From positions 1-64,000 of IMG/VR virus record IMGVR_UViG_3300046499_000680: a stretch of DNA of 64,000 bases. The stretch is one strand, 5' to 3'. Every line of letters begins with the position of its first letter. Position 1 is the stretch's first letter. Below are positions 1 through 64,000 of this stretch, in pieces. The notes below the pieces were generated by a model that was not told the DNA's origin, did no database searches, and saw nothing but the letters and a program-made list of their open reading frames with translations. Source of the stretch: a virus. Made by a program: the position numbers and the translations under genes.

Positions 1-2
1 GG

Positions 3-395
3 TACGAGGACGACCTGGATGCCGTCTGCCGGATGGGCGAGGTCACCTACGCCGTCCTCGACCAGTACCCGAAACGGGCCGTCGGCCGGATGACCGAGAC
101 CGAGCGCCGGGTCCTGGAGGACGGCGGGACCGAGGCCGTCCAGAAAGGATCGAGCCTCTACGTGCCGGTCAACCCGACCTATGTGGTCAGGGACCCGAAG
201 GCGATTCGGCTGGAGGGCGGCCTGTCGCTCGTCATCGGCCAGCGCGACGGCGACGGCGCGTTCGTCGCCAAGATGGTCTGCTTCCGCGAGACCGAGTTCA
301 CCGCGCTGGAGGCCGAGGAGCTGACGCTGCGCTGGGGCTTCCCGATCAAGCTGCCGGAGGACCCGCCCGCGCTTCCGTCCCCACCGGCCGAGTAG
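3..395 (+). CDS. 3' end of a phage structural-region gene (truncated at window edge)
   Basis: The frame is open from the first bases of the window, so the gene starts upstream; the ATG at 33 is probably internal. The visible part (about 130 residues) is soluble, with an acidic, proline-rich tail, and has no motif I recognise. It lies about 215 bases upstream of the capsid protease, where portal or head-assembly proteins usually sit, but the visible end does not prove that identity. It could also be a small head-assembly or accessory protein. Partial gene, function unknown. Confidence 0.55.
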   Translation, partial: YEDDLDAVCRMGEVTYAVLDQYPKRAVGRMTETERRVLEDGGTEAVQKGSSLYVPVNPTYVVRDPKAIRLEGGLSLVIGQRDGDGAFVAKMVCFRETEFTALEAEELTLRWGFPIKLPEDPPALPSPPAE

Positions 396-610
396 TCTGC
401 TGCCGCGCCGACGCACCGGCCAGCGGTTGATAGGGAGACCGGGAAGCGTCGCGGGCGCGGCACGATCCTAGTCCGCTGAGTGCCGGAGCCGCTGCCGCCG
501 AGGCAGATGAAAGCGCGGCCACTTCTCCGGGGGGTTGAGGCAGGCCGTGGCCTCGGCGGGAGTGGCGCCCGACCGGCTTATCGTCCAACGCCAGTCGTAG
601 ATTAGGTCCG
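396..610 (+). other. Intergenic spacer before the capsid protease gene
   Basis: No plausible gene is seen in these 215 bases. The 3' part carries a TAGATT hexamer at about 599-604 that could be a -10 element for the capsid operon, but I see no convincing -35. The Shine-Dalgarno before the ATG at 611 is weak (TTAGGT). Confidence 0.3.
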
Positions 611-1939
611 ATGGGGAAGAAAATCGAGCCGACCTTCTTCGAGCGCGGGCAGAGCATCTTCCTGGTGGCCCCGGTCACCCCGCTGACCCCCGGCGCCGAG
701 GAGATCGAGCATTTCGCCTTCGCCGACCAGCTCAAAGCGACCGCGCCCAACGAGAACCTGCTGTGGCTGCGCGGCAACTACGTCGAGGCCGACAACCCCA
801 ACGCCAACGGCCACGTCTGGACGGCCGGGGAGCTGGGGATCAAGTCGCTGACCCCGATGTTCATGCCCGTCACGGTGATGCACGATCCCCGCACCGCCGT
901 CGGCCTGATCGCCGACACCGCGCTCAGGGTCCCCGAGAAAGACGACGTTCCACGCTCGCGCATCGAGACCGCGATGGCGCTTTGGCAGCACCGCTTCCCG
1001 GAAGTGTGCGAGGAGGCGATGACCAACTACAAAGCCGGATCGCTCATGCAGTCGATGGAGTGCCGGTCCCCCTGGTACACCTGCGCCGAGTGTGGTGAAA
1101 GTTTCCCGAAGCTCCTAGATGGTGCGGAGCGGAAGAACTGGTGTCAGCACATGCAGGCGTCGGACGGACATGGCGCTCGTATATTAGGAGATGTCACGTT
1201 CACCGGCACCGGACTCATCTTCGGAACGCGGGGGGCGAGAGGGGCTTACGACCAGGCCCACCTGGAGGTTTTCCAGGACGAGGTAGCAGAGTTTCACCAC
1301 AAGGCGCAGCACGACCGGCCAAGGAGAAAGAGGACTTCTACGATGGACCCAATCGAGATCAGTCGCGAGGAGTACGCCGAACTTCAGAAGCGCCCGACTC
1401 CCGAGGAGCTGGCGGCCGAGAAACTGCGCGCCGACAACGCGGAGACCGCCAAGGCCGAGGCCGAGCAGAAGGCCGAGGAGAAAGAGGCGGAGGCCCAGCG
1501 CGAGAAGGACCGCGCGGACGCCGCCGAGGCGAAAGTCACCGCCGCCGAGGAGGACAAGGCGAAGGACGACCTCGCCAAGGAGCGCCTGGGCAAGCTCGGC
1601 CAGGGCTTCCTCGCCAAGGTCGGCGACTTCACCCGCAGCCGGGTCGAGGACCAGGCGCGCACCCTCTCCGAGGAGGACTGGGAGGCTCGCCTGAAGGAAC
1701 TGGAGGAGTCCACGCAGGTCGCCCGCGACGAGGGCGGCCCGGCGGCTCCGGCCGACGAGGGGGCCAGCACGCCCCCGAGCGGTGGCGGCGCCAAACCGGG
1801 GGAGTTCTCCCGCGAGGAGGTCGCCCGCGCCCACGCCGGTAACGGCGGCGGTCCGAGCGGCGAGGAGCCGACCCCGGAGAAGCGCACCAGCGTCATGCGG
1901 GGCCTCATGCCCTCGAAAACCCCGACGGCGGCCGAGTAG
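611..1939 (+). CDS. Capsid maturation protease with C-terminal scaffold domain
   Basis: 442 residues. Residues about 45-165 resemble the actinophage capsid maturation (prohead) protease type: a GNYVEADN strand, a conserved MHDPRTAVG segment (His91) and a QSMECRS segment (Ser148), which I infer to be the catalytic His and Ser. A Cys158-x2-Cys161...Cys178-x-His180 cluster could bind zinc. From residue 245 the protein becomes a long, highly charged Glu/Ala/Lys-rich coiled coil typical of scaffolds, ending in a Gly/Pro/Glu-rich tail. It directly precedes the decoration and major capsid genes, as expected. It probably cleaves scaffold and capsid N-termini during head maturation. An internal start at 1343 may make scaffold alone. 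Confidence 0.75.
   Translation: MGKKIEPTFFERGQSIFLVAPVTPLTPGAEEIEHFAFADQLKATAPNENLLWLRGNYVEADNPNANGHVWTAGELGIKSLTPMFMPVTVMHDPRTAVGLIADTALRVPEKDDVPRSRIETAMALWQHRFPEVCEEAMTNYKAGSLMQSMECRSPWYTCAECGESFPKLLDGAERKNWCQHMQASDGHGARILGDVTFTGTGLIFGTRGARGAYDQAHLEVFQDEVAEFHHKAQHDRPRRKRTSTMDPIEISREEYAELQKRPTPEELAAEKLRADNAETAKAEAEQKAEEKEAEAQREKDRADAAEAKVTAAEEDKAKDDLAKERLGKLGQGFLAKVGDFTRSRVEDQARTLSEEDWEARLKELEESTQVARDEGGPAAPADEGASTPPSGGGAKPGEFSREEVARAHAGNGGGPSGEEPTPEKRTSVMRGLMPSKTPTAAE
1170..1190 (+). repeat. 21-bp direct repeat, copy 1 (inside protease gene)
   Basis: Identical over 21 bases to 7046-7066; the core reads GCGCTCGTATATTAGGAG. Here it lies within the protease coding region, encoding GHGARILG. 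It combines a TATATT hexamer with an AGGAG ribosome-binding-like motif. See the findings for its possible role. Confidence 0.8.
1343..1939 (+). CDS. Probable nested scaffold protein (internal start in the protease gene)
   Basis: An in-frame ATG at 1343 (MDPIEISREEYAELQ) is preceded by AAGGAGAAAGAGG, with AGAGG nine bases upstream. It begins exactly where the protease domain ends and the coiled-coil scaffold begins. The 198-residue product would be a free scaffold, as in the nested C/Nu3 arrangement of phage lambda. The nesting is inferred from the start signals and domain boundary. The protein has a charged coiled coil over about residues 15-110 and a disordered Gly/Pro/Glu tail. Confidence 0.5.
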   Translation: MDPIEISREEYAELQKRPTPEELAAEKLRADNAETAKAEAEQKAEEKEAEAQREKDRADAAEAKVTAAEEDKAKDDLAKERLGKLGQGFLAKVGDFTRSRVEDQARTLSEEDWEARLKELEESTQVARDEGGPAAPADEGASTPPSGGGAKPGEFSREEVARAHAGNGGGPSGEEPTPEKRTSVMRGLMPSKTPTAAE

Positions 1940-1980
1940 TACGGACCACCTGAGAGACCAGGAACAGGAGAAACGAACCA

Positions 1981-2526
1981 ATGACGCCGATCGTTAACCA
2001 GACCGCAGGTCCGTACCCCCTTACCGGCGTCGGCAAACTGCCGAACGTCACCCTCGCTTTCAACGACGGCGACCACTGGTCCAACCGCTTCGCGTCCGGC
2101 AACATCACCCCCGGCGTCGCCGTAGTCCCGGCCGCCAGCGCGGGGAAACTGTTCATGCGGACGGCCAATTCTTCCGACCCGGCCACCCAGCTCGCGATCG
2201 CGCTGCGGACGGTGGACGTGCCCGACCCGAACACCGGGCCGACGGCGCTGGGGCCGAACGAAATCCGCAACCAGGTCATCAAAGACGGGGAATACGTCCA
2301 CGCTTACTACAGGGGCGTGTTCCACCTGACTCTGGTGACCCCGGCGGCCTACAACCCCGGCGACCTGATCGGCTGGGATGCCGACGGTGCCCGGCCGAGC
2401 GGCAAGGAAGGTACGGGGGCCTGGGCGAAAAACTCTGCGGCCGACATCGACTCGATCTTCGAGGTGATGGAGTTCCGCAAAGTGAACGCAGAAAACGAGG
2501 GCATCCTGACCGTGAGGAAGCTCTAG
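1981..2526 (+). CDS. Capsid decoration / head protein
   Basis: 181 residues, start preceded by AGGAGAAACGAACC. The protein is rich in beta-type sequence (Val, Thr, Gly, Pro), with no long helices or membrane segments. It lies between scaffold and major capsid protein, the usual place for a decoration (stabilising) protein that binds the outside of the capsid shell. Segments such as GDHWSNRFASGN and LVTPAAYNPGDLIGWD fit a compact beta-barrel. The assignment is from position, size and composition, not from a diagnostic motif. A head fibre is an alternative. Confidence 0.55.
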   Translation: MTPIVNQTAGPYPLTGVGKLPNVTLAFNDGDHWSNRFASGNITPGVAVVPAASAGKLFMRTANSSDPATQLAIALRTVDVPDPNTGPTALGPNEIRNQVIKDGEYVHAYYRGVFHLTLVTPAAYNPGDLIGWDADGARPSGKEGTGAWAKNSAADIDSIFEVMEFRKVNAENEGILTVRKL

Positions 2527-2562
2527 TCGGCGGCTGAGGCCGAGAAAAGGACAAGGAGAACG

Positions 2563-3501
2563 ATGGACGCACTGATCTTCGACACGCTCAGCCGCATCAA
2601 CGCCGAGGAGGACACGGCGAAACGGGATGCCATGAAGCGGGAATGCAACGCCGACCTCGGCTCGCACTTCTCGCGCCACCCCTCCGAGCTGGAGGAGCTG
2701 GCCTACGACCTCCTGAACATCGCCTGGAGCGATGCGATGGTCGAGGACATCGTGCCTCAGATCATCGAGGTGAAAACGGTCGGTCTCGGCGAACCGGACT
2801 TCGTGGACGAGGACCTGCGTGGTCTTCGTGCCTACTGGCAGGGCAAAGGCGGCCAGATTCTCAGCGACATCATCCGCTACGAGCGGACCGTGATGCCGCG
2901 CGAGGAGATGGTGACCGCGCTCGACTTCCACCAGGACGAGATCAGCCTGGACTTCTGGGGCACCTTCGACAAGCTCGTCGGCCAGGCCCAGGAAAAGATC
3001 AGGCAGCTCCCGGTCACCCGGCTGATCGAACTGATCCAGGCGTCCATCCAGGGCGGGACCTTCTTCGGCTCCTTCGCCCTCTCCACCCTCACCGCAACGC
3101 AGGTGGACTCGGTGCTGGAGGAAGTTGCCCTCCGCTCCGACGGCGACGTGTCGATCCTCGGCACCCGGACCGCCGTGCGCCACCTCTCGAACATCGGCCT
3201 CACGTTCGGGATCAACGTCGCGGAACGCATCTTCAACACCGGCCAGGTCGGTCAGTACAAGGGCTACCCCGTCGTCCAGGTGGAGAACTTCCAGGACTTC
3301 GCGGGCACCTTCGTCCTGCCGAACAACGAAATCTGGCTCGTCGGCAAACGCGCCGGGCGGCTCACCTACTTCGGCGACACCGCCAAGGTGCAGCAGCTCC
3401 AGAAAGAGTCCTTCTACCGGCGCTGGGAGACCGGCCGCGACGCGGGAATGCTCCTCTACGGGGCGCAGCGCGGGCGCATCGGCCGGATCGTCCTGACCTA
3501 G
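2563..3501 (+). CDS. Major capsid protein (HK97 fold)
   Basis: 312 residues with a good ribosome-binding site (AAGGAGAACG before ATG). The N-terminal third is a charged helical segment followed by an E-loop-like stretch. The C-terminal half has the axial-domain pattern of HK97-type capsid proteins: GQYKGYPVVQVENF and NNEIWLVGKRAGRLTYFG. Position after scaffold and decoration genes agrees. The protein forms the icosahedral shell. It is slightly short for the family, consistent with a separate protease/scaffold gene rather than a fused delta domain. Confidence 0.85.
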   Translation: MDALIFDTLSRINAEEDTAKRDAMKRECNADLGSHFSRHPSELEELAYDLLNIAWSDAMVEDIVPQIIEVKTVGLGEPDFVDEDLRGLRAYWQGKGGQILSDIIRYERTVMPREEMVTALDFHQDEISLDFWGTFDKLVGQAQEKIRQLPVTRLIELIQASIQGGTFFGSFALSTLTATQVDSVLEEVALRSDGDVSILGTRTAVRHLSNIGLTFGINVAERIFNTGQVGQYKGYPVVQVENFQDFAGTFVLPNNEIWLVGKRAGRLTYFGDTAKVQQLQKESFYRRWETGRDAGMLLYGAQRGRIGRIVLT

Positions 3502-3582
3502 GAGACCTAGCGCGGCGTCGTCGTCTGGCGGCGCCGCTACGGTGAGGCGGCAACGGTCCAGACACGCTCAGGAGGAGTACAC

Positions 3583-4098
3583 ATGCCACAGGCCAAGACC
3601 GAGTTCAAGAACGCTTCGCCGGGGATCATCGGGGTCGTCACCCTCGAACCCGGTGGCAAAGAGGTCGCGATCCCCGTCAAACCCGGCGCCAGCGTCTGGC
3701 TCTCGGAGGACGAGCAGATCGCCACCGCCAACGCGCCCCAGCGCGACGAGGACAACCCCTTCATCAACGGCCAGCTCGTCAAGATCACCGACGCCGCCGA
3801 CATCAAAAACCGGCGGCCGATCGGCGACAACGCGGAGTCGCCGGAGGCGGCCGAGCAGAAGCGCGTCGCCGAGGAGAACGCGGCCCGGCTGAAAGCCGAG
3901 AACGAGGAGCAGGCCAAAACGGAGGCCGCCCGCCTGGCAGAGGGCCAGAAACAGGCCGCCGCCGGAGGGAAAGCGCCGCCGCCGCGCCAGGCCCCCGAGG
4001 AGACCGGCGCCGCTCCACAGCCCCAGGGCGCGACGGCCGAGGGCAGCCGCGCAGCGGGCGAGGAGGTCGGCACGCCGGAGGCGGTCGGGAAAGCGTAG
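3583..4098 (+). CDS. Head-region protein with charged Ala/Glu/Gln-rich tail
   Basis: 171 residues, start after AGGAGGAGTACAC. Residues 1-80 look like a small beta domain (FKNASPGIIGVVTLEPGG, IPVKPGASVWLSEDEQI). Residues 85-130 are a charged coiled-coil stretch and the rest is Pro/Gly/Ala-rich and probably disordered. It lies between the major capsid protein and the connector genes, so a minor head or connector-associated role is likely. I recognise no catalytic motif. Confidence 0.6.
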   Translation: MPQAKTEFKNASPGIIGVVTLEPGGKEVAIPVKPGASVWLSEDEQIATANAPQRDEDNPFINGQLVKITDAADIKNRRPIGDNAESPEAAEQKRVAEENAARLKAENEEQAKTEAARLAEGQKQAAAGGKAPPPRQAPEETGAAPQPQGATAEGSRAAGEEVGTPEAVGKA

Positions 4099-4104
4099 GT
4101 CTGA

Positions 4105-4758
4105 ATGGGCATCGCCTGTTTCCTCATCAAGCAGGGGCCGCAGGCGAAGCGCAGCCTTCGACGCTTTCACTTCGCCGAGGAGGGCGAGGAGTTCTGTCCC
4201 GGCACCGAGCGCAGCTACCACACTGCCTCGATCGAGATCGGGACCGTCCCCCTGGTCCTCGCCGAGCATGGCATGATCGCCTCGCTCGATCCCGCCGACT
4301 TCGCCGGGGACGAGCGCTGGCCGGTCACCTGCGAGAAGTGCCCCTACATCTTCACCGCCGAGGACCAGTGGCAGGTCAACCAGGACCCGATCTACCACGC
4401 CGACGACGGCCGCGAGATGACGCTGCGCGAGGCCCCGCCCGGCGCGATCTGGGAGGCGACCTGGATGGGCCGGGAGCATTGGGGCATCAACGGCGGCACC
4501 GGCCCGGCCTACGTCATCAAGCTCCCCAACGGCGCCGACTTCATCCCCGGCTCGGAGGCCAACAACTGCGACCGCAAAGGCGACGACCACGACTGCTGGT
4601 GCGTCCACGGCGAGGCGCCGGGCCTGACGATCGACAAGAACCCTGAGCCGGGCCGCTCGACCTGCTCGGCGGGCGGCGGCTCGATCTGGAGCGGCCAGGG
4701 CGGCGGCCCCGGCAAGGAATGGCATGGCTTCGTCACCGCCGGGGAGCTGGTCGGCTGA
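4105..4758 (+). CDS. Cys-rich head-region protein, probably zinc-binding
   Basis: 217 residues. Paired cysteines appear at CEKC (about residue 76) and again near the C-terminus in NNCDRKGDDHDCWCVHG and STCSAGGG, suggesting bound metal. The rest is a soluble, Trp- and Gly-rich domain with no catalytic signature. It overlaps the next gene by one base (TGATG), so it is translationally coupled to the connector genes. A structural or assembly function is inferred from position only. Confidence 0.6.
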   Translation: MGIACFLIKQGPQAKRSLRRFHFAEEGEEFCPGTERSYHTASIEIGTVPLVLAEHGMIASLDPADFAGDERWPVTCEKCPYIFTAEDQWQVNQDPIYHADDGREMTLREAPPGAIWEATWMGREHWGINGGTGPAYVIKLPNGADFIPGSEANNCDRKGDDHDCWCVHGEAPGLTIDKNPEPGRSTCSAGGGSIWSGQGGGPGKEWHGFVTAGELVG

Positions 4759-5357
4759 TGGGGCCGGTCACCGATCTCAGCGACGTTCGGGTCCTGATCC
4801 CGCGCATGCGCCGCGCGCTCGACGGGCCGGAAGCAACCGGCTCGGCGGCGGTGTCGGCGAAACTCAGCGACGACCAGGTGACGGCCGTGATCGCCGACGC
4901 GATCGCCGACGTGATCTTCTACAGCTCCGGCGCCTTCCCCCACAAGCTCGAAGTGGTCGAACGCGACACCGCCTACATGGCGCCGAGCGCCTGGAAGACC
5001 GACACGCCGATGTCCGAGGACGAGCAGTCCGTCATCGTCGCCCAGGCCGCCCTCAACTACTTCCTGAACAGCCTCTCGAACCTGAAATCCAGCGAGACCC
5101 TGAAAGAGGCCGACCGCGAATGGACCTGGGCCATCTCGGCGTCGGCGCTGGCCGAACGGGTCAAAGAGCTGCGCGCCCAGCGCGACAAAGCGGTCGAACT
5201 GCTCACCGCCCAGAACGTCATCGCCGAGGCGTGGATCAACACCCTCGAAGTGCGCGACCGCTACACCGACATGCTGATCGAGCCGTACCTGTCGAACATG
5301 GGCTTCTCGACCGGGATGGGCGGGAACGAATTCGACCCGCCGCTCGGGGGGCCGTAG
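4758..5357 (+). CDS. Head-tail connector (adaptor) protein
   Basis: 199 residues, using the ATG at 4758 that overlaps the preceding stop. The sequence is mainly helical (ADAIADVIFYSSG, DEQSVIVAQAALNYFLN, a long helix around ASALAERVKELRAQRDKA), matching the helical-bundle adaptor proteins that follow capsid genes. It would sit under the portal and start the head-tail interface. The call is from fold type and gene order; I see no unique motif. Confidence 0.55.
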   Translation: MGPVTDLSDVRVLIPRMRRALDGPEATGSAAVSAKLSDDQVTAVIADAIADVIFYSSGAFPHKLEVVERDTAYMAPSAWKTDTPMSEDEQSVIVAQAALNYFLNSLSNLKSSETLKEADREWTWAISASALAERVKELRAQRDKAVELLTAQNVIAEAWINTLEVRDRYTDMLIEPYLSNMGFSTGMGGNEFDPPLGGP

Positions 5358-5819
5358 ATGGAACCGGACCTGGCAGGCTTCCGCGACGCCAGCGTGCGCC
5401 TGCGGGGCGCGATGGGGCGCCCGCTCTGGTACATGACGCCGACGCCGACCACCTGGCCGCCGGGGACGGCGCTGGACCCCCAGAGCGGCCAGCCCTACGA
5501 CCCCACGATCGTGCCGCTGGCCTCCGGCTTCACCTCGGCGTCGGCGCAGACGCTGGTGGTCCTGCCCGGCGCCACCGACCGCGCGGCGAAGGACATCGAA
5601 GCTGCGATCGGCCGGATCGAGGAGGGCGAAGCCGCGCTTGTTATCGGCTCGGATGATTGGCAAAAACTTTCCCTGGAAGATGCAACGGGAGTTGTGATTT
5701 ACGACGACGACTGGGAGCTACGCGACGCGCGCTTCGATTCCGTCGGCGGCGCCGGGGATGCTGATCGGGTGATCGTGCATGCAGTTCAACGTTCACGAAC
5801 TATGAATCAGGGTTCGTAG
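5358..5819 (+). CDS. Head-tail connector / stopper-like protein
   Basis: 153 residues, starting directly after the previous stop. It is a small alpha/beta protein between the adaptor and tail-terminator-like genes, where head-completion (stopper) proteins usually lie. Its 3' half is AT-richer than its neighbours and carries an exact copy of the CAACGGGAGTTG element at 5683, spelled with unusual codons (gca acg gga gtt). Function is inferred from gene order. Confidence 0.5.
   Translation: MEPDLAGFRDASVRLRGAMGRPLWYMTPTPTTWPPGTALDPQSGQPYDPTIVPLASGFTSASAQTLVVLPGATDRAAKDIEAAIGRIEEGEAALVIGSDDWQKLSLEDATGVVIYDDDWELRDARFDSVGGAGDADRVIVHAVQRSRTMNQGS
5683..5694 (+). repeat. CAACGGGAGTTG element, exact copy
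   Basis: Exact copy in + orientation, preceded by G so that GCAAC pairs with GTTG(T) around a GGGA loop. It lies inside the connector gene and encodes ATGV with gca-acg-gga-gtt, codons uncommon in this genome. Confidence 0.75.
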
Positions 5820-5822
5820 ATC

Positions 5823-6302
5823 GTGATCCAGCGCAGCCAAAAGGTCGAACAGTCGGTCCAGGACTACCTCCGGGGCCTGATCTTCGGCGCCCAGAAATAC
5901 CCCGAAACGCAGGTCGAGCTGCTGGATGCCTGGGACGGGGAAAAGTTCGAGGGGGGCCTGGAGAAGAACTACATCGCGATGGGGTTCAACTTCGATGACG
6001 GTGGCAAAGAGGGCGAGACCGGCTCGAACCTCGTCCGCAAGCTCGTCACGATCGAGTTCTTCGTCGTCGCCAAGAACGCCACCTGGGGCCGCAACCTCTC
6101 GTCTGCGATCACGACGGCGCTGGAGTCCGATCGAGTGGTGCCGCTGAAGGACATCGGTGAACCCGGCGAGCCGGTCTTCGACGCCCTCCCCGTCATCAGC
6201 GTGTCCTCCGAGCATCAGCCCGTGGCCGATCCCAAACCGTGGCAGCGCTTCATCTGGACGGTTCACCTTCGGCTGGAGGATGAATACCTGGTGGTGCTGT
6301 AG
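5823..6302 (+). CDS. Tail terminator-like protein
   Basis: 159 residues, GTG start three bases after the previous stop. It has an N-terminal helix (VEQSVQDYLRGLIFG) and beta strands (NLVRKLVTIEFFVVA, WQRFIWTVHLRLEDEYLVVL), typical of small tail-completion proteins that cap the tail tube. Gene order (adaptor, stopper, terminator, then major tail protein) supports this. No catalytic residues are seen. Confidence 0.5.
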   Translation: MIQRSQKVEQSVQDYLRGLIFGAQKYPETQVELLDAWDGEKFEGGLEKNYIAMGFNFDDGGKEGETGSNLVRKLVTIEFFVVAKNATWGRNLSSAITTALESDRVVPLKDIGEPGEPVFDALPVISVSSEHQPVADPKPWQRFIWTVHLRLEDEYLVVL

Positions 6303-7046
6303 ATGGCCGACCCCTACCAGGGACCTTTCGAGGTCGGGGGCGGCGACGGCAGTGACTATTTCGTCGTGCTGCCACCGGAGCCGCTGCTGATCGACGCTTT
6401 CCTGACTCTGGAGAAGGCCCGCGTCGAGGCGCTGAAGAACCCCGACCGGGTGGAGGGTCGCGCCCAGGCCGCCGCCATCTCCCTCGTCATCGCGCAGGTT
6501 GGCGCCGACGTGGAGGCCGCCGCCATCCTCACCGCCAAAGAGGCCGAGGACATGATCCGGTCCCGCATCCACGCCACGCAGAAGCGTCCTGACCCCCCTG
6601 GTAAGTCTGCGGCCAAACGACTCAAGAGTGCGATCGTGGCACGCGCACTTCCCACGGTACTGCCGGGAGGCGGTGTCGGTGTGGGTGACATCTCGACCCT
6701 GAATGAAGTCGCCGACGCCCAGGGCCGTGCGTACTGGCGGGCGCAGGAGTTCGGTTCCTCGCACCTCGTCGGCCGGACCTTGCCCGGCTTCTTCCAGCCC
6801 GGCAACTCCCCGGCGGGCGCGGCGCCGTCGAGGACCCACCCGATCTTTGAAGTGACCAGCGGGCCGCCGATGACGATCCAGAACCCCATCCCCGAGCGGG
6901 CCTTCCTGCGCGAGGGCGCGGCGCTCGCCGAGGCGTTCCGCCAGCGGACGCTGGGCAGTGCGGTGGTGGGTGGAATCGGCGAGCTGCGCAAAATCGCCGC
7001 CGGAGCCTCTGCGAACCTGCCTGCGTTGCGCCGGATCGTTCGGTGA
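6303..7046 (+). CDS. Structural-region protein, unknown (head-tail or tail)
   Basis: 247 residues. Residues 25-90 are helical (DAFLTLEKARVEALKNPD, AAAISLVIAQVGADVEAAAIL); the C-terminal half is Gly/Pro-rich with a helical end. The position before the major tail protein suggests a neck or tail-completion role. Its stop codon overlaps the 21-bp repeat at 7046, marking a junction with the AT-richer gene that follows. Confidence 0.5.
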   Translation: MADPYQGPFEVGGGDGSDYFVVLPPEPLLIDAFLTLEKARVEALKNPDRVEGRAQAAAISLVIAQVGADVEAAAILTAKEAEDMIRSRIHATQKRPDPPGKSAAKRLKSAIVARALPTVLPGGGVGVGDISTLNEVADAQGRAYWRAQEFGSSHLVGRTLPGFFQPGNSPAGAAPSRTHPIFEVTSGPPMTIQNPIPERAFLREGAALAEAFRQRTLGSAVVGGIGELRKIAAGASANLPALRRIVR

Positions 7047-7066
7047 TGGCGCTCGTATATTAGGAG
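7046..7066 (+). repeat. 21-bp direct repeat, copy 2 (upstream of insert gene)
   Basis: Identical to 1170-1190. It begins at the last base of the preceding stop codon and ends with TATATTAGGAG, 25 bases before the next start. TATATT could serve as a -10 for the downstream small gene. Confidence 0.8.
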
Positions 7067-7090
7067 TGCAAGGCGAAGCAGGTAACAGGC

Positions 7091-7366
7091 ATGGACAGAG
7101 CCGAATACGTTCACAAACGCAAGAACCGATACATGGCTCAGTTCCTCGATTACTTCGAGGAGCATTGTGAGCCAAGGCTTCCGGCCGATGTGTCGGAAAA
7201 AGTCAAGATCGAAGCCCGGCGGAAATTCACTGCACTAGCTACGGACGTTTGTGAGCTGATCGAACTGAAAGACGAGGCGATGAACGGATTTGCGCGTGAC
7301 ATGAGGGACCAGGCCGAGAGGGCCGCCACCGCGCCTGCCGGTAGTCGCGACGAGGCCAGGAGCTAA
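7091..7366 (+). CDS. Small charged helical protein, moron-like insert
   Basis: 91 residues, almost entirely charged helix (AEYVHKRKNRYMAQFLDYF, EKVKIEARRKFTALATD). Its base composition is visibly AT-richer than the flanking tail genes, and it sits between a neck/tail gene and the major tail protein where no conserved gene is expected. It is preceded by the 21-bp repeat with a TATATT hexamer. I infer a late-acquired accessory gene (moron). Alternatively it is a diverged small tail-assembly protein. No family recognised. Confidence 0.6.
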   Translation: MDRAEYVHKRKNRYMAQFLDYFEEHCEPRLPADVSEKVKIEARRKFTALATDVCELIELKDEAMNGFARDMRDQAERAATAPAGSRDEARS

Positions 7367-7369
7367 CTC

Positions 7370-8614
7370 ATGTCGATTCGCGCAGGCAGCATCCTTCATC
7401 TCAGCGGCAACAACGTCATCGACCGCATCCAGCAGGCGGGTCTCGGGAACGTCAATCTCCCGATCGAGACCATCCGCGAGGTCGGCAACCGTCTGGTCGT
7501 GGACAAGATTCCGCAGGAGCCAGACTTCACCTTCTCCATGCAGGACCTCGATGTCTCGACCGACATCATGGCCTGGCTGACCGGCGCAGCGCCCGGCGGC
7601 AGCGGCTCGGCAGCCGCGCCCGGCGCCAGCGACCCGGAAGGCACGCAGTACAACTGGGTCGATTGCATCATGGTGAACATCCCGTCGCCCTGGAAGAAAC
7701 CGGAGAGCGGTTCGGCCGGGGTCATCGAGGCGGGCCACCTGATCCCCGGCTACTACCCCACCAAAGTCTCCTACAACTTCGGCGTCACCGACAACGCCAA
7801 CCAGACCGTCGAACTCTCCGGCGGCAGCTTCTACTACGGGAAAGGCTGCCCCCGCGAGGAGGACTTCGCAGGCAACGGGGCGACCAAAGCCTTCCTGACC
7901 TCCGAGCTGGCGGTCCACACCCGGCGCGGCGGCGCGGAAGGGACGGACTTCCGGTCGGTCTTCGGCGTCATCGTGGACGGCGAACTCCAGACCGAAGGCG
8001 TGGACTACACGGTCACGGGCGGGGCGGAATTCCCCGGCTCGACCGCCACGGTCACCTTCACCACGGCCCCCGAAAACGGCGCCGACATCCGCATCGCCTA
8101 CTTCACCTCGGTGGCCCATTCCTTCCCGCAGTCGGTCCACGCCAGCACGCTGACCAAGCCGGGCGCCGTCCGGGGCCGGAACATCCGGGTCCTGGTGGAC
8201 GGCGTTCGCATCGGCGGCATCCAGACGGCCACCCTCGAAGGGACCGTCGAAGGCGAAGTCGAACGCGAGCTGGGGACGGAAGACATCACCGGCCGCGTCG
8301 TCAACGGGACCGACACGAATGGCACCCTGACCATCCGCTCCAAGAACAAAGCCGCCTTCTTCTCCGTGATGAAAGCGCTCACCGGAGTGGACGGCGAAAA
8401 AGAGGTCTGGGGCTGGTTCAACAACAACACCGTCAAACTCGAAATCCAGATCGAGAACCCGAAGGACCCCAGCAAAATCATCAAGACCCTTCTGGTGGAA
8501 GACGCGAAGTTCCAGCCTCCCGGTACGCCTGCCCAGGTGAACCAGGCCACGGACTTCGCCTTCAACTTCAGCTCGGTGGAGGGCACCTTCGCCGAGGTCA
8601 AGGGCAAACCGTAG
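7370..8614 (+). CDS. Major tail (tube) protein
   Basis: 414 residues, start three bases after the previous stop, preceded by CCAGGAG. The protein is beta-rich with repeated strand patterns (VIVDGELQTEGVDYTVTGG, IRVLVDGVRIGGIQTATLEG) and an Ig-like insertion around residues 150-260. It directly precedes the tail assembly chaperone pair and the tape measure, the canonical position. A tube of this protein forms the non-contractile tail; no sheath gene is seen. Longer than the smallest tube proteins, probably because of the surface domain. Confidence 0.75.
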   Translation: MSIRAGSILHLSGNNVIDRIQQAGLGNVNLPIETIREVGNRLVVDKIPQEPDFTFSMQDLDVSTDIMAWLTGAAPGGSGSAAAPGASDPEGTQYNWVDCIMVNIPSPWKKPESGSAGVIEAGHLIPGYYPTKVSYNFGVTDNANQTVELSGGSFYYGKGCPREEDFAGNGATKAFLTSELAVHTRRGGAEGTDFRSVFGVIVDGELQTEGVDYTVTGGAEFPGSTATVTFTTAPENGADIRIAYFTSVAHSFPQSVHASTLTKPGAVRGRNIRVLVDGVRIGGIQTATLEGTVEGEVERELGTEDITGRVVNGTDTNGTLTIRSKNKAAFFSVMKALTGVDGEKEVWGWFNNNTVKLEIQIENPKDPSKIIKTLLVEDAKFQPPGTPAQVNQATDFAFNFSSVEGTFAEVKGKP

Positions 8615-8633
8615 GGAAGTCAGCGGTGACATA

Positions 8634-8654
8634 GCGGCCGTGCAGTGAGGCCGC
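8634..8654 (+). terminator. Small hairpin after the major tail gene
   Basis: GCGGCC...GGCCGC, six base pairs with a nine-base loop, 20 bases after the tail-tube stop and without a T-tract. It may be a processing or partial termination signal that sets the ratio of abundant tube protein to downstream chaperones. Confidence 0.3.
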
Positions 8655-8723
8655 GTACATGGATCAGCGCTCCCCTCGGAGCAACAGGCAAGGCAAAGCG
8701 AAACACACAGGAGGAGGAGTTCC

Positions 8724-9662
8724 ATGTCCGACACCGCAGATACCCAGACCGCAGCACCGATCGCCGAGGCGCCCGCGCCCGGCGATCAGACCGTGCCCGC
8801 CGCCGAGTCCCCCGAGGCCCCGCCGGTACCGGAGCAGACGACCGGCGAAACTCGCAACTCCAGTCAGATGTTCGAGTTCAGCCGCTACGTCCACGTCGGT
8901 CCCGGCGCCGACGAGTGCGAGGACGGAGAGAACGGCCAGTGTCAGAACCCGGTCCACTTCCACGCTTGGATCAGGCTCCCGAACCAGTTCCAGGTGGTCA
9001 GCCTGAAGGAGAAGGCCGACGCCGCCGCCGCCCGCAAGATGCGGGTCCTGCGCGACGAGGAGGCCGACTCGCGCGCGATCCTGGAGGGCGAGCTGGCAGA
9101 GCTGGAGCGCCAGAACGATCACGGCGGCCTGGTCGAACAGGTCATCAACGCCGACTTCCTGAAGGACCACATGGCGGCGATGACCACCGTGCGGACCGAC
9201 GAGGAGCGCGGCTTCACCACGATCGAAGACGACCGCGAGCGGCTGCGTGCCCTCGAACTGATCCCGGCCGAGGACCGGCCCGACGAGGAGTTCGATGAGT
9301 TGCAGAAGCACGTCGGCGCCTACGTCGATGCGGTCAACGCCGAGCGCGAGGAGATTCAGCGCCCGCTGAAGGAGTCGCTGGAGGCGAAGTCGCTGGACGA
9401 ACTGATCGACCTGGTGCGGGAGAACCGCATCCAGGGCATCTCGAAAGAAGCCTCCGAGGAGGCGTACGCGGTGTGGCAGTGGTACATCTGCACCCTCCAG
9501 CCGAAGGACCCGGCAAAACCCGGCTTCCCGCAGGACCGGGTGTACGGCTCGATCGACCACCTGAAGGCCGCCGCGCCCGAGGTCATCCTGGCCTTGCGCG
9601 AAGGCTTCCAGGACATCGAAGCCGCCGCCGGGAGGTCACTTCAAACCGCTGTTAACGGATGA
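8724..9662 (+). CDS. Tail assembly chaperone, upstream product (G-like)
   Basis: 312 residues, strong ribosome-binding site (AGGAGGAGGAG). An acidic Ala/Pro-rich N-terminus (1-45) is followed by a domain with four cysteines/histidines (CEDGENGQCQNPVHFH) and long helices. It lies between tube protein and tape measure, as tail assembly chaperones do. Near its end the ribosome must change frame to reach the 9631-9981 frame, making a longer fusion that shares this N-terminus. The pair would coat the tape measure during tail assembly and be absent from the virion. Confidence 0.75.
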   Translation: MSDTADTQTAAPIAEAPAPGDQTVPAAESPEAPPVPEQTTGETRNSSQMFEFSRYVHVGPGADECEDGENGQCQNPVHFHAWIRLPNQFQVVSLKEKADAAAARKMRVLRDEEADSRAILEGELAELERQNDHGGLVEQVINADFLKDHMAAMTTVRTDEERGFTTIEDDRERLRALELIPAEDRPDEEFDELQKHVGAYVDAVNAEREEIQRPLKESLEAKSLDELIDLVRENRIQGISKEASEEAYAVWQWYICTLQPKDPAKPGFPQDRVYGSIDHLKAAAPEVILALREGFQDIEAAAGRSLQTAVNG

Positions 9663-9981
9663 CTCCTGGATTGACACTGTTCGCCTCGCTCGCGACTTCG
9701 GCACCGTCAAGGAGCTGTACCCGCCGGGGATCACTGACCTGCGGGACATCCCGTCGGTCTGGTTCGACGCGATCCGGCAGGCCCTCACCTTCATCTCCTT
9801 CCAGGAAAACCTGGAGGAGGACGAGATGCCGTCGCGGGCCATCTGGCTCGACGCCGAGAAGCTGGAGCAGCATTTCGCGGCCGTCAAAGTGCGGCGCAAA
9901 GAAAAAGTCAGCGGCTCCAGCAGCGAGATCGAGGACCCAGTGCAGAACCCGGCGGCGAAGGACCTGGTGGTAGGGGGGTAG
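9631..9981 (+). CDS. Tail assembly chaperone frameshift extension (T-like)
   Basis: This frame is open from upstream of the G-like stop to the TAG at 9979-9981 and reads HFKPLLTDDSWIDTVRLARD and beyond, with clear protein-like composition but no usable ATG, GTG or TTG of its own. It is offset +1 (equivalently -2) from the G-like frame. The switch probably occurs in GCC-GCC-GCC-GGG-AGG around 9621-9635; a GGG to GGA slip at 9630 keeps glycine. The fusion would be about 418 residues. The tape measure starts at the next base (9982). Confidence 0.7.
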   Translation, partial: GGHFKPLLTDDSWIDTVRLARDFGTVKELYPPGITDLRDIPSVWFDAIRQALTFISFQENLEEDEMPSRAIWLDAEKLEQHFAAVKVRRKEKVSGSSSEIEDPVQNPAAKDLVVGG

Positions 9982-12900
9982 GTGGCCGAGGTCGATCCCC
10001 GTATTCGCGAGTTCAACCAGGCCGCCCAGCAGGCCCTGGCGGCTGTCCAGCGGGCGAATGTCGAGGCGAAGACCCTCCAGGGTCAAATCGAGGCCGACGC
10101 GGCGGCGGAGCGGCGGCTGCGCACGCAGGTCGAGGGTCGGACGGCCGGGCGCGGCGCCCTGGTCGAGGAGGGCGGCTCCAGGGGCCAGTCGGCGAGCCGT
10201 CAGGTCGTCAGCGGCTCCGAGCAGCGCGCCAAGGCGTTCACCTCCGAGGAGGCGGCCCAGGCCCGCCTGAACGCCTCCAGGGCGCAGGGAGTGTCGTCCC
10301 TGGAGGCTCAGGCCCAGGCGTACCGCAACGCCGCCCGCTACGGCCCCTACGCGGGCGGCCGGAAAACCTTCCAGCAGTTCGGCTACTCGGGCGCCTCCGG
10401 CGGCGGCCCCCCGATCATCCCCCCCGGCGGCAAGCTCCCGCCCCCCGGCGGCTTCCCTGCCCTCCCGGCGCCGTCGAAACCCAGCATCGTCGGCTCCAGC
10501 CTCGACTCCGAGGCGGGGCGCTACCAGGCTGCCCGCTCGGAGGCCGAGAGCTACCGCCTGTCGGTCTCCAAACTCGCGCAGGAGCAGAACGTCGCCTCGG
10601 TGGCGATGCACCGCCACGGCGCCCTGACGACGGAGTTCATCAGCGCCGCCCAGCGCGGCGAGGTCACGGTCCGCGAGCTGGGCTACCAGACGGCCTCGAC
10701 CATCGGCAAGTTCGGCGGCTGGCTCGTCGCCGGGTCGGCCGTCTACGGCGCCTTCGGCGCGCTCCAGGCCCTCGGCAAAGGTGCGCTCGACGCCTACTCC
10801 GGCGTGAACCTCCTGAGCCGCGTCGTCACCGAAGGGATCGACGCCCCCAAGCTGCGCGAAGAATTCTCCGCGCTCGCGGGCGACTTCAACCTGCCGGTCC
10901 AGACCGTCGCCGAAGCGGCCTACCAGATGGGGAAGGTGTTCCACACCCAGAACGCCGCCCTGGAGTCCTCCAAAGCGGTCCTCTACTCGGTCAAGGTCGG
11001 GGAGCTGGACGTGGCCTCGGCGACGCGGTACCTGATCGCGATCGTCAACGGCTTCCACCTCCCGGCCTCGAAAATGGCCGAGGTCTTCGACCAGATCAAC
11101 GCCGCCCAGAACAGGTTCGGCATCAGCATCGCCGACGTGGAGGCCGGGCTGGCGAAGGCGGGCGGCACCTTCCACGCCGCCGGAGGTGACTTCTCTCACC
11201 TGCTGGCGATCATCACCACCGCTCAGAAGGCCACCGGCAACACCGGCCAGACGATCGGTACCGCGATCGCGCGCGCCCCCAACTTCCTCCGCAAAGCCGC
11301 CAACCAGGACGTGCTGCGCCAGTTCGGCATCGAGCCGGGTCAGTCGATCGACAAAGTAATCACCCAGGCGTTCGGCGTCGCCCAGAAACTCAGCGGCGAC
11401 AAACTCCAGGAGCTGGCCGCCGCGATCTTCGGCCCGCAGTACGGCGCCCGGATCGGTACCCCGCTTCTCCAGCAGCAGGCGCTCTACGAAAAAGTCCTCC
11501 GCAAAACCTCACCGAAAGCCGCCAAAGGCAGCGCCGCGCAGGAGCTTAAAACCCAGCTCGCGGGTGTGGATGAACAGATCAGCAAAATCGCCGTCACCCT
11601 CGAACGGGTCGGCGGCGAACTCGCGAACTCCCACGCCTTCGACGCCTTCGGGGGATTGCTCGCACTGCTCAACTCGACCTTGCAACTGGCGTTGCAACTT
11701 ACGCACACGTTCAACGAGCTTCCCGATGGCGTCAAGCAGACCCTCAGCTACGCGCTTCAGCTCGCGATCGTCATGCGGACCCTCCGCCGCTTCGACCTCG
11801 GCGAGAGCATCGCCGGGGGTCCCCAGGGTCAGCCGACGGGCGCGCGCGGCTTCTTCGCTCGGGCCTTTGACTCCGGCCCGATCGGCGACGCGCGGAAGTT
11901 CCGGGGCGGCCTGCTGGAGGAGCAGAAACAGCTTGAGGAGCGCCGGGCCTCGGTCACCACCGGCATCAACCGGGCGGCCGGGGAAAGCGACTCCGCCCGG
12001 CAGGTCTACCTCTCCGAGCTGGACCGCAACCAGACCCTCGCCGTGCAGGCCCAGAGCGGCACTGAGAAATCCGCCCAGGCCCTGGAGCGCTCGAACCTGG
12101 CCCTCGCCAACTACAAAGGCCAGATGGTCGCCAACGCCGAGCTGGTGGACCAGCTCAAAGTGCAGGCGGCCTACGCCGACCAGCGCCTCGGCTCCGTCAA
12201 CGAGTCGCTGGAACGAACCAAAAAGCGGGGCTTCTTCAGCGTCAACGAGACCCTGGCCGAGCGGGAACGGACGAAGGGCGTCCAGTTCTACCCGACGAGC
12301 TACGAGCGGCCCTCCGGCGCCCCGGTCGCCACGGGCGCGGGCATCGGCAACGAGGTCGCCGCCCAGGCCAAAGGCGCCGCCCAGGCCAGCGCGCTGATCG
12401 TCCCGCCCCAGGCCGAGTCCACGATGCGGCAGGCCGAGAGCAGCGTCGCCCGCAACTCGACCCGCGTGGGCGCGCTGAAAACCGGGATCGGGGCCTTCGG
12501 CGGCGCGCTGAACAGCCTGCTGAACCGCATCGGCACGATCTTCTTCGGCTTCTCCATCGCCCTCCTCCTGGAGAGCTTCATGTCGAGCCTGACCGACGAC
12601 ATCGAAAAGCAGCTCGGGGAAGTCGAAGCTGCGGCGCCGTCGGCGGAAGCCTTCAAGAAACTGGCGGAATCCAAACCGGGGAGCCACGGCGGGTTTGCCA
12701 CCGGCATCTCGGATTTCTTCACCGGCTCGGGTGACTTCCACGGCCCCCTGGAGGACCTGTTCGGGTACGGGTCCAGCGAAGGTGTCGGCGAGACCCTGAC
12801 CAAGATCGAAGAAGCGAAAATCACCTCGGCGAAAGACACCCTGAAACTCCAGGCGCTCCAGCGGTCGAAGGGTCTGCCGCAGTCGTTCAAGTACGTGGCA

Positions 12901-14727
12901 GAGCTGCGCAAACGGGTGAAAGAGATCGAAAAATCGGGCGCCTCCCGATCGCAGCAGCTCAAACAGTTGGAAAAGGTCGAAGAAGAAGCTGACCTCTCCA
13001 TCGAAAACACCCCCTGGGGTAAGGGTAGTGCGAAAGAGCGGAAGCAGGCTCTGCACGGACTCCAGCAGAACATCGACATCGCCAGGGCGAGTGTGTCGGA
13101 CATCCACTCCTTCAACGACACCCTCTCCAAACTCGACCCGAAAACGGTCAACTCCTGGATGGAAGATTACTCGTCGCTGATCGAGGGTGTGACGGGGAAC
13201 TTCAACAAAGGTGCGTTCTTGCGCGCGGCGGCGATCTACCGCTTCCAGCTTCAGCAGCTCAGCGGCTCGAAGAACCCCGACGACCTGAAAACCCTGAAGA
13301 AGGATCAGGAAAACTTCTACCAGGCGATCGGCCAGGCGGTGACGGACGAGGTGACCCACGGCCTCGAACTCGCCACGACCCCCCAGCAGCGGCTGAGCGT
13401 CGCCAAACAGGCGTTCGGCCATCTGCGCGCGGCGCTGATCGAGGAGCCGCGCGAAGCGGTCAGGCGCCAGCAGGAATCGGTCAAGAAAGCGCAGGAACGC
13501 CTCGAACAGACCGAAAGCAAGCAGCAGAACCTCGGCGCCGAACTTCACCACCACCCCCGCTCGGAAGGGCCGGGTGCCTACAAAGAACGCCAGGAAGGTG
13601 AGAAAGAGCTTTCCCAGCTCGAAGTCCAGGCCAAATCGCAGGGCGACCATCTCAAATACCTGCGGAAAGACCTCAAGGAACGGCGCGAATACTACGAACA
13701 GATCGAAAAACAGTTGCGCCAGCAGGTGTACGAGGCGATCGCGGCGATCAGGGACGCGAGGTACCAGTACCGCCAGTCCCAGACTGCCGACCCGCTCCGC
13801 CAGGCCGCGATCGAAATCGAACGCATCAACTCCGACCTGCCCGGCGCGATCAAAGCCTACGGCCGCAACTCGGCGCAGGTCTTCTCTCTGCTCCAGCAGC
13901 GTGAACAGGCCATCGCCCAGCAGGTGCAGTCCACCTATTCCCTGCTCCAGGCCCAGGGCGAACTGCGGTCGGCCGGGGTGAACCCGACCAACACCCTGCT
14001 GAAAGACAAGGTGGCCCTGGAAAACCTTCAGCAGCAGCTCGCGTTCGCGGAAAGCCACGCCAGCCGCTTCGATCCCTCCCAGATCATCCAGCTCAAAGCG
14101 CAGGTCCTCCAGGCCCAGGTGCAGCTCGAACAGGACACGATCAAAGAAGCGACCGAACTGGCGAACGCGAAGTTCCAGATCAAAGCGGCGAGGGCGACGG
14201 CGGGCGGTCATCCGGTCCAGGCTGCCCAGGCCGCGATCGAACAGACCCGGTACGACATCGCCCACACGCAGACGCCGCTCGAAAAACTCCAACTGGAGTC
14301 GCAGCTTATTGGTCAGCTCGCAGCCAAGCGCGACGCGGTGGCGCAGCGCCGACTGACCAACATCGAATTCGAGGCCGACATCGGCAAAATCAGCACGCAG
14401 CAGGAGATCGTCGCGCTCGAACAGCTCCTGAAGGACTACAAACTCTCGGCCGACATGCGGCGCCAGGTCAGGGAGCAGATTCACAGCCTCAAAAAAGACA
14501 CCGGGTTCGACCTCGACGTGGGGTCCATCACCCTCCCGACCTTCTATGACATCCGCCGCGCGATCGTCGGCGGCATCGGCAGCAACCCCGGCGTGACGGT
14601 GAACAACTCGCCGCAGATCAACGTCAACAACTACTCGTCCGACCCCAACGTCGTCGGGAAAGCCCTGAACCAAATCCTGGAGGGGCCAACGTCCTCGGCC
14701 CTCCGCTCGGCAGGAGTGAAAGGCTAA
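9982..14727 (+). CDS. Tail tape measure protein
   Basis: 1581 residues, GTG start directly after the chaperone stop. The protein is overwhelmingly helical and Gln/Ala/Lys-rich, with a Gly/Pro-rich break near residues 125-165, a segment around residues 230-500 typical of phage tail tape measure domains (FGGWLVAGSAVYGAFGALQA, then repeated helices), and a hydrophobic membrane-like helix near residue 855 (IGTIFFGFSIALLLESFM). By the usual rule of about 0.15 nm per residue the tail would be near 240 nm. It sets tail length and may act in DNA ejection. Confidence 0.9.
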   Translation: MAEVDPRIREFNQAAQQALAAVQRANVEAKTLQGQIEADAAAERRLRTQVEGRTAGRGALVEEGGSRGQSASRQVVSGSEQRAKAFTSEEAAQARLNASRAQGVSSLEAQAQAYRNAARYGPYAGGRKTFQQFGYSGASGGGPPIIPPGGKLPPPGGFPALPAPSKPSIVGSSLDSEAGRYQAARSEAESYRLSVSKLAQEQNVASVAMHRHGALTTEFISAAQRGEVTVRELGYQTASTIGKFGGWLVAGSAVYGAFGALQALGKGALDAYSGVNLLSRVVTEGIDAPKLREEFSALAGDFNLPVQTVAEAAYQMGKVFHTQNAALESSKAVLYSVKVGELDVASATRYLIAIVNGFHLPASKMAEVFDQINAAQNRFGISIADVEAGLAKAGGTFHAAGGDFSHLLAIITTAQKATGNTGQTIGTAIARAPNFLRKAANQDVLRQFGIEPGQSIDKVITQAFGVAQKLSGDKLQELAAAIFGPQYGARIGTPLLQQQALYEKVLRKTSPKAAKGSAAQELKTQLAGVDEQISKIAVTLERVGGELANSHAFDAFGGLLALLNSTLQLALQLTHTFNELPDGVKQTLSYALQLAIVMRTLRRFDLGESIAGGPQGQPTGARGFFARAFDSGPIGDARKFRGGLLEEQKQLEERRASVTTGINRAAGESDSARQVYLSELDRNQTLAVQAQSGTEKSAQALERSNLALANYKGQMVANAELVDQLKVQAAYADQRLGSVNESLERTKKRGFFSVNETLAERERTKGVQFYPTSYERPSGAPVATGAGIGNEVAAQAKGAAQASALIVPPQAESTMRQAESSVARNSTRVGALKTGIGAFGGALNSLLNRIGTIFFGFSIALLLESFMSSLTDDIEKQLGEVEAAAPSAEAFKKLAESKPGSHGGFATGISDFFTGSGDFHGPLEDLFGYGSSEGVGETLTKIEEAKITSAKDTLKLQALQRSKGLPQSFKYVAELRKRVKEIEKSGASRSQQLKQLEKVEEEADLSIENTPWGKGSAKERKQALHGLQQNIDIARASVSDIHSFNDTLSKLDPKTVNSWMEDYSSLIEGVTGNFNKGAFLRAAAIYRFQLQQLSGSKNPDDLKTLKKDQENFYQAIGQAVTDEVTHGLELATTPQQRLSVAKQAFGHLRAALIEEPREAVRRQQESVKKAQERLEQTESKQQNLGAELHHHPRSEGPGAYKERQEGEKELSQLEVQAKSQGDHLKYLRKDLKERREYYEQIEKQLRQQVYEAIAAIRDARYQYRQSQTADPLRQAAIEIERINSDLPGAIKAYGRNSAQVFSLLQQREQAIAQQVQSTYSLLQAQGELRSAGVNPTNTLLKDKVALENLQQQLAFAESHASRFDPSQIIQLKAQVLQAQVQLEQDTIKEATELANAKFQIKAARATAGGHPVQAAQAAIEQTRYDIAHTQTPLEKLQLESQLIGQLAAKRDAVAQRRLTNIEFEADIGKISTQQEIVALEQLLKDYKLSADMRRQVREQIHSLKKDTGFDLDVGSITLPTFYDIRRAIVGGIGSNPGVTVNNSPQINVNNYSSDPNVVGKALNQILEGPTSSALRSAGVKG
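11682..11695 (+). repeat. GCAAC/GTTGC hairpin variant in the tape measure gene
   Basis: GCAACTGGCGTTGC has the same five-base-pair GCAAC/GTTGC stem as the CAACGGGAGTTG family but with a TGGC loop. It uses the rare codons ttg and caa. Diverged member or coincidence. Confidence 0.35.
14290..14301 (+). repeat. CAACGGGAGTTG-family element, two mismatches
   Basis: CAACTGGAGTCG, followed by GCAGCTT as at the exact copy at 28842 (read on its own strand). Located near the 3' end of the tape measure gene. Confidence 0.4.
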
Positions 14728-15158
14728 TGGCCCGCAACCGATTCACCAACCCGTCTGACGCCAGCTTCTACGACTGGCAGGTCAACCACACCGACGAGAG
14801 TGCCTTCGGGAAGTCGAGACAGATCACCGAGTCGGCGAACACCGCGAACACCGGGCTGGTGAAGCAGCAGGGTGACGCCCAGCCGCTGCGGATGAAATTC
14901 TCCGGGACGATCTTCCACAAGCACCAGCACGAAGAATTCGTCCGCTGGTGGCAGCTCTGCGAATCGCAGACCATCTTCTTCAAAGACTTCGCCGGGGACG
15001 AATACGAGGTGCTGATCCTCTCCTACAACCCCGTGCGGAAACGGACCATCCGCAACCCGCGCGACTTCGCCAACGCCCCGCTGTGGTACTGGTCCTACGA
15101 AATGGAAATGGAGGTCATCCGCGTGATCTCCGGGACCTGGGCGGGTGTGACTCCGTAG
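14727..15158 (+). CDS. Minor tail protein (distal tail / baseplate, small)
   Basis: 143 residues, start overlapping the tape measure stop (TAATG). A compact alpha/beta protein with aromatic-rich strands (FHKHQHEEFVRWWQLCESQ, FANAPLWYWSYEMEMEVI). Small proteins directly after the tape measure commonly join the tail tube to the baseplate; this is inferred from position and size. The next gene overlaps by one base. Confidence 0.5.
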   Translation: MARNRFTNPSDASFYDWQVNHTDESAFGKSRQITESANTANTGLVKQQGDAQPLRMKFSGTIFHKHQHEEFVRWWQLCESQTIFFKDFAGDEYEVLILSYNPVRKRTIRNPRDFANAPLWYWSYEMEMEVIRVISGTWAGVTP

Positions 15159-17278
15159 TGCCGAGCGAAGCCGTCGAACAGCTCCAGCGTCACAACTGGC
15201 TCGGCATGAAGCATGTCGGCGCCGCGCGTCCGAACGTTCGCGTGTTCGTGCGCAAGGGTCACCTGGAGCGGCACTACAAACCCAAACCCGACAACGAAGT
15301 CTTCTCCTTCATCCCCGGCCTGAAGGGTCCCAACTGGGTTTGGTACGCCCAGTGGGTGCCGGACTCCGAGTACATCGAGGTCCCGAACGTCAAAGAAGCG
15401 AAAGGCGACCAGGACTACAGCCAGAACGGCGTCGAGCAGGTCACCCTGACGATGGACAACATCGGGGTGATCGAGCGCACCGGCAGCCTCAGCGCGCTGT
15501 TCCACGTCCTCGAACGCGGCTACTACTCGCCCTCGCGCGGCTCCCGGCCCGAACAGGGCGGCGAGCGCGCGGGCGAGACCAATTCCTGGTTCGACACCTG
15601 GAAGGACAAGTCCACCCAGATCGCGATCGTGGCCGGGTACGGCGATGCGGTCTTCCCCTTGTTCACCGGCCTGATCGACAACGTGACCCTGACCTCGCGG
15701 CCGGACCAGATCAACGTCACTGCTCGGAACATGGGCCAGTTCCTGACCGACCAGAAATGCTTCGGCGACGCCAAGAACCTCTGGGTCAAAGACCCGATCA
15801 CCTTCTGCGACCGCCAGCACGCCGACAACCTCGAAAACGCCATCGCCGGGGTCGCCGCCAAGAGCGAGGCCCCCGGCCACCCGGCGCGCTTCGCGACCGA
15901 CGAAGACGAAAACACGGCGTGGCTCTCCCAGGGCTACGGCAGTCCCGGCAGCCAGGACTACATCGAGTTCCCGCTGCCGGAAGGCCGCTATGAGGACTTC
16001 GACCTTGGCGCGCTCGCCGGGCAGGAATGCCTGGTCTCGGTCTTCGCCACCAACCCCAGGGACGGCGCCGCGCGCGGAACCGACAACACCAACTACGGCG
16101 CCGGTTGGATCAGCACCGGCCTCGGCCATGTGAGCGGGACCACGATCCCGTACGTGCAGAGGTTCGGGGGGGTGAAGGAGCGGCCGAACCGCTACGGGAT
16201 CAAGGCGGGCGGCGGCGGCTTCATCGTCGGCGACAACTCGAAAGTGCGGCTCTGGTTCACGAACCTCGCTCGGGTCCCCGCCGACAACCCCCACGGCTTC
16301 ACCTACCGGGCCGGGGTGAAAGAAGTCGCGATCTACAACCGCACTCGTCTGGCAGCGGCGAAAACCGAACACTGGATTCTGGTGGACGACGTGTCCGACA
16401 TCGTGAAGACCGTACTCCAGTGGGTCGGGCTGACCGAATGGGAGATCGAGTCGGTGGGGGTGCGGCTGAAGGACAAACTTGTCTTCGACCGACAGACGTT
16501 CCTGGTGGACATCATCAAACGCATCGCCGACCTGACCAGCTACGTCTTCTACGTCAAGGCGCCCGAAAACTTCGACCTGAACGATCTCTCCCCAGGCAAC
16601 GTGACGAACAAGTCGATGGGGATCGCAGTCTTCCGCCAGAACAGCGCGATGAAGCAGCGGCCCCTCGATCGCGTCGAGGCCGTCAAAGACACCAACCTGC
16701 TCACCGCCGTCGAAGCCAAGTTCGACGCGAACGTGCTGGCCCAGTCGATCCGCGTGCGCGGCAAGGCCGTCGGCGCGAAGCAGGCCCAGTCGAACCCAGC
16801 GATCCACCCGCTCGGCGCCGACCCGGCCTTCCGCTACCAGTACAGCTATCGGCCGGTCTGGGCGCGCGGCGATAGCGCCGGGCAGGGCCACCTCCGTCGG
16901 TACGAGCTGCACTACGACCACCTCATCAAATCGGAATACGAATGCAAGGTGGCCTGCCTGTTCATCGCCTTCAGGATGGCCCTCGAATCCGCGAAGGCCG
17001 AGATCGAGCTGCCGCTGTGGCCGCTGATCCAGCTCGACCACCAGGTGCTGATGTTCGACACCGGCACCGGCCTCTCGACGCGGCTCTGGGTGGCGACCCG
17101 ATCCTGGAACTGGAGTTCGGGGGAACAGGGTGAATTCAAGATGAACCTCGGTGGCTCGCTGCTCGACATCAACGACGTGCAGGAAACCCGCCAGGAGCTG
17201 GAGCGTCTGCTGAACGACCACGGCTACATGCCCGCGCCGATCGCGCGTGGCCCCTGGGAAGAAGTGAAAGCGTTCTGA
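15158..17278 (+). CDS. Minor tail protein / baseplate hub
   Basis: 706 residues using the GTG at 15158, which overlaps the previous stop; the frame is open further upstream but that part reads as shadow. The protein is mostly beta with Gly/Asn/Asp-rich loops, and contains strands such as VEQVTLTMDNIGVIERTG and LFTGLIDNVTLTSRPDQINV that resemble the hub proteins of long-tailed phages. The insertion around residues 215-330 could be a carbohydrate-binding (discoidin-like) domain. It probably forms the tail-tip hub. Coupled to the next gene by overlap. Confidence 0.6.
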   Translation: MPSEAVEQLQRHNWLGMKHVGAARPNVRVFVRKGHLERHYKPKPDNEVFSFIPGLKGPNWVWYAQWVPDSEYIEVPNVKEAKGDQDYSQNGVEQVTLTMDNIGVIERTGSLSALFHVLERGYYSPSRGSRPEQGGERAGETNSWFDTWKDKSTQIAIVAGYGDAVFPLFTGLIDNVTLTSRPDQINVTARNMGQFLTDQKCFGDAKNLWVKDPITFCDRQHADNLENAIAGVAAKSEAPGHPARFATDEDENTAWLSQGYGSPGSQDYIEFPLPEGRYEDFDLGALAGQECLVSVFATNPRDGAARGTDNTNYGAGWISTGLGHVSGTTIPYVQRFGGVKERPNRYGIKAGGGGFIVGDNSKVRLWFTNLARVPADNPHGFTYRAGVKEVAIYNRTRLAAAKTEHWILVDDVSDIVKTVLQWVGLTEWEIESVGVRLKDKLVFDRQTFLVDIIKRIADLTSYVFYVKAPENFDLNDLSPGNVTNKSMGIAVFRQNSAMKQRPLDRVEAVKDTNLLTAVEAKFDANVLAQSIRVRGKAVGAKQAQSNPAIHPLGADPAFRYQYSYRPVWARGDSAGQGHLRRYELHYDHLIKSEYECKVACLFIAFRMALESAKAEIELPLWPLIQLDHQVLMFDTGTGLSTRLWVATRSWNWSSGEQGEFKMNLGGSLLDINDVQETRQELERLLNDHGYMPAPIARGPWEEVKAF

Positions 17279-17751
17279 TGACGGCGATGATGCAGAGGCT
17301 GGAGCGGTCGATGCGGGGGATCACCCTCGGCACGATCACCGACCTGAAGAAAGCCGAAGAACGAGCCGAAGCCGACGGCTTGATCGAGCGCGAGGAGCAG
17401 TACCAGATCGCGATCAGCGGGGTCGCCGAGGAGTTCCTGGACTGGCAGACGGTGGACATCAAATTCGGGACCGTCTTCGTGGACGCCACCGGCCAGCGCG
17501 ACTCCGAACTCACCCAGCCGCATTTCACCTACGGCGCCCAGATCGACTCGGGCACGCCGGTCGGAATCATGGCCTGCGTTCTCGAATGGAAGACGACCGC
17601 CCGAGGTGAAACCATCGGCTGCAAACTTGCGATCGGAGTTGCGGCTTCTGACCGGACGGTGAAGTTCAAGGGCAGCCTCCACGCGACCTTCCAGGGCTAC
17701 GGCCAGCCGCTGAATACCTTCATGGACGAGGACATAGGAACGGGGAGCTGA
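17278..17751 (+). CDS. Small tail-tip protein with beta-sandwich C-terminus
   Basis: 157 residues. A helical N-terminus (about 1-50, EERAEADGLIEREEQYQIA) is followed by a beta-rich domain (VDIKFGTVFVDATG, GIMACVLEWKTT, TVKFKGSLHATFQGYG). It lies between the hub and large tail-fibre genes, so it is probably a fibre adaptor or trimeric tip component. The 3' part (17632 onwards) contains GGAGTTGCGGCTT, a diverged relative of the genome-wide element. Confidence 0.45.
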   Translation: MTAMMQRLERSMRGITLGTITDLKKAEERAEADGLIEREEQYQIAISGVAEEFLDWQTVDIKFGTVFVDATGQRDSELTQPHFTYGAQIDSGTPVGIMACVLEWKTTARGETIGCKLAIGVAASDRTVKFKGSLHATFQGYGQPLNTFMDEDIGTGS

Positions 17752-17752
17752 G

Positions 17753-19288
17753 ATGCGCAAGACGACCTTCGCGGGGCTGACCATGCTGGAACCGGGCGAG
17801 GGCCTGGACACCGACAACGGGGCCTTCATCGAACGGGATCGCGAAACGATCGACCACTTCCTCCAGCTCGGGGCCAAACTGCACCGGCACAACGGGAGGG
17901 CCGGGCTGGGCAACCCCCAGCAGGCCGCCAGCGGCTTCGTCATCGCCTCCGGTGGCACGATCGCCTCGAACTTGACGATCTCCCTCGGATACACGCTGGA
18001 AGACGCCAGCGGCGGGGAGACCATGCTGTCGCCGCTGGCGGTGGTCTCGACGGCCTCCCCGATGAACATCCCGACGGCGGCGCCGAGCGCGGCCATCGAC
18101 TACACGGGCGGCTCGCTGCTGGTGGACACCTACTACTACGCGACCACCTGGATCGACGGCGACGGCGGTGAGACCCCCTCGGGTCCGGCGGTCAGCGTCG
18201 AACGGGCGCCGGGCTTCGCCAGCGGCCAGGTAAAACTGAGCAATCTGACCTACGGGATGGTGGCGGCGGGCGCGGTGGGCTGGCGGCTGTTCCGGGCCAA
18301 GGGCGGCGGCACCTACGACCTGCTGACGACCGGCGGCCTCGCCAACGACACCTTCACCGACGACGGGCTGACCGGCGTGGACTGCGACATCCATCCGCCG
18401 ACCGACTCCCAGAACACGACCAACCAGGTCAGCACGCTGGAAGTCAAACTCCCGCCCGCCGACGCCAACATGGCGAAAGCGACGAACATCAACCTCTACG
18501 CGAGCCTGACCGGCGACTTCAGCGAAGGGTCCTCGCTCGGCCAGTACCCGATCGCCAGCGCCGGGAACTCGACCACCTTCGCCGCCCTGAACCTCGCCGA
18601 CGTGACGCCGCCCGACGTGAACCTCTCGATCGGCGGCGCGAGCCTGATCGACCCCGACACCGAACTCCTCGACTGGCACTGGAAGCGTCCGGTCGCGGCC
18701 TCGGGGCTGCTCGGGTCCGGGACGCTCGGCGACGTGAAGCTGGCCGAGAACACCGGCTTCCTCTACGCCGTGTTGCTGCCCTCGGCATCCGCTGCCGTCG
18801 CATCCCAGTGGGTGCGGATCGCGAGCGCGGCTGCGGCCTCGGCGGCGACCTTCAACCTGAAAGCGAGCGGCGGGACCGAAAGCGTGCCCAACGTCGAAGA
18901 ACTGCGGTTCGTCGGTTCGGGCGGGATCACGGCCACCGTCACCAAACCCGCAACGGGAGTTGCGCTTATCACGCTGACCCAGGGCGCTCCAAAGCTCCGC
19001 GTCTTCGCCAGCGGCTCGGCTATCGCTCCGGTCGGCGCCACCGGGATCGAAAACTTTGAACTGTTCGGCTCCGGCGGCATCAACCTCAAAGAGGAAGAAG
19101 TCAGTCCAGGCAAGATCAAGCTCGTCATCGAAGGCCAGCAGGCCACGCTGAAGCAGGAGGGCATGGGCGTCCTGGTCCACGGCTCCAACGCGAGCGCGAC
19201 CCGACCTACCGCCTATCGCCAGTACACCTGGATCGGGAAAGTGAAACCGAACAACCTGGTCGAAAACGACATCTGGATCGAAGCCTAA
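17753..19288 (+). CDS. Minor tail protein / tail fibre 1
   Basis: 511 residues, almost entirely beta, rich in Gly/Ala/Ser/Thr. It contains an Ig/fibronectin-like region around residues 95-225 (DTYYYATTWIDGDGGETPSG, VGWRLFRAKGGGTYDLLTTGG) and a C-terminal repeated beta region. Such proteins form host-receptor-binding fibres at the tail tip. The next gene starts in the stop codon (TAATG). An exact CAACGGGAGTTG element lies in its 3' half at 18951. Confidence 0.6.
   Translation: MRKTTFAGLTMLEPGEGLDTDNGAFIERDRETIDHFLQLGAKLHRHNGRAGLGNPQQAASGFVIASGGTIASNLTISLGYTLEDASGGETMLSPLAVVSTASPMNIPTAAPSAAIDYTGGSLLVDTYYYATTWIDGDGGETPSGPAVSVERAPGFASGQVKLSNLTYGMVAAGAVGWRLFRAKGGGTYDLLTTGGLANDTFTDDGLTGVDCDIHPPTDSQNTTNQVSTLEVKLPPADANMAKATNINLYASLTGDFSEGSSLGQYPIASAGNSTTFAALNLADVTPPDVNLSIGGASLIDPDTELLDWHWKRPVAASGLLGSGTLGDVKLAENTGFLYAVLLPSASAAVASQWVRIASAAAASAATFNLKASGGTESVPNVEELRFVGSGGITATVTKPATGVALITLTQGAPKLRVFASGSAIAPVGATGIENFELFGSGGINLKEEEVSPGKIKLVIEGQQATLKQEGMGVLVHGSNASATRPTAYRQYTWIGKVKPNNLVENDIWIEA
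18951..18962 (+). repeat. CAACGGGAGTTG element, exact copy
   Basis: Perfect 14-base version GCAACGGGAGTTGC, encoding ATGV with gca-acg-gga-gtt. The upstream flank TCACCAAAC is shared with the copy at 24400. Confidence 0.75.
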
Positions 19289-20688
19289 TGGTCCGCAATC
19301 TCAACTGCAAAGGCTTCAGTCAGAACGCGAAACTCATCACCTCGATGGGGGGGATGGACGTGACCGGGGCGTCCTCCCTCGTCTTCCTGATGAAACCGGA
19401 AGAAGAAAGCCGCTTCTACCAGCGGCAGAACGGTGCCAACGGAACGCAGTTCGTAGTCGCAGAAAACGGCGGTGAAGGGAAACCCAGCATCCTTACCGGC
19501 GGTGGCACCGTGTTCTGCCCGACCAAATTGTATAAACGAAAAGAATGGGTGTTGCTGATCGTTCAGTTCCCCGGCGGGGCTGAAGCCAAACCGATCTTCC
19601 GGGCCTACGGCTTCGCCAGCAAAACCTGGACTCACGCCGAAGGTGCGACCAACCTCAAAGCCCCGAAAACGACGGCGGGCGGCGAAGTCATCTTCGGTAC
19701 CAGCAAAGAAGTCGGCGGCAACTTCAAGATCGCGGCCTTCGCCCAGTACGCCATCAGCTTCACCCAGGCCGAAGCCGAAGCCTTCTCCTCGATGGCGACC
19801 ATCGAAGCGATGGGGACGAAAAGCCCCGTCGCCTTCATCGACTTCGGCCAGCGCGAAGTCGCGCAGGGGATCAAGGACTGGTCCGGTAGCGGCGCGGCGC
19901 AGACCTCCCAGGAAAACAGCGAAGTGATCGAAGAAGCGCCGCCGATCTTCTTCTCGCCCAGGATGCAGATCACCTGGCTGATCGTTACCGACAGCCTCAA
20001 ACATGCCGCCCTGGAATCCTTCTTCACCGCGATCCCCTGGAACAACGGGGGCACCGGCACCTGGAGCGCGACCCTGGGCTGGGCGCCAGCCTCCTTCCTG
20101 AACTCGCCGACGATCGCCCAGGACCGGAGCGGCATCTACTTCAACACCACGACCTACACCGGCAGCGCGGCCGGGAATGCGGCGGCGGCCCTCCAGATCA
20201 GCACGAACATCGTGGCCGCAGAACGTACGCTCAACACCTGGATATTCCTCAACGCCAGCAAATCAACTCCGACGGGGTACCAGATCAGCGCGGTAGGTAC
20301 GAACCCGGCCGTCACCAGCACCTACGACATCTACATCAAAGAGTGGAACGAAGGCGTCGAAGTCAAATCGGTGAAAGTCGCCTCGCAGCTCATCGAACCG
20401 ACGGGTGAATTCGCCATCGCTGTTTTCGGCGGCGTCGTCTACGGCTTCATCAGGAAACTCTCCAGCTCTGACTGGGTGCAGGTCGCGGAATTCAGCTCGA
20501 CCACGTTCACTGAAGGCCGAGCTGGGATCGGCGGCAACGGGTCCAACCCGAAGGTCCTGAACTTCCGGGGGGCGAACCTCGACGGTCCCTCCGGTGCCGC
20601 TGGCAAAACGGTCCAGGTCCTGAAGGAAGGCGCCTTGGTCAAAGCCAAACGGTGGGTTCTGCGAAGCGGCGAACTTGTCAACGCCTGA
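19288..20688 (+). CDS. Tail fibre 2, concanavalin/laminin-G-like
   Basis: 466 residues. Two beta-sandwich modules (about 1-215 and 225-450) share the pattern of LamG/concanavalin-like lectin folds (SSLVFLMKPEEESRFYQRQ, ITWLIVTDSLKHAALESFF, FAIAVFGGVVYGFIRKL). Such modules bind surface sugars. It follows tail fibre 1 and overlaps the metalloprotease gene start (TGATG), so all three are probably assembled on the same tail tip. Confidence 0.55.
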   Translation: MVRNLNCKGFSQNAKLITSMGGMDVTGASSLVFLMKPEEESRFYQRQNGANGTQFVVAENGGEGKPSILTGGGTVFCPTKLYKRKEWVLLIVQFPGGAEAKPIFRAYGFASKTWTHAEGATNLKAPKTTAGGEVIFGTSKEVGGNFKIAAFAQYAISFTQAEAEAFSSMATIEAMGTKSPVAFIDFGQREVAQGIKDWSGSGAAQTSQENSEVIEEAPPIFFSPRMQITWLIVTDSLKHAALESFFTAIPWNNGGTGTWSATLGWAPASFLNSPTIAQDRSGIYFNTTTYTGSAAGNAAAALQISTNIVAAERTLNTWIFLNASKSTPTGYQISAVGTNPAVTSTYDIYIKEWNEGVEVKSVKVASQLIEPTGEFAIAVFGGVVYGFIRKLSSSDWVQVAEFSSTTFTEGRAGIGGNGSNPKVLNFRGANLDGPSGAAGKTVQVLKEGALVKAKRWVLRSGELVNA

Positions 20689-22151
20689 TGAAATACAACT
20701 TCACGAATGGCACCGACACGCAGAAAGAACAGTGGCGCCAGGCGGCCCACCGTTTGCTGCACCTGCCGTTCGATGAACTGCCTCTCAGCATCGAAGTCAC
20801 GTTTGTCCCGTCGAGCAGCCTGAACAAACAGACCACGCTGGCGGAGACCAACTGGTCCTACGGGTCCAGCTTCTCGACCACCGAAGTGCGCAACGACGCG
20901 CCCACCTTCGGCTCCCTTGCCAGCCTGAAGGCCGAGGCGGCGGCCCTGGGTCTCACCTGGTCAACGGAGAAGTTCTACGCCGAGACCTCCGTGCATGAGC
21001 TTGGGCACGCCGCATATGCAGCGCTGCCGGAAGACGCGCGGATCGCGATCGCCAAAATGTTCGGAGCCAAATCGGACGACATCGAAGAACTGTCGGCGCC
21101 GAGCAAATGGCAGAACCGGATCATCGAGGGTATCGCGGAGACCTTCAAGGAGGCGTTCCTGCCTGCTCGCCACCGTGTGTTTCCAAACCGTACGAATAAG
21201 AAGATCGCCTACAGCCGCTTCCCCGAATTCAGGAAACTGTTCCGCTCCTACGAAACGATGGACGGTGGCGAAGGCGGCGAAGGCGGCGGTGGGTGGAAAC
21301 CGCTGCCGAAAGCTGACACCGCGCGCATCGGCGACGACCTCCACAATGACCCCCTCGGCTTCGCCACCCCACGGGTCGGACTCTATGACCGCTATGAATG
21401 GGAAGGCAGCCCGATCGGCGGAGTACCGACCGAGCCGGTTCACTACATCTGGGGGTCACGGGCAAGCTCGAACTGGATGGGGCACGCCAACGAAAAACTC
21501 GAAGTGCGGCAGCCGATCGTGCCTCCCAACATGGCGTTCTTCGCCCCGACCGCTGAGTGGGCAGGAGGCTTCACCGAGGGGGAACCACCTGCATTCGGCT
21601 GGGTCAGTTGGAACGCTTGGCAGATGTCGGCCTTCATCGTGATCCGGGATGCCGCTGGCAAAGACTGGAGCATGGAAGTGTCACTCCAGATCATCCCCGA
21701 GGTCGAACAGAAACTCTTTGAATTCCAAACCGAACTGAAATGGTGGCTGGTTGGGCTGCGGAAGCTCCCGTTCCAGGAAACCCCCGAAACGTTGTACGGC
21801 TCCAGTGTCCTCTCGATCATCCTGGACGGTTGGGGGGTCAGCGGCGAGGAAATCTTCCAGGCATGGGAAGCCAAAGGGCAGACCATCACCCGCAACGAAG
21901 ACGGCAGCGACGTGTACTTCATGCGGGCTGGCGCGTTCTGCGCTTGCGGCAACGCAAACCTGCTGGCGCAGGTGCCGCCGCGCCGGACGATCGAAGCCGA
22001 GCCGCTGGAAGAAAACATGCTCGAACTCTGGGCGCGGCCCCTCGAAGCGACTGAAGAAGAAGGCACGAAAGTCAGCATGACCGCGCCCGGCGGATCGCTC
22101 GAACCGACCGGCTCCAAGAGCGGGCGCCACCTGCACCCAGTCGCCTCCTGA
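20688..22151 (+). CDS. Putative virion zinc metalloprotease (HELGH)
   Basis: 487 residues from the ATG overlapping the previous stop. Residues 103-107 form HELGH, a zincin HExxH motif, followed about 40 residues later by a helix IIEGIAETFKEAF that offers the third-ligand glutamate (Glu147 or Glu151), the gluzincin arrangement. The metalloprotease domain is roughly residues 15-185. It is followed by a Gly linker and a Trp-rich C-terminal module (about 230-470). As the last gene of the tail operon it is probably a virion component that degrades host surface protein or modifies the tail. An enzyme acting on the host after entry is an alternative. Confidence 0.6.
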   Translation: MKYNFTNGTDTQKEQWRQAAHRLLHLPFDELPLSIEVTFVPSSSLNKQTTLAETNWSYGSSFSTTEVRNDAPTFGSLASLKAEAAALGLTWSTEKFYAETSVHELGHAAYAALPEDARIAIAKMFGAKSDDIEELSAPSKWQNRIIEGIAETFKEAFLPARHRVFPNRTNKKIAYSRFPEFRKLFRSYETMDGGEGGEGGGGWKPLPKADTARIGDDLHNDPLGFATPRVGLYDRYEWEGSPIGGVPTEPVHYIWGSRASSNWMGHANEKLEVRQPIVPPNMAFFAPTAEWAGGFTEGEPPAFGWVSWNAWQMSAFIVIRDAAGKDWSMEVSLQIIPEVEQKLFEFQTELKWWLVGLRKLPFQETPETLYGSSVLSIILDGWGVSGEEIFQAWEAKGQTITRNEDGSDVYFMRAGAFCACGNANLLAQVPPRRTIEAEPLEENMLELWARPLEATEEEGTKVSMTAPGGSLEPTGSKSGRHLHPVAS

Positions 22152-22156
22152 ACGAC

Positions 22157-22182
22157 GAAGGGCCGCCTCTCGGCGGCCCTTC
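22157..22182. terminator. Perfect hairpin ending the late tail operon
   Basis: GAAGGGCCGCC-TCTC-GGCGGCCCTTC, eleven perfect pairs with a four-base loop, five bases after the metalloprotease stop. No clear T-tract follows, but the hairpin lies between converging genes and probably terminates both directions. Confidence 0.7.
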
Positions 22183-22204
22183 GATGCGGCGGGAGAGCGA
22201 GGGG

Positions 22205-22696
22205 CTACGCCGGGGGCGCGCCCTCCGGCGGGGTCTCGCCCTCGGGCGGGGTGCCCTCGGCGGGCGGGGTCTCCCCGGCGGGCGGCTCGCCACCTTCGGC
22301 GGGCGGGACCTCGCCGCCGCCCTCGGGCGGAGCGGGCGGCGCGGCGGCGGTCGCCAGCGCGGTCGCCACGTCGGTCACCTTGCTGGTGATACCGTCGATC
22401 TGCTCCTGCGTGATCTCTCCGGCGGTGAGCTGCGCTACCTCGTCCTTCAGGGCGGTCAGCTCGGCCACGGCCGCGCCCTCCGCCGCCGCGAGGGCGTCCA
22501 CCGCCGCTTCGAGTCCTTCGACGTTTGCCATCAGTCGGTTCACCTTTCTGTGCAGGGCGCCGAGGGACAGCAGGATCAGACGGACCTCGGGGCCAAGGTT
22601 GATCTCGATGTCGATCTCGATCTCCTCCAGCTCCTCCGACCGGCAACCCAACTGCTCCAGGATGCGCCTCTCGTTGTCGTTCATCCGGGGCACCAT
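22205..22696 (-). CDS. Minus-strand coiled-coil protein with Pro/Gly/Glu tail
   Basis: About 163 residues from the ATG at 22696 (MVPRMNDNE). It has a charged N-terminal helix (ELEEIEIDIEINLG), a coiled coil (VEGLEAAVDALAAAEGAAVAEL) and a C-terminal tail of repeated Pro/Glu/Gly units. ATGs at 22684 and 22531 are alternatives; the last has a good ribosome-binding site (GAAAGGTGA) and could give a shorter product. The gene converges on the tail operon and diverges from the replication genes. Function unknown; such short coiled-coil proteins are common in actinophages. Confidence 0.55.
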   Translation of the reverse strand: MVPRMNDNERRILEQLGCRSEELEEIEIDIEINLGPEVRLILLSLGALHRKVNRLMANVEGLEAAVDALAAAEGAAVAELTALKDEVAQLTAGEITQEQIDGITSKVTDVATALATAAAPPAPPEGGGEVPPAEGGEPPAGETPPAEGTPPEGETPPEGAPPA

Positions 22697-22816
22697 ACCC
22701 CCTCGCAGCGACGACGCGGTGAACAGCTTGTCGCGATTTGCGGGATCGAGCCTGGTGGCGTCGTGGGCGCCCGCTACTGTCGTCGGCCCAGACAGGCCCA
22801 GCGAAGGAGACAGGCG
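22697..22816 (+). promoter_or_regulatory. Divergent promoter region before the recombination genes
   Basis: 120 bases between divergent genes. On the + strand TACTGT at 22775-22780 is followed closely by TCGGCCCAGA, a sequence that also follows TAGGGT upstream of the 57951 operon. I infer that both are phage promoters with a shared early-transcribed sequence. No clear -35 is seen. Confidence 0.35.
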
Positions 22817-23881
22817 ATGGCAGATGCGGTGGATGCGACCCTTGAGCGGCGGATAGGCCAGGAGGGCAGCCGCTGGTACAACGCTCCTCCGACCGGCGCC
22901 GAACTCGCCAAGTGGTTCGAGGAGAACGTCCCGCTGCACGACGGTCTGGTGCCGAAACCTTACGTCCCCGGCGTGACGATGATCCCGGCGACGGAGAAAG
23001 CCAAGACCGTCACCGGCTGGCAGGGCAACACCCCGATCATCCAGCAGATCGAGAACCTGGTTTTCGTCCCGTACGCGAAGGTCGAGACCAGGGTGAAGTA
23101 TTTCCACGACCTCATGGCGAAGCACGACGACTGGCTGGGTGTGATCGAGCCGGTCGCCACCGAGAAACAGGTCGCCACCCTCCCGAAAGGCTTCTTCCGC
23201 TTCCAGGTGCAGACCGACAAGGGGGTCGTGAACTACGTCTGCTGCACCATGAAGGTCACCGTCTTCGACCGCGAGAGCGTAACCGTCAAGGAGAGGTTGA
23301 ACCCCAAGACCGGCGAGCTGGAACGTTGGCGCGACGGAAAGACGATCATCGACTCCGCCCCCGCCACCAAGATGATCGCCACCCTCGATCGCTGGGGCGC
23401 CGATGACTACTCGCTGATGAAGGCCGAGACCGGCGCCGTCGGCCGCGCGCTCGGAATGGCTGGGATGCTCGTCATCCCCGGCACCGGGATCGCGACCGCC
23501 GAGGACATGCAGGAGGCCAGCGCGGCGGAGGGCCGCTCGACCCCGGCGCTCCCGGAGGAGACCGGCGAGGCGGCCCAGGCGCCACCCGTCACCACCCAGG
23601 AGGCGGCCGACCGCGAGGCCCTGACCGACGCCCGCCAGGAAGCCGTGCTGCTCCTCAACACGATCAAAGAGGAGTTCCCGCCGCTGTTCGAGGGCTTCCT
23701 GGAGTGGGCGAAAGAGCGGAAAATCGGCGAGGTCGGCAAACTCGATGACCTGCGCATCCTGCGCGGCATCGTCACCAAAGCCGAGCGCGAGCTGGCGGAG
23801 GCTCGGGAGAAACGGGCCGCCGACGCCAAGGCCGAGGCGCCCACCGTGGAAACTCCGGCCGCCGACGCCGACCAGGGCTGA
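22817..23881 (+). CDS. Putative single-strand annealing protein (Erf/Rad52-like)
   Basis: 354 residues from ATG 22817, preceded by AAGGAGACAGGCG; upstream extension of the frame is shadow. The diagnostic segment is ETGAVGRALGMAGMLVIPG around residue 205, very like the ETSAIGRALxxxG block of phage annealing proteins. The N-terminal 190 residues are alpha/beta; the C-terminal third is a charged helical, low-complexity tail. It leads a cluster with RusA and a Cas4/RecB-like nuclease, fitting an annealing-protein/exonuclease recombination pair. Assignment rests on that motif and context. Confidence 0.55.
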   Translation: MADAVDATLERRIGQEGSRWYNAPPTGAELAKWFEENVPLHDGLVPKPYVPGVTMIPATEKAKTVTGWQGNTPIIQQIENLVFVPYAKVETRVKYFHDLMAKHDDWLGVIEPVATEKQVATLPKGFFRFQVQTDKGVVNYVCCTMKVTVFDRESVTVKERLNPKTGELERWRDGKTIIDSAPATKMIATLDRWGADDYSLMKAETGAVGRALGMAGMLVIPGTGIATAEDMQEASAAEGRSTPALPEETGEAAQAPPVTTQEAADREALTDARQEAVLLLNTIKEEFPPLFEGFLEWAKERKIGEVGKLDDLRILRGIVTKAERELAEAREKRAADAKAEAPTVETPAADADQG

Positions 23882-23887
23882 AACGGG

Positions 23888-23924
23888 AGAGGCCCGATGA
23901 CGAATGAAACGCCACCGGGCCTCT
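23888..23924 (+). promoter_or_regulatory. Conserved leader hairpin A
   Basis: AGAGGCCCG pairs perfectly with CGGGCCTCT around a 19-base loop containing GATGACGAATGAAACGC. A related sequence (GATGACGA, then AAACGC and GCCTC) occurs at 25900-25926 before the initiator gene. It may terminate the annealing-protein transcript or regulate RusA. Confidence 0.4.
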
Positions 23925-23982
23925 TGCAGAGCGCAGCCCGCGAAAGCTGCTGGTCGGATCGGAAAGCTATAGGTGCGTTCGG

Positions 23983-24477
23983 ATGAACTTTCGACTGGAG
24001 TTGGCCGAAACGCCGCCGAGCCTCAACCGCTTCGGCTCCGTCGGCGGCGGGACCTACTACCTCTACACCCGGCTGAAGAAGGAATGGCAGCAGACGCTCG
24101 GGGTCGCTCTGATGGCGGCCGGGGTGCCGCGCGGGATGGGGAAGGTCACGGCGACGGCGACGATGCGCTTCAGCACCCGCCGCAAGCGCGACGAGGGCAA
24201 CTTCCGCTTCATGCTGGAGAAGGTCCTGGGCGACACGCTGGTGAACGGCGGCTGGCTGGAGGACGACACCGAGGGCGCCTTCACGTTCGGCGCCGTCACC
24301 TTCGATCCCGAGGTGGGCGATCCGCTGACCATCATCGACCTGGTGGTCGAGTCGCCAGACGAGGCTCGGCAAGCAGCGGCTGCCGTATCACCAAACGCGC
24401 AACGGGAGTCGGGCGAAAAGCTATCGGCCCCATCAGCTTCGCCGGGCCGCCGCTGGCGCCGGAGGGTCAAGGGGTGA
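23983..24477 (+). CDS. rusA: RusA-family Holliday junction resolvase
   Basis: 164 residues. The family hallmark is present: PPSLNR near the N-terminus, then KRDEGNFRFMLEKVLGDTLVNG and WLEDDT, giving Asp70, Asn73, Lys80, Asp84 and Asp94/95 as the acidic magnesium-binding set of RusA endonucleases. The enzyme cuts four-way junctions during phage recombination and before packaging. The C-terminus (about 125-164) is a basic, probably disordered tail that overlaps the next gene by four bases. A one-mismatch copy of the genome-wide element lies in this tail-coding part. Confidence 0.75.
   Translation: MNFRLELAETPPSLNRFGSVGGGTYYLYTRLKKEWQQTLGVALMAAGVPRGMGKVTATATMRFSTRRKRDEGNFRFMLEKVLGDTLVNGGWLEDDTEGAFTFGAVTFDPEVGDPLTIIDLVVESPDEARQAAAAVSPNAQRESGEKLSAPSASPGRRWRRRVKG
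24400..24411 (+). repeat. CAACGGGAGTTG element, one mismatch
   Basis: CAACGGGAGTCG inside the 3' end of rusA. The flanks TCACCAAAC (upstream, shared with 18951) and GGGCGAA (downstream, shared with CAACCGGAGTCG at 26794) extend the similarity. Confidence 0.6.
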
Positions 24478-24686
24478 GCAGCTTGTTCCGCATCCCGGAG
24501 TTCGAGCCGCCGCCCGGCGAGCCGAGCTGGGCCGTGATCGGCGGCCTGGTCGCGGCGGCCGTCATCTGCGCGATCGTGATCCTGGTGGTCAGCGGCTGCG
24601 GCAGCCAGGACCCCTGCAAGGAACTGGTCGGCGTCATCAAGGGCATCCCGATCTTCCGCGACAAGCCCGGCTGCGTGGCGCCGTGA
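24474..24686 (+). CDS. Small membrane protein, possible lipoprotein
   Basis: 70 residues from a GTG overlapping the rusA stop (GTGA). A Pro/Glu-rich N-terminus is followed by one hydrophobic segment (AVIGGLVAAAVICAIVILVV) and SGCGS, which resembles a lipobox cysteine; a further cysteine pair (about residues 46 and 67) follows. The long charged stretch before the hydrophobic segment is atypical for a lipoprotein signal, so a simple single-span membrane protein is equally possible. It overlaps the nuclease gene by four bases. Role unknown. Confidence 0.55.
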   Translation: MSSLFRIPEFEPPPGEPSWAVIGGLVAAAVICAIVILVVSGCGSQDPCKELVGVIKGIPIFRDKPGCVAP

Positions 24687-25840
24687 AGATTCCGAGCAAC
24701 CAGGTCGGGATTTCCGACATCAACACCTACCGCGACTGCCCGGTCCGCTTCGAGTATGCGATCCGGCGCTGGACGGAGGGGTCCGAGCCGCCGGAGCGAA
24801 AGCACCCCGACATCATGTACGGCTCGGCGATCCACCACGCGATCCACCTCATGGAGGCCGAGGTCCTGCCGATGGAGGAGGCGGTGCAGCGGGCCTTTGA
24901 CGAGTTCGCGGGCTACCTCGATCCCGAAGACATGCGGCGGCTGGAGGACGACCTGGCGACCTACGTGCGCCGCGACTACAAAGGCGTCCGCACCATCGCC
25001 AACGAGACCGAAGTGCGGGTCCCGCTGTTCGTCGTCGGCGGCGAGACCATCCACTTCCGGGCGAAGCTCGATCGCGTCTACGAGCGCATCGCCCAGCCCG
25101 GCTCGTTCGTCCACATCGACTACAAGTCGTCCAAGTGGCGGAAGACGGAGCAGGAGGTCCACGAAGACATCCAGATGTGGGCCTACAACATGGCGATCTT
25201 CGAGTGGTGGCCGGAGTGTGATCGGTTGACGCAGGTGTACGACCAGCTCATGTACGGCGCCGTGCCGACGCGGAAGTCGGCGGCGCAGCGAGCGCAGATG
25301 AAAACCTGGCTGAAGCGTCAGGTTCGGGCGATCCTGAACAACACCAACCCCGAGCCGAAGTTCAACCAGTGGTGCCCTTACTGCGCGCTCCTCCCTGACT
25401 GCCCCGAGCCGAAGCGTACGGCGGAGTTTGCGGCAGCGCGGATCGCGGGCCTTGCACCGCCCGACCCGGAGAGCGGTAAGCTCGTCCTCGACCCCGACCT
25501 GATGGACGTATATGTATCCGAGCTTCCCGAACTCAAAACCGCAAAGAAAGCGATCGAGGAGTTCGAGAAGGCGGTCACCAAAGCCCTCCAGGACATGCCC
25601 GAGGCGGTCCGGGCCTACCACGGCTACCGGCTCAAAGGCGGCCGGAAAATGGACGCCTGGACTCCCGAGGCGATGCGGATTGCGCACGAAGCCCTCGGCG
25701 ATGATTTCTACGCCCTCGTCAAGATGACTAAGACGCGCGCGAAAGAGTACCTGGGGGGGGACAAGGAAAAGCTGGAGCAGTTGCTGAACCTCGCCGAAAA
25801 AGAGGCGGGTAAGCCCTCCCTGGAGAAGCTAGGTGAGTAG
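24683..25840 (+). CDS. Cas4/RecB-like PD-(D/E)XK exonuclease with Fe-S cysteines
   Basis: 385 residues. The nuclease core shows the motifs in order: GSAIHHAIHLMEAE (conserved His), FRAKLDRVYER (Asp), HIDYKSSKWRK (D-x-K) and EDIQMWAYNMA (Q-x3-Y). Cys19 in YRDCPVRF and the WCPYCALLPDC cluster form the four-cysteine iron-sulphur arrangement of Cas4 and AddB nucleases. The C-terminal 110 residues are helical. It probably resects DNA ends to feed the annealing protein encoded upstream. No CRISPR genes or arrays are nearby, so a role in spacer acquisition is not indicated. Confidence 0.75.
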   Translation: MKIPSNQVGISDINTYRDCPVRFEYAIRRWTEGSEPPERKHPDIMYGSAIHHAIHLMEAEVLPMEEAVQRAFDEFAGYLDPEDMRRLEDDLATYVRRDYKGVRTIANETEVRVPLFVVGGETIHFRAKLDRVYERIAQPGSFVHIDYKSSKWRKTEQEVHEDIQMWAYNMAIFEWWPECDRLTQVYDQLMYGAVPTRKSAAQRAQMKTWLKRQVRAILNNTNPEPKFNQWCPYCALLPDCPEPKRTAEFAAARIAGLAPPDPESGKLVLDPDLMDVYVSELPELKTAKKAIEEFEKAVTKALQDMPEAVRAYHGYRLKGGRKMDAWTPEAMRIAHEALGDDFYALVKMTKTRAKEYLGGDKEKLEQLLNLAEKEAGKPSLEKLGE

Positions 25841-26102
25841 GGCCTGGGACATCTGCTGGGGCGGCTGGAGTAAACGGCCATCGCATCCGAGAGGGGCGCG
25901 ATGACGAGCTAAAACGCAACGAGCCTCCCCGGTCTACTGGCTGGTAGCTGTGGGGAGGCCCGCGCATTGCACCGATCCGGTCGTTCCTTCGCCCTCCCAC
26001 ATAGCAGGGTTGAAGCCCCGGCCTTTTCGGTGCCTGAAGGCTATCAGCACGGGTGCAGAAAAGCAGCAAAACGCGAAGAAAACTGGTCAACGGAGGTGCG
26101 GT
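25841..26102 (+). promoter_or_regulatory. Intergenic region with conserved leader B and hairpin
   Basis: 262 bases without a gene. Bases 25900-25926 repeat the GATGACGA...AAACGC...GCCTC sequence of leader A at 23896. Just downstream, GCCTCCCC (25923-25930) pairs perfectly with GGGGAGGC (25952-25959) around a 21-base loop. The start at 26103 has a strong GGAGG site. I infer a regulatory leader for the initiator/helicase genes; an origin of replication here is possible. Confidence 0.4.
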
Positions 26103-27026
26103 ATGAGCGCAGAGGCAACGTCCTGGGCCTGGAGCCACGGACACACGGTCGAAGGCTCAGGGCAGCTATTGGTGCTGCTGGCCCTGGCAGAGCATGCAAC
26201 CCCCGACGGAGAGTCTTTCCCCAACCGGCGCACGATCGCGCGGATGTGCGGGTTCTCTCCGAAACCGAGCGGGCAGGGCAACGTCACGAAGCACATGAAC
26301 GCCCTCGAAGCCCTCGGCCTGATCGCGAAAGCGCCGCGATTTGAAGCCGAAAAAGCTGGTCGGCAGACCTCGAACATCTACCAACTCCAGTTGCAGCAAT
26401 CGGGATCGACCCCCAGTGGCGCAGTAGCTACCCCCCCCGTATCTCCTGGGCCACCCCCCCCCGGTGCCCCCAGTAAACCCCTGGAACCCACTGCTTCTAA
26501 CCAAACAACGAACCAACAGACTGTGGGCGAGGATGTGAAAGAGGTGTACGGCCACTTCCTCACGATCTTCAAGCCGGACACGGCTCCAAAGCTCGGCCCT
26601 TCACTGATCCGTCAGATCGAAAAGGGCCTGAAGGAGTACGACGCCACCGCTCTCTGCCGCGCCGTCGAGGGACTGCGCGAGTGGCGGAAGCAGAAGCCGG
26701 GGAAGGAAACCCTGGGGGCCATCTTCGATACCTACCCCGGCGGCAAGCCTCTCACCGAGCAGATCGCGTTCTTCATCTCCCGGGCGAAAGGTTCAACCGG
26801 AGTCGGGCGAAGTTTTCCGTCCGCCGATCGTGCCATCGTCGCGGAGAAGCAGAGGCTGGTGCAGCGAGGCCACCGACTCCAGCAGAACGAGGAAGCGGTG
26901 AAACAGGCGAAGGAAGCAGAGGCATGGCTACGCGAACACGGGATCGGAACGACGCTCAAACCAGACGGCCACCCCGTGTTCGCCCCACTCGCAGCTCCCG
27001 ACGCCGACGCGGGGAGTGCCAGTTGA
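26103..27026 (+). CDS. Replication initiator-like protein (winged helix)
   Basis: 307 residues, ATG preceded by CGGAGGTGCGGT. Residues 15-80 form a winged-helix DNA-binding domain of the replication-initiator type (LLALAEHATPDGESFPNRRT, then VTKHMNALEALGLI). Residues 100-135 are a Pro/Gly/Thr linker encoded by C-tracts of eight and nine. The C-terminal part has a DnaD-like helical segment (about 140-220) and a charged coil. It directly precedes DnaB and overlaps it, fitting origin recognition and helicase loading. The poly-C tracts could slip (see findings). Confidence 0.7.
   Translation: MSAEATSWAWSHGHTVEGSGQLLVLLALAEHATPDGESFPNRRTIARMCGFSPKPSGQGNVTKHMNALEALGLIAKAPRFEAEKAGRQTSNIYQLQLQQSGSTPSGAVATPPVSPGPPPPGAPSKPLEPTASNQTTNQQTVGEDVKEVYGHFLTIFKPDTAPKLGPSLIRQIEKGLKEYDATALCRAVEGLREWRKQKPGKETLGAIFDTYPGGKPLTEQIAFFISRAKGSTGVGRSFPSADRAIVAEKQRLVQRGHRLQQNEEAVKQAKEAEAWLREHGIGTTLKPDGHPVFAPLAAPDADAGSAS
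26382..26393 (-). repeat. CAACGGGAGTTG-family element, one mismatch (reverse)
   Basis: On the minus strand CAACTGGAGTTG, a perfect CAAC/GTTG stem with a TGGA loop. It lies in the initiator gene and is encoded with caa and ttg codons that are otherwise rare here. Confidence 0.5.
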
Positions 27027-28396
27027 CGCAGGTGAAACCTCCCCACTCCCTGGAGGCGGAGCGCGCCGTCCTCGGCAGGATTCTCGCCTACGGGGTGAAG
27101 GTTGCTGGCGAGGTCATCGAGACCAAGCTGGAGCCTCGACACTTCTACGTGCCCGCCCACCAGGTTCTCTACGAGGCCGTCTACGACGCCTACTACTCCG
27201 ACTCGCCCATCGAGCCGCTGGCGATCGGCGACTCGACCTCGAAGCGGCTGGCGAAGGTGTGGTCGTGCGACGAGCAGGATGCGCAGGTCCGGGTCCGGGA
27301 GCTGGCGACGGGCCAGACCTTCACCGGCTCGATCATCGACCACGCGAAAGTCGTCAAGCGGAAGTGGGACCTGCGGCAAATCCTGGAGGTCGCCGCGACG
27401 ATGCAGCACCAGGTCGCCGAGGAGCAGAAATCGCCCGAGGAAATCGCGGGCATCGCCTCCCAGGAATCCATGAAGATCGCGACCTCGACCCTCCTGACCC
27501 ATGAGCTGATCCAGTTCGGCGAGCTGGGCCGCCGGTTCGTCAAACGCGCCCGGCTGCTCCGCAAGGCCCGCGAAAGCGGCCTGGAGCTGGGCGCCTACAC
27601 GGGCCTCGACTTCATCGACAAGTACACGCGCGGCATCCAGCCCGGCGAGCTGGTCATCGGCGGCGGCGAGCCGGGAGTCGGCAAGTCGGCGATCTGGTGG
27701 AAGGCCGGGATGGGCTTCGCCGAACGCCAGATGGCGAAGCCGGAGGAGGACCGGATCGGCACGTTCATCCTCTCACTGGAGATGTCGGAGCCGCCGTCGA
27801 GCGACCGCATCGCCTCCTCCGTCGCGTCGATCGACGGCGGGCGCATCCGCGAAGGCGACGTGGACGAAAACATGATGCGGACGATCATCTACGAGTGGGG
27901 GCGCAGGAAAGACATCCCCCTGATCTTCAACTTCACCTCGATGCTCAGGGCTTCGCAGCTCCGCGCGCTTGTTGTCGAGGCCATCCGCAAGTACAACGTC
28001 GGTCTGGTCGTCATCGACCACTTCCGCTACTTCGACATGGACAAGCGGCACCCGAACCAGGTGCAGGAGGACGAGGAAAAGGCCCGCTTCCTGAAGGAGG
28101 CGATCGCGAAGGAGCTGAACGTCGCCGTCGTCTGCCTCGCCCACACCACCAAGGGGATCGAGAACCAGCCGGACCGGCGGCCGACCCTCTCGCATCTTCG
28201 CGGCTCCGGCCAGGTCGCCGCGCACGCCGACTTCGTGAACTTCATGTACCGGCCTTACGCCTACGCCACCGACGAGCAGAAAGCACTGGGCGAAATCCGC
28301 GAAACCGACGCGGAGCTGATCTGGAAAAAGAACCGCCACGGCCTCGACGGGATCGCACCGTTCCACTTCGAGCCGTCAATCATGCACATCAAATAG
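27023..28396 (+). CDS. dnaB: Replicative DNA helicase (DnaB-like)
   Basis: 457 residues from TTG 27023 (preceded by GGGGAG, overlapping the initiator stop as TTGA); GTG 27032 is an alternative. The N-terminal domain begins PHSLEAERAVLGRIL, the DnaB N-domain signature. The RecA-type domain has Walker A GEPGVGKS (215-222), Walker B VVIDHF and a HTTKG segment. The hexameric enzyme unwinds the phage replication fork. Length is normal for the family. Confidence 0.88.
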   Translation: MTQVKPPHSLEAERAVLGRILAYGVKVAGEVIETKLEPRHFYVPAHQVLYEAVYDAYYSDSPIEPLAIGDSTSKRLAKVWSCDEQDAQVRVRELATGQTFTGSIIDHAKVVKRKWDLRQILEVAATMQHQVAEEQKSPEEIAGIASQESMKIATSTLLTHELIQFGELGRRFVKRARLLRKARESGLELGAYTGLDFIDKYTRGIQPGELVIGGGEPGVGKSAIWWKAGMGFAERQMAKPEEDRIGTFILSLEMSEPPSSDRIASSVASIDGGRIREGDVDENMMRTIIYEWGRRKDIPLIFNFTSMLRASQLRALVVEAIRKYNVGLVVIDHFRYFDMDKRHPNQVQEDEEKARFLKEAIAKELNVAVVCLAHTTKGIENQPDRRPTLSHLRGSGQVAAHADFVNFMYRPYAYATDEQKALGEIRETDAELIWKKNRHGLDGIAPFHFEPSIMHIK

Positions 28397-28411
28397 AGAG
28401 GAAACGACCTG

Positions 28412-29395
28412 ATGGACGACACCGCAACCCACGTCGAGCCGACCCCCCCGGCCGAGGACGCTGCTCCCCCGGCCGAGCCGACCGGCGCCGAACCAGACCC
28501 CTTCGCCGAGATTCCCTCGGACCCGCTCGGCGAGGGCGGCGAGGAGCTGCCGCCCGGCGTCCAGCCCGGCAGTCTCGGGGGCGACAACCCCAGTGCCGAG
28601 GAGGCGGAGCGGGCCGCCCAGGCGGAGGCCGACGCCGCCGCCGAGGCCGAGGCCGACGCGGCGGCGGAGGAGCCGTTGGCCGAGGAGCCGATGGGCGGGG
28701 AGTTCCTGGAGGAACCGCCCGAGCCGGACGACCTCGCCGCCGACCCGCCGCCGGAGCCGGAGGCCGCGCCGCCGGTCGAGGAGCCGACCCCCGAGCCGGA
28801 CCCGCTGGCGGCCACCGACGACACGCCTCCAGCAGAAGCTGCAACTCCCGTTGAGGGTTCAGGGGGTTCCCCCCTTGGGGGGGACCCCCTGGGTTCCGAC
28901 GGAGCGGACGTTTCGCCCCCGGCCGCCGAGCCGGACGCGGAGCCGGAGCCGCCCGCCGCGCCGCCCGCTGAGGACCCGCCGCTCCCGGCCAACCCGCCAG
29001 GGGATGGCGGCGAGACCCCGGCGGCGGCTGAGCCGGAGCCGGAGCCGAAACCGGCCAAACGGAAACGGAAACCGCGCAAAAAGAAGGCCGAGAAAGGCCG
29101 CCGGGGCTACGTGGTCCTGCGGCTCTCGGAGCGGACCGAGGCCGTGGTCGATGGGACCTTCTACCCGATCTGGGTCGAGGCGTTCGAGCGGGAGATTCCG
29201 ATCGGCGACGACGGCAGCGAGCCGGTCACGATCGACACGCGGTCGGGCGAAATGGCGCTCCGCAACGCCTACCGCAAACTCACCGAGAACGGTGAGGCCA
29301 CGATGGAGCTGGTCGCGATCCCGGCCAAGCTGTTCAACCCGAAGAAGGTGGAGGGCAAGGTCCCGGACAACGCCCTCACGATCAAAGTCCAGTAG
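28412..29395 (+). CDS. Acidic Pro/Glu/Ala-rich protein with basic linker and C-terminal domain
   Basis: 327 residues, start preceded by GAGAGGAAACGACCTG. Residues 1-215 are acidic, low-complexity Pro/Glu/Ala/Asp repeats and surely disordered. A strongly basic stretch (KRKRKPRKKKAEKGRR, near 222) follows. The last 95 residues form a small alpha/beta domain (GYVVLRLSERTEAVVDGTFY, MELVAIPAKLF). This design suggests a nucleic-acid-associated scaffold or SSB-like tether next to the helicase, but I recognise no family. A striking palindrome at 28861-28890 and an exact genome-wide element lie within it. Confidence 0.5.
   Translation: MDDTATHVEPTPPAEDAAPPAEPTGAEPDPFAEIPSDPLGEGGEELPPGVQPGSLGGDNPSAEEAERAAQAEADAAAEAEADAAAEEPLAEEPMGGEFLEEPPEPDDLAADPPPEPEAAPPVEEPTPEPDPLAATDDTPPAEAATPVEGSGGSPLGGDPLGSDGADVSPPAAEPDAEPEPPAAPPAEDPPLPANPPGDGGETPAAAEPEPEPKPAKRKRKPRKKKAEKGRRGYVVLRLSERTEAVVDGTFYPIWVEAFEREIPIGDDGSEPVTIDTRSGEMALRNAYRKLTENGEATMELVAIPAKLFNPKKVEGKVPDNALTIKVQ
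28842..28853 (-). repeat. CAACGGGAGTTG element, exact copy (reverse)
   Basis: Exact copy on the minus strand, encoded on the + strand by gca-act-ccc-gtt. It lies eight bases before the 30-base palindrome at 28861. Downstream on its own strand it reads CAGCTT, like the copy at 14290. Confidence 0.75.
28861..28890. repeat. Near-perfect 30-bp G/C palindrome inside a gene
   Basis: AGGGGGTTCCCCCC-TT-GGGGGGGACCCCCT: fourteen pairs with one wobble. RNA or single-stranded DNA would form an extremely stable hairpin in the coding region of the acidic protein. Confidence 0.75.
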
Positions 29396-29399
29396 TCGA

Positions 29400-29561
29400 A
29401 TGGGCGCCCGGAAGAAGCGACACACGCGGAAGAAGCGCCGCCAGGGCAACGCGGCGCTGAAGTTCGGCCCCGAGGCCAAGCCGCGTCACCAGCTTCTTTC
29501 CGGGCGCACCGGCAAGGCCCACTCGAAGAAGCTCCAGAGCAGACGACCGAGGAAGCAGTAG
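29400..29561 (+). CDS. Small highly basic protein (53 aa)
   Basis: Starts MGARKKRHTRKKRRQG and ends RRPRKQ; about 40 percent Lys/Arg, with a short neutral middle. It fills the gap between its neighbours exactly and ends one base before the next ATG, supporting that it is real. Probably a nucleic-acid-binding protein. A much longer frame containing it reads as the shadow of the preceding gene. Confidence 0.6.
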   Translation: MGARKKRHTRKKRRQGNAALKFGPEAKPRHQLLSGRTGKAHSKKLQSRRPRKQ

Positions 29562-29930
29562 ATGGAACGGAAACCCTTCAAAAAGAAGATGTGCGTGACC
29601 CACCAGAAGGTTATCGCTACGTGGCCCAACACTAAGGGTACGAGTGAGACCAATCTGTATGAGATCACGGCGGTTGACGAGCATGGGCAGCCGATCACGG
29701 AGAAGCTGCGTTCGTTCGCTGAAGTGGAGCTAAACATCCTGATCGAGTACGACCTGGAGCCTTACTCGCATCCGCAGCATGGTGAGTCGTGGACGGTGAA
29801 AAAGCCACGCTCGAACACCACCCAGCGAGTCGGCCACCTGGAGAAGCAGGTCGAGGACCTGGGCGACCGGCTGTCGGCGGTCGAAGCCCAGCTCGCCAAG
29901 GTTGCCCCCACCCAAGAGAGGAGCTTTTGA
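29562..29930 (+). CDS. Small protein, possible OB-fold with C-terminal coiled coil
   Basis: 122 residues. Residues 1-80 are beta-rich (MCVTHQKVIATWPN, NLYEITAVDEHGQPI, LNILIEYDLEPY), possibly a small OB-like fold; residues 88-115 are a coiled coil (VGHLEKQVEDLGDRLSAVEA). Codon use is less GC-biased than in the neighbours over the first 230 bases, suggesting separate acquisition. Position in the replication block suggests nucleic-acid binding, but no family is recognised. The stop overlaps the next start. Confidence 0.5.
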   Translation: MERKPFKKKMCVTHQKVIATWPNTKGTSETNLYEITAVDEHGQPITEKLRSFAEVELNILIEYDLEPYSHPQHGESWTVKKPRSNTTQRVGHLEKQVEDLGDRLSAVEAQLAKVAPTQERSF

Positions 29931-30346
29931 TGGAGATCAAATGCAGGCCGATCTCGACCTTCCCCGAGGAGTTCAAGGCGGGGCGCATGGCGAGCAGCCC
30001 GTTTCGCAGCGGCTGGACGGCGACGATGGAATTGCTCGAACGGGAGTTGGACAAGCTCGGCGCGCGCGGCGCGGTCATCGAGCTGGCCCTGACCGAGCGG
30101 GAGATCAGGTTGGACGGCTGGCCGCGCGCCGAAGCCCGGCCGAGTCACCCCGGCGTCGTCATCAGCTTCGACTCCCGCCACGGGCCGCTCCGCTACGGCA
30201 CCGACGCCTTCCCCTACTGGCAGGACAACGTGCGCGCCATCGCGCTCGGCCTGGAGGCCCTGCGCAAGGTCGATCGCTACGGGATCGGCAAGCGCGGCGA
30301 GCAGTACCAGGGCTGGCGCCAGCTCGGCGGGCCGCCCTGGAGCTGA
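29930..30346 (+). CDS. Actinobacterial J-domain-associated conserved protein, J domain absent
   Basis: 138 residues from the ATG overlapping the previous stop. The block LERELDKLGARGAVIELALT, REIRLDGWPRAEARPSHPGV, then YWQDNVRAIALGLEALRKVD and GKRGEQYQGWRQL matches a conserved protein common in actinobacterial genomes, phages and integrative elements, where a J domain often follows. Here the protein ends soon after the QGWRQL segment, so the J domain is missing. Biochemical role unknown. A one-mismatch copy of the repeated element is in the gene (30038). Confidence 0.65.
   Translation: MEIKCRPISTFPEEFKAGRMASSPFRSGWTATMELLERELDKLGARGAVIELALTEREIRLDGWPRAEARPSHPGVVISFDSRHGPLRYGTDAFPYWQDNVRAIALGLEALRKVDRYGIGKRGEQYQGWRQLGGPPWS
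30038..30049 (+). repeat. CAACGGGAGTTG element, one mismatch
   Basis: GAACGGGAGTTG, encoding EREL in a conserved protein segment, with the rare ttg codon for Leu. The same variant is at 47893. Because the residues are conserved, this copy may be coincidental. Confidence 0.35.
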
Positions 30347-30350
30347 TCTG

Positions 30351-31607
30351 ATGTCGGCCGAGCCTGCGGCACTGAAGGAGGGCGGCGGTCAGGGGATCAA
30401 CCCCTCACACCTCGCCATCCTGGAGCGCTACGGCGGCAAGCGCGGTGCCCAGGCCCTCGCGCTGGTCAGCGCCGGGCAGCTCCTGTGGCCGATCGCGAAG
30501 AAGCTGCGCGAGCGGCTGAACGCCAAAGAGGACTACTCGATCACCGTCCCCGGCGTCGATCCGCTCTACCCCGACCTCCACGACTGGGTGCTGGAGCGCA
30601 TCCCCGCCGAGGAGCGGAAAGCGATGATCGCCTCCACCGAGACCGAGGGTAACTACGGCCCGGAGGGTGTGACCGAGAAACAGGAACTCCGGTTGCGATA
30701 TGACGGCACGCGCAAACAGGTCGTACGGCTCGACGCTCACCGGATCACCGTCGAAGTGCAGCGGGAGGAGGTGCCGGAACGGGTCAACCTGACCGACAAC
30801 TGGCGCCGGTTCACCGAGAAGATCGTCTTCGTCGCCAGCTCGATCCAGGGCCGCGAAGCCATCGTGCAGATGATCGACGGGCTGCTCGCCGCCCGCAAAG
30901 GCGAGCCGGAGCCGCCCGCCCTCTACATGCCCGCGAGCTGGGGACCGGAATGGCGGCGCCGGGGCGACCTGCCGCCGCGCACGCTCGACAGCACGATCTT
31001 GAAGGAGGGCCAGCTAGAGCGGCTGGTAGAGGACCTGGGCGACTTCCTCGCCCGCGAGGAGGAATACGCCCGCTTCTCGCAGCCGTGGCACCGGGGCTAT
31101 CTGTTCCACGGGGCGCCGGGCACCGGGAAGACGACGCTCGCGCGGGCGCTCGCCAACCACTTCGACATCCCGACCTATTACCTGCCGCTCGGCGACATCG
31201 ACAAGGACGCCGACCTGACCCAGTACGTCGCCGCGATCGCGCCCCGGTCGATCCTCCTGCTGGAGGACATCGACAACTTTCACTCGGCGACCGAGCGCAG
31301 CGATGACAAGGGCAAGGCATCCCTCGCCGCGCTGCTGAACGCGACCGATGGAGTGTGGACGCCGCATGGGCTGATAACCGTGATGACGACCAATCACCGC
31401 GAAGTGCTGGACGAGGCGCTGGTCCGGCCCGGCCGCATCGACGTGGAGGAGGAATTCACCGTCCTCGACTGGTACCAGGCCACCGGCATCGCTGACTTCT
31501 ATTGCAGCCTGGAGGGCTTCCAACCGCAGGAGTGGGAGGAGCAGCCGCCCGCCAAATTGATCGAGACCCTGATGCGAGAGAGAGGTAAGAAATGCGTGGC
31601 ATCCTGA
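30351..31607 (+). CDS. BCS1-like AAA+ ATPase
   Basis: 418 residues. Residues 115-215 match the BCS1-specific region ahead of the ATPase (RYDGTRKQVVRLDAHRITVE and PPRTLDSTILKEGQLERLVE). The AAA core has Walker A GAPGTGKT (254-261), Walker B ILLLEDIDNF (301-310), a sensor VMTTNH and the arginine-rich EALVRPGRID. BCS1 moves folded proteins across a membrane in mitochondria; phage and bacterial members are of unknown function. No transmembrane segment is obvious at the N-terminus, although LALVSAGQLLWPIA (about 36-49) is weakly hydrophobic. Codon composition fits the neighbours. Confidence 0.75.
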   Translation: MSAEPAALKEGGGQGINPSHLAILERYGGKRGAQALALVSAGQLLWPIAKKLRERLNAKEDYSITVPGVDPLYPDLHDWVLERIPAEERKAMIASTETEGNYGPEGVTEKQELRLRYDGTRKQVVRLDAHRITVEVQREEVPERVNLTDNWRRFTEKIVFVASSIQGREAIVQMIDGLLAARKGEPEPPALYMPASWGPEWRRRGDLPPRTLDSTILKEGQLERLVEDLGDFLAREEEYARFSQPWHRGYLFHGAPGTGKTTLARALANHFDIPTYYLPLGDIDKDADLTQYVAAIAPRSILLLEDIDNFHSATERSDDKGKASLAALLNATDGVWTPHGLITVMTTNHREVLDEALVRPGRIDVEEEFTVLDWYQATGIADFYCSLEGFQPQEWEEQPPAKLIETLMRERGKKCVAS

Positions 31608-31717
31608 AACTCGTTGTCCGCGTCGCCGTTGACGCGATGATCCTGGACCTCTACCACTCCTTCGAGCGCGCGGTCCTCCGGCGCCTGAAGCACCGACAGG
31701 AGGAGTGGGGTGGCTGA
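31592..31717 (+). CDS. Small amphipathic protein (41 aa)
   Basis: Starts MRGILKLVVRVAVDAMILDL after AGAGAGGTAAGAA, overlapping the end of the ATPase and the start of the next gene. One amphipathic or weakly membrane-associated helix followed by a basic end. Its fit between neighbours and good ribosome-binding site support it; function unknown. Confidence 0.45.
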   Translation: MRGILKLVVRVAVDAMILDLYHSFERAVLRRLKHRQEEWGG

Positions 31718-32681
31718 GACCTCGATCGAGTGGGCCACGGAGGTCTGGAACCCGTTCACCGGGTGCGATCGGGTCTCCCCCGGCTGCGCTCACTGCTACG
31801 CGGCCACCTCCGCCGCCCGCATCCAGAAACAGGAGCGCGGCCGGGTCAAGAAAGCTCGCGCTGAAGGCAAGCCCGACCCGAAGACGCGCTACCAGAACGA
31901 CGGGGACCCGCTGTCGAGCGGCCCCGGCTTCGGCTTCACCGTCCACTGGGACAAGCTGGAGGAACCGCCCCGGTTCAAACCCGGCGCCCGCGTCTTCGTC
32001 AACTCGATGTCGGACGTGTTCCATGAGGAGGCGCCGGTCGAGGCCATCGCGAAGATGTGGCAGGTCTTCGCCGACCGCCCCGACGTGCAGTTCCTGGTCC
32101 TCACCAAGCGGGCGGAGCGGATGCAGTTCGTCCTCAGCGCCTGGGACGAGATCGACAAGGTGGAGAACCTGCCGCCGATCGGCCCGCTCCCGAACGTCTG
32201 GCTCGGCGTCACGATCGAGAACCGGAAGTTCGTCCACCGCGCTGACCTCCTTCGCGCCACCCCCGCCGCCGTCCGCTTCATCTCGGCGGAGCCGCTGCTG
32301 GGGCCGGTCCTCGACCACCATGAGCATGAGTGGGGGCTGATCTCCGAGGAGGACCCAGACGAAACGGAGCTGTGCGGGAGGTGCGGGCGCCAGCGCGATC
32401 GGGGCGGCATCCTCCGGGAACGCGCCTTCATCACCGGAGGCTGGCCGAACCCCGAACTCAACCTGGAGGGGATCGACTGGGTGATCGTCGGCGGCGAGTC
32501 GGGGCCTGACCACCGGCCGTTCGATGTGGAGTGGGCGCGGGCCATCTACAAGGACTCGCGCTCGACCGGGACGGCGTTCTTCTTCAAGCAGCTCGGCGGG
32601 TCGCATCCGGGCAACGAACTGAGCGAGCTTCCGGCTGGACTTCAGGTCCGCGAGTTCCCGCAACGGGAGTTGGTCGGATGA
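31710..32681 (+). CDS. Phage Gp37/Gp68 (DUF5131) family protein
   Basis: 323 residues, GTG start after AGGAGTGGG. The family signature is at the N-terminus: SIEWATEVWNPFTGCDRVSP followed by GCAHCYA, giving a C-x6-C-x2-C cluster reminiscent of radical-SAM Fe-S motifs. Other blocks are VFVNSMSDVFHEE, FLVLTKRAERM, VWLGVTIEN and the family-typical WVIVGGESGPDHRPF and FFFKQLGG. The family is common in phages and mobile elements, with unknown substrate. A Cys pair insert near residue 212 (CGRCGRQRD) may bind zinc. It ends in the exact element at 32661 and overlaps the ASCH gene. Confidence 0.85.
   Translation: MAETSIEWATEVWNPFTGCDRVSPGCAHCYAATSAARIQKQERGRVKKARAEGKPDPKTRYQNDGDPLSSGPGFGFTVHWDKLEEPPRFKPGARVFVNSMSDVFHEEAPVEAIAKMWQVFADRPDVQFLVLTKRAERMQFVLSAWDEIDKVENLPPIGPLPNVWLGVTIENRKFVHRADLLRATPAAVRFISAEPLLGPVLDHHEHEWGLISEEDPDETELCGRCGRQRDRGGILRERAFITGGWPNPELNLEGIDWVIVGGESGPDHRPFDVEWARAIYKDSRSTGTAFFFKQLGGSHPGNELSELPAGLQVREFPQRELVG
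32661..32672 (+). repeat. CAACGGGAGTTG element, exact copy
   Basis: Exact copy close to the 3' end of the DUF5131 gene, six bases before the ATG of the ASCH gene. It encodes QREL with the rare codons caa and ttg. Its GGGAG could also serve as a ribosome-binding site. Confidence 0.75.
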
Positions 32682-33151
32682 TCTTCCAGGCCGATCTGGC
32701 TCGCTCGATCATCCGGGGCGACAAGCGCGCGACCCGGCGCCGCAAGGTCCCCGGCAAGCCGCGCTCGCCCTGGTACAGCCACCGCTGCTCCTACTCGGTC
32801 GGCCAGGTGTTCACCGTCAACCCCGGCCGTGGCATCGCCCGCGTCGCCGAGGCGAAGATCACCGCCGTCTACTCCCAGCAGCTCGGGCAGATGACGGAGA
32901 AAGACGCGAAGCTGGAGGGCTGCAAAAACCTGAAGCACTTCCGCGAAACGTGGAAGGCGATCAACAAGGTCTGGAATCCCGCCGAGGAGGTCTGGGTCAT
33001 CGAGTTCGAGCTGGACGGCTCGACCTGCATGGGCTGCGACGGCTGCGGCTGGTGCGAGGGGTCGCCCGCGTTCCTCTGTGACGACTGCTACTCGACCGGC
33101 ATCGAGGTGACGGCGGCTGGTCGCGCGCTGATGGAGGCCGATGAATCTTGA
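32678..33151 (+). CDS. ASCH (PUA-like) domain protein with zinc-binding C-terminus
   Basis: 157 residues from the ATG overlapping the previous stop. MIFQADLARSIIRGDKRATR is the typical start of ASCH domains, which bind RNA or modified nucleotides; it continues with VGQVFTVNPGRG and a domain end at EEVWVIEFEL. A C-terminal cysteine cluster (CMGCDGCGWC, then FLCDDC) forms a zinc ribbon-like module. Position after the DUF5131 gene suggests the two act together, possibly in nucleotide or RNA modification; that is inference. Confidence 0.7.
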   Translation: MIFQADLARSIIRGDKRATRRRKVPGKPRSPWYSHRCSYSVGQVFTVNPGRGIARVAEAKITAVYSQQLGQMTEKDAKLEGCKNLKHFRETWKAINKVWNPAEEVWVIEFELDGSTCMGCDGCGWCEGSPAFLCDDCYSTGIEVTAAGRALMEADES

Positions 33152-33395
33152 AGTCGTCAAACGCCAGTATCCCTGCCGCTGGTTCGCATCCGACCCGAAG
33201 TCAACGAAGTGTCGGTCGTGCCAGCTCCTTCACCACGTCCGGCCCGACGGCACCGACACGACCTACTGCGGGCACCTCTGCCTGGAGGAGAACGGCTGGT
33301 ACGTCCTCGCCGACACGCACCCCGAGGACATCGACCAGCTCCAGCGCTGCACGGTCTGTTACTCGCGGCTCCCAGAGCAGGAGACCATCCTGTGA
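33141..33395 (+). CDS. Small Cys-rich zinc-finger-like protein
   Basis: 84 residues. Cysteines are paired as CRSC (about residue 24), CGHLC (43) and CTVC (70), suggesting one or two zinc sites. It overlaps the ASCH gene by 11 bases and the first glycosyltransferase by four (GTGA). It is probably an adaptor or nucleic-acid-binding protein. No family recognised. Confidence 0.6.
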   Translation: MNLEVVKRQYPCRWFASDPKSTKCRSCQLLHHVRPDGTDTTYCGHLCLEENGWYVLADTHPEDIDQLQRCTVCYSRLPEQETIL

Positions 33396-34189
33396 GTAAG
33401 CGACCGAAGCCGCTGGTGGTCATCCCGACCTACCTGACCAACGAGGAGGGCCGTCAGGCCACGGAAGACGCGATCACGTCGGTGCGGAAAACCGCTGGCG
33501 ATGGGGTCGGCATCCTGCTCGTTGACGACGGTTCGCCCGAGCCGGACCTGATGACCGAAATCGAAAACATGCAACTGGAGTTCGAGGTACACAGGAAGTC
33601 CAAAAACTCTGGATTCAGCAAAACCGTCAACGTCGGATTGAGGCGCGCGTTGCAGGAAGGTCGCGACGCGGTGCTGATGAACGCCGACGTGGAGATCATC
33701 ACGCCGGGCTGGGTCCGGCAGTTCCGCTCGACCCAGGACCAAAGCTCCCAACCGGCGGCCGTCGTCGGTGCGCTCCTGCTCTACCCGAGCGGCTTGATCC
33801 AGCACGGCGGCGTCTACTTCTCCCTGCTCACCCGCACCTTCGACCACCTCTACAAGTACGGGCCGATGAACCTGCCGGAGGCGCTGAAGAAAAGCATCTG
33901 CCCGGTCACCGGGGCGCTCCAGTACATCCGCCACCGGACCCTGGAGACCATCGGCCTCTACGACGAGAGCTTCTACATGGGGTGGGAGGACGTTGACTAC
34001 TGCCTTCGCGTCTTCGCGCACGGCGAGCAGTGCGTCTACAACCCCAACGTCCGCGCTTACCACTTCGAGTACATGTTCCGGGGCAAGCCTTCGCCGAAAA
34101 TTGCGGACTGGCAGGCGAAATCCTGGATGTACCTGTGCGAGAAGTGGAAGGATCAGAGCTTCAGCGACCTCGTTCCGACGATCTGGTGA
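33392..34189 (+). CDS. Family 2 glycosyltransferase (rhamnosyltransferase-like)
   Basis: 265 residues from GTG 33392. The GT-A fold is clear: LVVIPTYLTNEEGR, LLVDDGSPEP, the NSGFSKTVNVGLRRA block of rhamnosyltransferase-like enzymes, a metal-binding NADVEI (D-x-D type), and the acceptor-side GLYDESFYMGWEDVDYCLR. It would transfer an activated sugar to a glycan, protein or modified base. First of five glycosyltransferases in the block; no membrane segment, so cytoplasmic. A diverged copy of the repeated element is at 33572. Confidence 0.8.
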   Translation: MSKRPKPLVVIPTYLTNEEGRQATEDAITSVRKTAGDGVGILLVDDGSPEPDLMTEIENMQLEFEVHRKSKNSGFSKTVNVGLRRALQEGRDAVLMNADVEIITPGWVRQFRSTQDQSSQPAAVVGALLLYPSGLIQHGGVYFSLLTRTFDHLYKYGPMNLPEALKKSICPVTGALQYIRHRTLETIGLYDESFYMGWEDVDYCLRVFAHGEQCVYNPNVRAYHFEYMFRGKPSPKIADWQAKSWMYLCEKWKDQSFSDLVPTIW

Positions 34190-34200
34190 AAGGACAAGCG

Positions 34201-34920
34201 ATGCCGACCAACAAGAACTGGTGGGAATACGACGAGCTGCCCTCGGGGGAGCCGTACGACTGGGTAGGTCAGTCACACGGGGACTCCGCCGCCGCGCGCG
34301 GTGACTCGCCCTACGACAACCTCGACTTCCACCTCGACCTCGGCTGCGGCACCCTGCCCAAGGCCCGGCTGGGGATCGACCGCTTCCCCGGCAACGGGGT
34401 CGGGATGCTGCTGGACCTCGACGCGATGATCCCGGCGTCCTTCGGGACGCTGGACAGCGACGGCGAGAAGGTCCTTCAGCGCACGCTGGAAATGTTCAAC
34501 CAGATGGCGCTCGGCGGCGAGCGGTTCACCACCGGCCTGCCGTTCCCGACCGGCTCGATCGAGTCGATCATCAGCCACCACATGATGGAGCATCTGAGCA
34601 GCCGGGGATTCATCGCCCTGATTGACGAGTGCCACCGCGTGCTGAAACCCGGCGGCATCCTGCGCGCGATCACGCCGCTGTTCCCGTCGCGGTCGGCGGT
34701 CGAGGACCCCGATCACAAGCTCTGGATCATGGAGGGGACGTTCGAGACCTTCTGCGGCGCCCCCGACGGCTCGCACTGGCACGAATCGTTCTCGCGGCCC
34801 TACACCGAGAGCCGCTTCGAGATGGTGGACAAGGACTTCACCGCGCCCGTGTCGCCGGAGGAAGCCTGGGGCGACAACGACGTGCGGGAGATTCGCGTCG
34901 CGCTAAGGAAATACGAGTAG
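34201..34920 (+). CDS. SAM-dependent methyltransferase 1
   Basis: 239 residues, ATG after AAAGGACAAGCG. Class I methyltransferase features: HLDLGCGTLPKARLGID (motif I, binds SAM), MLLDLD (acidic residue), SIESIISHHMMEHL, and VLKPGGILRAITP. The short fold and HMMEHL segment resemble methyltransferases of sugar and glycan pathways. It lies between two glycosyltransferases, so O-methylation of a sugar is likely; DNA methylation is not supported by any target-recognition domain. Confidence 0.75.
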   Translation: MPTNKNWWEYDELPSGEPYDWVGQSHGDSAAARGDSPYDNLDFHLDLGCGTLPKARLGIDRFPGNGVGMLLDLDAMIPASFGTLDSDGEKVLQRTLEMFNQMALGGERFTTGLPFPTGSIESIISHHMMEHLSSRGFIALIDECHRVLKPGGILRAITPLFPSRSAVEDPDHKLWIMEGTFETFCGAPDGSHWHESFSRPYTESRFEMVDKDFTAPVSPEEAWGDNDVREIRVALRKYE

Positions 34921-35661
34921 ATGGACATATCCCTCCTGATAACGACGCACCAGCGCGCCCACCTGCTCGAACAGAGCCTGGACCGCCTGCTGGGGCTGAC
35001 GTTGCCCGCCGAGCTGATCGTCGTGGACGACGGCGGCGACGACGCGACGCCGGAGATCGTCGCCGAGTTCGGCACCCGATCGGGAGTGGAGACCACCTAC
35101 ATCTACACGCACAACCCCGGCGCCCAGCTCTGCTCGCACGCCCGCAACGTCGGGATCAAACGGGCGAAGTACGACTGGATCGTGACCTCGGAGCCGGAGC
35201 TGTGTTTTCGCACCGACGCGCTGGCGCAGTTCCCGGAACTCCAGTCGCGACATCCGAAGATGGTCATCTCGACCGGCCGAGTCTTCTTCGCCCCGGACGG
35301 CGCGGCGCCGGTCTTCGAGGGCGAGCCGGGCTGGGAGGTGGCCCACGTCTGGACCGCGCCGCACGCCGCGCTCTGGAAGCGGGAGTGGCTGCTGGCGGTC
35401 GGGGGCTGGGACGAGGGCTTCCCCGGCGCCTGGGGCTGGGATGACACCGACCTGCTGACCCGGCTCCGGCTCAGCGGCCACGGCCAGTACATCGCCCCGG
35501 AGATCGAGGCGGTCCACCTTTGGCATCCGCTCGGCGGCGACACCGACTCCCAGAACGAAGAATATTTCCGGGCAAGGTCGTTCATCGTTGACGAGTCAGA
35601 CCTGACCGATCTGGTCGCGAATAAGGAGGGGGAATGGGGAATCGCAAAACCCCGGCCGTAG
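34921..35661 (+). CDS. Family 2 glycosyltransferase
   Basis: 246 residues, start directly after the previous stop. ISLLITTHQRAHLLEQSL, ELIVVDDGGDD and NPGAQLCSHARNVGI are the nucleotide-sugar-binding half. VTSEPELCF replaces a canonical D-x-D with SEPE, so metal dependence or activity may be altered. The C-terminal GGWDEGFPGAWGWDDTDLLT is a strong family 2 acceptor-site motif. It overlaps the second methyltransferase by 28 bases. Confidence 0.75.
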   Translation: MDISLLITTHQRAHLLEQSLDRLLGLTLPAELIVVDDGGDDATPEIVAEFGTRSGVETTYIYTHNPGAQLCSHARNVGIKRAKYDWIVTSEPELCFRTDALAQFPELQSRHPKMVISTGRVFFAPDGAAPVFEGEPGWEVAHVWTAPHAALWKREWLLAVGGWDEGFPGAWGWDDTDLLTRLRLSGHGQYIAPEIEAVHLWHPLGGDTDSQNEEYFRARSFIVDESDLTDLVANKEGEWGIAKPRP

Positions 35662-36329
35662 ACCCGGCCGAGAAGTTCTACGCCGACCAGCTTCAGGCGG
35701 AGGTCGATACCTGGTGCATCGAGGACGAGGACCGGCGCCATGAGAAGTTGCAGCGCGAGCGCATCCGGCATCCGAAACTGATCCGGGACCTCAAACTCGA
35801 CCAGCTCGACACCCACCTGATGGACGTGCTGGAGATCGGCGGCGGCCCCTGCCCGGTCACCGACCTGCTGGAGTTCGACACGCGGATGGTGGTCGATCCC
35901 AACACCGACGACTATGCCCGCTACTTCCCCCTCAGCGAAACCGAACACTTCACGATGCGCGTGGAAGAAATGGGCGACGACTTCGAGGAGCGCTTCGACC
36001 TGATCGTCTGCACCAACGCGCTCGACCACGTTCAGATTCCGGTGGCGGCCGTGGACCGCATCCGCAAGATGGTGAGGCCCGGCGGCTACGTGGCGATCAT
36101 GTGCGCCGAGAACAACGCACTCACCAACCCCCACCCCTGCCACACTCACAACCTGACGGCGAAGCAACTGCATCGCTGGTTGGACCCTGAGTTCGAGACC
36201 TGCTGGGAGTTGAACTTCGCCGAGCATGGTTACCGCTACGGGTGGGTGGAATACCAGGGCAAACGCGGCCAGCCAGCCTTCGCCTTGCTGATGCGCAACT
36301 GTGCTGGATACCCCGAGAGGAGACCCTGA
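35634..36329 (+). CDS. SAM-dependent methyltransferase 2
   Basis: 231 residues, start within the previous gene after GGAGGGGGA. LMDVLEIGGGPCPVTDLL (motif I), MVVDPNTDDYARYF, FDLIVCTNALDHV and VRPGGYVAIM define a class I methyltransferase. The His-rich NPHPCHTHNLT block after motif VI is typical of sugar methyltransferase-like enzymes. Probably decorates the product of adjacent glycosyltransferases. Confidence 0.75.
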   Translation: MGNRKTPAVDPAEKFYADQLQAEVDTWCIEDEDRRHEKLQRERIRHPKLIRDLKLDQLDTHLMDVLEIGGGPCPVTDLLEFDTRMVVDPNTDDYARYFPLSETEHFTMRVEEMGDDFEERFDLIVCTNALDHVQIPVAAVDRIRKMVRPGGYVAIMCAENNALTNPHPCHTHNLTAKQLHRWLDPEFETCWELNFAEHGYRYGWVEYQGKRGQPAFALLMRNCAGYPERRP

Positions 36330-37069
36330 TGTTTGCCACCGCCTGCGTCCTGAGCTACGAACGGCCCGACTTCCTCAAACAGTCGATCGAGACCATGATC
36401 GCGAACGCCGACTGGCCGCTGGAGATCATCGTCCACGACGACGGCTCCCGCGACCCTCGCGTCAACGCCCTGCTCCAAGCCCTCCTCGCTGAAGGGAAAG
36501 TCTCGACGGTGATGCTCAACGCCCCCGGCCACAACGAGGGCCAGGGCATCGCGCTCAACCGGATGTTCAACGCCGCGCAGGGCGACCCGATCATCAAGCT
36601 GGACCAGGACCTGGTTTACCAGCCGGGCTGGCTGCGCGAGTCGGTCCACGTCCTCGAAGCCAACCGGGCGCGGATGCAGGACCCGAACAACCCGCTGGAG
36701 GGCGAGCCTGCGATCGGCGCGCTCGGCCTGTTCCGGTACCCGGCCGAGCCGGTGCGCTACGAGGACATGTTCATCCAGCACTGGGGCGGCGAGTGGGAGG
36801 AGTGCAAGGATTTCGTCGGCTCGGCGATGGTCATCCCCCGCGATGCCTGGGAGGCATTCGGCCCCTTCGACCACCACTCCGACGCCTTCGCCGAGGACCG
36901 CGAATTCAAGATGAAACTGCGGACTGAAGGGCTGGCGCTGGCGCTCCCGAGCGGCGGCGATCTGGTCGTCAACGTCGGCTTCGGCGTCGGTCCGTCAACC
37001 GTCGTCGTGGACCACGGCACCGTCGCCGGAATCCACCACGGACCACACATCATCGGAGGAGGAGCATGA
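36329..37069 (+). CDS. Family 2 glycosyltransferase
   Basis: 246 residues from the ATG overlapping the previous stop. TACVLSYERPDFLKQSIET, LEIIVHDDGSRD, IKLDQDLVYQPGWL (a D-x-D motif) and FGPFDHHSDAFAEDREFKMK are present in the expected order. Segment GHNEGQGIALNRMFN corresponds to the NxGxxxAxN donor-site block. Active-site residues appear intact. Overlaps the next gene by four bases. Confidence 0.78.
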   Translation: MFATACVLSYERPDFLKQSIETMIANADWPLEIIVHDDGSRDPRVNALLQALLAEGKVSTVMLNAPGHNEGQGIALNRMFNAAQGDPIIKLDQDLVYQPGWLRESVHVLEANRARMQDPNNPLEGEPAIGALGLFRYPAEPVRYEDMFIQHWGGEWEECKDFVGSAMVIPRDAWEAFGPFDHHSDAFAEDREFKMKLRTEGLALALPSGGDLVVNVGFGVGPSTVVVDHGTVAGIHHGPHIIGGGA

Positions 37070-38001
37070 ACACTGCCGTCGTCATCCCGGTGGGGCCGGG
37101 CCGCCTGGAGAACCTGGTGCAGGTCCTTCGCTGCCTCTCCCAGCAGACCGTCAAACCCGATCTCGTCGCCGTCATCTGCGACGGCCCCGAGGCCGCCTTC
37201 GAGGTCGATGGCGCCTATGACATCCCGCTCGCGGTCCTCCAGTCGAGCAAGCATGAGCCGGGCGAGGAGCAGCCACGCAACATCGGCGTCCGGCTCGTCC
37301 GCGATCTGGAAGGCCAGGGCAACCAGACCTTCAGCCACGTCTGGTTCCTCGACAGCGACGTGATCGTGGGGCCTGACTGCCTGGAGATGTACGAGGCGGC
37401 GATGCAGGCCGAGCCGATCGACCGAGTGATGGTCGGCCCCTACGACTGGATGCCGCCCGGCGTCCGCGAGCCGATGCCCGACCTGAAGAATGACCCGCGC
37501 TGGGTCAGCTTCGACACGCAGGAGCCGTGGGAGATGCTGCGCAACGATCTGTCTGCGGGGCTGGCCTGCTTCTCCGGCAACCTGATCTGGCCGATCGCGG
37601 AGTTCGAGCGGGTCGGCGGCTTCTGGAACGACCTGCACCACGGCCGCTGCGAGGACGGCGAGCTGGGCCTGCGCGCGGTCTCGATGCAGGTCCCGATCAG
37701 CTACGTCAAAGCCGCGCGGGGCTGGCACCTCTACCACGACTTCGACCCGGAGGTGGTAAAGGCTCGCAACGCCCGCGACGTGCCGATGCTCAACGAACGC
37801 CATCCGTGGGTCGAGGGCGCCGGGCTGTTCGTGGAGGACGCCGACGGCAAACGGTTCTCGGTCAGATGTCCCAACTGCCGTTGCGAGTTCCCGTCGTCGC
37901 AAATCTGGGCGCACAAGGCCGACTGCATCACGCCCGGCGAAGACGAGCCGATCCCGGATGACGCACCTCGCGATTGGGGCGAGGGCGAGGGTCCGAAGTG
38001 A
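37066..38001 (+). CDS. Family 2 glycosyltransferase with C-terminal zinc finger
   Basis: 311 residues, ATG after CGGAGGAGG. AVVIPVGPGRLENLVQVL, FLDSDVIVGPDCL (D-x-D) and VGGFWNDLHHGRCEDGELGL make a family 2 enzyme. It has an unusual C-terminal extension: CPNCRCEFPSSQIWAHKADC (about residue 266) with a C-x2-C...H-x3-C zinc finger, which could bind nucleic acid or the acceptor. That module makes a DNA or nucleoprotein acceptor worth considering. Confidence 0.75.
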   Translation: MNTAVVIPVGPGRLENLVQVLRCLSQQTVKPDLVAVICDGPEAAFEVDGAYDIPLAVLQSSKHEPGEEQPRNIGVRLVRDLEGQGNQTFSHVWFLDSDVIVGPDCLEMYEAAMQAEPIDRVMVGPYDWMPPGVREPMPDLKNDPRWVSFDTQEPWEMLRNDLSAGLACFSGNLIWPIAEFERVGGFWNDLHHGRCEDGELGLRAVSMQVPISYVKAARGWHLYHDFDPEVVKARNARDVPMLNERHPWVEGAGLFVEDADGKRFSVRCPNCRCEFPSSQIWAHKADCITPGEDEPIPDDAPRDWGEGEGPK

Positions 38002-39065
38002 ACGAGGAGCTGGACATCTCGCGCGACGTGCTATTCGTCGGCCTCGGGGCCTCGCCGGTCTGTTACTACCGGGCGATGCTCCCGGCGATGGCCCTCGGCG
38101 CCGACTGGATCGGGCTGAACGGCGAGCCGCCGAAACTGGGCTGGGCGACCGGCCTGGCGAAGGACGAGAACGGCGTGCCGCAGTCGGCGATGCCGGACCT
38201 GTTCCGCTACAAGATCGTCGTCCTCCAGCAGCCGCAGGGACCGAACTGGGTGAAGCTGATCCGTGGCCTGCGCGAGGCTGGGGTGAAAGTGATCTTCGAG
38301 ATTGACGACTACCTCCACGGGATCAAGCACCTGGAGGATCACGACTGGTCGGACAAGTTCGACAACGAGGTGCTGAATCGCTACGAGGAAGCGATGAAAG
38401 CGTGCGACGCGCTGATCGCCTCGACGGAGTGGATCAGGGGCAACTACTCCCACTTCAACAAGCACGCCTTCCTCTGCCAGAACGGCATCGACCTGGGCCG
38501 CTACAAACTCACTCGCCCCAAACGCGACACGGTGAACGTCGGGTGGGCGGGGGCGACCGGGCACCTGAAAGCCATCACCCCCTGGCTCCAGCAGCTCGCC
38601 AACGTGATGCAGGCCAACCCCAACGTCAACTTTGTCAGCATCGGGCAGACCTTCGCCGACGGCTTCAAACCCCACTTTGGCGAGGAGCGGTCGGTGGCGG
38701 TGCCGTGGGCCGCGATCGAGCAGTACCCCAGCGCGATGACCATGTTCGACATCGCGCTGGCGCCGGGCGGCTCCGGCGGCTGGTGGCGCGGCAAGTCCGA
38801 CCTGCGCTGGCTGGAGGCGGGCGCCCTCGGCATCCCCATCATCGCCAACCCGGAGGTCTACCCCGAAATCGAGGACGGCGTGACCGGCATGTTGGCGCGC
38901 AACCCCGAAGACGTGGCGGAAAAGCTGTTCGGCCTGATCGGCGACAAGAGGCTGCGAGAGAAGGTCGGCGAGCAGGCCCGCGAGTTCATCACCGAGAACC
39001 GGAGCATGAAACAGGTCCGGGAGCAGTGGGTGCAGGCGTTTATGGCCGTCGTCAGCGCTGAGTAA
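37998..39065 (+). CDS. GT-B-fold glycosyltransferase
   Basis: 355 residues, GTG start overlapping the previous stop. Two Rossmann-like halves: the N-terminal half (VLFVGLGASPVCYYRAMLPA) and the C-terminal donor domain with VNVGWAGATGHLKAI and EAGALGIPIIANPEVYPEIE, the glutamate-containing donor-binding loop of GT4/GT1 enzymes. FEIDDYLHG (about residue 106) is typical of phage and capsular members. It completes the five-enzyme block. Confidence 0.75.
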   Translation: MNEELDISRDVLFVGLGASPVCYYRAMLPAMALGADWIGLNGEPPKLGWATGLAKDENGVPQSAMPDLFRYKIVVLQQPQGPNWVKLIRGLREAGVKVIFEIDDYLHGIKHLEDHDWSDKFDNEVLNRYEEAMKACDALIASTEWIRGNYSHFNKHAFLCQNGIDLGRYKLTRPKRDTVNVGWAGATGHLKAITPWLQQLANVMQANPNVNFVSIGQTFADGFKPHFGEERSVAVPWAAIEQYPSAMTMFDIALAPGGSGGWWRGKSDLRWLEAGALGIPIIANPEVYPEIEDGVTGMLARNPEDVAEKLFGLIGDKRLREKVGEQAREFITENRSMKQVREQWVQAFMAVVSAE

Positions 39066-39076
39066 GGTCCAGGGCC

Positions 39077-39244
39077 ATGCCAGTTCCGATCCTCGACCCC
39101 GGCGCCGACCCGCAGGAGAAGAAGCGGCTGGAGATGCTGCGTGGCCTCGCCTCCCAGAGCAAGGACGAGCAGAAGAAGAAGCGCCCGCCGCCTCCGCCGC
39201 GCAAGAAGAAGAAGCTGATCCTCCCCGGCGGCGGCGGGTACTAG
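39077..39244 (+). CDS. Small basic, Pro/Lys-rich protein (55 aa)
   Basis: Starts MPVPILDPGADPQEKKRLEM and ends LPGGGGY with Lys/Pro runs between. It follows the last glycosyltransferase by 11 bases and ends three bases before the LexA-like box. Composition is low-complexity; I see no domain. Reality is supported by the tight fit, but the ribosome-binding site is weak (AAGGTCCAGGGCC). Confidence 0.4.
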   Translation: MPVPILDPGADPQEKKRLEMLRGLASQSKDEQKKKRPPPPPRKKKKLILPGGGGY

Positions 39245-39246
39245 CC

Positions 39247-39258
39247 GAACATACGTTC
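39247..39258. promoter_or_regulatory. LexA/SOS-box-like palindrome
   Basis: GAACATACGTTC (in CCGAACATACGTTCTGG) fits the actinobacterial LexA box GAAC-N4-GTTC with strong dyad symmetry. It is upstream of the sigma-like gene, so host DNA damage could control that gene or read-through into it. Confidence 0.55.
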
Positions 39259-39335
39259 TGGGGATTTTTGTCCAGCGCCTGGGCAGAAATCGCGATCGTC
39301 CGACCGGAGTTGCTACCTTTCCCATGCTGCGAAAC

Positions 39336-39395
39336 GGGCTGTGGCCTCGTCCCTCCGAAGGTGGGGGGCATCCGAGGCTGACGGCCCCTTTTTTT
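39336..39395 (+). terminator. Terminator-like hairpin with T7 tract before the sigma-like gene
   Basis: GGGC...CCTCG (39336-39349) pairs with CGAGG...GCCC (39373-39387) across a 23-base loop, then seven Ts run directly into an ATG at 39396. It may end the glycosyltransferase transcript or act as an attenuator of the downstream gene. Confidence 0.55.
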
Positions 39396-40016
39396 ATGCA
39401 CGCTCAGACCGCATCAGACCCGAAGCTAATCCGCCGCTATGAAGGTGTGGTGCGAACGACCGCCTCGATGACTGTGGAACGGTGCGAGGAAGAATTCGAG
39501 GACATCTGCCAGCTCTTTCGGATCAAGGTGTGGATGGCCTTACTGAGCTATGACCCTGCGAAGCTGACCAACGAAAAACCTGACGCCAAGGGTCGTACTC
39601 CTCTGGACAGGTACGTCTTCGCCTGCATCAAAAATCAGCAGAAGGACCTCGAAAAGAAAGTGAAGCACGCCCACCGAGTGACCTATATCGAGGGTCTGGA
39701 CAAGGGGCACGGTGAGCGGTTCGAGGCAGAGTTCCTGGCGGTCTCCGACGAAACGATGTTCATCGCCGCCGAAGACATCGCCCCGCTGATCCCCTCGACG
39801 CTGGACGAGCGCGAGCGCCGGATCGTCACCCTGCTCTACATGGACTTCGACAACGGTGAGATCGGCGACCGGCTCGGCATCAAACGGAAGCAGGTCGCGA
39901 CGATCATCCGGGGCATCCGGGAGAAGCTGGCCGACTGGGCGCCCACGGGCTGGCGGTCGGCGACGGAGCCGCCCCCGCTGGCCCCCGCGTCCGAGCCGAT
40001 GCCGATCGCCGCCTAG
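39396..40016 (+). CDS. Sigma-70-like regulatory protein
   Basis: 206 residues from ATG 39396; the frame also has an ATG at 39324 but that would translate the terminator-like hairpin. An N-terminal helical region (RYEGVVRTTASMTVERCEEE, IKVWMALLSYDP, RYVFACIKNQQKD) resembles sigma region 2. The C-terminal helix-turn-helix is classical region 4: LDERERRIVTLLYMDFDNGE, then IGDRLGIKRKQVATIIRGIR. It probably redirects RNA polymerase or binds DNA, for example for late transcription. Neither start has a good ribosome-binding site. It converges on the next minus-strand gene with a four-base overlap. Confidence 0.65.
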   Translation: MHAQTASDPKLIRRYEGVVRTTASMTVERCEEEFEDICQLFRIKVWMALLSYDPAKLTNEKPDAKGRTPLDRYVFACIKNQQKDLEKKVKHAHRVTYIEGLDKGHGERFEAEFLAVSDETMFIAAEDIAPLIPSTLDERERRIVTLLYMDFDNGEIGDRLGIKRKQVATIIRGIREKLADWAPTGWRSATEPPPLAPASEPMPIAA

Positions 40017-40858
40017 GGCTTCCCGAGCTGCGCGATCCGGTCGTGAACGTCGTGGCCCCGCCGCCGCGCCAGCTCCGCCTTCCGGCGCCGCACGCGGTCC
40101 TTCTCGGCGGCCTTGCGGCCCACCAGGTCCCCGACGCTGTACCCCAGCTCTTTCATCGACTTCAGGGTGTCGGCCATCGCCTCGTCGGTCATCGGGTCGC
40201 GTGCCGAGCGCGCCGGAGGTAGGTCCGGCAGGTCGGGCAGCTCCTCCACGTCCTCGTAGATGCCGATCAGGCCGTGCGTCTTCGCCATCACCGAGTCGTA
40301 GAGGCCGTCGCCGGGGTGAGAGTCTTCCCAGTCGGAGCAGGTTCGGTAGGTCACCACGTCTGGGTGCGCTTCGTAGGTGAGCATCCCGCCCTCCGGGAGC
40401 AGGAAGCCCTGGCGCACGCCGTCGTAGAGCCACGTTTCGAGCTGGTCGTCGTCCTCGAACTCAATCATCGTGGGCCTGACGTGGTAGTCGTAGTCGGCCC
40501 GCGCGAACTGGTCGGCGCTGGGGTCGAGCATGAACCGCCCGCCCGCGATCAGCACAAGGTGGCCCGGCCAGTTCGTGCCTTCTGGGTCTTCGCTGTCGGG
40601 GTCAACCTTGCAGCGCGCGCCGAACGCCCGCTCGTCTGGGTCGGTGGCATCGAATTCTTCGCCCTTCTGTTCCTTCTCCAGCGCGACCTGGTTCAAGCCG
40701 ATGACATCGACGGCGACCGGCATCGCCTTGACCCCGAGCTGGTTCATCAGGTCGCACAGAAGTTTGGTGCTGAGGATGCACGACTCCCGCGTCGAATGGC
40801 GAAGAATCTCACACCTCGCATGCCACATCGCGAAGTACATCAGCGTCGGTTCGTCCAT
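40013..40858 (-). CDS. Transglutaminase-like Cys-His-Asp protein 1
   Basis: 281 residues. Cys27 (RESCILSTKLL, at a helix start), His100 (NWPGHLVLI) and Asp112 (RFMLDPSADQF) appear in the order and spacing of papain/transglutaminase-like enzymes. The N-terminal helix carrying Cys and the central beta strands carrying His and Asp fit that fold. The C-terminal 90 residues are charged and probably helical. Hydrolase, peptidase or amidase activity is inferred. The neighbouring upstream gene has the same triad pattern. Confidence 0.55.
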   Translation of the reverse strand: MDEPTLMYFAMWHARCEILRHSTRESCILSTKLLCDLMNQLGVKAMPVAVDVIGLNQVALEKEQKGEEFDATDPDERAFGARCKVDPDSEDPEGTNWPGHLVLIAGGRFMLDPSADQFARADYDYHVRPTMIEFEDDDQLETWLYDGVRQGFLLPEGGMLTYEAHPDVVTYRTCSDWEDSHPGDGLYDSVMAKTHGLIGIYEDVEELPDLPDLPPARSARDPMTDEAMADTLKSMKELGYSVGDLVGRKAAEKDRVRRRKAELARRRGHDVHDRIAQLGKP

Positions 40859-41391
40859 CAGGGTGAAGCCTTCCGGTCGGAATGGATACGTTCGATCAGC
40901 GCGTGGCCGTGGCGCTTGAACAACACGCTGTACGTCCCGGTTTCTTCCAGGACTTCGTTCAGACCCTCGAAGTCAGCGACCCGAACGCCGAAATAGGTAA
41001 CGGTCTCCTCGGTCGTGCGATCCTGGAGGGTGGGATCGACCAGGGTGCCGTCGTCGGTCACGCACCAGGCATGGTGGATGGGGATTGGGAGACCCGAGGA
41101 CAAGACGTAGCCCTCGCAGTAAGTCAGGTCGGGCACGTCCTCACCGAGCAGGCCGCCGACCTGTTCATCGACAAGGATGAAGGCGTTCATAAAGCACATC
41201 TTTGGCGTCATCTGCTCAACCCACTCCGGGCGGGCATTGGCCGTGAACTCCTCGCCGTACTCCAGAAGGAACGCCTCGACGCTGACGGTATTTCCTCCGT
41301 GCGAGCTGTGGAAGTACGCCATCATTTCGCAGTTCCCTTTGGCGGTGGCGGGGAAGCTCGGGCCGTCGGCTACTTCGATCTTGTCGCTCAT
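40858..41391 (-). CDS. Transglutaminase-like Cys-His-Asp protein 2
   Basis: 177 residues from ATG 41391 (MSDKIEVADG). Cys66 (PKMCFMNAFIL), His107 (IPIHHAWCVTDDG) and Asp119 (TLVDPTLQDR) match the same Cys-His-Asp order as the downstream gene; the HHAWCVTDDGTLVDPT block is typical of phage-encoded transglutaminase-like proteins. It overlaps gene 1 by one base, so the pair is co-expressed. Sequence similarity between the two is limited to the motif regions. Confidence 0.55.
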   Translation of the reverse strand: MSDKIEVADGPSFPATAKGNCEMMAYFHSSHGGNTVSVEAFLLEYGEEFTANARPEWVEQMTPKMCFMNAFILVDEQVGGLLGEDVPDLTYCEGYVLSSGLPIPIHHAWCVTDDGTLVDPTLQDRTTEETVTYFGVRVADFEGLNEVLEETGTYSVLFKRHGHALIERIHSDRKASP

Positions 41392-41666
41392 AGTGGGATC
41401 AGGAGGAAGCGTTTGGTGTGGTTCAGCTCGATCCCCGGCGCGCACTGGCCGCAGAAGATCACCAGCTTGCCGCTCTCCAGGTCGCGGAACATGAACGCGC
41501 CTGCCGTCTTCTCCTCGTCCAGCTCCTGCTGGCAGGTGGAGTTGGCGCAGAGCTTGATCCCGCCGTAGGGCGGCAGCAGCTTCCCGAGCTGGGACCCCGG
41601 CTCGGCGTCGTAATCCTCGGGGACGTGAATCTGGAAGCCGTCGGCGAATCCGTCGTCGGGGGTCAT
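41388..41666 (-). CDS. Small Cys-rich protein
   Basis: 92 residues, overlapping both neighbours by four bases. CANSTC (about residue 40) and CGQC (about 72) form a C-x4-C...C-x2-C zinc site. It sits between the transglutaminase-like pair and the integrase. Probably a small regulator or adaptor; no family recognised. Confidence 0.6.
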   Translation of the reverse strand: MTPDDGFADGFQIHVPEDYDAEPGSQLGKLLPPYGGIKLCANSTCQQELDEEKTAGAFMFRDLESGKLVIFCGQCAPGIELNHTKRFLLIPL

Positions 41667-42670
41667 CGCGCACCTACCGCTTCTTCAAACTCCCGTTCGG
41701 ACTTCGCGATCGCCTCGTGCAGGTCGTCGCGGACCAGCTTGGTGTAGGCGAGGGTCTGCTGGAGGTTCGAGTGCCCGAGCAGTTTCTGCACGATCTCCAG
41801 CCGCCGCGTCGTCCGCAGCCACTCGGTCCCGGCGGTGTGCCGGAAGCGGTGGAGCTGCCACTGGCTGGGCTGGTGCGGGATCGGGTGGCCGATCGTCCGC
41901 ATGAGACCTTTGAATCGGGTGTAGCGCATCGGTTTCAGCGCGTGGACCTTGTTCGCCAGCGACAGCCAAGGGGTGTCGTGGGTCGGCCCGAGCTGGGTGC
42001 GCAGCTCGATCCAAGCTCGGACGGCGGCGCGGCTCGTCGCGGTGTGCGGCACCTCCCGTTGCTTGTCGCCGTCGTTGTCACCCTTGGCGTGCTTCACCAC
42101 GATGTAGGCGTTGTCGTAGTGGATGTCATCGAGGCTGGCCCGGAAAATCTCCTGGCGCCGGAGACCACAGTGCAGGGCGAGGGCGATGATCGCCTCCATC
42201 TGCACCCGCATCGCGTGGGTCCTGATCCGGCGGAACGGCGAGGTCCCCCGGCCGAATCGCGCCCAGAATTTCTCGTCCACCTTCGGCCACGCTTCATCGA
42301 ACTCCTTCCAGAACTGGGCGAGTTCTTTCTTCGAGTACGGGCGCGGCTTCGACTTGCCGGTGGACTGCCGGGGGGCGCCGATCTGCTGCACCGCGACCAG
42401 CCGCTCGGCGTCGATCACTTTGGCGCCCCATCCCCAGGAGAACCACGGCCGGAGCATGTTCAGCTCCTTGCGGATCGTGTTGACGTGGCAGCCTTCGTCG
42501 GCGCGGTGGGCGAGGAAAGCGCGCACGTCCTGGTCGTCGCAATCCTCCGGTGCTTTGCCCGCGAGGTCGCCCATGCCGGTGATCGCCCGAATCTGTTCCT
42601 GGCGACGGCCGGGGCTGATCCCTTCGTACTGCTGATAGTCGCGCTCGAAGCGTTCGATCGTGGTGGTCAT
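41663..42670 (-). CDS. int: Tyrosine recombinase (phage integrase)
   Basis: 335 residues from ATG 42670, preceded by TTGGAGAAGACC; an upstream ATG at 42718 has no such site. The N-terminal SAM-like core-binding domain covers about residues 15-95. Catalytic residues are visible: Arg171 (CGLRRQE), a Lys in VVKHAKG, His274 and Arg277 (LHRFRHTAGTEWL), His300 (LLGHSN) and Tyr309 (TLAYTKL). The enzyme would integrate and excise the phage genome, indicating a temperate lifestyle. The attachment site is not firmly identified. Confidence 0.9.
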   Translation of the reverse strand: MTTTIERFERDYQQYEGISPGRRQEQIRAITGMGDLAGKAPEDCDDQDVRAFLAHRADEGCHVNTIRKELNMLRPWFSWGWGAKVIDAERLVAVQQIGAPRQSTGKSKPRPYSKKELAQFWKEFDEAWPKVDEKFWARFGRGTSPFRRIRTHAMRVQMEAIIALALHCGLRRQEIFRASLDDIHYDNAYIVVKHAKGDNDGDKQREVPHTATSRAAVRAWIELRTQLGPTHDTPWLSLANKVHALKPMRYTRFKGLMRTIGHPIPHQPSQWQLHRFRHTAGTEWLRTTRRLEIVQKLLGHSNLQQTLAYTKLVRDDLHEAIAKSEREFEEAVGAR

Positions 42671-42704
42671 GGTCTTCTCCAAGTGTCGGGTCATCCTACA
42701 CATA

Positions 42705-42734
42705 GGGCCGCCGAGCAATGACGCCCGACGGCCC
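42705..42734 (-). terminator. Hairpin upstream of the integrase gene
   Basis: GGGCCG pairs with CGGCCC around an 18-base interior that adds two more pairs. It lies between the winged-helix gene and int and could terminate or attenuate int transcription. No T-tract. Confidence 0.4.
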
Positions 42735-42759
42735 TGGAACTGCGGTATTTGCGCCCGGC

Positions 42760-43128
42760 CTATTTGGCGGGCGGCGAGTAGTTCCGGCCGTTCTTATCGA
42801 CGCGGCCTTCCTTCTCCAGGTCGCCGAGGACCCGGTAGAGGTAGTTCGGCTTGATCTTCATCGCCTTCGCGATGTCCGAGGCCGAGATGCCCGGCTTCTT
42901 CTCAATCAGCGCGACGGCCTGGTCGGCACGCTTGCCTCCCCGGCGTTTGCGGCGGGCTTTTTTCGGCCCCGCCGGGAGGGCCTTCGGCTTCGGCCTCCGC
43001 GACTTCGGCGCCTTGCCGTTGAAGATCGCGATCGAGTCGGTGACCTTCTCGCGTTCCTCGTCCAACGTGGCGAGGCGCCGTTCGAGGAACGCCAGCGGCG
43101 ACTCCTCGACCTGCGGTTCTGCGTTCAT
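42760..43128 (-). CDS. Winged-helix DNA-binding protein
   Basis: 122 residues, start preceded by AAAGGATCAGG. An N-terminal coiled coil (LERRLATLDEEREKVTD) is followed by a very basic linker (KKARRKRRGGKRA) and a C-terminal winged helix (ADQAVALIEKKPGISASDIA, NYLYRVLGDLEKEGRV). The domain order suggests a nucleoid-like or transcription regulator that controls int, encoded just downstream. A Lsr2-like architecture is reminiscent but not proven. Confidence 0.6.
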   Translation of the reverse strand: MNAEPQVEESPLAFLERRLATLDEEREKVTDSIAIFNGKAPKSRRPKPKALPAGPKKARRKRRGGKRADQAVALIEKKPGISASDIAKAMKIKPNYLYRVLGDLEKEGRVDKNGRNYSPPAK

Positions 43129-43355
43129 CCTGATCCTTTCTTTGACCTGGTGCGTTTCTTACGCCAGTGGTCAACGATCTGTTGGGGGGTGACACTATAG
43201 GTAGAAACGTGACTACCTGGAAGTGGTTGGATGGAGAGGACCCGCCGCTTGGTCATCGAGTCGATGTGTGACTCCTCCGTGACCAGCGCGTAGAAGGTTT
43301 GACCGCGAACGTCGCACTTCACGATGTCGCCCTCACGAATCCCCGTGGTCTGCAT
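43125..43355 (-). CDS. Small basic protein (76 aa)
   Basis: MQTTGIREGDIVKCDVRGQT begins a small beta domain (SH3-like pattern: YALVTEE, RRVLSIQPLPG), followed by a basic C-terminus (HWRKKRTRSKKG). It overlaps the next gene by four bases. Probably nucleic-acid-binding; function unknown. Confidence 0.55.
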   Translation of the reverse strand: MQTTGIREGDIVKCDVRGQTFYALVTEESHIDSMTKRRVLSIQPLPGSHVSTYSVTPQQIVDHWRKKRTRSKKGSG

Positions 43356-43751
43356 CTACTCGCCCCCTCCCGCCAGCGTCGTGTGCATCTGGTCCAGCGC
43401 TTCGCACAGGACCACGGCGCCCGTGTTCGGGCCATCGGCGCAGGAGAACAGAGCGTCCCCCGTGATGATGATGAACCCGAGGTGGGTGTCGGTCGGGAAG
43501 TTGTCGAGGAAGGGCCGAACGTCGGCGGTGACCAGCCGCGCGCCCTGATCCCCGGACTCCAGTTGCGGGTACTGTGCCTGCGCTCGCACGCCAAGCGCGC
43601 GGGTCGCGGACTTCAGGTCCTCGACGGCCGAGTGGTCGAACATCAGCATCGTCGTCACCAGGTCCACCCAGTTGCGGACCTTCTCGGTGTCGGCGCGCGA
43701 GTAGAGGCCGCCATCGACTTCGACCAGCTCACCAACGGGGTCGGTTGACAC
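43356..43751 (-). CDS. Unknown protein (about 131 aa)
   Basis: The chosen GTG at 43751 (VSTDPVGELVEVDG) has GAAGGGAG ten bases upstream; GTG 43760 and a TTG at 43841 are alternatives. Mixed alpha/beta, soluble (VRNWVDLVTTMLMFDHSAVE, LGFIIITGDALFSC). It is translated within the overlap with the small basic gene upstream. A family element CAACTGGAGTCC lies in it at 43554 (minus strand). Function unknown. Confidence 0.5.
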   Translation of the reverse strand: MSTDPVGELVEVDGGLYSRADTEKVRNWVDLVTTMLMFDHSAVEDLKSATRALGVRAQAQYPQLESGDQGARLVTADVRPFLDNFPTDTHLGFIIITGDALFSCADGPNTGAVVLCEALDQMHTTLAGGGE

Positions 43752-43872
43752 GGTGTTCACGCTCCCTTCTGCGGACTTCGAGGTTGATGTCGTGCGACGA
43801 TCGCCGCCGACCCGGCTCTGCTGGCGAGAACGCGCGGCCAACCGCCGCGAGCGCCCGCCGTACCCGGCTCAT
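43729..43872 (-). CDS. Small basic protein (47 aa)
   Basis: Starts MSRVRRALAAVGRAFSPAEP, with ATG 43872 overlapping the upstream stop (ATGA) and a strong site GGAGGAAATCGAA. About one third Arg/His. It was found because the neighbours leave a gap here. It probably couples translation to the next gene; function unknown. Confidence 0.5.
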   Translation of the reverse strand: MSRVRRALAAVGRAFSPAEPGRRRSSHDINLEVRRREREHRVNRPRW

Positions 43873-44120
43873 TTCGATTTCCTCCGATCGTTCGGGTCTT
43901 CCGTCATCGCCTCGCCCACCATGTCGGCGACGAACTTCGCGTCCGTGGTGCCAAGGTGCGGCTCCAGCACCTCGAAGACCTGTTTGGCGTCGTCCATGCC
44001 CTCCTCGGCGTAGATCGCGAACGCCTCGACCAGGGCCTCGTACTCGGAGAACTGGACGAACGTTCCGGTCTCATGCTCGGCAAGCGGCGAGGGCGACGTG
44101 AACCGTTTCGGCCCGGTCAT
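43869..44120 (-). CDS. Small acidic protein (83 aa)
   Basis: From ATG 44120 (MTGPKRFTSPSP). Mostly helical and acidic (YEALVEAFAIYAEEGMDDA, VFEVLEPHLG), with a basic C-terminus. Overlaps both neighbours by four bases. No known domain. Confidence 0.55.
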   Translation of the reverse strand: MTGPKRFTSPSPLAEHETGTFVQFSEYEALVEAFAIYAEEGMDDAKQVFEVLEPHLGTTDAKFVADMVGEAMTEDPNDRRKSK

Positions 44121-44572
44121 GGCTGCACCTTGGCGACTACCGGCTCGGCAATCGCCGCGCAGGCATCTTCGATCGTCTGCGAACGGCTCAGCAGGTCGGC
44201 GCCGCTCATGCCCGTGGCCTTGTCCTCGGCGCGGTCGCGGAGCAGCTTGGCCTTGTTCTCCAGGTAGGTCAGGGCCTGCTGTTCGAGGACCTGCTGGTAG
44301 GCGATCGTCAGGCCGTAGACCAGCATCCCCATCGCTTTGCCGGTCTGCAAGATGCCATCGGCGACCAGCTCGTCCAGCACCGTCGAGTGCCGGTCGTACC
44401 ACTCCTGGGGCGGCAGTTCGTCGTCGTCGGGCGTCGCGTGGTCGGGACCAAAGACGACCTCCTCGGTCACGGCGGGCGCGTTCAGGATGCGAGCGGTGTG
44501 GGGCATCTCGCGGGTGAACACCGCCAGCACCACTTCGCGGTCGTTCTGGCGTAGCTTCGGTGCGTCGGTCAT
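44117..44572 (-). CDS. Helical protein (151 aa)
   Basis: From ATG 44572 (MTDAPKLRQNDREVV). Predominantly helical with a coiled coil near the C-terminus (YQQVLEQQALTYLENKAKLL). No metal site or signal peptide. Part of the overlapping minus-strand operon. Function unknown. Confidence 0.55.
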   Translation of the reverse strand: MTDAPKLRQNDREVVLAVFTREMPHTARILNAPAVTEEVVFGPDHATPDDDELPPQEWYDRHSTVLDELVADGILQTGKAMGMLVYGLTIAYQQVLEQQALTYLENKAKLLRDRAEDKATGMSGADLLSRSQTIEDACAAIAEPVVAKVQP

Positions 44573-44898
44573 CGGATCGACTCCGGGAAGCGCGCGGCCT
44601 CGTTGGGCGCGAAGGTCTCGACCCAGGCTTTCAGGACCTCGCTGCCGCGCAGGACCGCTCGGCGGCTGTCGTCGCCTTCGCCCCACTCCAGCTCGATGAA
44701 GTCCGTGCCGAGACCGGCGCCGACCGACACGCTGCCCATGCCGTCGCCGATCTCCAGCATGTTCTGGCGGAAGCCGAGGACGATCGACTGGCTGACGCTG
44801 ATCGGCTCCCGGATCGGGACCAGCAGCTTCGCTGGCTCCAGTGCGATCACGTCGGCCGTGCTGATGCCGCCCTTCTCGTCTTTGGTCGTGGCTCTCAT
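44569..44898 (-). CDS. Unknown beta-rich protein (109 aa)
   Basis: From ATG 44898 (MRATTKDEKGGIS). Beta-type strands ADVIALEPAKLLVPIR, SIVLGFRQNMLE and FIELEWGEGDD; no cysteines or catalytic motif. Overlaps both neighbours by four bases. Function unknown. Confidence 0.55.
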   Translation of the reverse strand: MRATTKDEKGGISTADVIALEPAKLLVPIREPISVSQSIVLGFRQNMLEIGDGMGSVSVGAGLGTDFIELEWGEGDDSRRAVLRGSEVLKAWVETFAPNEAARFPESIR

Positions 44899-45581
44899 AG
44901 GAAGTCCTGCCAGGGCCGAACGCGAACCCGCCCGGCCGCGATGCCGTGTTTGCGCAGCACTTTCCGAGCGGCGGCGACGAAGCTCTTGGCCTCGTCTTTG
45001 GTCTGGCCGTTGAACAGGTCCGACCCCTTGCGGCTCACGGTGATCTCGTTCTCGCCATCGAGGGGCGGCAAGCCGCGCAGTCCGTCGTCGTCCCACCCTG
45101 CCTTCCGCAGGTCCTCGCGCAGGCTCTCGTACTCCTTGCCTTCGCCGTCGGGCCAGTACAGCACCAGCCATACCGACACACGGTTTTCTTTACGTTGGAA
45201 CTCGGCTCTCACTTTTTCGCCTCTCGGTAGTAGTTGCTTAAGGTGCCCGACCTCGCCCCGAACTTCGGCTACCTCATCCCGGAACTGTTCGAGGGCGAGG
45301 TTGGCGACCTCCTGGCGAATGTCATCGGGATCGAACCCCACCCCGGTCACGTACGTCTGGATGCACTGACCGCAGAAGGTGGCGTCCTCGGGGGCCTAGC
45401 CGGTGGTGTCTACGAAGATGCCCGCCTGCCCGGTGAACCCGCCGCACCGTTCGCAGGGTTTGAGCGGGTCGGGGATCGGGTGCCATCCCAGCGCCCAAGA
45501 CTCCGGGCTGCCGATCAGCTCGGCGCAGAGCAGGCGAGCCTCCCCGTGAAGCTGCTGGGGGGTCAGGGTGGTCGCTCTCAC
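44895..45581 (-). pseudogene. Zinc-ribbon protein gene interrupted by an in-frame amber codon
   Basis: Two frames, 45581-45396 and 45395-44895, are the same frame separated by a single TAG (45398-45396). The first begins at GTG 45581 and contains CERC (Cys43, Cys46); immediately after the TAG, before any start codon, comes APEDATFCGQC (Cys70, Cys73). Together they make a C-x2-C...C-x2-C ribbon that makes sense only if the stop is read through or is a recent mutation. The rest is a charged coil (QEVANLALEQFRDEVAEVRG) and an alpha/beta domain with basic C-terminus. A GTG at 45350 could restart translation after the stop. The call remains open between pseudogene, readthrough and sequencing error. 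Confidence 0.65.
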
Positions 45582-45784
45582 TTCCGCCCCTTCGGGTAGG
45601 TGTGGAGCCTGTCAGTCGGTATGTCGGCGGCGTAGGCGGCTCTCCGGTTGTCGAGGTAGGTGATCCTCGCCCGGCGGTAGCGGGACTCTCCGTAGCCGAA
45701 GCTGTAGACGTAATCGACCCGCGCTGAGCGACCGTCGTGCCTGACCTTCCTGCCCTTCCGAATTCGCGATTCCTTGGTCGTCAC
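45578..45784 (-). CDS. Small basic protein (68 aa)
   Basis: MTTKESRIRKGRKVRHDGRS begins a basic, Tyr/Arg-rich, probably beta-rich protein (VDYVYSFGYGESRYRRARIT). Overlaps both neighbours by four bases. Perhaps RNA- or DNA-binding. Function unknown. Confidence 0.5.
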   Translation of the reverse strand: MTTKESRIRKGRKVRHDGRSARVDYVYSFGYGESRYRRARITYLDNRRAAYAADIPTDRLHTYPKGRK

Positions 45785-46923
45785 GGTCGTTCTCCTAGTA
45801 GCTCGCGGGCGCGCTCGACGCCCTGGTCGGTGAGGGTGCGACCGCCGTGGCCCACCTGCACGAAGCCACGCTCGATCAGGTACGGCTCCACGCGCAGCGC
45901 GATCGCCTTGCTGTCTCGGCTCTTGCCGATCGCGGTGGCGATGGTGCCGACGCTGGCCTGGTAGCGAATCTCGTCCTTCACTTTGCGACCGGCGCGGGTG
46001 TAGAGGAAGGTCAGCATCCCCTGCATGTCGGCGGTCAGGCCGTCGGCGGTGACGCCGCTCACGTCCAGCACCTCGTCGGCGACGGCCACGCTGATCGTGT
46101 TGTCGGGGCCGACCAGGGATTCGCCGTTCAGGATGAAGTTATTCACCTCGCGCGGCACGCCACGGGAGGCGTTGGCGAGCCTCACCGCCGCCGAGACCGT
46201 GATCTGCACACCCAGCCGTTCAGCGTTCCAGACCGCCATAACGGCGATGTCGTCGGCGCTGTAGCGCTCCAGCCGAGGCCGGATCGGGAAGCGGTTGATG
46301 AAGGCGTCCGGCAGCATGCCCTCGTCGGTGGTGGTGCCGACGATCGTGATCGACGGGTAGGGCAGCACGCCGGTCCCGGTGGTGATCGTTCGATCCTCCA
46401 TCACCTCGTACAGGACCTCCGGCGTCATCGCCGAGCTGCGCCCGCGCCGGTCGCCCGCACCCTGCTGGTGAATCTCCTCGATCCGCAGCAGGTCGCCGTC
46501 CTTCATGGTCTCGCGCAGGAGGAGCAGCGTTTCATGGGAAACGGGGGCCTCGACGGCGAACACATCCACGTCGAGTTCGTTGGCGATGACGTGCGAGAAG
46601 GTGGACTTGCCGGTGCCGCTCGGCCCGATCAGGAGGATGTGGTCGAGCGGACGGTCCCGGTTCGCGGCGGCGGCGACGAACCGCTGCATCGTCCTCACCG
46701 CCCGTTCCTGCCCGACGATCTCAGCGAACGTGGCGGGCCGCAGGGGGTTGGAGGTCCGTTCGGCGGCCGTGACGGGCGACGGGGCCGCTGAGGGCGCCTG
46801 GTGGCCTCCCAGCGGTGCTACACCGTACGCCGTAGCACCTGGCGCGAAGTCAGCACGGCGAGCCGCGAGTGCGGCGCCGTCAGCAAGTGCAGAAGTGACC
46901 GTGCGGTGGGGCAAAGTTCTCAC
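45781..46923 (-). CDS. ruvB: RuvB-like Holliday junction branch-migration ATPase
   Basis: About 380 residues. After a low-complexity N-terminus, FAEIVGQERAVRTMQRFVAA aligns with the IGQ segment of RuvB. Walker A is GPSGTGKS (100-107) and Walker B LLRIEEIHQQ has Glu where RuvB has Asp. VGTTTDEGMLPDAFINRFPI is the sensor/arginine region, and the C-terminal winged helix (about 305-375, SKAIALRVEPYLIERGFVQV) matches RuvB. Phage-encoded RuvB is unusual; no RuvA or RuvC-like gene is seen, but RusA is encoded at 23983. GTG 46923 abuts TAGGAG; TTG 46914, eight bases after AGGAGG, may be the real start. Confidence 0.75.
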   Translation of the reverse strand: MRTLPHRTVTSALADGAALAARRADFAPGATAYGVAPLGGHQAPSAAPSPVTAAERTSNPLRPATFAEIVGQERAVRTMQRFVAAAANRDRPLDHILLIGPSGTGKSTFSHVIANELDVDVFAVEAPVSHETLLLLRETMKDGDLLRIEEIHQQGAGDRRGRSSAMTPEVLYEVMEDRTITTGTGVLPYPSITIVGTTTDEGMLPDAFINRFPIRPRLERYSADDIAVMAVWNAERLGVQITVSAAVRLANASRGVPREVNNFILNGESLVGPDNTISVAVADEVLDVSGVTADGLTADMQGMLTFLYTRAGRKVKDEIRYQASVGTIATAIGKSRDSKAIALRVEPYLIERGFVQVGHGGRTLTDQGVERARELLGERP

Positions 46924-47096
46924 CTCCTACGGAAGTTTACGCAGGTTCCAAGGAAACATGCGTTAGATGGGCGAAAGGATGTAGGCTCGAACAGCGCCGA
47001 GCCGGTTAGGAACAGCGAGCAGCCGGGGTTCGACTCCCCGGTGGGGCGGTGGGCTACCGTTGCCAGCTCGACCAGTACGGTCGGCTCGGCGTCCAG
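46924..47096 (+). other. Intergenic region with tRNA-like hairpins
   Basis: GGCTCG (46984-46989) pairs with CGAGCC (46998-47003), and CCGGGG-TTCGACT-CCCCGG (47023-47041) is a perfect TPsiC-arm-like hairpin with a canonical TTCGACT loop. I cannot build an acceptor or anticodon stem, so this is not an intact tRNA. It could be a degenerate tRNA, a structured RNA or the 3' tRNA identity segment of an attachment site. Confidence 0.4.
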
Positions 47097-48071
47097 CTAG
47101 TCGTTGGTCCGCAGCACCAGGGCCTCTAGCTGCTGATCGAGCAGGCCCAGCTTGATCTCCATCTCCTCCAGCGAGGTGCCGAGGAGGCCGACGTAGCGTT
47201 CACGATGCTCGCCGAGGAATTTGCGCTGGGCGAGGATGTTGCCGACGCGATCCTTGCGCATTTTCCGTTCGTCGTTCTTCAGCGCCTCGGTCACGTCGGC
47301 CATCAGCTCGTCTATCTCCGAGCTGACGTTGGCGTTGAAGTGGCGTTCGATCAGTTCGCGCTGGCCCTCCGCCGACACCGTGGGGATCAGGTGCAGCTCG
47401 GCCCTGTCGATGCCGTACAGCTCGGTGATGACGGTTTCGAGGGAGTCGAGGTCGTCCTTGCCCGCCTTCGGCACGAAGTAGACGCCGCTGCCGCCGCTCC
47501 GCTTGCGGATGTTGACGGCGCCGATCTCTTTCAGCAGCTTGCGGATGCCGGAGCGGACCCGCGAGCCGGGCACCTTTTTCGCGTTGCGATCGAAGTGGTT
47601 CTGGATCAGGTCGAACAGGCCGGAGAGGTCCGAGGCATCCATGTCGGTCAGCCTGTCGATCGGCTCCCAGGACATCAGTTCGGTGTTCTTGTCGAAGGTC
47701 AGCTTCATCGCCTTCGGGTGGTCGATCAGCTCGTTGCGCGCGTCACGGGCGAGCTTGGTCACCTGGTAGACGACGCGATCTTTGTCCTCGACCACGGGGT
47801 CCACCTCGATCTCGATGCGCCGACTCTGCGCGTCGGTTCGACGGCTTCGGCTCTCGATCGACCGCGCCGCGACCTGGAATGCGTTCTTCGCGGAACGGGA
47901 GTTGGGGATTATGTCGTGCGGCAGTCCCTCCGAAATCCACAGCCGGTTGAGCTTGCTGGCGGACACGGGTTCGTCGGGCACGGTGAACAGGGCGTAGAAG
48001 CCCATGATGTGATCCAGGGTGATCTCGCCGCCGGGGGTGACAGCGACCACACCTTTCGGTACGCGAGCCAC
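47097..48071 (-). CDS. Conserved phage protein, DUF6744-like (unknown function)
   Basis: 324 residues. Central charged region, C-terminal coiled coil (DELMADVTEALKNDERKMRK, QRKFLGEHRERYVGLL). The GVYFVPKAGKDDLDSLETVI segment and basic GIRKLLKEIGAVNIRKRSGG suggest a nucleic-acid-related protein. It resembles a conserved actinophage/mobile-element family that I recall as DUF6744, with limited certainty. Encoded just upstream of the ruvB-like gene in the same direction. Confidence 0.5.
   Translation of the reverse strand: MARVPKGVVAVTPGGEITLDHIMGFYALFTVPDEPVSASKLNRLWISEGLPHDIIPNSRSAKNAFQVAARSIESRSRRTDAQSRRIEIEVDPVVEDKDRVVYQVTKLARDARNELIDHPKAMKLTFDKNTELMSWEPIDRLTDMDASDLSGLFDLIQNHFDRNAKKVPGSRVRSGIRKLLKEIGAVNIRKRSGGSGVYFVPKAGKDDLDSLETVITELYGIDRAELHLIPTVSAEGQRELIERHFNANVSSEIDELMADVTEALKNDERKMRKDRVGNILAQRKFLGEHRERYVGLLGTSLEEMEIKLGLLDQQLEALVLRTND
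47893..47904 (+). repeat. CAACGGGAGTTG element, one mismatch
   Basis: GAACGGGAGTTG, the same variant as at 30038. It lies within a minus-strand gene and reads IPNSRSAKN on that strand. Confidence 0.4.
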
Positions 48072-48520
48072 TATGGGCCTCCTTCGGTTGATGGTTCGGG
48101 GACGATTTCCTTACCGCATTCGGGGCAGTTGTCCGATTCGCGGTTGACGATGGACTCCACCGTCGTCATAAAGCCGTGGTTGCAGTGCGGGCACGAACAC
48201 CAGACCAGTGCGATGCCGCCTTCGGGCGGCTGCTGGCCTGGTTTGAGGCTGCCGGATGCAAGCGACCGCACCGTGCTGGCAGAGGCGAGGATCGGCCGTG
48301 ACGCCTGTTCGGCGCCGGGCTGGGGCAGGGTCACGTTGCCGAGACCGATGCGTTCCATCACCTTGTCGATCATCGGGCCGACGGCGAGTTCGTAAAGCGC
48401 CTCGGGTCCCACGGTGAGCATCAAGTCCTCGATGACCTCGCGATCCCAGTCGTCCGCGCGGTCGGCGATGACCGCTGCGATCTCGTCGTAGATCGTCCAG
48501 CCGTCGCCGAACCGGCCCAT
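48071..48520 (-). CDS. Zinc-ribbon protein (149 aa)
   Basis: From ATG 48520 (MGRFGDGWTIYDE). The N-terminal half is helical (ADRADDWDREVIEDLML). The C-terminus has two cysteine pairs, CSCPHC (about 108) and CPECGKE (about 136), forming a zinc ribbon. It abuts the next gene in an overlapping operon. Role unknown; DNA or RNA binding is possible. Confidence 0.55.
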   Translation of the reverse strand: MGRFGDGWTIYDEIAAVIADRADDWDREVIEDLMLTVGPEALYELAVGPMIDKVMERIGLGNVTLPQPGAEQASRPILASASTVRSLASGSLKPGQQPPEGGIALVWCSCPHCNHGFMTTVESIVNRESDNCPECGKEIVPEPSTEGGP

Positions 48521-48521
48521 G

Positions 48522-49019
48522 TCAGGCGCCCTCGACCTGCGTGAAGCGCACCCACGGCGAGTTCGATGCGCCGGGCGCAATTTTGAAGTCGGTCTCGGGG
48601 TCGGCGATGCACTGCGCGGCGACGTGCATGATCTGTTCCTTACGTTCGGCGGAGACTCGCTCGCCTTCCGCAAACATGCCGTGGATCAGCGCATCCAAGT
48701 TGGCGTACGCGGTGATCTTCCGACTGGGGCGGATGACCATGAAGATGTACTCGGGTGACAGTGGGCTGATCGGGAACTTCGCCCGCAGGTCGCGGCCTAT
48801 GTCGGAGTCGGACATGTCGGTCGATCCGACAAGTTTCACCCACTCCGTATCCCAGGCGTCACCCTCGGGGTTGTTCTCCGTATCCGTCTTCGGGGACATG
48901 ACCAGGATCGTGCTGTCCTCGTCGTCGCCGGTCAGCACGACGCCCATCACCTTGCCGCTGCCATCCCACTTCGGGCCTTCGAGAACGTCGCCCGGTGCCA
49001 GCTCGTCGCGCCAGCTCAT
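48522..49019 (-). CDS. Unknown soluble protein (165 aa)
   Basis: A small beta-barrel-like start (LAPGDVLEGPKWDGSGKVMG) is followed by an alpha/beta domain. No cysteines in metal-binding pattern. It begins at ATG 49019, sharing one base with the VWA gene stop, so it is part of the same transcription unit as the MoxR module. Function unknown. Confidence 0.5.
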   Translation of the reverse strand: MSWRDELAPGDVLEGPKWDGSGKVMGVVLTGDDEDSTILVMSPKTDTENNPEGDAWDTEWVKLVGSTDMSDSDIGRDLRAKFPISPLSPEYIFMVIRPSRKITAYANLDALIHGMFAEGERVSAERKEQIMHVAAQCIADPETDFKIAPGASNSPWVRFTQVEGA

Positions 49020-50650
49020 CAGGTAATCGCCTCAGCGAGGTGCTGGGTTGCGTCATTCGTTCCGGCCAGGTCCCAAGCCGCAACCGTGTCGTCGCACATC
49101 TGCTCCAGGTAGGCGTTGGATTTCATGCCGATGGCGACACCGTGCAGCCGCACGCCGCGTTCCCGCAGCTCGTCGCGCAGGGCTACGTCGTCCTCCTGGA
49201 AGTAGTCCATGCCGTCCGTCATCAGTACGATGTCGGCGGTCTTGAACTCGGGCACCATGTCGATCAGCTCTTTTGCTTTCTCGACGCCGCCGGTCACATC
49301 GGTGCCGCCGTGGAACATGTGCGATGCGAAGTCCACGATGCGCAGCGGGTTGATCGGCTCTTTTGCCATGAAGTCCCACCGCTTGGTCTGGCCGTACGAG
49401 CTGAACTCGACGGCGGCGGCGTCACGTTTCTCCCGCTTGGCGATCGCGATGAAGCTGATTGCCAGCGAGCGCGCCCAGACGTTGGGCATGCCGTTCATCG
49501 ACCCTGAGCCGTCCAGGCAGACGATGATCGGCCCGCGCCCGGCCTCGGCGTAGCCACGGGTCTCATACTGGACCAGCGACCGTTCGTAGAAGCGCCGGAT
49601 GAAGTCGCGGCGAAGTACCGGATGGCGCAGCTTCACCTTCTCGCTCGGGAGCAAGAGCGGCAGGTCGTCGCCGAGCTTCACGTCGATGATCTCCTCGCGA
49701 CCACCAACAACACGGTTCGTTCGCCGGTAGCGGATGTCACGTTGCATCCGGCCGATCATTTTCGCCATGTCAAACAGCTCGGGATTTTCCTTCCACTTCT
49801 GCGCCAGTTCGATCATTTCGTCGGGCGACAGCTTCTGCCCGCTGCCCGGCTCGGTGCCGGGCAGGCTGCCGATGGCGTCAGTGGCTTCCTGCGCGCCTTC
49901 GAGTGCCTGGTCGATCGCTTCGATGGCACCGACGCCGATGCCTTTCTGCTGCTGTTCGGCCTGTTCTTCGGCGAGGCCCTGGCGCGCTTGCGTCTTCTGC
50001 TGCGCCTGTTCCTTGATCGCCTGCTTAAGTTCGGGGTTGACTTCGCCGCTTTCCTGGTGTTCCTGCGCGGCCTGCTGGCGCATCTGTTCGAGGGCTTCCT
50101 GCGCCCCCGTGATCTGCTGCTCCTGGTCGGACATCCTCTTGGCGCCGACCACCATCTCTTTCATCTGCTCCTGAAGCGACTCGCGCAGACCCTCAGACAT
50201 GTTGATCGTGGCGAACGCGGCCGAGATTTCGTCGTGGCGCGTGTCGGGCCGCATCGCCTGGAATTTCTCGCTGGCGATGATCTGCTGAAGGATGCGCCGG
50301 TTCAGGTCGCGCGAGGGCTTGAACTCGCCCTGGTTCTTCAGCTCCGGCTCCTGAAGCGTGTGCAATGCGCGGAAGGTGTCGCCGAACAGGTTCTGCCAAG
50401 CGACGTACTCCAGAACCTTCTCGCGTTCCTCGTCGCTCAGTTCGATGGCTTTGCCCTCGTCGTCCGTGAGGTTGTCAAGGTCCACCTCGGGCACATCGAA
50501 CATGGCGCCGCGAAAGTGTGACGCGCGTTCGGTCATGTCTTCCAGCACCCCGTCATCAAGGCGGTCGTGCCGGACTACGCTGTCGCTCAGCGCGGGAAGG
50601 TTCTTGGTGCGCTTGAACAGGTCATACACACGCTGCGACATGTCCGTCAT
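49019..50650 (-). CDS. VWA-domain protein (ViaA/CoxE-like partner of MoxR)
   Basis: 543 residues. The C-terminal von Willebrand A domain has a complete MIDAS: DGSGSM (380-385), Thr450 in GGTDVTGG and Asp479 in LMTDGMD. The N-terminal region is helical with a long Gln/Glu coiled coil (about 170-240). The layout (helical N-terminus plus C-terminal VWA) is that of ViaA-type partners of MoxR AAA+ ATPases. The MoxR gene is two genes upstream in the same operon. Ribosome-binding site: AAAGGAGCGCCGG. Confidence 0.75.
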   Translation of the reverse strand: MTDMSQRVYDLFKRTKNLPALSDSVVRHDRLDDGVLEDMTERASHFRGAMFDVPEVDLDNLTDDEGKAIELSDEEREKVLEYVAWQNLFGDTFRALHTLQEPELKNQGEFKPSRDLNRRILQQIIASEKFQAMRPDTRHDEISAAFATINMSEGLRESLQEQMKEMVVGAKRMSDQEQQITGAQEALEQMRQQAAQEHQESGEVNPELKQAIKEQAQQKTQARQGLAEEQAEQQQKGIGVGAIEAIDQALEGAQEATDAIGSLPGTEPGSGQKLSPDEMIELAQKWKENPELFDMAKMIGRMQRDIRYRRTNRVVGGREEIIDVKLGDDLPLLLPSEKVKLRHPVLRRDFIRRFYERSLVQYETRGYAEAGRGPIIVCLDGSGSMNGMPNVWARSLAISFIAIAKREKRDAAAVEFSSYGQTKRWDFMAKEPINPLRIVDFASHMFHGGTDVTGGVEKAKELIDMVPEFKTADIVLMTDGMDYFQEDDVALRDELRERGVRLHGVAIGMKSNAYLEQMCDDTVAAWDLAGTNDATQHLAEAIT

Positions 50651-51242
50651 CCGGCGCTCCTTTGTAGTTCGATTTGTGCGGGTCGAAGCCCGGCAGGATC
50701 AGCTCGTAAGCGTCCTCGTCGGGCATCGTGAAGCTGAAGTCGATGACGATGGGGATGCCCGTTCGCTCGGCACCAACAGCGTCGGTCAGGTACTCACGGT
50801 ACAGTTCCGCCGCGCGCCAACGCGGCAGGGGCAGGAAGTACGTTGCGCGATCGGCCCAGAGCTTCGAGAACTCGGGGATCGCCTCGCCGAAAATCTTCTC
50901 GACATCGAACGGCTGGTCGCACGTTCGGCGCAGGACCACGATGCGATCGGGATCGGCGCCCGCGTCCTCGGGGTCCGGCTCCACGCAGTCGTCACAGTCG
51001 CAGTCTTCGGTGGTGCAATCCTCGTCTAGCGACGATCCGCTCCAGCCGCACGCCTGGCACTCGTAGCCGTCGTCCGTGACATCGACGTTGCCCTGGTAAT
51101 CGGGTTCGGCGTTGCGGTCAACCTCGCCGTCGTCATCAAGCGTGTAGCGGATCAACTCCGTCGCCAGCTCGCGCTGGACCAGCGAGCCGCTGTCTGCTGG
51201 CTCCGAGCAGTGCGGGCAGCCGACAAAGGCGCGTTCGCACAT
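50622..51242 (-). CDS. Zinc-ribbon protein inside the MoxR-VWA module
   Basis: 206 residues from ATG 51242 (MCERAFVGCPHCSEP). Two cysteine pairs, CPHC (9-12) and CQAC (about 60), form a zinc ribbon, followed by an acidic Cys/Asp cluster (EDCTTEDCDCDDC). The C-terminal half is alpha/beta. It overlaps the VWA start by 29 bases and lies four bases from the MoxR stop, so the three proteins are co-translated and perhaps form one complex. Family not recognised. Confidence 0.6.
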   Translation of the reverse strand: MCERAFVGCPHCSEPADSGSLVQRELATELIRYTLDDDGEVDRNAEPDYQGNVDVTDDGYECQACGWSGSSLDEDCTTEDCDCDDCVEPDPEDAGADPDRIVVLRRTCDQPFDVEKIFGEAIPEFSKLWADRATYFLPLPRWRAAELYREYLTDAVGAERTGIPIVIDFSFTMPDEDAYELILPGFDPHKSNYKGAPDDGHVAACV

Positions 51243-51246
51243 CGGA

Positions 51247-52458
51247 TCAGCTCCCGATGCCGAGCAGCTTCTTGACGCTCTCGCGCGAGCCGGTGATGTC
51301 CTGGGCGAGCTGGTCGAGTTCGGCGGTCTCATGTCCTTCCTCTTTGCCGTTGTCGATCGCATCGCCGACGCGCTGGCTCAGCTTCTTGAGCATGTTCGAC
51401 ACCACGCCGATGTTGCCCATCAGTTCGCTGTCGGGCACGCTGCCGTCGGCGGGCATTTTCTGCTGCAAGTCGCTCAGCGCGGCCTGCTGCTCGTCAAACT
51501 CGCCGCGCAGTTTGGCCGCCTTCTTGGCGACGGCGCCTGCGTAGTCCAGCGTCAGCTCGTACGCAGTGCTGTGATCTTCGGGGTCGCTCCAAAGCACATG
51601 CTCGAAGACCTTCATGTCCTCGACCGACACCTCAGTGCGGCCGGTCAGCGCCGCCGCCGCGAGCATCAGCTTGACACCCTCGAACAGGCGCCTGGCGCTG
51701 ATCGTCAGGTTCTCCGACTCAGCGCGGGAGCGCAGTTCGACCAGCGCCTTTTTCACGTTCGGCGGGACTTCGACCTCCGTGGCCGTCGCCTGTATGGCCG
51801 CGATCTCCTCGGAGGTGACCAGCGTGGGCTTGGCGACGATCGGCTCGCCGCGTCCACGGGCGAGCTGGCCGTCGAGTACCTGCGTCAGTCCTTCGCTGGT
51901 GCGGACATGCTCGACCATCTTGGTGATGCCGAAGCGGTCGCGGAAGGCCCGCAGGTCGTCGCGGTCGGTGCCGGGCAGCTCGTTCGATGCACCCACGCAG
52001 GTCCACAGCGGGACGGTCATCGAGTGCCCGTTGTTGTGGAAGATGCGCTCGTTGATGATCGACAGAAGCGCGTTCAGCACGGTGCTGTTCGCCTTGAAAA
52101 TCTCGTCCAGGAAGGCGACGTTCGCCTCCGGGAGCTTGTCGCGCGTGATCCGCCGGAATTCGTCGTTCTCCAGCGCCGCGAGCGAGACCGGGCCGAGGAC
52201 CTGATCGCTCGGGGTGTCCTTCGCCAGCAGCACCTCGAAAAGCGAGGCGTCGGCGATGTGCGACATGAATTCGCGGATCAGGAGGGACTTCGCCACCCCT
52301 GGTTCGCCGATGAACAGCGGGTGCGAGCGGGCGATGATCGAACGGACCAGCAGGTCGATCTCGACTTCGCGCTCGGGCAGCCCAGCTTTCAGCTCGGCGA
52401 TGACGTTCTGGAGTTTGTCGGCGGGCGTCACCTTCGTCTTCGTCGCGGTCGCGGCCAT
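51247..52458 (-). CDS. MoxR-family AAA+ ATPase (RavA-like)
   Basis: 403 residues. Walker A GEPGVAKS (51-58, the MoxR variant), Walker B FLDEIFKANS (115-124), sensor VGASNELPG (154-162) and the arginine-finger region FRDRFGI (171-177). The C-terminal part contains a helical lid and a coiled coil (about 325-400). ATPases of this family act as chaperones with VWA partners for metallo-enzyme assembly or, in phages, for unknown host or virion targets. Ribosome-binding site: GGAAGGAATT. Confidence 0.8.
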   Translation of the reverse strand: MAATATKTKVTPADKLQNVIAELKAGLPEREVEIDLLVRSIIARSHPLFIGEPGVAKSLLIREFMSHIADASLFEVLLAKDTPSDQVLGPVSLAALENDEFRRITRDKLPEANVAFLDEIFKANSTVLNALLSIINERIFHNNGHSMTVPLWTCVGASNELPGTDRDDLRAFRDRFGITKMVEHVRTSEGLTQVLDGQLARGRGEPIVAKPTLVTSEEIAAIQATATEVEVPPNVKKALVELRSRAESENLTISARRLFEGVKLMLAAAALTGRTEVSVEDMKVFEHVLWSDPEDHSTAYELTLDYAGAVAKKAAKLRGEFDEQQAALSDLQQKMPADGSVPDSELMGNIGVVSNMLKKLSQRVGDAIDNGKEEGHETAELDQLAQDITGSRESVKKLLGIGS

Positions 52459-52464
52459 AGTGTG

Positions 52465-53214
52465 TTAATTCCTTCCGTTCGTTCGGGTCAACTGCGGATA
52501 AGGGAAGTCGGGTACCAAGCGCTTGACCGCGAGCTGCGTCAGCTCTTTCAGGTCGGTGCGCAGTTCTTCGCGGCCCTGCTCAATCAGCTTGTCACCATAG
52601 GCGCCGCCGTTCGAGGTCGGGCTACGCATGAAGGTCCCAAAGACCGGCGGAATCACGACCTCGCCGCGCTCGAAGTGATCGAGCTGGTGCGGCCAGTGTT
52701 CCTGCTCGGCATTGGCTTTCGAGCAGCACTCGCGCGGCTGCTCCCAGTTCTGCCATGCGGTGATGATCTTGTCCGCGTGGCGTCGAAGTTTCGCCGGATA
52801 GGTGGCGACGACTCGGGCGACGGCCGCGAGGAGCGCGGGGTCGATAGGCATCTCGCAACTCCCGTTGGGATTTACGTGCGCGCCGTGTGCGTACGGCACC
52901 AACCCGTTCGCGGGATCGACCAACCAGGTCAATCCGCCCGCGCGCTCGATGCGCGCCGGAGTGAAGGTCGCTATTCGATCCAGGGTCACGTTCGTGAACC
53001 AGCCCTGATCGTTCGGCGAGCCTGGCCCGCGAAGGTCGATGGTCACGCCGTCGGGCCGGTACATGGCGATGATCGTGTCGTGCAGCTTCAGCCCGACCAG
53101 CTCGTCGGCGTAGTAGACCAGGCGCGTGTTCCGCGCGATCTTCTTGGTCGCCAACACCTCGCCGGACCGTTTGTGCTTCAGGGTCTCGACGGCATCGTTC
53201 GCAGTGGCAATCAT
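52465..53214 (-). CDS. Unknown soluble protein (249 aa)
   Basis: N-terminal half is beta-rich (TRLVYYADELVGLKLHDTII, NVTLDRIATFTP); C-terminal half is helical with a Trp/His-rich segment (QEHWPHQLDHFERGE). Probable phage accessory protein with no motif I know. The exact copy of the repeated element at 52856 encodes NPNGSCE. Overlaps the next small gene by four bases. Confidence 0.55.
   Translation of the reverse strand: MIATANDAVETLKHKRSGEVLATKKIARNTRLVYYADELVGLKLHDTIIAMYRPDGVTIDLRGPGSPNDQGWFTNVTLDRIATFTPARIERAGGLTWLVDPANGLVPYAHGAHVNPNGSCEMPIDPALLAAVARVVATYPAKLRRHADKIITAWQNWEQPRECCSKANAEQEHWPHQLDHFERGEVVIPPVFGTFMRSPTSNGGAYGDKLIEQGREELRTDLKELTQLAVKRLVPDFPYPQLTRTNGRN
52856..52867 (-). repeat. 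CAACGGGAGTTG element, exact copy (reverse)
   Basis: Exact copy on the minus strand, with GCAACTCCCGTTG read on the + strand. Codons aac-ggg-agt are unusual for the region. Confidence 0.75.
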
Positions 53215-53390
53215 GCGCCACCGCTCACGTCTTCAAAGGTCGGTTCGCTGTCTTCGATCGAGAGCTGCACGTCCTCGGGGCCGTCCGTCAGCCCGCTGGC
53301 GATTTCCTCGGCGCGTTCGCGGGCCTGCTTCTCAGAGTCAGCGCCGACGCGAAGCCAGCACTTGAACTCGTAGACGCCTGCGCCGGTCAT
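53211..53390 (-). CDS. Small protein (59 aa)
   Basis: Starts MTGAGVYEFKCWLRVGADSE and ends DVSGGA. It fills the space between two overlapping neighbours exactly, sharing four bases with each, which supports it. A strand-helix-strand pattern (YEFKCWLRVGADSEKQARER) is visible. No known family. Confidence 0.6.
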   Translation of the reverse strand: MTGAGVYEFKCWLRVGADSEKQARERAEEIASGLTDGPEDVQLSIEDSEPTFEDVSGGA

Positions 53391-53722
53391 CGTTCGGCCG
53401 CCTCTCGCAGCTCGCGCTCGGTCAGTTCGATGTCATCGGCCGGACGGGCGCGAAGCTGGTTGCACAGCTCGGCGAAGGCTCGGAAATACTCGGGGTTCCC
53501 ATCCAGCTCGCCCGGCTCCAGCAGCGAGCCTGCCACCTCGATCACGTCGCTCGCGCTCAGCACGCGCTCAGACTCGAAGTCGTCCTCTCTAAGCCCGTCT
53601 TCGATGGCGTCGGTGTCGCTGACGATCGCCTCGGGCACATAGCGCACCGTGCAGCCTTCGCTGCCCGTGAAGGTCTCGCCGTCGTTCAGCACGACGATCT
53701 CCGAATGGTCGGGGTGGTGCAT
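53387..53722 (-). CDS. Acidic protein (111 aa)
   Basis: From ATG 53722 (MHHPDHSEIVVL), with GGAGG nine bases upstream. Acidic, mixed fold (FTGSEGCTVRYVPEAIVSD, FRAFAELCNQLRA). It overlaps neighbouring genes. Function unknown; acidic small phage proteins are sometimes host-defence or polymerase inhibitors but there is no direct evidence. Confidence 0.5.
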   Translation of the reverse strand: MHHPDHSEIVVLNDGETFTGSEGCTVRYVPEAIVSDTDAIEDGLREDDFESERVLSASDVIEVAGSLLEPGELDGNPEYFRAFAELCNQLRARPADDIELTERELREAAER

Positions 53723-54120
53723 CAGCGGAACCTCCGTTCGAGGTAGTGAGGATGGTTGAGCAGGAAAAGGTCGTGCATGAGGCACGTTCGCGGGAGGCGG
53801 GTGGAAGGTTCGCGCCCGTCGAAGATGCGCAGCAGGTCGGTGAAGACTTTGCACGACTTTGCAAAGTGGCCGCCGTCGGCGAGTTCGCGGCTCAGCCCGA
53901 TCGAGCAGGTCGCCAAATCGTATTCGGCGACGATCGACGGCGAGGCGAAGGCCGGGACGATCTGAGCTTCGACAGCACAGGCCGGGGGCGTTGCGTTCGC
54001 TGCCACGTTGTAGGCGAACTGAGCCGACGGCGACAGCGGCGCGGCGCGGGCCGTCGTCGCCAGCAGCAAGAGCATGAAGGCGCAGGCGCCTAGCGCGAAG
54101 AATCGCTTGGCGGGCAGCAT
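53722..54120 (-). CDS. Secreted protein with signal peptide (132 aa)
   Basis: Clear Sec signal: basic MLPAKR, hydrophobic core FFALGACAFMLLLLATT, and ARA-A cleavage site near residue 26. The mature part has paired cysteines (about 48, 72, 89 and 112) compatible with disulphides in an exported protein. No lysis or lipoprotein signature. A phage-encoded exported protein in the accessory region suggests modification of the host envelope, for example superinfection control. Function not known. Confidence 0.6.
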   Translation of the reverse strand: MLPAKRFFALGACAFMLLLLATTARAAPLSPSAQFAYNVAANATPPACAVEAQIVPAFASPSIVAEYDLATCSIGLSRELADGGHFAKSCKVFTDLLRIFDGREPSTRLPRTCLMHDLFLLNHPHYLERRFR

Positions 54121-54332
54121 CAGCGCGTCACCTGCTCGCGCGGCTCGCGGCGGCCGGAGATCGTCACAGATCGGCCGAAAACGCAGAAGCTGAGGTTCGC
54201 CGACAAGTGCGTCGGCGGCGCGAATTCGCCGTCGTCCAGATACCGGCAGATGACGAGGTGCGGACGCTGAAACCAGACACGCCGAATCCGCCCCTGACGC
54301 TGCCGTTCGAGCGTCCCGATGTTGACGGCCAT
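54120..54332 (-). CDS. Small basic protein (70 aa)
   Basis: From ATG 54332 (MAVNIGTLERQRQGRIRR). Basic N-terminus followed by strands (VWFQRPHLVICRYLDDGEF, LSFCVFGRSVTISG). Its 3' end overlaps the secreted protein start by one base. Function unknown. Confidence 0.5.
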   Translation of the reverse strand: MAVNIGTLERQRQGRIRRVWFQRPHLVICRYLDDGEFAPPTHLSANLSFCVFGRSVTISGRREPREQVTR

Positions 54333-54625
54333 CAGTTGAACACCGCCCGGCCGAGCCGATTCAGGTGCTGGCCGAGCCGTTCGTGGAAGACCTCGACCTC
54401 TGGGTCGTCGTCCGCCAGGGCGGCCGTGACGGACCTGGGAATCTCGAAGACCCTGGAGGTGCCGTTCGCCGTGTCGTGGGCGCAGACGATGGCTGAGCCG
54501 TCGCCGTCGGCAGCGAGCGCGTGATGCTCGGTGAAGTCGGGCAGCTCGGCGACCATCCCGAGGGCGTCCATGCCAGCCATCGCGGCGAAAGCCTCGTCGG
54601 TGTCGATGATCGGGAACGTCTGCAC
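54332..54625 (-). CDS. Small acidic protein (97 aa)
   Basis: GTG start at 54625 preceded by GGAGGTGAGCC. Acidic alpha/beta (FPIIDTDEAFAAMAGMDA, RVFEIPRSVTAALADDD). First gene after a presumed promoter region, so probably leads this minus-strand unit. Function unknown. Confidence 0.55.
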   Translation of the reverse strand: MQTFPIIDTDEAFAAMAGMDALGMVAELPDFTEHHALAADGDGSAIVCAHDTANGTSRVFEIPRSVTAALADDDPEVEVFHERLGQHLNRLGRAVFN

Positions 54626-54809
54626 GGCTCACCTCCATTCGTTCGTAGGATCGGGCAACTCTAACCCTGTTCGTAGAAGACTTGCGACCAGGGGGTCAAA
54701 AGATCGTTCGATGCGCCGCCGCGTCGCGTTTTAACCCTGCGCTAGCACGGGCGTCCCCGCTGATGAACAGGACTGGCCGACTCGACGGCGCATCCAACGA
54801 TCCGACCTT
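54626..54809 (-). promoter_or_regulatory. Promoter region of the minus-strand operon
   Basis: No gene. On the minus strand TTGACC (54699-54694) is followed after 18 bases by TACGAA (from 54675), a plausible -35/-10 pair reading toward 54625. The string CTACGAAC also occurs at 54648-54641 and 55404-55397. CAGGGTTA-type repeats lie at about 54665 and 54735. Confidence 0.4.
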
Positions 54810-55004
54810 TCAGGGTCGCTTGTCGGCGAGCTGGTCGAACCCGTAGCCTCCAACGGTGGTCCCGTTTTCGTCCCGGATGCGACCGCTTTGCTCGCCCATC
54901 ACCTCTAGTTCGTGCGCAGCTCGGCGAAGGGCATCCGCCACATGCTGAGCCGTTGACATGAGTTCGTTGCCCATGTCGATGTCGAGGCTGAAGTTCTCGG
55001 GCAT
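54810..55004 (-). CDS. Small acidic helical protein (64 aa)
   Basis: From ATG 55004 (MPENFSLDIDMGNEL) with AAAGGAATCCCCG before it. Helix AQHVADALRRAAHELEVMGE and a Gly-rich end. It may be a small regulator. A longer frame overlapping it in another register is not protein-like. Confidence 0.5.
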   Translation of the reverse strand: MPENFSLDIDMGNELMSTAQHVADALRRAAHELEVMGEQSGRIRDENGTTVGGYGFDQLADKRP

Positions 55005-55032
55005 CGGGGATTCCTTTCCGCGTTGTAGAGCC

Positions 55033-55404
55033 ATGTTCGTCACCACGCGCAAACACGTAATGAGGGAGGCTCGGATTAAGGTCTTCCGCACGGCTTACGT
55101 CCCGTTCGCCATCGCGATCGTGGACTGCATGCGGGAAGGTCTTCCCCGAGGCCAGATCGGCGCGTTCGCAGGGAGCAACAGAGCTTTGCTACTGGCGACG
55201 TACATCCTGGCGCTGCGGGGAGAATCGGCGCGCTACTCGGCTCGCTCGCAAGCGGCCGATCGCACGCGCCTAAAGTCTGAACTGGAGTTGCAAGTTCGTA
55301 ACGCCCGCCTGTTCGCTCTCGGGCCGCAGCGGGCTTCGTGCCATCCAAGCACGGCCCCAGTGACGTACTTACCCTTGGTCCAGGCTTTGCACGTCCGTTC
55401 GTAG
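55033..55404 (+). CDS. Possible small DNA-binding protein, divergent (+ strand)
   Basis: 123 residues from ATG 55033 (alternatives at 54958 and 55060). GLPRGQIGAFAGSNRALLLA resembles a helix-turn-helix. It is divergent from the 55004 gene and faces the palindrome at 55412, so it could encode a switch regulator. Codon use is mixed and the ribosome-binding site is weak. I am unsure it is real. Confidence 0.35.
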   Translation: MFVTTRKHVMREARIKVFRTAYVPFAIAIVDCMREGLPRGQIGAFAGSNRALLLATYILALRGESARYSARSQAADRTRLKSELELQVRNARLFALGPQRASCHPSTAPVTYLPLVQALHVRS

Positions 55405-55411
55405 ACTTACA

Positions 55412-55437
55412 CGCAACGAGTGATTCTGTTCGTTGCG
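55412..55437. promoter_or_regulatory. Operator-like inverted repeat
   Basis: CGCAACGA and TCGTTGCG, eight perfect pairs separated by ten bases. It lies in a gap without a convincing gene (55405-55586), just after the possible regulator gene. Its GCAAC/GTTGC ends recall the genome-wide element. Confidence 0.45.
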
Positions 55438-55548
55438 AAGCGCAAACTTACGCTCCCGGAGGATGTGTGGGTCTGTGCTGAACGCTTGCTTTCGCGCCCG
55501 GCCGCTCGCTGTTCGCTACAGGCGGGGCGGATGGCACGAAAACAAGCG

Positions 55549-55582
55549 GCGGCGCGGGCACCCTTGCGGGCACCCGCGCCGC
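55549..55582 (-). terminator. Strong hairpin terminating the 55587-55862 gene
   Basis: GCGGCGCGGG pairs with CCCGCGCCGC around a 14-base loop. On the minus strand it follows the stop by four bases and is followed by CGCTTGTTTTCG, giving a moderately T-rich end. Confidence 0.6.
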
Positions 55583-55586
55583 GCGC

Positions 55587-55862
55587 CTACTCTTTCGGCG
55601 GGGTGAGCAGATGCGGGAACAGCGCGGTCACAGCGGTGAGCTGGACGCGCTTCATGCGACCGCCGCCGCGCGGCCTGTACTCGACGTACTCGACGCCCGA
55701 GGGCGACTGCACGATGTAGGCGTCCCCGTGTCCGCCCGCGACCTCGCAAGGCCCGAACAGCTCTTTGTACTGCGGGGACGCTTTGGCGGGCTGCGCCTGC
55801 GTGGCCGCGCGCTCCTGCGCGGCCTGGGCGATGTCCAAAGCGCTCTTGACGCTTGAAGCCAT
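55587..55862 (-). CDS. Small protein, first gene left of the iteron cluster (91 aa)
   Basis: ATG 55862, preceded by GGAGGTATCGCAAC. An N-terminal helix (SSVKSALDIAQAAQERAAT) is followed by a beta-rich domain (YKELFGPCEVAGGHGDAYIV, SGVEYVEYRPRGGGR). It faces away from the repeat cluster, with its own terminator, so it is an isolated unit, possibly under control of the iteron-binding factor. Function unknown. Confidence 0.6.
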   Translation of the reverse strand: MASSVKSALDIAQAAQERAATQAQPAKASPQYKELFGPCEVAGGHGDAYIVQSPSGVEYVEYRPRGGGRMKRVQLTAVTALFPHLLTPPKE

Positions 55863-55893
55863 GTTGCGATACCTCCATGTCGGGTTTCACGGG

Positions 55894-56174
55894 GTCAACC
55901 GCGAGTGTTCACCCCCACCCGTTAGCCCATGTCGGGCAACGGGCAAGGTTCTACCGTCGGGGATACAACCGCCAGCATTCACCCCCCGCCGTGGCCGCCG
56001 TGCCTAGCCCACGCCTAGGGGTGAACACTGCCGGTTATCCCACTGAGGCCGGTACAGCACCACCGGCCCACCGGGATCACCCCCCGCCGTGACCAACCGG
56101 CGGCGGCCAACCCTTCCTAGAGAATCGACCCGATCCAGCCTGAGAACGGCGGGGGGTGAACACTCCCGGTTGAC
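55894..56174. repeat. Cluster of five iteron-like repeats
   Basis: Consensus GGGGGTGAACACTcnCGGTT. Copies: 55894-55916 (reverse), 55965-55991 (reverse), 56018-56040 (forward), 56071-56090 (reverse, partial) and 56147-56174 (forward). The two outermost copies are the most alike and each ends in GGTTGAC pointing outward, toward the divergent genes at 55862 and 56268. The surrounding 400 bases have no gene. I infer an origin or operator region. Confidence 0.7.
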
Positions 56175-56267
56175 GTAGTGACCCTAGAACATCCGTCTAC
56201 GCGCACTTGCGCGCGGGGGGAGTAGGTTTAACATGGGGTCATGGTCACTTCTACGAAAGGTGCTGAC

Positions 56268-56474
56268 ATGGTTTCCAAGAGGCAGCTACTCCAAGAGCTT
56301 CAGCGGCGGATTGACGCCGCCCGCGATGCCGCCGACTGGCGCATGGCCGAGCTTTACACCTGCACCGCGCTGAGGATTCAGCGCGCGCCGAACCTTGCGG
56401 TAGCGGGCCAGACGGCCCGCGAAGTCGCCGCCACCGATGCCCGAATCAGCCTCACGGATCGGATCGGCCGATGA
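56268..56474 (+). CDS. Small helical protein (68 aa)
   Basis: From ATG 56268 (MVSKRQLLQELQRR), with GAAAGGTGCTGAC upstream; ATG 56241 is an alternative without a good site. Mostly helix (DAARDAADWRMAELYTCTAL). First gene right of the iterons and overlapping the next gene by four bases, so it could bind the repeats or be an accessory of the next protein. Confidence 0.5.
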   Translation: MVSKRQLLQELQRRIDAARDAADWRMAELYTCTALRIQRAPNLAVAGQTAREVAATDARISLTDRIGR

Positions 56475-57547
56475 TCTCCGCAAGCAAAGCTGAGGCCCAA
56501 GCGGCCAAGGATGGCGCCAAGGCTGGCGCCCAGCAGCGGGACCGGGAACTAGACGAGGCCGCCGCCCAGCATGAGGCGGTACGGCTCGCCGAAGTCTCCG
56601 GGCACGCCGCTACGTGGACCCGCTCCTACAGGGCGGGCACCACTGAGGATGGCAAATCTGACCGGCGCACCGTCACTATGCGGGAGACCGCAAGGCGGGA
56701 AGCCGACGCCGCCACCCTGCTAGCCCTCACGGGCGAAGCGGTCCGCCTAGCAGCGGGTCGCCTACGGGGTAGGCACGGCATACCTGAGCTATCGGGTGAC
56801 GAGCGCGCGGACCTGCGGTCCGCCCTAGTCACCAAGCTGCTCAGTGAGTGCGAGCCGGGCAAGTTGCCCGACCGCAACAAGCTGACCCGCGCCTACCTGG
56901 TGAAGCGCGCTGAGGGTCTGGTCCTCAACGACCCCGACCGCAAGCGCGCCGATGCCAGTGACGACGGCATGTCCCCCGAAGACATCGCCGCCGCCGCTGA
57001 GAGCAAGGCCCGCGATCGGCACGACCGCCACGATCCGATGCTGAACCGTGGCGTTGACGGCACCTGGCCCGAAGTAGAGGCCGGCTGTGCCGCCCTCGCC
57101 GACGCGGGCGAAGCGATCAGCCAGAAGGCAGCCCGGACGGCCGCCTACCTGGTCGCGGGCGGGTCGGTCAGGAACGACTGGTCCGACGCATGGGGGACCA
57201 GCGAGGGCTACGCCGCTACGCGGCTAGTGCCAGAGGGCGCGGCCCAACTGCGCGACGCACTGAGCGCGCTAACCGATTCCCCTCTCTACCTAGCCATAGA
57301 AGCAGCCCGCCTCCAGGACACGGACACGCTGGATCACCTGGAGGCTGCTCGCCGATGGCTCGCAGCGGGACTGAGCGAGTCGCCGGACCGAGCGCGCGCC
57401 CTGGTCGAACGCAGATGGCGGACCGAGCTTCCGCCCGACGAGCATGCGCCAGTGCAAAGCCGGACCGACAAACGGATCATCGTCACCTCGGATCGGTCGC
57501 GCGCTGTCGCCGCCGAGCGAGGCGGTTGGACCAGCCGTCCCAGCTAG
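56471..57547 (+). CDS. Unknown charged helical protein (358 aa)
   Basis: Start overlaps the previous gene. Charged, largely helical (KDGAKAGAQQRDRELDEAAA, ARREADAATLLALTGEAVRL, LVTKLLSECEPGKLP). A helix-turn-helix-like segment near residue 200 (AISQKAARTAAYLVAGG) may bind DNA. Use of codons such as cta and tag-adjacent contexts differs from the late operons. With the iteron cluster upstream, a replication- or partition-type protein is plausible but unproven. Followed by a strong terminator. Confidence 0.5.
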   Translation: MISASKAEAQAAKDGAKAGAQQRDRELDEAAAQHEAVRLAEVSGHAATWTRSYRAGTTEDGKSDRRTVTMRETARREADAATLLALTGEAVRLAAGRLRGRHGIPELSGDERADLRSALVTKLLSECEPGKLPDRNKLTRAYLVKRAEGLVLNDPDRKRADASDDGMSPEDIAAAAESKARDRHDRHDPMLNRGVDGTWPEVEAGCAALADAGEAISQKAARTAAYLVAGGSVRNDWSDAWGTSEGYAATRLVPEGAAQLRDALSALTDSPLYLAIEAARLQDTDTLDHLEAARRWLAAGLSESPDRARALVERRWRTELPPDEHAPVQSRTDKRIIVTSDRSRAVAAERGGWTSRPS

Positions 57548-57549
57548 TA

Positions 57550-57600
57550 GGTGGCAAGCGGGATCGTCCAAGATCGGACGGTCCCGGCCACCCCCCCCTT
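57550..57600 (+). terminator. Composite hairpin terminator
   Basis: GGGATCGTCC pairs with GGACGGTCCC (ten pairs, one wobble) around AAGATC; outside this GGTGGC pairs with GCCACC. It follows the 57547 stop and is followed by C8 then TTTCTC. Confidence 0.6.
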
Positions 57601-57950
57601 TCTCACGCCTGGCCGCCCGGCGCTCGAAACGAGTACAACAGACACCCACGCTCAGTACCCCCAAAAAATTCGGCTCTGGAAGTGGGATTGCGGGGAATCC
57701 CCGGAAATCGACCCTCCACCTCCCCAGCCTGACCCCCTCCAGACCCCCTGGTAACCCTCCGATATGCCCCGGAAAGGGTCCCATCCCGAGGGGGAGAGGG
57801 CCTAGACCCCCCTGGAACCCCTCAGAAGGGACGAGAAGACGGCTACGCCGGAAGTAGCGAGCAATTTCCGACGAAAATGTCGCCGTAAGCGTCGCAAGGT
57901 CTGGTAGGGTCCCGCCTCGGCCCAGATCAGCGACGACCAGGAGGCTCCAG
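57601..57950 (+). other. Noncoding, C/G-tract-rich spacer with late-type promoter
   Basis: About 350 bases without a protein-like gene in either direction. It has repeated Pro-like strings (GACCCCCTGG variants at about 57742 and 57805). TGGTAGGGT (57902-57910) is an extended -10-like promoter about 40 bases before the next start, followed by CTCGGCCCAGATCAG, shared with the region at 22783. It could hold a packaging or genome-end site. Confidence 0.35.
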
Positions 57951-58289
57951 ATGGCGAAAGCAGGACCAGCCCGCGCAGCGGGCAGACTCGCTCCCCCGGC
58001 GACCGGCCGGGTGGTCCCGAGGCAGCGGACGGTCAGGATCGAGACCAGGAGCGGCACCGTCCGCACCAAGAAGGGCGCCGACACGCCGTCGGTCGAGCTG
58101 GAGCTGGGCGGGAGCGAGCGGCTGCTGGACTTCGTGATCGGCGCCGAGGGCGGGCCGGGGCTGCTGGCCTCGATCGAGGCGCGGGTCGCGTTCGAGAAGC
58201 GGAAGACGATCGACTGGAGCTGGGAGGCGACGGTCGAGGTCGAACTGCCGGGCCTGAAACCCGCCCGCCGCCGCAAGGCGGCCTCCTGA
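57951..58289 (+). CDS. Unknown basic protein (112 aa)
   Basis: ATG after CAGGAGGCTCCAG. Basic, disordered N-terminus (KAGPARAAGRLAPPATGRVV), then a small beta domain (ETRSGTVRTKKG, VELELGGSERLLDFVI). First gene of a tightly overlapped operon, so it leads transcription. No family recognised. Confidence 0.6.
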   Translation: MAKAGPARAAGRLAPPATGRVVPRQRTVRIETRSGTVRTKKGADTPSVELELGGSERLLDFVIGAEGGPGLLASIEARVAFEKRKTIDWSWEATVEVELPGLKPARRRKAAS

Positions 58290-58762
58290 TGCCGGAGGCG
58301 CGCTCGATCCTGTTCATCCCCGACGCCGACACTGACGACGCCGCCAGCATCGAGCTAGCCAAGGTGGACATCGCGGTCGCCGGGAATCGCGGCGTCATCA
58401 AGGACCGCCACGGCGACGCCGACCAGGTGCTGCTGGCGCTGCGGGCCGGGCTGGCGGCCCGCGACCTCTCCTCGGAGCCGGAGGCGCCGACCCTGCTCGG
58501 CGTCCCCCTGACCGAGATCGCGGCGCTGACGATCGACGGCGCCCACTGGTTCGAGGTCTTCGGCCCGACCCTCCAGCTCTCGGCCCCCTCCGGCGGCCCG
58601 GTGCTGCGGTTCCGCATCGCCCAGACGCCCGGCGGGAAGAAGGGCAGGTTCGGGGTCTCCCAGGGCGACACGATCGCGGTGCGCGAGATCGCCGTTCGCG
58701 GCGTCCAGCGCAAAGGCGGCGAGCCGCTGACGCCCGATCCTCGCGATCCGGGGCAGCGCTGA
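58289..58762 (+). CDS. Unknown protein (157 aa)
   Basis: Soluble alpha/beta, starting at the base overlapping the previous stop (TGATG). SILFIPDADTDDAASIEL and ALTIDGAHWFEVFG are strand patterns, with a basic C-terminal end. No motif known. Overlap implies translational coupling with neighbours. Confidence 0.6.
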   Translation: MPEARSILFIPDADTDDAASIELAKVDIAVAGNRGVIKDRHGDADQVLLALRAGLAARDLSSEPEAPTLLGVPLTEIAALTIDGAHWFEVFGPTLQLSAPSGGPVLRFRIAQTPGGKKGRFGVSQGDTIAVREIAVRGVQRKGGEPLTPDPRDPGQR

Positions 58763-59142
58763 TGGCGACCACCTGGGATCAGCTCCTGGGCGAGTCGGCG
58801 CTGCTGGTCCGACTGGGCCAGCTCGTCTTCATCTGGTCGAAGGACACCTCGATCGTCAAGGTGGTCCGCGCCGCGCCCAGCGAGGGCGAGGCCGAGCTGT
58901 CGGAGGCGATCGCCACCCTCGACGTGGCCCTGGAAGTCGAGGTCCCGCCGGGCCTCGTCTATGACGGCGACCCGTTCGCCGCCTTCTGCCGGAAGTTCGT
59001 CGGCGCCGAGGGCGGCTCGATCACCGCCGAGGAGGCGGTCAACCTGTTCGCCTGCTTCTCCGGCGGCCAGGTGGACGGCGACCTGCTGAACTCGGTCACG
59101 CCGAAGCTCGAAGCCATCGCCGAGCGGGAACTGGTGGCCTGA
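58762..59142 (+). CDS. Unknown protein (126 aa)
   Basis: A soluble alpha/beta protein (LLVRLGQLVFIWSKDTSIV, AFCRKFVGAEGGSITAEEA) with acidic C-terminus. Overlaps its neighbours by one base (TGATG). No catalytic motif or membrane segment. Function unknown. Confidence 0.6.
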   Translation: MATTWDQLLGESALLVRLGQLVFIWSKDTSIVKVVRAAPSEGEAELSEAIATLDVALEVEVPPGLVYDGDPFAAFCRKFVGAEGGSITAEEAVNLFACFSGGQVDGDLLNSVTPKLEAIAERELVA

Positions 59143-59621
59143 TGTCGATGATCCGCAGGATCAACCTGCTCGACGGGCCAGAGGGACTGGAGCTGCACAA
59201 ACACGACAACGGGATCATCGTCTACGGGTCCCGGCACGCCAAAGAGCCGGTGCGGGTCGGCATCTTCTCGGCGACCGACGAGCAGTGGGACGGCCTGGTC
59301 GATCACTTCGTCCACGGCGAGCGGCCGATCCCCCAGCAGCCCCCGGCGCCGGTCACCGAGACCTGGCTGGAGCTGCTGGCGCCGGTCGCGGAGATCGCGA
59401 TGTACCAGGCCGCCACCTGGTGGGGCATCCGCCGCGCCGTTCGCAAGGCGGGCGGGCCGCCGTGGGCCGTCAAGCTCGCGGGTCGCCTCGGCCTGCTGAT
59501 CGCGTCCCCGCAGAGCTTCAAGGCCGCCGAGGTCGAGCCGAAGGAGCTGGGCGCCAAGATCGGCCAGAAGCTCACCGACTCGATCATCAGCGACGACGGC
59601 GAGTTCGAGGTGCCGCGATGA
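59142..59621 (+). CDS. Unknown protein (159 aa)
   Basis: MSMIRRINLLDGPEGLELHK begins a beta-rich N-terminus; the C-terminal half is helical with a Trp-rich amphipathic segment (AMYQAATWWGIRRAVRK). It shares four bases with the next gene. Possible membrane-surface association is inference. Function unknown. Confidence 0.6.
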   Translation: MSMIRRINLLDGPEGLELHKHDNGIIVYGSRHAKEPVRVGIFSATDEQWDGLVDHFVHGERPIPQQPPAPVTETWLELLAPVAEIAMYQAATWWGIRRAVRKAGGPPWAVKLAGRLGLLIASPQSFKAAEVEPKELGAKIGQKLTDSIISDDGEFEVPR

Positions 59622-60145
59622 TCGAGGCCCCGACCCCCAACGAAACCGTCCTGGTCGGCGAGGCCGACGGCCACACCCTGCCGCCTGTCCTCGAAGGCCG
59701 GGAGCTGCCGATCACGGCCACCGTCGTCGGCCCGGCCGGTTCCGGCGACGAGCTGTTCGTCGTCACCCTCGCCGAGAAGCACCAGCAGCGCATCCAGGTC
59801 CACCGCGCCCAGCTCTACCCGCCGACGATGAAGTTTCGGTCGGGCAAAATCAGCCTGGAACTGGTCAAGCAGGCGGCCGTGGTCATCCTCGAACACGACG
59901 GCTCGAACGGCAACGGCCTGGCGATCGACGTGCCGCTCGGCTGGATGCCCGACCTGGAGCAGTTCACCCTCTGGTGCTGCCGCTTCCTGGGGATGGTGAT
60001 GGAGGACAAGCCGGTCTTCACCGTCGTCAGTGACCCGACGGCGCGCGGCGACGAGGAGGACTCGTTCTCGGTCGCGCTGACGGGTCCCATCGGCGACATC
60101 GAGCGCGGCACCGTGCTGGCGGCGGTCCCGGAGGCGTCCCCCTGA
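59618..60145 (+). CDS. Unknown beta-rich protein (175 aa)
   Basis: From ATG 59618 (MIEAPTPNETVLVG). Beta strands dominate (ELPITATVVGPAGSGDELFV, KPVFTVVSDPT), with a helix in the middle. No signal peptide. Couples by overlap with both neighbours. Function unknown. Confidence 0.6.
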   Translation: MIEAPTPNETVLVGEADGHTLPPVLEGRELPITATVVGPAGSGDELFVVTLAEKHQQRIQVHRAQLYPPTMKFRSGKISLELVKQAAVVILEHDGSNGNGLAIDVPLGWMPDLEQFTLWCCRFLGMVMEDKPVFTVVSDPTARGDEEDSFSVALTGPIGDIERGTVLAAVPEASP

Positions 60146-60552
60146 TGGCCGACGACCGGAAGGTGGCCGGGTTCTGCCCGGCGTGCGGCCACGGGACCCT
60201 GTTCCTCGCCGAGGAGGGCCACGTCACCTGTTCGTTCGCCGACTGCCTGAATCCGACCGGAGCAGACGAGCTTCTGGAGGGGGGCGACAAGTTTCACGCG
60301 GCCCTGAAACAGATCAACGTCATCCGCAACAGCATCATCGGGCGGCAGACGATGAACATGTCCCTCCACGTCTACCCGCTGGTGCAGGCCCTGGGCGAGG
60401 CCGGGTTCGACGGCATGGACTACGACGATGCCAGGGAGAAGTTCGGCGTGAAGAAGGGGTCGAACAGCGGCTACGAGGCCGAGCGGGTCGCGCTGGAGGC
60501 CGAGGGCCTGTTCTGCGGCTCGCTCGGCAGCAAACCGAGGGAGGGAAGCTGA
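60145..60552 (+). CDS. DUF6085-like zinc-ribbon protein
   Basis: 135 residues. The N-terminus FCPACGHGTLFLAEEGHVTC, followed by CLNP, matches a zinc-binding actinobacterial and phage family I know as DUF6085 (GxCPxCGxxTLFLGxGGHVTC). The C-terminal half is helical (YPLVQALGEAGFDGMDYDDA). Role of the family is unknown; zinc site and phage distribution suggest a nucleic-acid-related accessory role. The start overlaps the preceding stop. Confidence 0.65.
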   Translation: MADDRKVAGFCPACGHGTLFLAEEGHVTCSFADCLNPTGADELLEGGDKFHAALKQINVIRNSIIGRQTMNMSLHVYPLVQALGEAGFDGMDYDDAREKFGVKKGSNSGYEAERVALEAEGLFCGSLGSKPREGS

Positions 60553-60884
60553 TGGCCGACTCGATCAACCTGGTCGGCCGCCGGATGTGCGAGGAGTGCG
60601 ACGCCTTCCTCGGCCACGCCCACAAGGACACCTGCTCGAAACGGGGGAGGGTGGTAGAGAACGCCGACGCCACCGAAAAGTTCACCTCCATCGAGCATGC
60701 CGAACGCGAGGAGCCGCTGATCGGCATCGACCGCCAGGGCGCCGAGCTGCTGGTGAAGTGGCTGGGCGAACTCGACCTGGACGACCCGGCGGAGGTCGAG
60801 AAGGTCCAGGCGATGATCGACGGCCTGACCACCTTCATCGCCGCCGCTCGCGAAGTCGAAGACGCGCCGGAGGACCCGAGCTGA
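60552..60884 (+). CDS. Small Cys-containing protein (110 aa)
   Basis: From ATG 60552 (MADSINLVGRRMCEEC). CEEC plus HAHKDTC form a potential zinc site in the first 32 residues; the rest is acidic helix (AELLVKWLGELDLDDPAEVE). Overlaps both neighbours by one base. Function unknown. Confidence 0.55.
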   Translation: MADSINLVGRRMCEECDAFLGHAHKDTCSKRGRVVENADATEKFTSIEHAEREEPLIGIDRQGAELLVKWLGELDLDDPAEVEKVQAMIDGLTTFIAAAREVEDAPEDPS

Positions 60885-61582
60885 TGGCCGAGCGCGAGCG
60901 GCACTTCATCATCAGCGAGGCCGACCTGCGGGAGTTCGCCAGCCAGGGCAGCGCCGCGACGATGACCACGCTGGTCACCCTGTACGGGTTCAGCGTCGAT
61001 TCCGAGGGCGCCGAGGCGATCGGCCAGGGCCAGGGTGACTTTTTCCAGCAGATGGCGGGCTGGATGAACGACCGGGAGATCGGCAAGGGGGTCGAGCTTC
61101 TTCCCGACGCCGACGCACTTCTCCCACCCGCCCTGAGAAAGGTCGCAGTGGACTCTCTATACGCGGCCCGCGAAGACAACAAGGTCATGGACCAGGCCGC
61201 GATCATCGTCGCCATCAACGTGCTGCGCGGCGCCGATCTCGCCGAGGTCATCCGAGAGGTGGCGATCCCCAGCCTGCGGTACTGCGAGGAGAAGTACGGC
61301 CATGACGACCAGGCCCGGCTCAACCTCGAAGCGGCGATCGGCGAACGGGACGGCGAAGTCGCCCTGCCCGGCCCCGAGGAGTCGATCCGCAACCAGATCA
61401 TCGGCTACCTCCGTGGCCGCGCCGCCGCCGACCAGGCCGAGGCGCTGGAGGTCGAGAACGGCAACGACGCCAACCGCCTGCTCGCCAACGTCGCGATCTT
61501 CGAGTCGGCCGCCGATGCGTTGGCCGCGACGGAAAAGCCTAACCCTGATCCGGCAACTGGAGTAGGAGGAACTGACGCATGA
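60884..61582 (+). CDS. Unknown helical protein (232 aa)
   Basis: From ATG 60884 (MAERERHFIISEADLRE). Helical with no motif (TMTTLVTLYGFSVDSEGAEA, AIIVAINVLRGADLAEVIRE). Its 3' end encodes PATGVGG with gca-act-gga-gta, a diverged copy of the repeated element (61554) that merges with the AGGAGG ribosome-binding site of the next gene. Confidence 0.6.
   Translation: MAERERHFIISEADLREFASQGSAATMTTLVTLYGFSVDSEGAEAIGQGQGDFFQQMAGWMNDREIGKGVELLPDADALLPPALRKVAVDSLYAAREDNKVMDQAAIIVAINVLRGADLAEVIREVAIPSLRYCEEKYGHDDQARLNLEAAIGERDGEVALPGPEESIRNQIIGYLRGRAAADQAEALEVENGNDANRLLANVAIFESAADALAATEKPNPDPATGVGGTDA
61554..61565 (+). repeat. CAACGGGAGTTG-family element, diverged
   Basis: CAACTGGAGTAG at the end of a gene, with unusual codons gca-act-gga-gta. 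It overlaps the next gene's ribosome-binding site. Confidence 0.35.
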
Positions 61583-62073
61583 CCCGACGCGAAGCTCTTG
61601 ATCTGATCGCCGACCAGGCGGCTGCCCGCTACGACTCGGTGGACTGGGCCGTCGCCGTCGCCACCGCGATCGACGGAACCGACCAGGACGCCGCCACCCG
61701 CGAGAAGGTGGTCGAGGCCGTCGGCGTGCTGCTCTCGATGCCCGTGGGTGAGCGCCGCTCGATCGGCGACGCCGTGCTGGCGCCCGCGACCGCCGGGGTC
61801 CCCGCCGACACCGGCTCGCTGGTGCTGCTGACGACCGGCCACAGCAAAGTCATCAACCTGGCGCCGGAGGAGTTGGCCGAGAAGATTCAGGACAAGATCG
61901 AGGAGGGCGGGATGCTGCGGATCGCGAGCAGCGAAGACAACACCTGGATCGGCTTCATCAACCCGCTGGAGGTGTCGGGCATCCTCCCCCACCGTGTCAC
62001 GCGGCTTGGGGGCGATTCCGCCGGGGAGCCGATCGTCGTCGCCGACGAGGCCGATGCCGGAGGTGCGTCCTGA
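61579..62073 (+). CDS. Unknown protein (164 aa)
   Basis: ATG after TAGGAGGAACTGACGC, four-base overlap with the previous gene. N-terminal helices (EALDLIADQAAARYDSVDWA), central strand TGSLVLLTTGHSKVINLAP, acidic C-terminus. No catalytic motif. Function unknown. Confidence 0.6.
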   Translation: MTRREALDLIADQAAARYDSVDWAVAVATAIDGTDQDAATREKVVEAVGVLLSMPVGERRSIGDAVLAPATAGVPADTGSLVLLTTGHSKVINLAPEELAEKIQDKIEEGGMLRIASSEDNTWIGFINPLEVSGILPHRVTRLGGDSAGEPIVVADEADAGGAS

Positions 62074-62429
62074 TGGACCCACAGTCGAAGATGCTGGCGG
62101 CCCTCAACCGCCTGACCAAATGGAGGACGGTCTTCACCGGCTGGCAGCTCGGCTCCCGTGCAAAGGGCGACCCCGAGGGCGATGCCGTTCGTGACCACCG
62201 CGAGGTGACGATGATCGTCCGCGCCGAGGTGACTGCACTCGTCGGTCTGCTGGTCGAGAAAGGTGTCATCACTATCGAGGAGTTCCAGGAGGCGGTCGCG
62301 AAAGAGGCCGACCTGCTCAGCGAGGACTTCGCCCGGCGGTTTCCCGGCATCAAGGCCACCGACGAGGGAATCGAAATGAACGCCGCCGAGCTGGCCCGCC
62401 ACGGCACGATGGAGGGGTGGAAGCCGTAA
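62073..62429 (+). CDS. Unknown helical protein (118 aa)
   Basis: Start overlaps the preceding stop. Helical (SKMLAALNRLTKWRTVF, REVTMIVRAEVTALVGLLVE) with an EFQEAVAKEADLLSEDFARR helix. Possibly a phage-encoded small structural or regulatory protein; nothing diagnostic seen. Confidence 0.6.
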   Translation: MDPQSKMLAALNRLTKWRTVFTGWQLGSRAKGDPEGDAVRDHREVTMIVRAEVTALVGLLVEKGVITIEEFQEAVAKEADLLSEDFARRFPGIKATDEGIEMNAAELARHGTMEGWKP

Positions 62430-62758
62430 TGCTCGGCAGGACCGTCAGCGGGCCTTACTACGACCTGCGGATCGCGCTGCCCGACACCCTCGCGCGGCTC
62501 GACAACGTGGAGGGCCTGATCTCGATCAACATGGAACCGCCCGCGTCGGGGCCGGAGATCGAGCTGACGATCGGCACGATTGATGGCGTCGAACGCACCG
62601 AGGAGTACGTGCGTCGTCAGGTCGAGATCGTCACCAAGTCCTCGATCCTCGCCTCCCGCCGCCGCGACAGTGACCCCGCCGACGGCTTCGAGCTGGAGGA
62701 CCCAGGCTGGTTCTCTCGCACCAAACTCGGCCGCGCGCTCGGGCTGGGTGAGAATTGA
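62429..62758 (+). CDS. Unknown protein (109 aa)
   Basis: From ATG 62429 overlapping the previous TAA; an ATG at 62417 is also possible. Beta strands (YYDLRIALPDTLARLDNVEG, GPEIELTIGTIDGVERTEEY) and a charged C-terminus. No motif known. Confidence 0.55.
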   Translation: MLGRTVSGPYYDLRIALPDTLARLDNVEGLISINMEPPASGPEIELTIGTIDGVERTEEYVRRQVEIVTKSSILASRRRDSDPADGFELEDPGWFSRTKLGRALGLGEN

Positions 62759-62982
62759 TGGGCGACCTCCTCAAATACCTCGATCGCATCCCGGACGGCT
62801 ACCGGATCGAGGAGACCGACGAACGGGTGCAGTCGCTGGGCACTCGTTACCTGCGCTCGCGCGCGGAGGCATGGGCGCGGCGCTATGCACCGGAGACCCC
62901 CAGCTATCACCTCCGTGTCGAGAAGGTCGGCTTTCTGCTCTACGAGATCGTCGTCTACCAGAACAAGCTGGTGAAAATCTGA
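62758..62982 (+). CDS. Small protein (74 aa)
   Basis: From ATG 62758 (MGDLLKYLDRIPDGYRIE). Alpha/beta with a C-terminal strand FLLYEIVVYQNKLVKI and a basic helix. It overlaps both neighbours. No family recognised. Confidence 0.55.
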   Translation: MGDLLKYLDRIPDGYRIEETDERVQSLGTRYLRSRAEAWARRYAPETPSYHLRVEKVGFLLYEIVVYQNKLVKI

Positions 62983-63485
62983 TGGCGATCACCCACGGCC
63001 GACACACCCTTGTCCCCGAGGACGTGAGCTGCCACATCGACCTGGTGTTCGGTCACTTCTGTTCGATCGCGTCGGGCCTGACCGTCGTTTCCGGCCAGCA
63101 CCCCGGCGTCGATTACCGGGCGGCGGTCTCGAACTTCCCCTTCGCCGAGCATGAATGGGGCGAGTACCCGCCGAGCCGGATGGAGGGCCGCGTCGAGGTG
63201 TGTAATGACGTGTGGATCGGGCAGAACGTGACCATCCTCGACGGCCTGACCATCCAGAGCGGCGCGGTGATCGGCGCGGGCGCCGTGGTCACCCGGAGCG
63301 TGCGCCCCTACGCCACGGTCGTCGGCAACCCCGCGCGCGAGACCGGCCGCCGCCGCTTCCAGGACCACCAGGTCCAGCAGCTCCTCCAGGTTGGCTGGTG
63401 GGACTGGACCGACGACGAGATCAAGGCGGCGCTACCGTTGATGGCGCACGTCGGCAACTTCCTGATGAAGCACGGAGCGCGCTGA
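62982..63485 (+). CDS. Hexapeptide-repeat acetyltransferase (CatB/Vat-like)
   Basis: 167 residues from ATG 62982. Left-handed beta-helix pattern is clear: VFGHFCSIASGLTVVSGQH, then VEVCNDVWIGQNVTILDGL, TIQSGAVIGAGAVVTRSV and YATVVGNPARETGRRRF, the terminal motif of acyl-CoA-dependent transferases. A conserved His in SGQHPG is a likely catalytic residue. Acetylation of a sugar, antibiotic-like or envelope molecule is possible; it could act with the glycosyltransferase block although it lies in another operon. Confidence 0.75.
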   Translation: MAITHGRHTLVPEDVSCHIDLVFGHFCSIASGLTVVSGQHPGVDYRAAVSNFPFAEHEWGEYPPSRMEGRVEVCNDVWIGQNVTILDGLTIQSGAVIGAGAVVTRSVRPYATVVGNPARETGRRRFQDHQVQQLLQVGWWDWTDDEIKAALPLMAHVGNFLMKHGAR

Positions 63486-64000
63486 TGGCCGTTCCCCAGC
63501 CAGGCATCTGCACCCGCTGCAAACACCCCCAGGCTCTGCACCCGGCCGACCGGAGCCGCCGCTGTATTTCGCCGCTGTGCGAGTGCGAGGGGTTCGAGGG
63601 CGAGGAAATCAAGTCCACCCTCGATATGCAGGTCGGCGGCCACGCGCCCCTGGAGACCGACGACCCGCTCGTCGTCCTCGTCTACGTGCTGCTGCGCGAC
63701 CACATCCAGGCCGGGGTGTTCGAGCGGCTAGTCGCCGAAATGGTCGCGGCGCCGGTCGCCCTCACCAACGCCTTCCTCGGCGGCTATGCGATCAACATCG
63801 CCGAGCGGATGCGGCTGCTGAACCCACCCGCCGCCGCCTTCGTGCTGACGACGACCGAGCGGGAGGCGATCGAGGACTGCATATCGGTCGCGGGCCGGAT
63901 GGCGAGCAGCTACGAGTGCTACGGCGGCGTCGAGCTGCCCGGCGCGATCCAGGGCGCCCAGGATGCGCTGACCCGGATGGACCAGGAGCTGCCGCTGCCC
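63485..64000 (+). CDS. Cys-rich N-terminal protein, runs off the window end
   Basis: At least 172 residues with no stop before the window end. CTRCKHPQALH and CISPLCECEGF form a C-x2-C...C-x4-C-x1-C metal-binding module at residues 9-38; the rest is helical (LVVLVYVLLRDHIQAGVFER, TTTEREAIEDCISVAGRMAS). Starts at the base overlapping the preceding stop. Truncated; function unknown. Confidence 0.55.
   Translation, partial: MAVPQPGICTRCKHPQALHPADRSRRCISPLCECEGFEGEEIKSTLDMQVGGHAPLETDDPLVVLVYVLLRDHIQAGVFERLVAEMVAAPVALTNAFLGGYAINIAERMRLLNPPAAAFVLTTTEREAIEDCISVAGRMASSYECYGGVELPGAIQGAQDALTRMDQELPLP

Follow-up and report, generated by a model that had tools for sequence, protein, structure and literature searches.

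An exact 21-base direct repeat, ATGGCGCTCGTATATTAGGAG, is found at positions 1170-1190 and 7046-7066 of the 64,000-nt stretch of phage DNA analysed here (the window), which raises the question of what this repeat is for. The adjoining bases differ on either side, and a search with its 18-base core, allowing up to three mismatches, returns just these two places in the window, where 0.01 matches are expected by chance. A previous sequence-only reading had reported the identity and had located one copy in the protease gene and the other at the end of a tail gene, in front of an AT-richer gene. All of this was confirmed: copy 1 lies within the ORF 611-1939, copy 2 begins with the final base of the TGA that closes the ORF 6303-7046, and the gene behind it has a G+C content of 0.565 compared to 0.658 for the record. 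We consider it likely that the repeat represents two copies of a family of phage late promoters of the -10 type, TCGTANATTAGG (core CGTANATTA, hexamer TANATT, no -35 element), which would start late transcripts and whose reader would probably be a phage sigma factor.

The further copies that the earlier reading had suggested looking for do exist. One is present in the window at 595-606, where it shares the part TCGTANATTAGG with the repeat and stands directly 5' of ATG 611, and the 83,201-base record has three beyond the window, at 73995, 75702 and 81357. With up to one mismatch, all six copies in the record are on the + strand and none is on the - strand. The record has an end overlap of 127 bp and closes to a circle of 83,074 bp; in this complete phage genome the core CGTANATTA occurs six times, each time on the strand of the late genes. 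When two mismatches were allowed, 8 matches were obtained in the window versus 3.2 expected, and the five extra ones look like chance. From the spacing between hexamers and start codons described below, transcription would be predicted to start at about 1192-1194 for copy 1 and at about 7068-7070 for copy 2, the latter with a leader of about 20 nt. The features concerned are listed in Table 1.

Table 1. Promoter copies and genes discussed in the text (window coordinates).
Feature	Position	Strand	Basis or remark
Promoter copy 0, TCGTAGATTAGG	595..606	+	Hexamer TAGATT 598-603; 7 nt to ATG 611, predicted leaderless protease start
Promoter copy 1	1170..1190	+	Within protease gene, codons CGT ATA TTA; hexamer TATATT 1180-1185
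Promoter copy 2	7046..7066	+	Upstream of 91-aa gene and tail gene block; hexamer TATATT 7056-7061
Putative head maturation protease with C-terminal scaffold-like part, 442 aa	611..1939	+	Weak PHROG match, phrog_18299, E 0.0041
Nested in-frame scaffold-like frame	1343..1939	+	ATG 1343 with Shine-Dalgarno-like tetramer; putative scaffold function, from position
Small head gene, decoration-like by position	1981..2526	+	No PHROG match; predicted on copy 1 transcript
Putative major capsid protein	2563..3501	+	Role from position; PHROG matches are families of unknown function; predicted on copy 1 transcript
91-aa gene, conserved 5' of tail gene	7091..7366	+	Found at the corresponding position in 16 further loci
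Tail gene, tube-like by position before tape measure gene	7370..8614	+	Role from position; no PHROG match
Phage sigma-like factor, 206 aa, proposed recogniser of the promoter	39396..40016	+	Pfam, PHROG, predicted fold

In related records, the exact core was detected in 14 of the 15 examined, at 83 sites that lie on a single strand within each record, while the reversed-pattern control gave one site. The core is absent in exact form from GX15bay, the nearest named phage record, which matches the 12-base motif once when one mismatch is tolerated. In 664,752 bases, comprising 42 loci (some of them overlapping) and this genome, the motif was matched 160 times on the + strand and 0 times on the - strand, in 129 distinct contexts. 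When one mismatch was permitted, a single opposite-strand match was seen in each of G007 and G008, and four control matches were obtained among 20 records. The sites recur 5' of the portal gene, 5' of and within the protease gene, 3' of the capsid gene and 5' of the tail block; two of the 69 sites in 11 large records (G002:47969 and G011:84018) are, by our reading, far from virion genes. The sequence logo consists of a single block lacking a -35 element, which makes it a -10-only element as in T4-type late promoters. At the level of sequence, this element is established as conserved in its nucleic acid, as having a single orientation and a characteristic distance to start codons, and as recurring around virion genes. 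A scan of viral contigs with the exact 16-base motif yielded 11 stretches, four of them on three contigs of this phage group and six with one other context in common (L013, L014, L016, L018, L019 and L020); the stretch L017, whose 38.9-kb contig matches once forward and once in reverse, was taken for chance.

Copy 1 overlaps codons, and here the conservation can be compared with that of the protein. Of 48 protease sequences examined, seven had no match over the motif stretch; CGTANATTA was present in 41 of 41 matches, always as CGT-ANA-TTA and with a varying middle amino acid. Across 29 distinct contexts Arg was encoded by CGT and Leu by TTA without exception, and an invariant Leu ten codons downstream was encoded by 4 different codons. 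TTA accounts for 3 of the 2073 Leu codons across 126 genes called with a program that favours common codons. Since CGT-ANA-TTA is kept despite the changing middle residue and TTA is rare elsewhere, selection at this place acts on the nucleic acid. An equivalent nested start exists in 29 of 29 contexts, each with the promoter-like element 50-66 codons (150-200 nt) upstream of it; the Shine-Dalgarno-like tetramers 5' of the nested start may partly reflect the Arg/Lys-rich codons there. In phage lambda, the scaffold Nu3 is translated from an in-frame start within the protease gene C. The nested protease-scaffold arrangement predicted here is alike, and a promoter-like element is additionally located within the protease codons.

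The distance between element and start codon was informative as well. At 47 of 99 sites the first start codon is found 6-8 nt past the TANATT hexamer, versus 3.6% at random, and at 53 of 99 a TANNNT hexamer stands 5-9 nt 5' of a start codon. A Shine-Dalgarno-like tetramer in the interval -17 to -5 accompanies just 2 of these 53 near starts, as against 22 of the 35 far ones. The 6-8 nt spacing, together with the general lack of a Shine-Dalgarno sequence at near starts and its usual presence at far ones, is what a -10-only promoter would show if many of its mRNAs were leaderless.

As the candidate reader of this promoter, a sigma-like factor is encoded in the same genome. Homologues were detected in 11 of 14 records, that is, in all 11 records of at least 63 kb; none was found in the motif-bearing fragments G006, G008 and G013, nor, in a search without positive control, in G014-G018, all of them of 17.8-42 kb and possibly truncated. 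GX15bay gave no homologue in a search in which two known positives matched. Sigma70_r4 matches the product of 39396-40016 with 24.8 bits, just above the Pfam cut-off of 24.1, which identifies a region 4 helix-turn-helix, and residues 130-183 resemble the -35-binding domain of SigD (Z 7.3, 2.1 A over 54), although response-regulator helix-turn-helix domains score alike. For region 2, the -10-binding domain, the Pfam match is below cut-off (E 0.087), PHROG sigma family 1740 covers residues 11-161 (E 1.4e-5), and residues 1-90 have a fold like that of sigma domain 2, with a Z of 8.9 (2.4 A over 77) that lies under the 13 advised for helical folds; on this predicted fold and the PHROG match we lean towards its presence. 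The predicted structure is of medium confidence (pLDDT 72, pTM 0.43), and Foldseek gave one of 479 matches at E <= 0.001, with TM-scores of 0.13-0.35 among the matches listed. No relatives were found by a single-sequence scan, nor by tblastn among named phages, and a scan with the alignment returned 7 loci, all within records already in the set. The sigma match ranges of G010 and G012 contain one TAG; as read, the frames run uninterrupted for 206 and 188 aa. Directly 5' of the core, the four records of one sigma clade (support 0.98) have a G, and six other records have a T, a comparison that covers a subset of sites (1 of 6 in G004, 4 of 6 in G012) and one clade only, with G011 mixed.

Other explanations of the element have to be weighed against this promoter. 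The earlier reading saw in copy 2 a moron promoter (TATATT), or a scar left when 7067-7366 was acquired, or a site at which 1191-7066 could be deleted. In 16 other loci, a homologue of the 91-aa gene lies 258-293 nt upstream of the tail gene homologue, like in the window, and in all of them the element stands in front of it; therefore, the gene is not a moron, while the promoter part of the proposal is on the right track. Three weaker homologues (L058, L063 and L065) are situated elsewhere, about 1.5 kb 3' of the capsid gene. A moron or a recombination scar requires a gene that relatives lack at the equivalent place, and both were rejected. The 21 bases common to both copies, 9 of them beyond the motif, would fit past copying of one to the other. 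However, the protease and capsid genes are retained between the two places in the 16 loci, the element occupies further places in each genome, a deletion of 1191-7066 would take out the capsid gene, and no relative among the 16 loci had one copy without the gene or unrelated sequence at both places, so that we give scar and deletion site almost no credence. A site for some other DNA-binding protein (operator, packaging or silencing), unrelated to transcription start, would also be short, conserved and present in multiple copies per genome, but its single orientation and fixed 6-8 nt spacing to start codons at many genes make this highly improbable. An element acting in late mRNAs, as a processing (cleavage) site or in translation initiation, would explain why it is always on the sense strand and frequently close 5' of a start codon, AGG included; when Shine-Dalgarno-like tetramers are counted to -1, so that the motif's own AGG is included, 13 of 53 near and 22 of 35 far starts have one. 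Two very different distances to the start codon, a copy 150-200 nt 5' of the nested start, and a GG at +9/+10 that is equally common at near (33/53) and far (23/35) starts argue against this role, which we find quite improbable.

A -10-only promoter could also be read by the housekeeping sigma of the host, or by host sigma with another phage activator. TANATT is compatible with the TANNNT hexamer seen in mycobacterial promoters, in which no -35 is apparent, and the host factor could therefore read it; M. tuberculosis promoters have TANNNT without -35, often with CGN 5' of it, and many leaderless mRNAs (PMC3898074). One relative is on a contig labelled as an Actinomycetota MAG. Nevertheless, TANNNT is a much looser pattern than the core, which is almost confined to late-gene surroundings, and the sigma gene accompanies the motif in all 11 large records. 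By our gene calls, TANNNT 5-9 nt 5' of the start is present in 1 of 86 non-late and 3 of 39 late genes of this genome, one of the three being the motif, so such starts are not general here, and recognition by the host factor appears unlikely. A promoter for a T7-like polymerase is not favoured, as no large candidate gene was seen, the longest called gene outside the virion block of this genome having 543 aa; PF00940 matched in 0 of 11 records, a search that is uninformative since the controls did not match either.

The preferred reading, a late promoter served by a phage sigma factor, has parallels in known systems. T4 late promoters and gp55 (PMC2988020) likewise combine a phage-encoded recognition factor (a candidate here) with a short element one turn 5' of the start and no -35 at late genes; the element here, CGTANATTA, is however unlike the T4 TATA box, the candidate factor includes a region-4 domain, for which T4 late polymerase has no sigma-4 counterpart, and many starts here are predicted to be leaderless, unlike those of T4 late promoters. 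Leaderless TANNNT promoters of Mycobacterium (PMC3898074) and Deinococcus (PMC12340547) also place a -10 hexamer a few bases 5' of the start codon without Shine-Dalgarno sequence or need for a -35. Those promoters are cellular, while here the motif is stricter, lies nearly always at phage late genes and is accompanied by a phage sigma-like gene.

We infer that sigma recognition and transcription starts at the element would proceed as follows. Host RNA polymerase core with the phage sigma would recognise it and start 6-8 nt 3' of the hexamer. For the portal and protease genes, the start would then fall on or beside the start codon and give a leaderless mRNA, and the mRNA of the 91-aa and tail genes would have a leader of about 20-35 nt, in which a Shine-Dalgarno sequence is often present. 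From the copy inside the protease gene, the nested scaffold start and the capsid genes downstream would be transcribed separately, by which the abundant head proteins would be made apart from the protease. Chances seem about even for the wider proposal that this lineage runs its whole virion programme off one strict -10-only promoter class and its own two-domain sigma, with portal and protease leaderless, capsid assembly set by a promoter in protease codons that are fixed by the DNA motif and not by the protein, and sigma and the core-adjoining base changed together.

The element marks a family of uncultured soil phages, standing before and even within virus-particle genes and probably read by a phage-made transcription factor; no description of this group was found in the open-licence literature among the matches listed. 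A promoter class with a candidate recognition factor can now be proposed for these phages, and the proposal is open to direct testing by reporter and purified sigma factor. The protease copy would show cleanly how codon choice within a gene can be overridden by a regulatory element, and with the motif, late transcripts of such phages could be predicted using nothing but sequence. Copies 1 and 2 share 9 bases beyond the common motif that the motif alone leaves unexplained. Finally, the N of TANATT is T at 16 of 22 tail-block sites versus 2 of 57 portal, protease and post-capsid sites (raw counts, kinship ignored), and T before the tail block is possibly a mark of promoter strength.

The 21-base repeat at 1170-1190 and 7046-7066 was confirmed as two exactly identical copies. 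When further copies were sought in the rest of the genome, as proposed in the sequence-only reading, a pattern scan of the full record (83,201 bases, the window being 1-64,000) placed the pair in a set of six sites carrying TCGTANATTAGG (see table). With an overlap of 127 bases between the ends of the record, the genome closes to a complete circle of 83,074 bp. Its junction is crossed in frame by the putative portal gene (81373 to 395), and no site occurs between 7.1 and 73.9 kb of the record. Beyond the motif, the two repeat copies have 9 further bases in common and the pair 596/75703 has 6, which could reflect an earlier copying event from site to site or else a local preference. As for the gene labels, PHROG matches were good for terminase (E 1.7e-8), endolysin (2.4e-30) and tape measure (1e-15) and weak for portal (E 0.0095) and protease (0.0041), and the capsid and tail-tube names rest on position.

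Sites of the motif in the phage genome, in positions of the full record
Feature	Position	Strand	Location
site	595	+	before putative protease, ATG 611
site	1177	+	inside protease
site	7053	+	before 91-aa gene (7091)
site	73995	+	before small gene at 74027
site	75702	+	before 93-aa gene, GTG start at 75717
site	81357	+	before portal

Next to the 93-aa gene and its site lies a gene (75995-76633 of the record; L028:12494-13132) for a collagen-like GPP-repeat protein with a hydrophobic N-terminal stretch.

Capsid-protein homologues were found at 34 loci among viral contigs and at one on a contig whose title is Actinomycetota MAG. Among named phages, the nearest one found was Caudovirales GX15bay, from mangrove soil, with 27% identity in the capsid protein and 33% in the terminase. 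With one mismatch allowed, TCGTANATTAGG matched 18 of 20 records, including GX15bay and the contig of locus L017, whose matches look like chance; there was a single opposite-strand match in each of the relatives G007 and G008, and four matches across the 20 records in the reversed control. The exact core CGTANATTA occurred at 83 sites in 14 of 15 records, on a single strand per record and never on the other, and its reversed control gave one site. GX15bay was the sole record of the 15 without the exact core, and no homologue of the sigma-like gene discussed below was found in it either. Over 43 partly overlapping stretches (42 loci and the phage's own genome; 664,752 bases), there were 160 matches on the plus strand versus none on the minus strand, in 129 distinct contexts. 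The status of the motif as a conserved cis element is practically certain.

To place the contexts, the first homologue of one of the phage's own late genes to start within 700 nt was taken for each; in a few cases it lies 130-500 nt away, with other genes intervening. The sites stood inside the protease gene (29 of 129) or before the protease (25), the portal (22), the 91-aa gene (17), the ORF3583 homologue that follows the capsid gene (10), the tail gene (5), the ORF4105 homologue (4) or single other genes (4), and 13 had no assignment. A recombination scar from acquisition of the 91-aa gene had been among the earlier explanations of the repeat, and the relatives speak against it. Apart from the window, 19 loci have a homologue of this gene. 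It lies 258-293 nt upstream of the tail gene homologue and downstream of the protease and capsid genes in 16 of them, and the element precedes it in all 16. The other three (L058, L063 and L065) have a weaker homologue, some 1.5 kb downstream of the capsid gene, before which the element was not found in L063. At the free position N of CGTANATTA, tail-block sites have T in 16 of 22 cases, versus 2 of 57 among the sites of the portal, protease and post-capsid groups, perhaps a promoter-strength code.

The protease match spanned the internal site in 41 of 48 sequences, the other seven having no match over the stretch. In all 41, several of them from loci with a contig in common, CGTANATTA occupied the same codons: CGT ATA TTA (37), CGT AGA TTA (2) or CGT ACA TTA (2). 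Throughout the 29 distinct contexts Arg was CGT and Leu was TTA, and the middle residue was Ile (26), Thr (2) or Arg (1), with variation confined to the second codon base. Neighbouring invariant residues mostly used several codons (four in the case of a Leu ten codons downstream), and one neighbouring Phe was TTC in all 29. TTA accounted for 3 of 2073 Leu codons in 126 genes called with a simple caller that favours common codons, one of the three being that of the protease site. Because CGT and TTA stay fixed despite a changing middle residue, and TTA is rare, selection acts at the nucleic-acid level, and the codon constancy is explained by a nucleic-acid motif, not by the protein. Every context also had, 50-66 codons past the site, an in-frame start codon (ATG in 26, GTG in 3) accompanied by a Shine-Dalgarno-like tetramer, and this codon is read as opening a putative nested scaffold gene; the conserved position outweighs the tetramer as evidence, the latter being weak by itself in Arg/Lys-rich codons. 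A promoter buried in the protease would feed this nested gene and the capsid gene.

The weighted logo of the 100 non-protease sites was a single block, T-C-G-T-A-N-A-T-T-A-G-G, without a -35 element, and the hexamer TANATT is of -10 type. A start was counted where an ATG or GTG first opened a frame of 60 codons or more; a contig end truncates one of the 100 sites. At 47 of the other 99, this start lay 6-8 nt past the hexamer, versus 3.6% for random positions within these loci; 53 distances were 5-9 nt (near class), 35 were at least 17 nt (far class) and 11 were others. A Shine-Dalgarno-like tetramer was present between -17 and -5 in 2 of 53 near and 22 of 35 far sites, and in 13 and 22, respectively, when counted to -1, which takes in the AGG of the motif. 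The GG is equally common in the two classes (far 23/35, near 33/53), so it probably does not serve as a ribosome site. Transcription beginning about 7 nt past the hexamer would give both classes, as leaderless and short-leader mRNAs. The motif is very probably a promoter.

As a candidate reader, the gene at 39396-40016 looks like a sigma factor: Sigma70_r4 scored slightly over the cut-off and region 2 under it, and a sigma PHROG match covers residues 11-161. The structure model had medium confidence. Going by title or chain, the best 50 of 479 Foldseek matches were either sigma factors or chains of initiation complexes that we take to be sigma; just one of the 479 had E <= 0.001, and the low TM-scores are as expected from free placement of two domains. 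Both parts of the model matched sigma domains 2 and 4 with Z of 7-9, middling by the tool's grading. A homologue was found in 11 of 11 records of at least 63 kb (32-45% identity in the ten relatives), and none in three shorter records or five further fragments (17.8-29.6 kb). The base before the core was T in six records and G in four that form one sigma clade, G011 being mixed; these data cover 1 of 6 sites in G004, 4 of 6 in G012, 2 of 2 in G005 and 4 of 4 in G007. The pattern fits a joint change of motif and factor. Since shared ancestry would give it as well, we can only infer that the phage sigma reads the motif, and consider this fairly likely. Directly upstream of the sigma gene, several putative glycosyltransferase genes, named by eye, stand in a run (33392-39065).

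A phage factor, gp55, reads the T4 late promoters, which lack a -35 element (PMC2988020). Mycobacterial promoters have TANNNT but no -35, and many of the mRNAs are leaderless (PMC3898074), and in Deinococcus a -10 motif adjoins leaderless genes (PMC12340547). This phage group would unite the T4 type (phage factor, no -35) with the mycobacterial and Deinococcus type (-10, leaderless). Judged by titles and abstract starts, no description of the motif, or of a phage sigma with leaderless late genes, was recognised among the open-licence literature matches listed, which is no proof of absence.

Elsewhere in the genome, a tyrosine integrase (41663-42670; Phage_integrase, E 1.3e-19) was observed, and the phage is therefore probably temperate. 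A RuvB-like gene lies at 45781-46689, and VWA-domain and MoxR-type AAA genes, a pair unusual for a phage, lie near each other on the minus strand at 49019-52458. The divergent intergenic stretch 55865-56260 holds three exact copies of GTGTTCACCCC, one on the plus and two on the minus strand, within a longer unit like ACCGNNAGTGTTCACCCC, with more degenerate copies visible by eye. The arrangement, set between the early operons, resembles an operator array or replication iterons.
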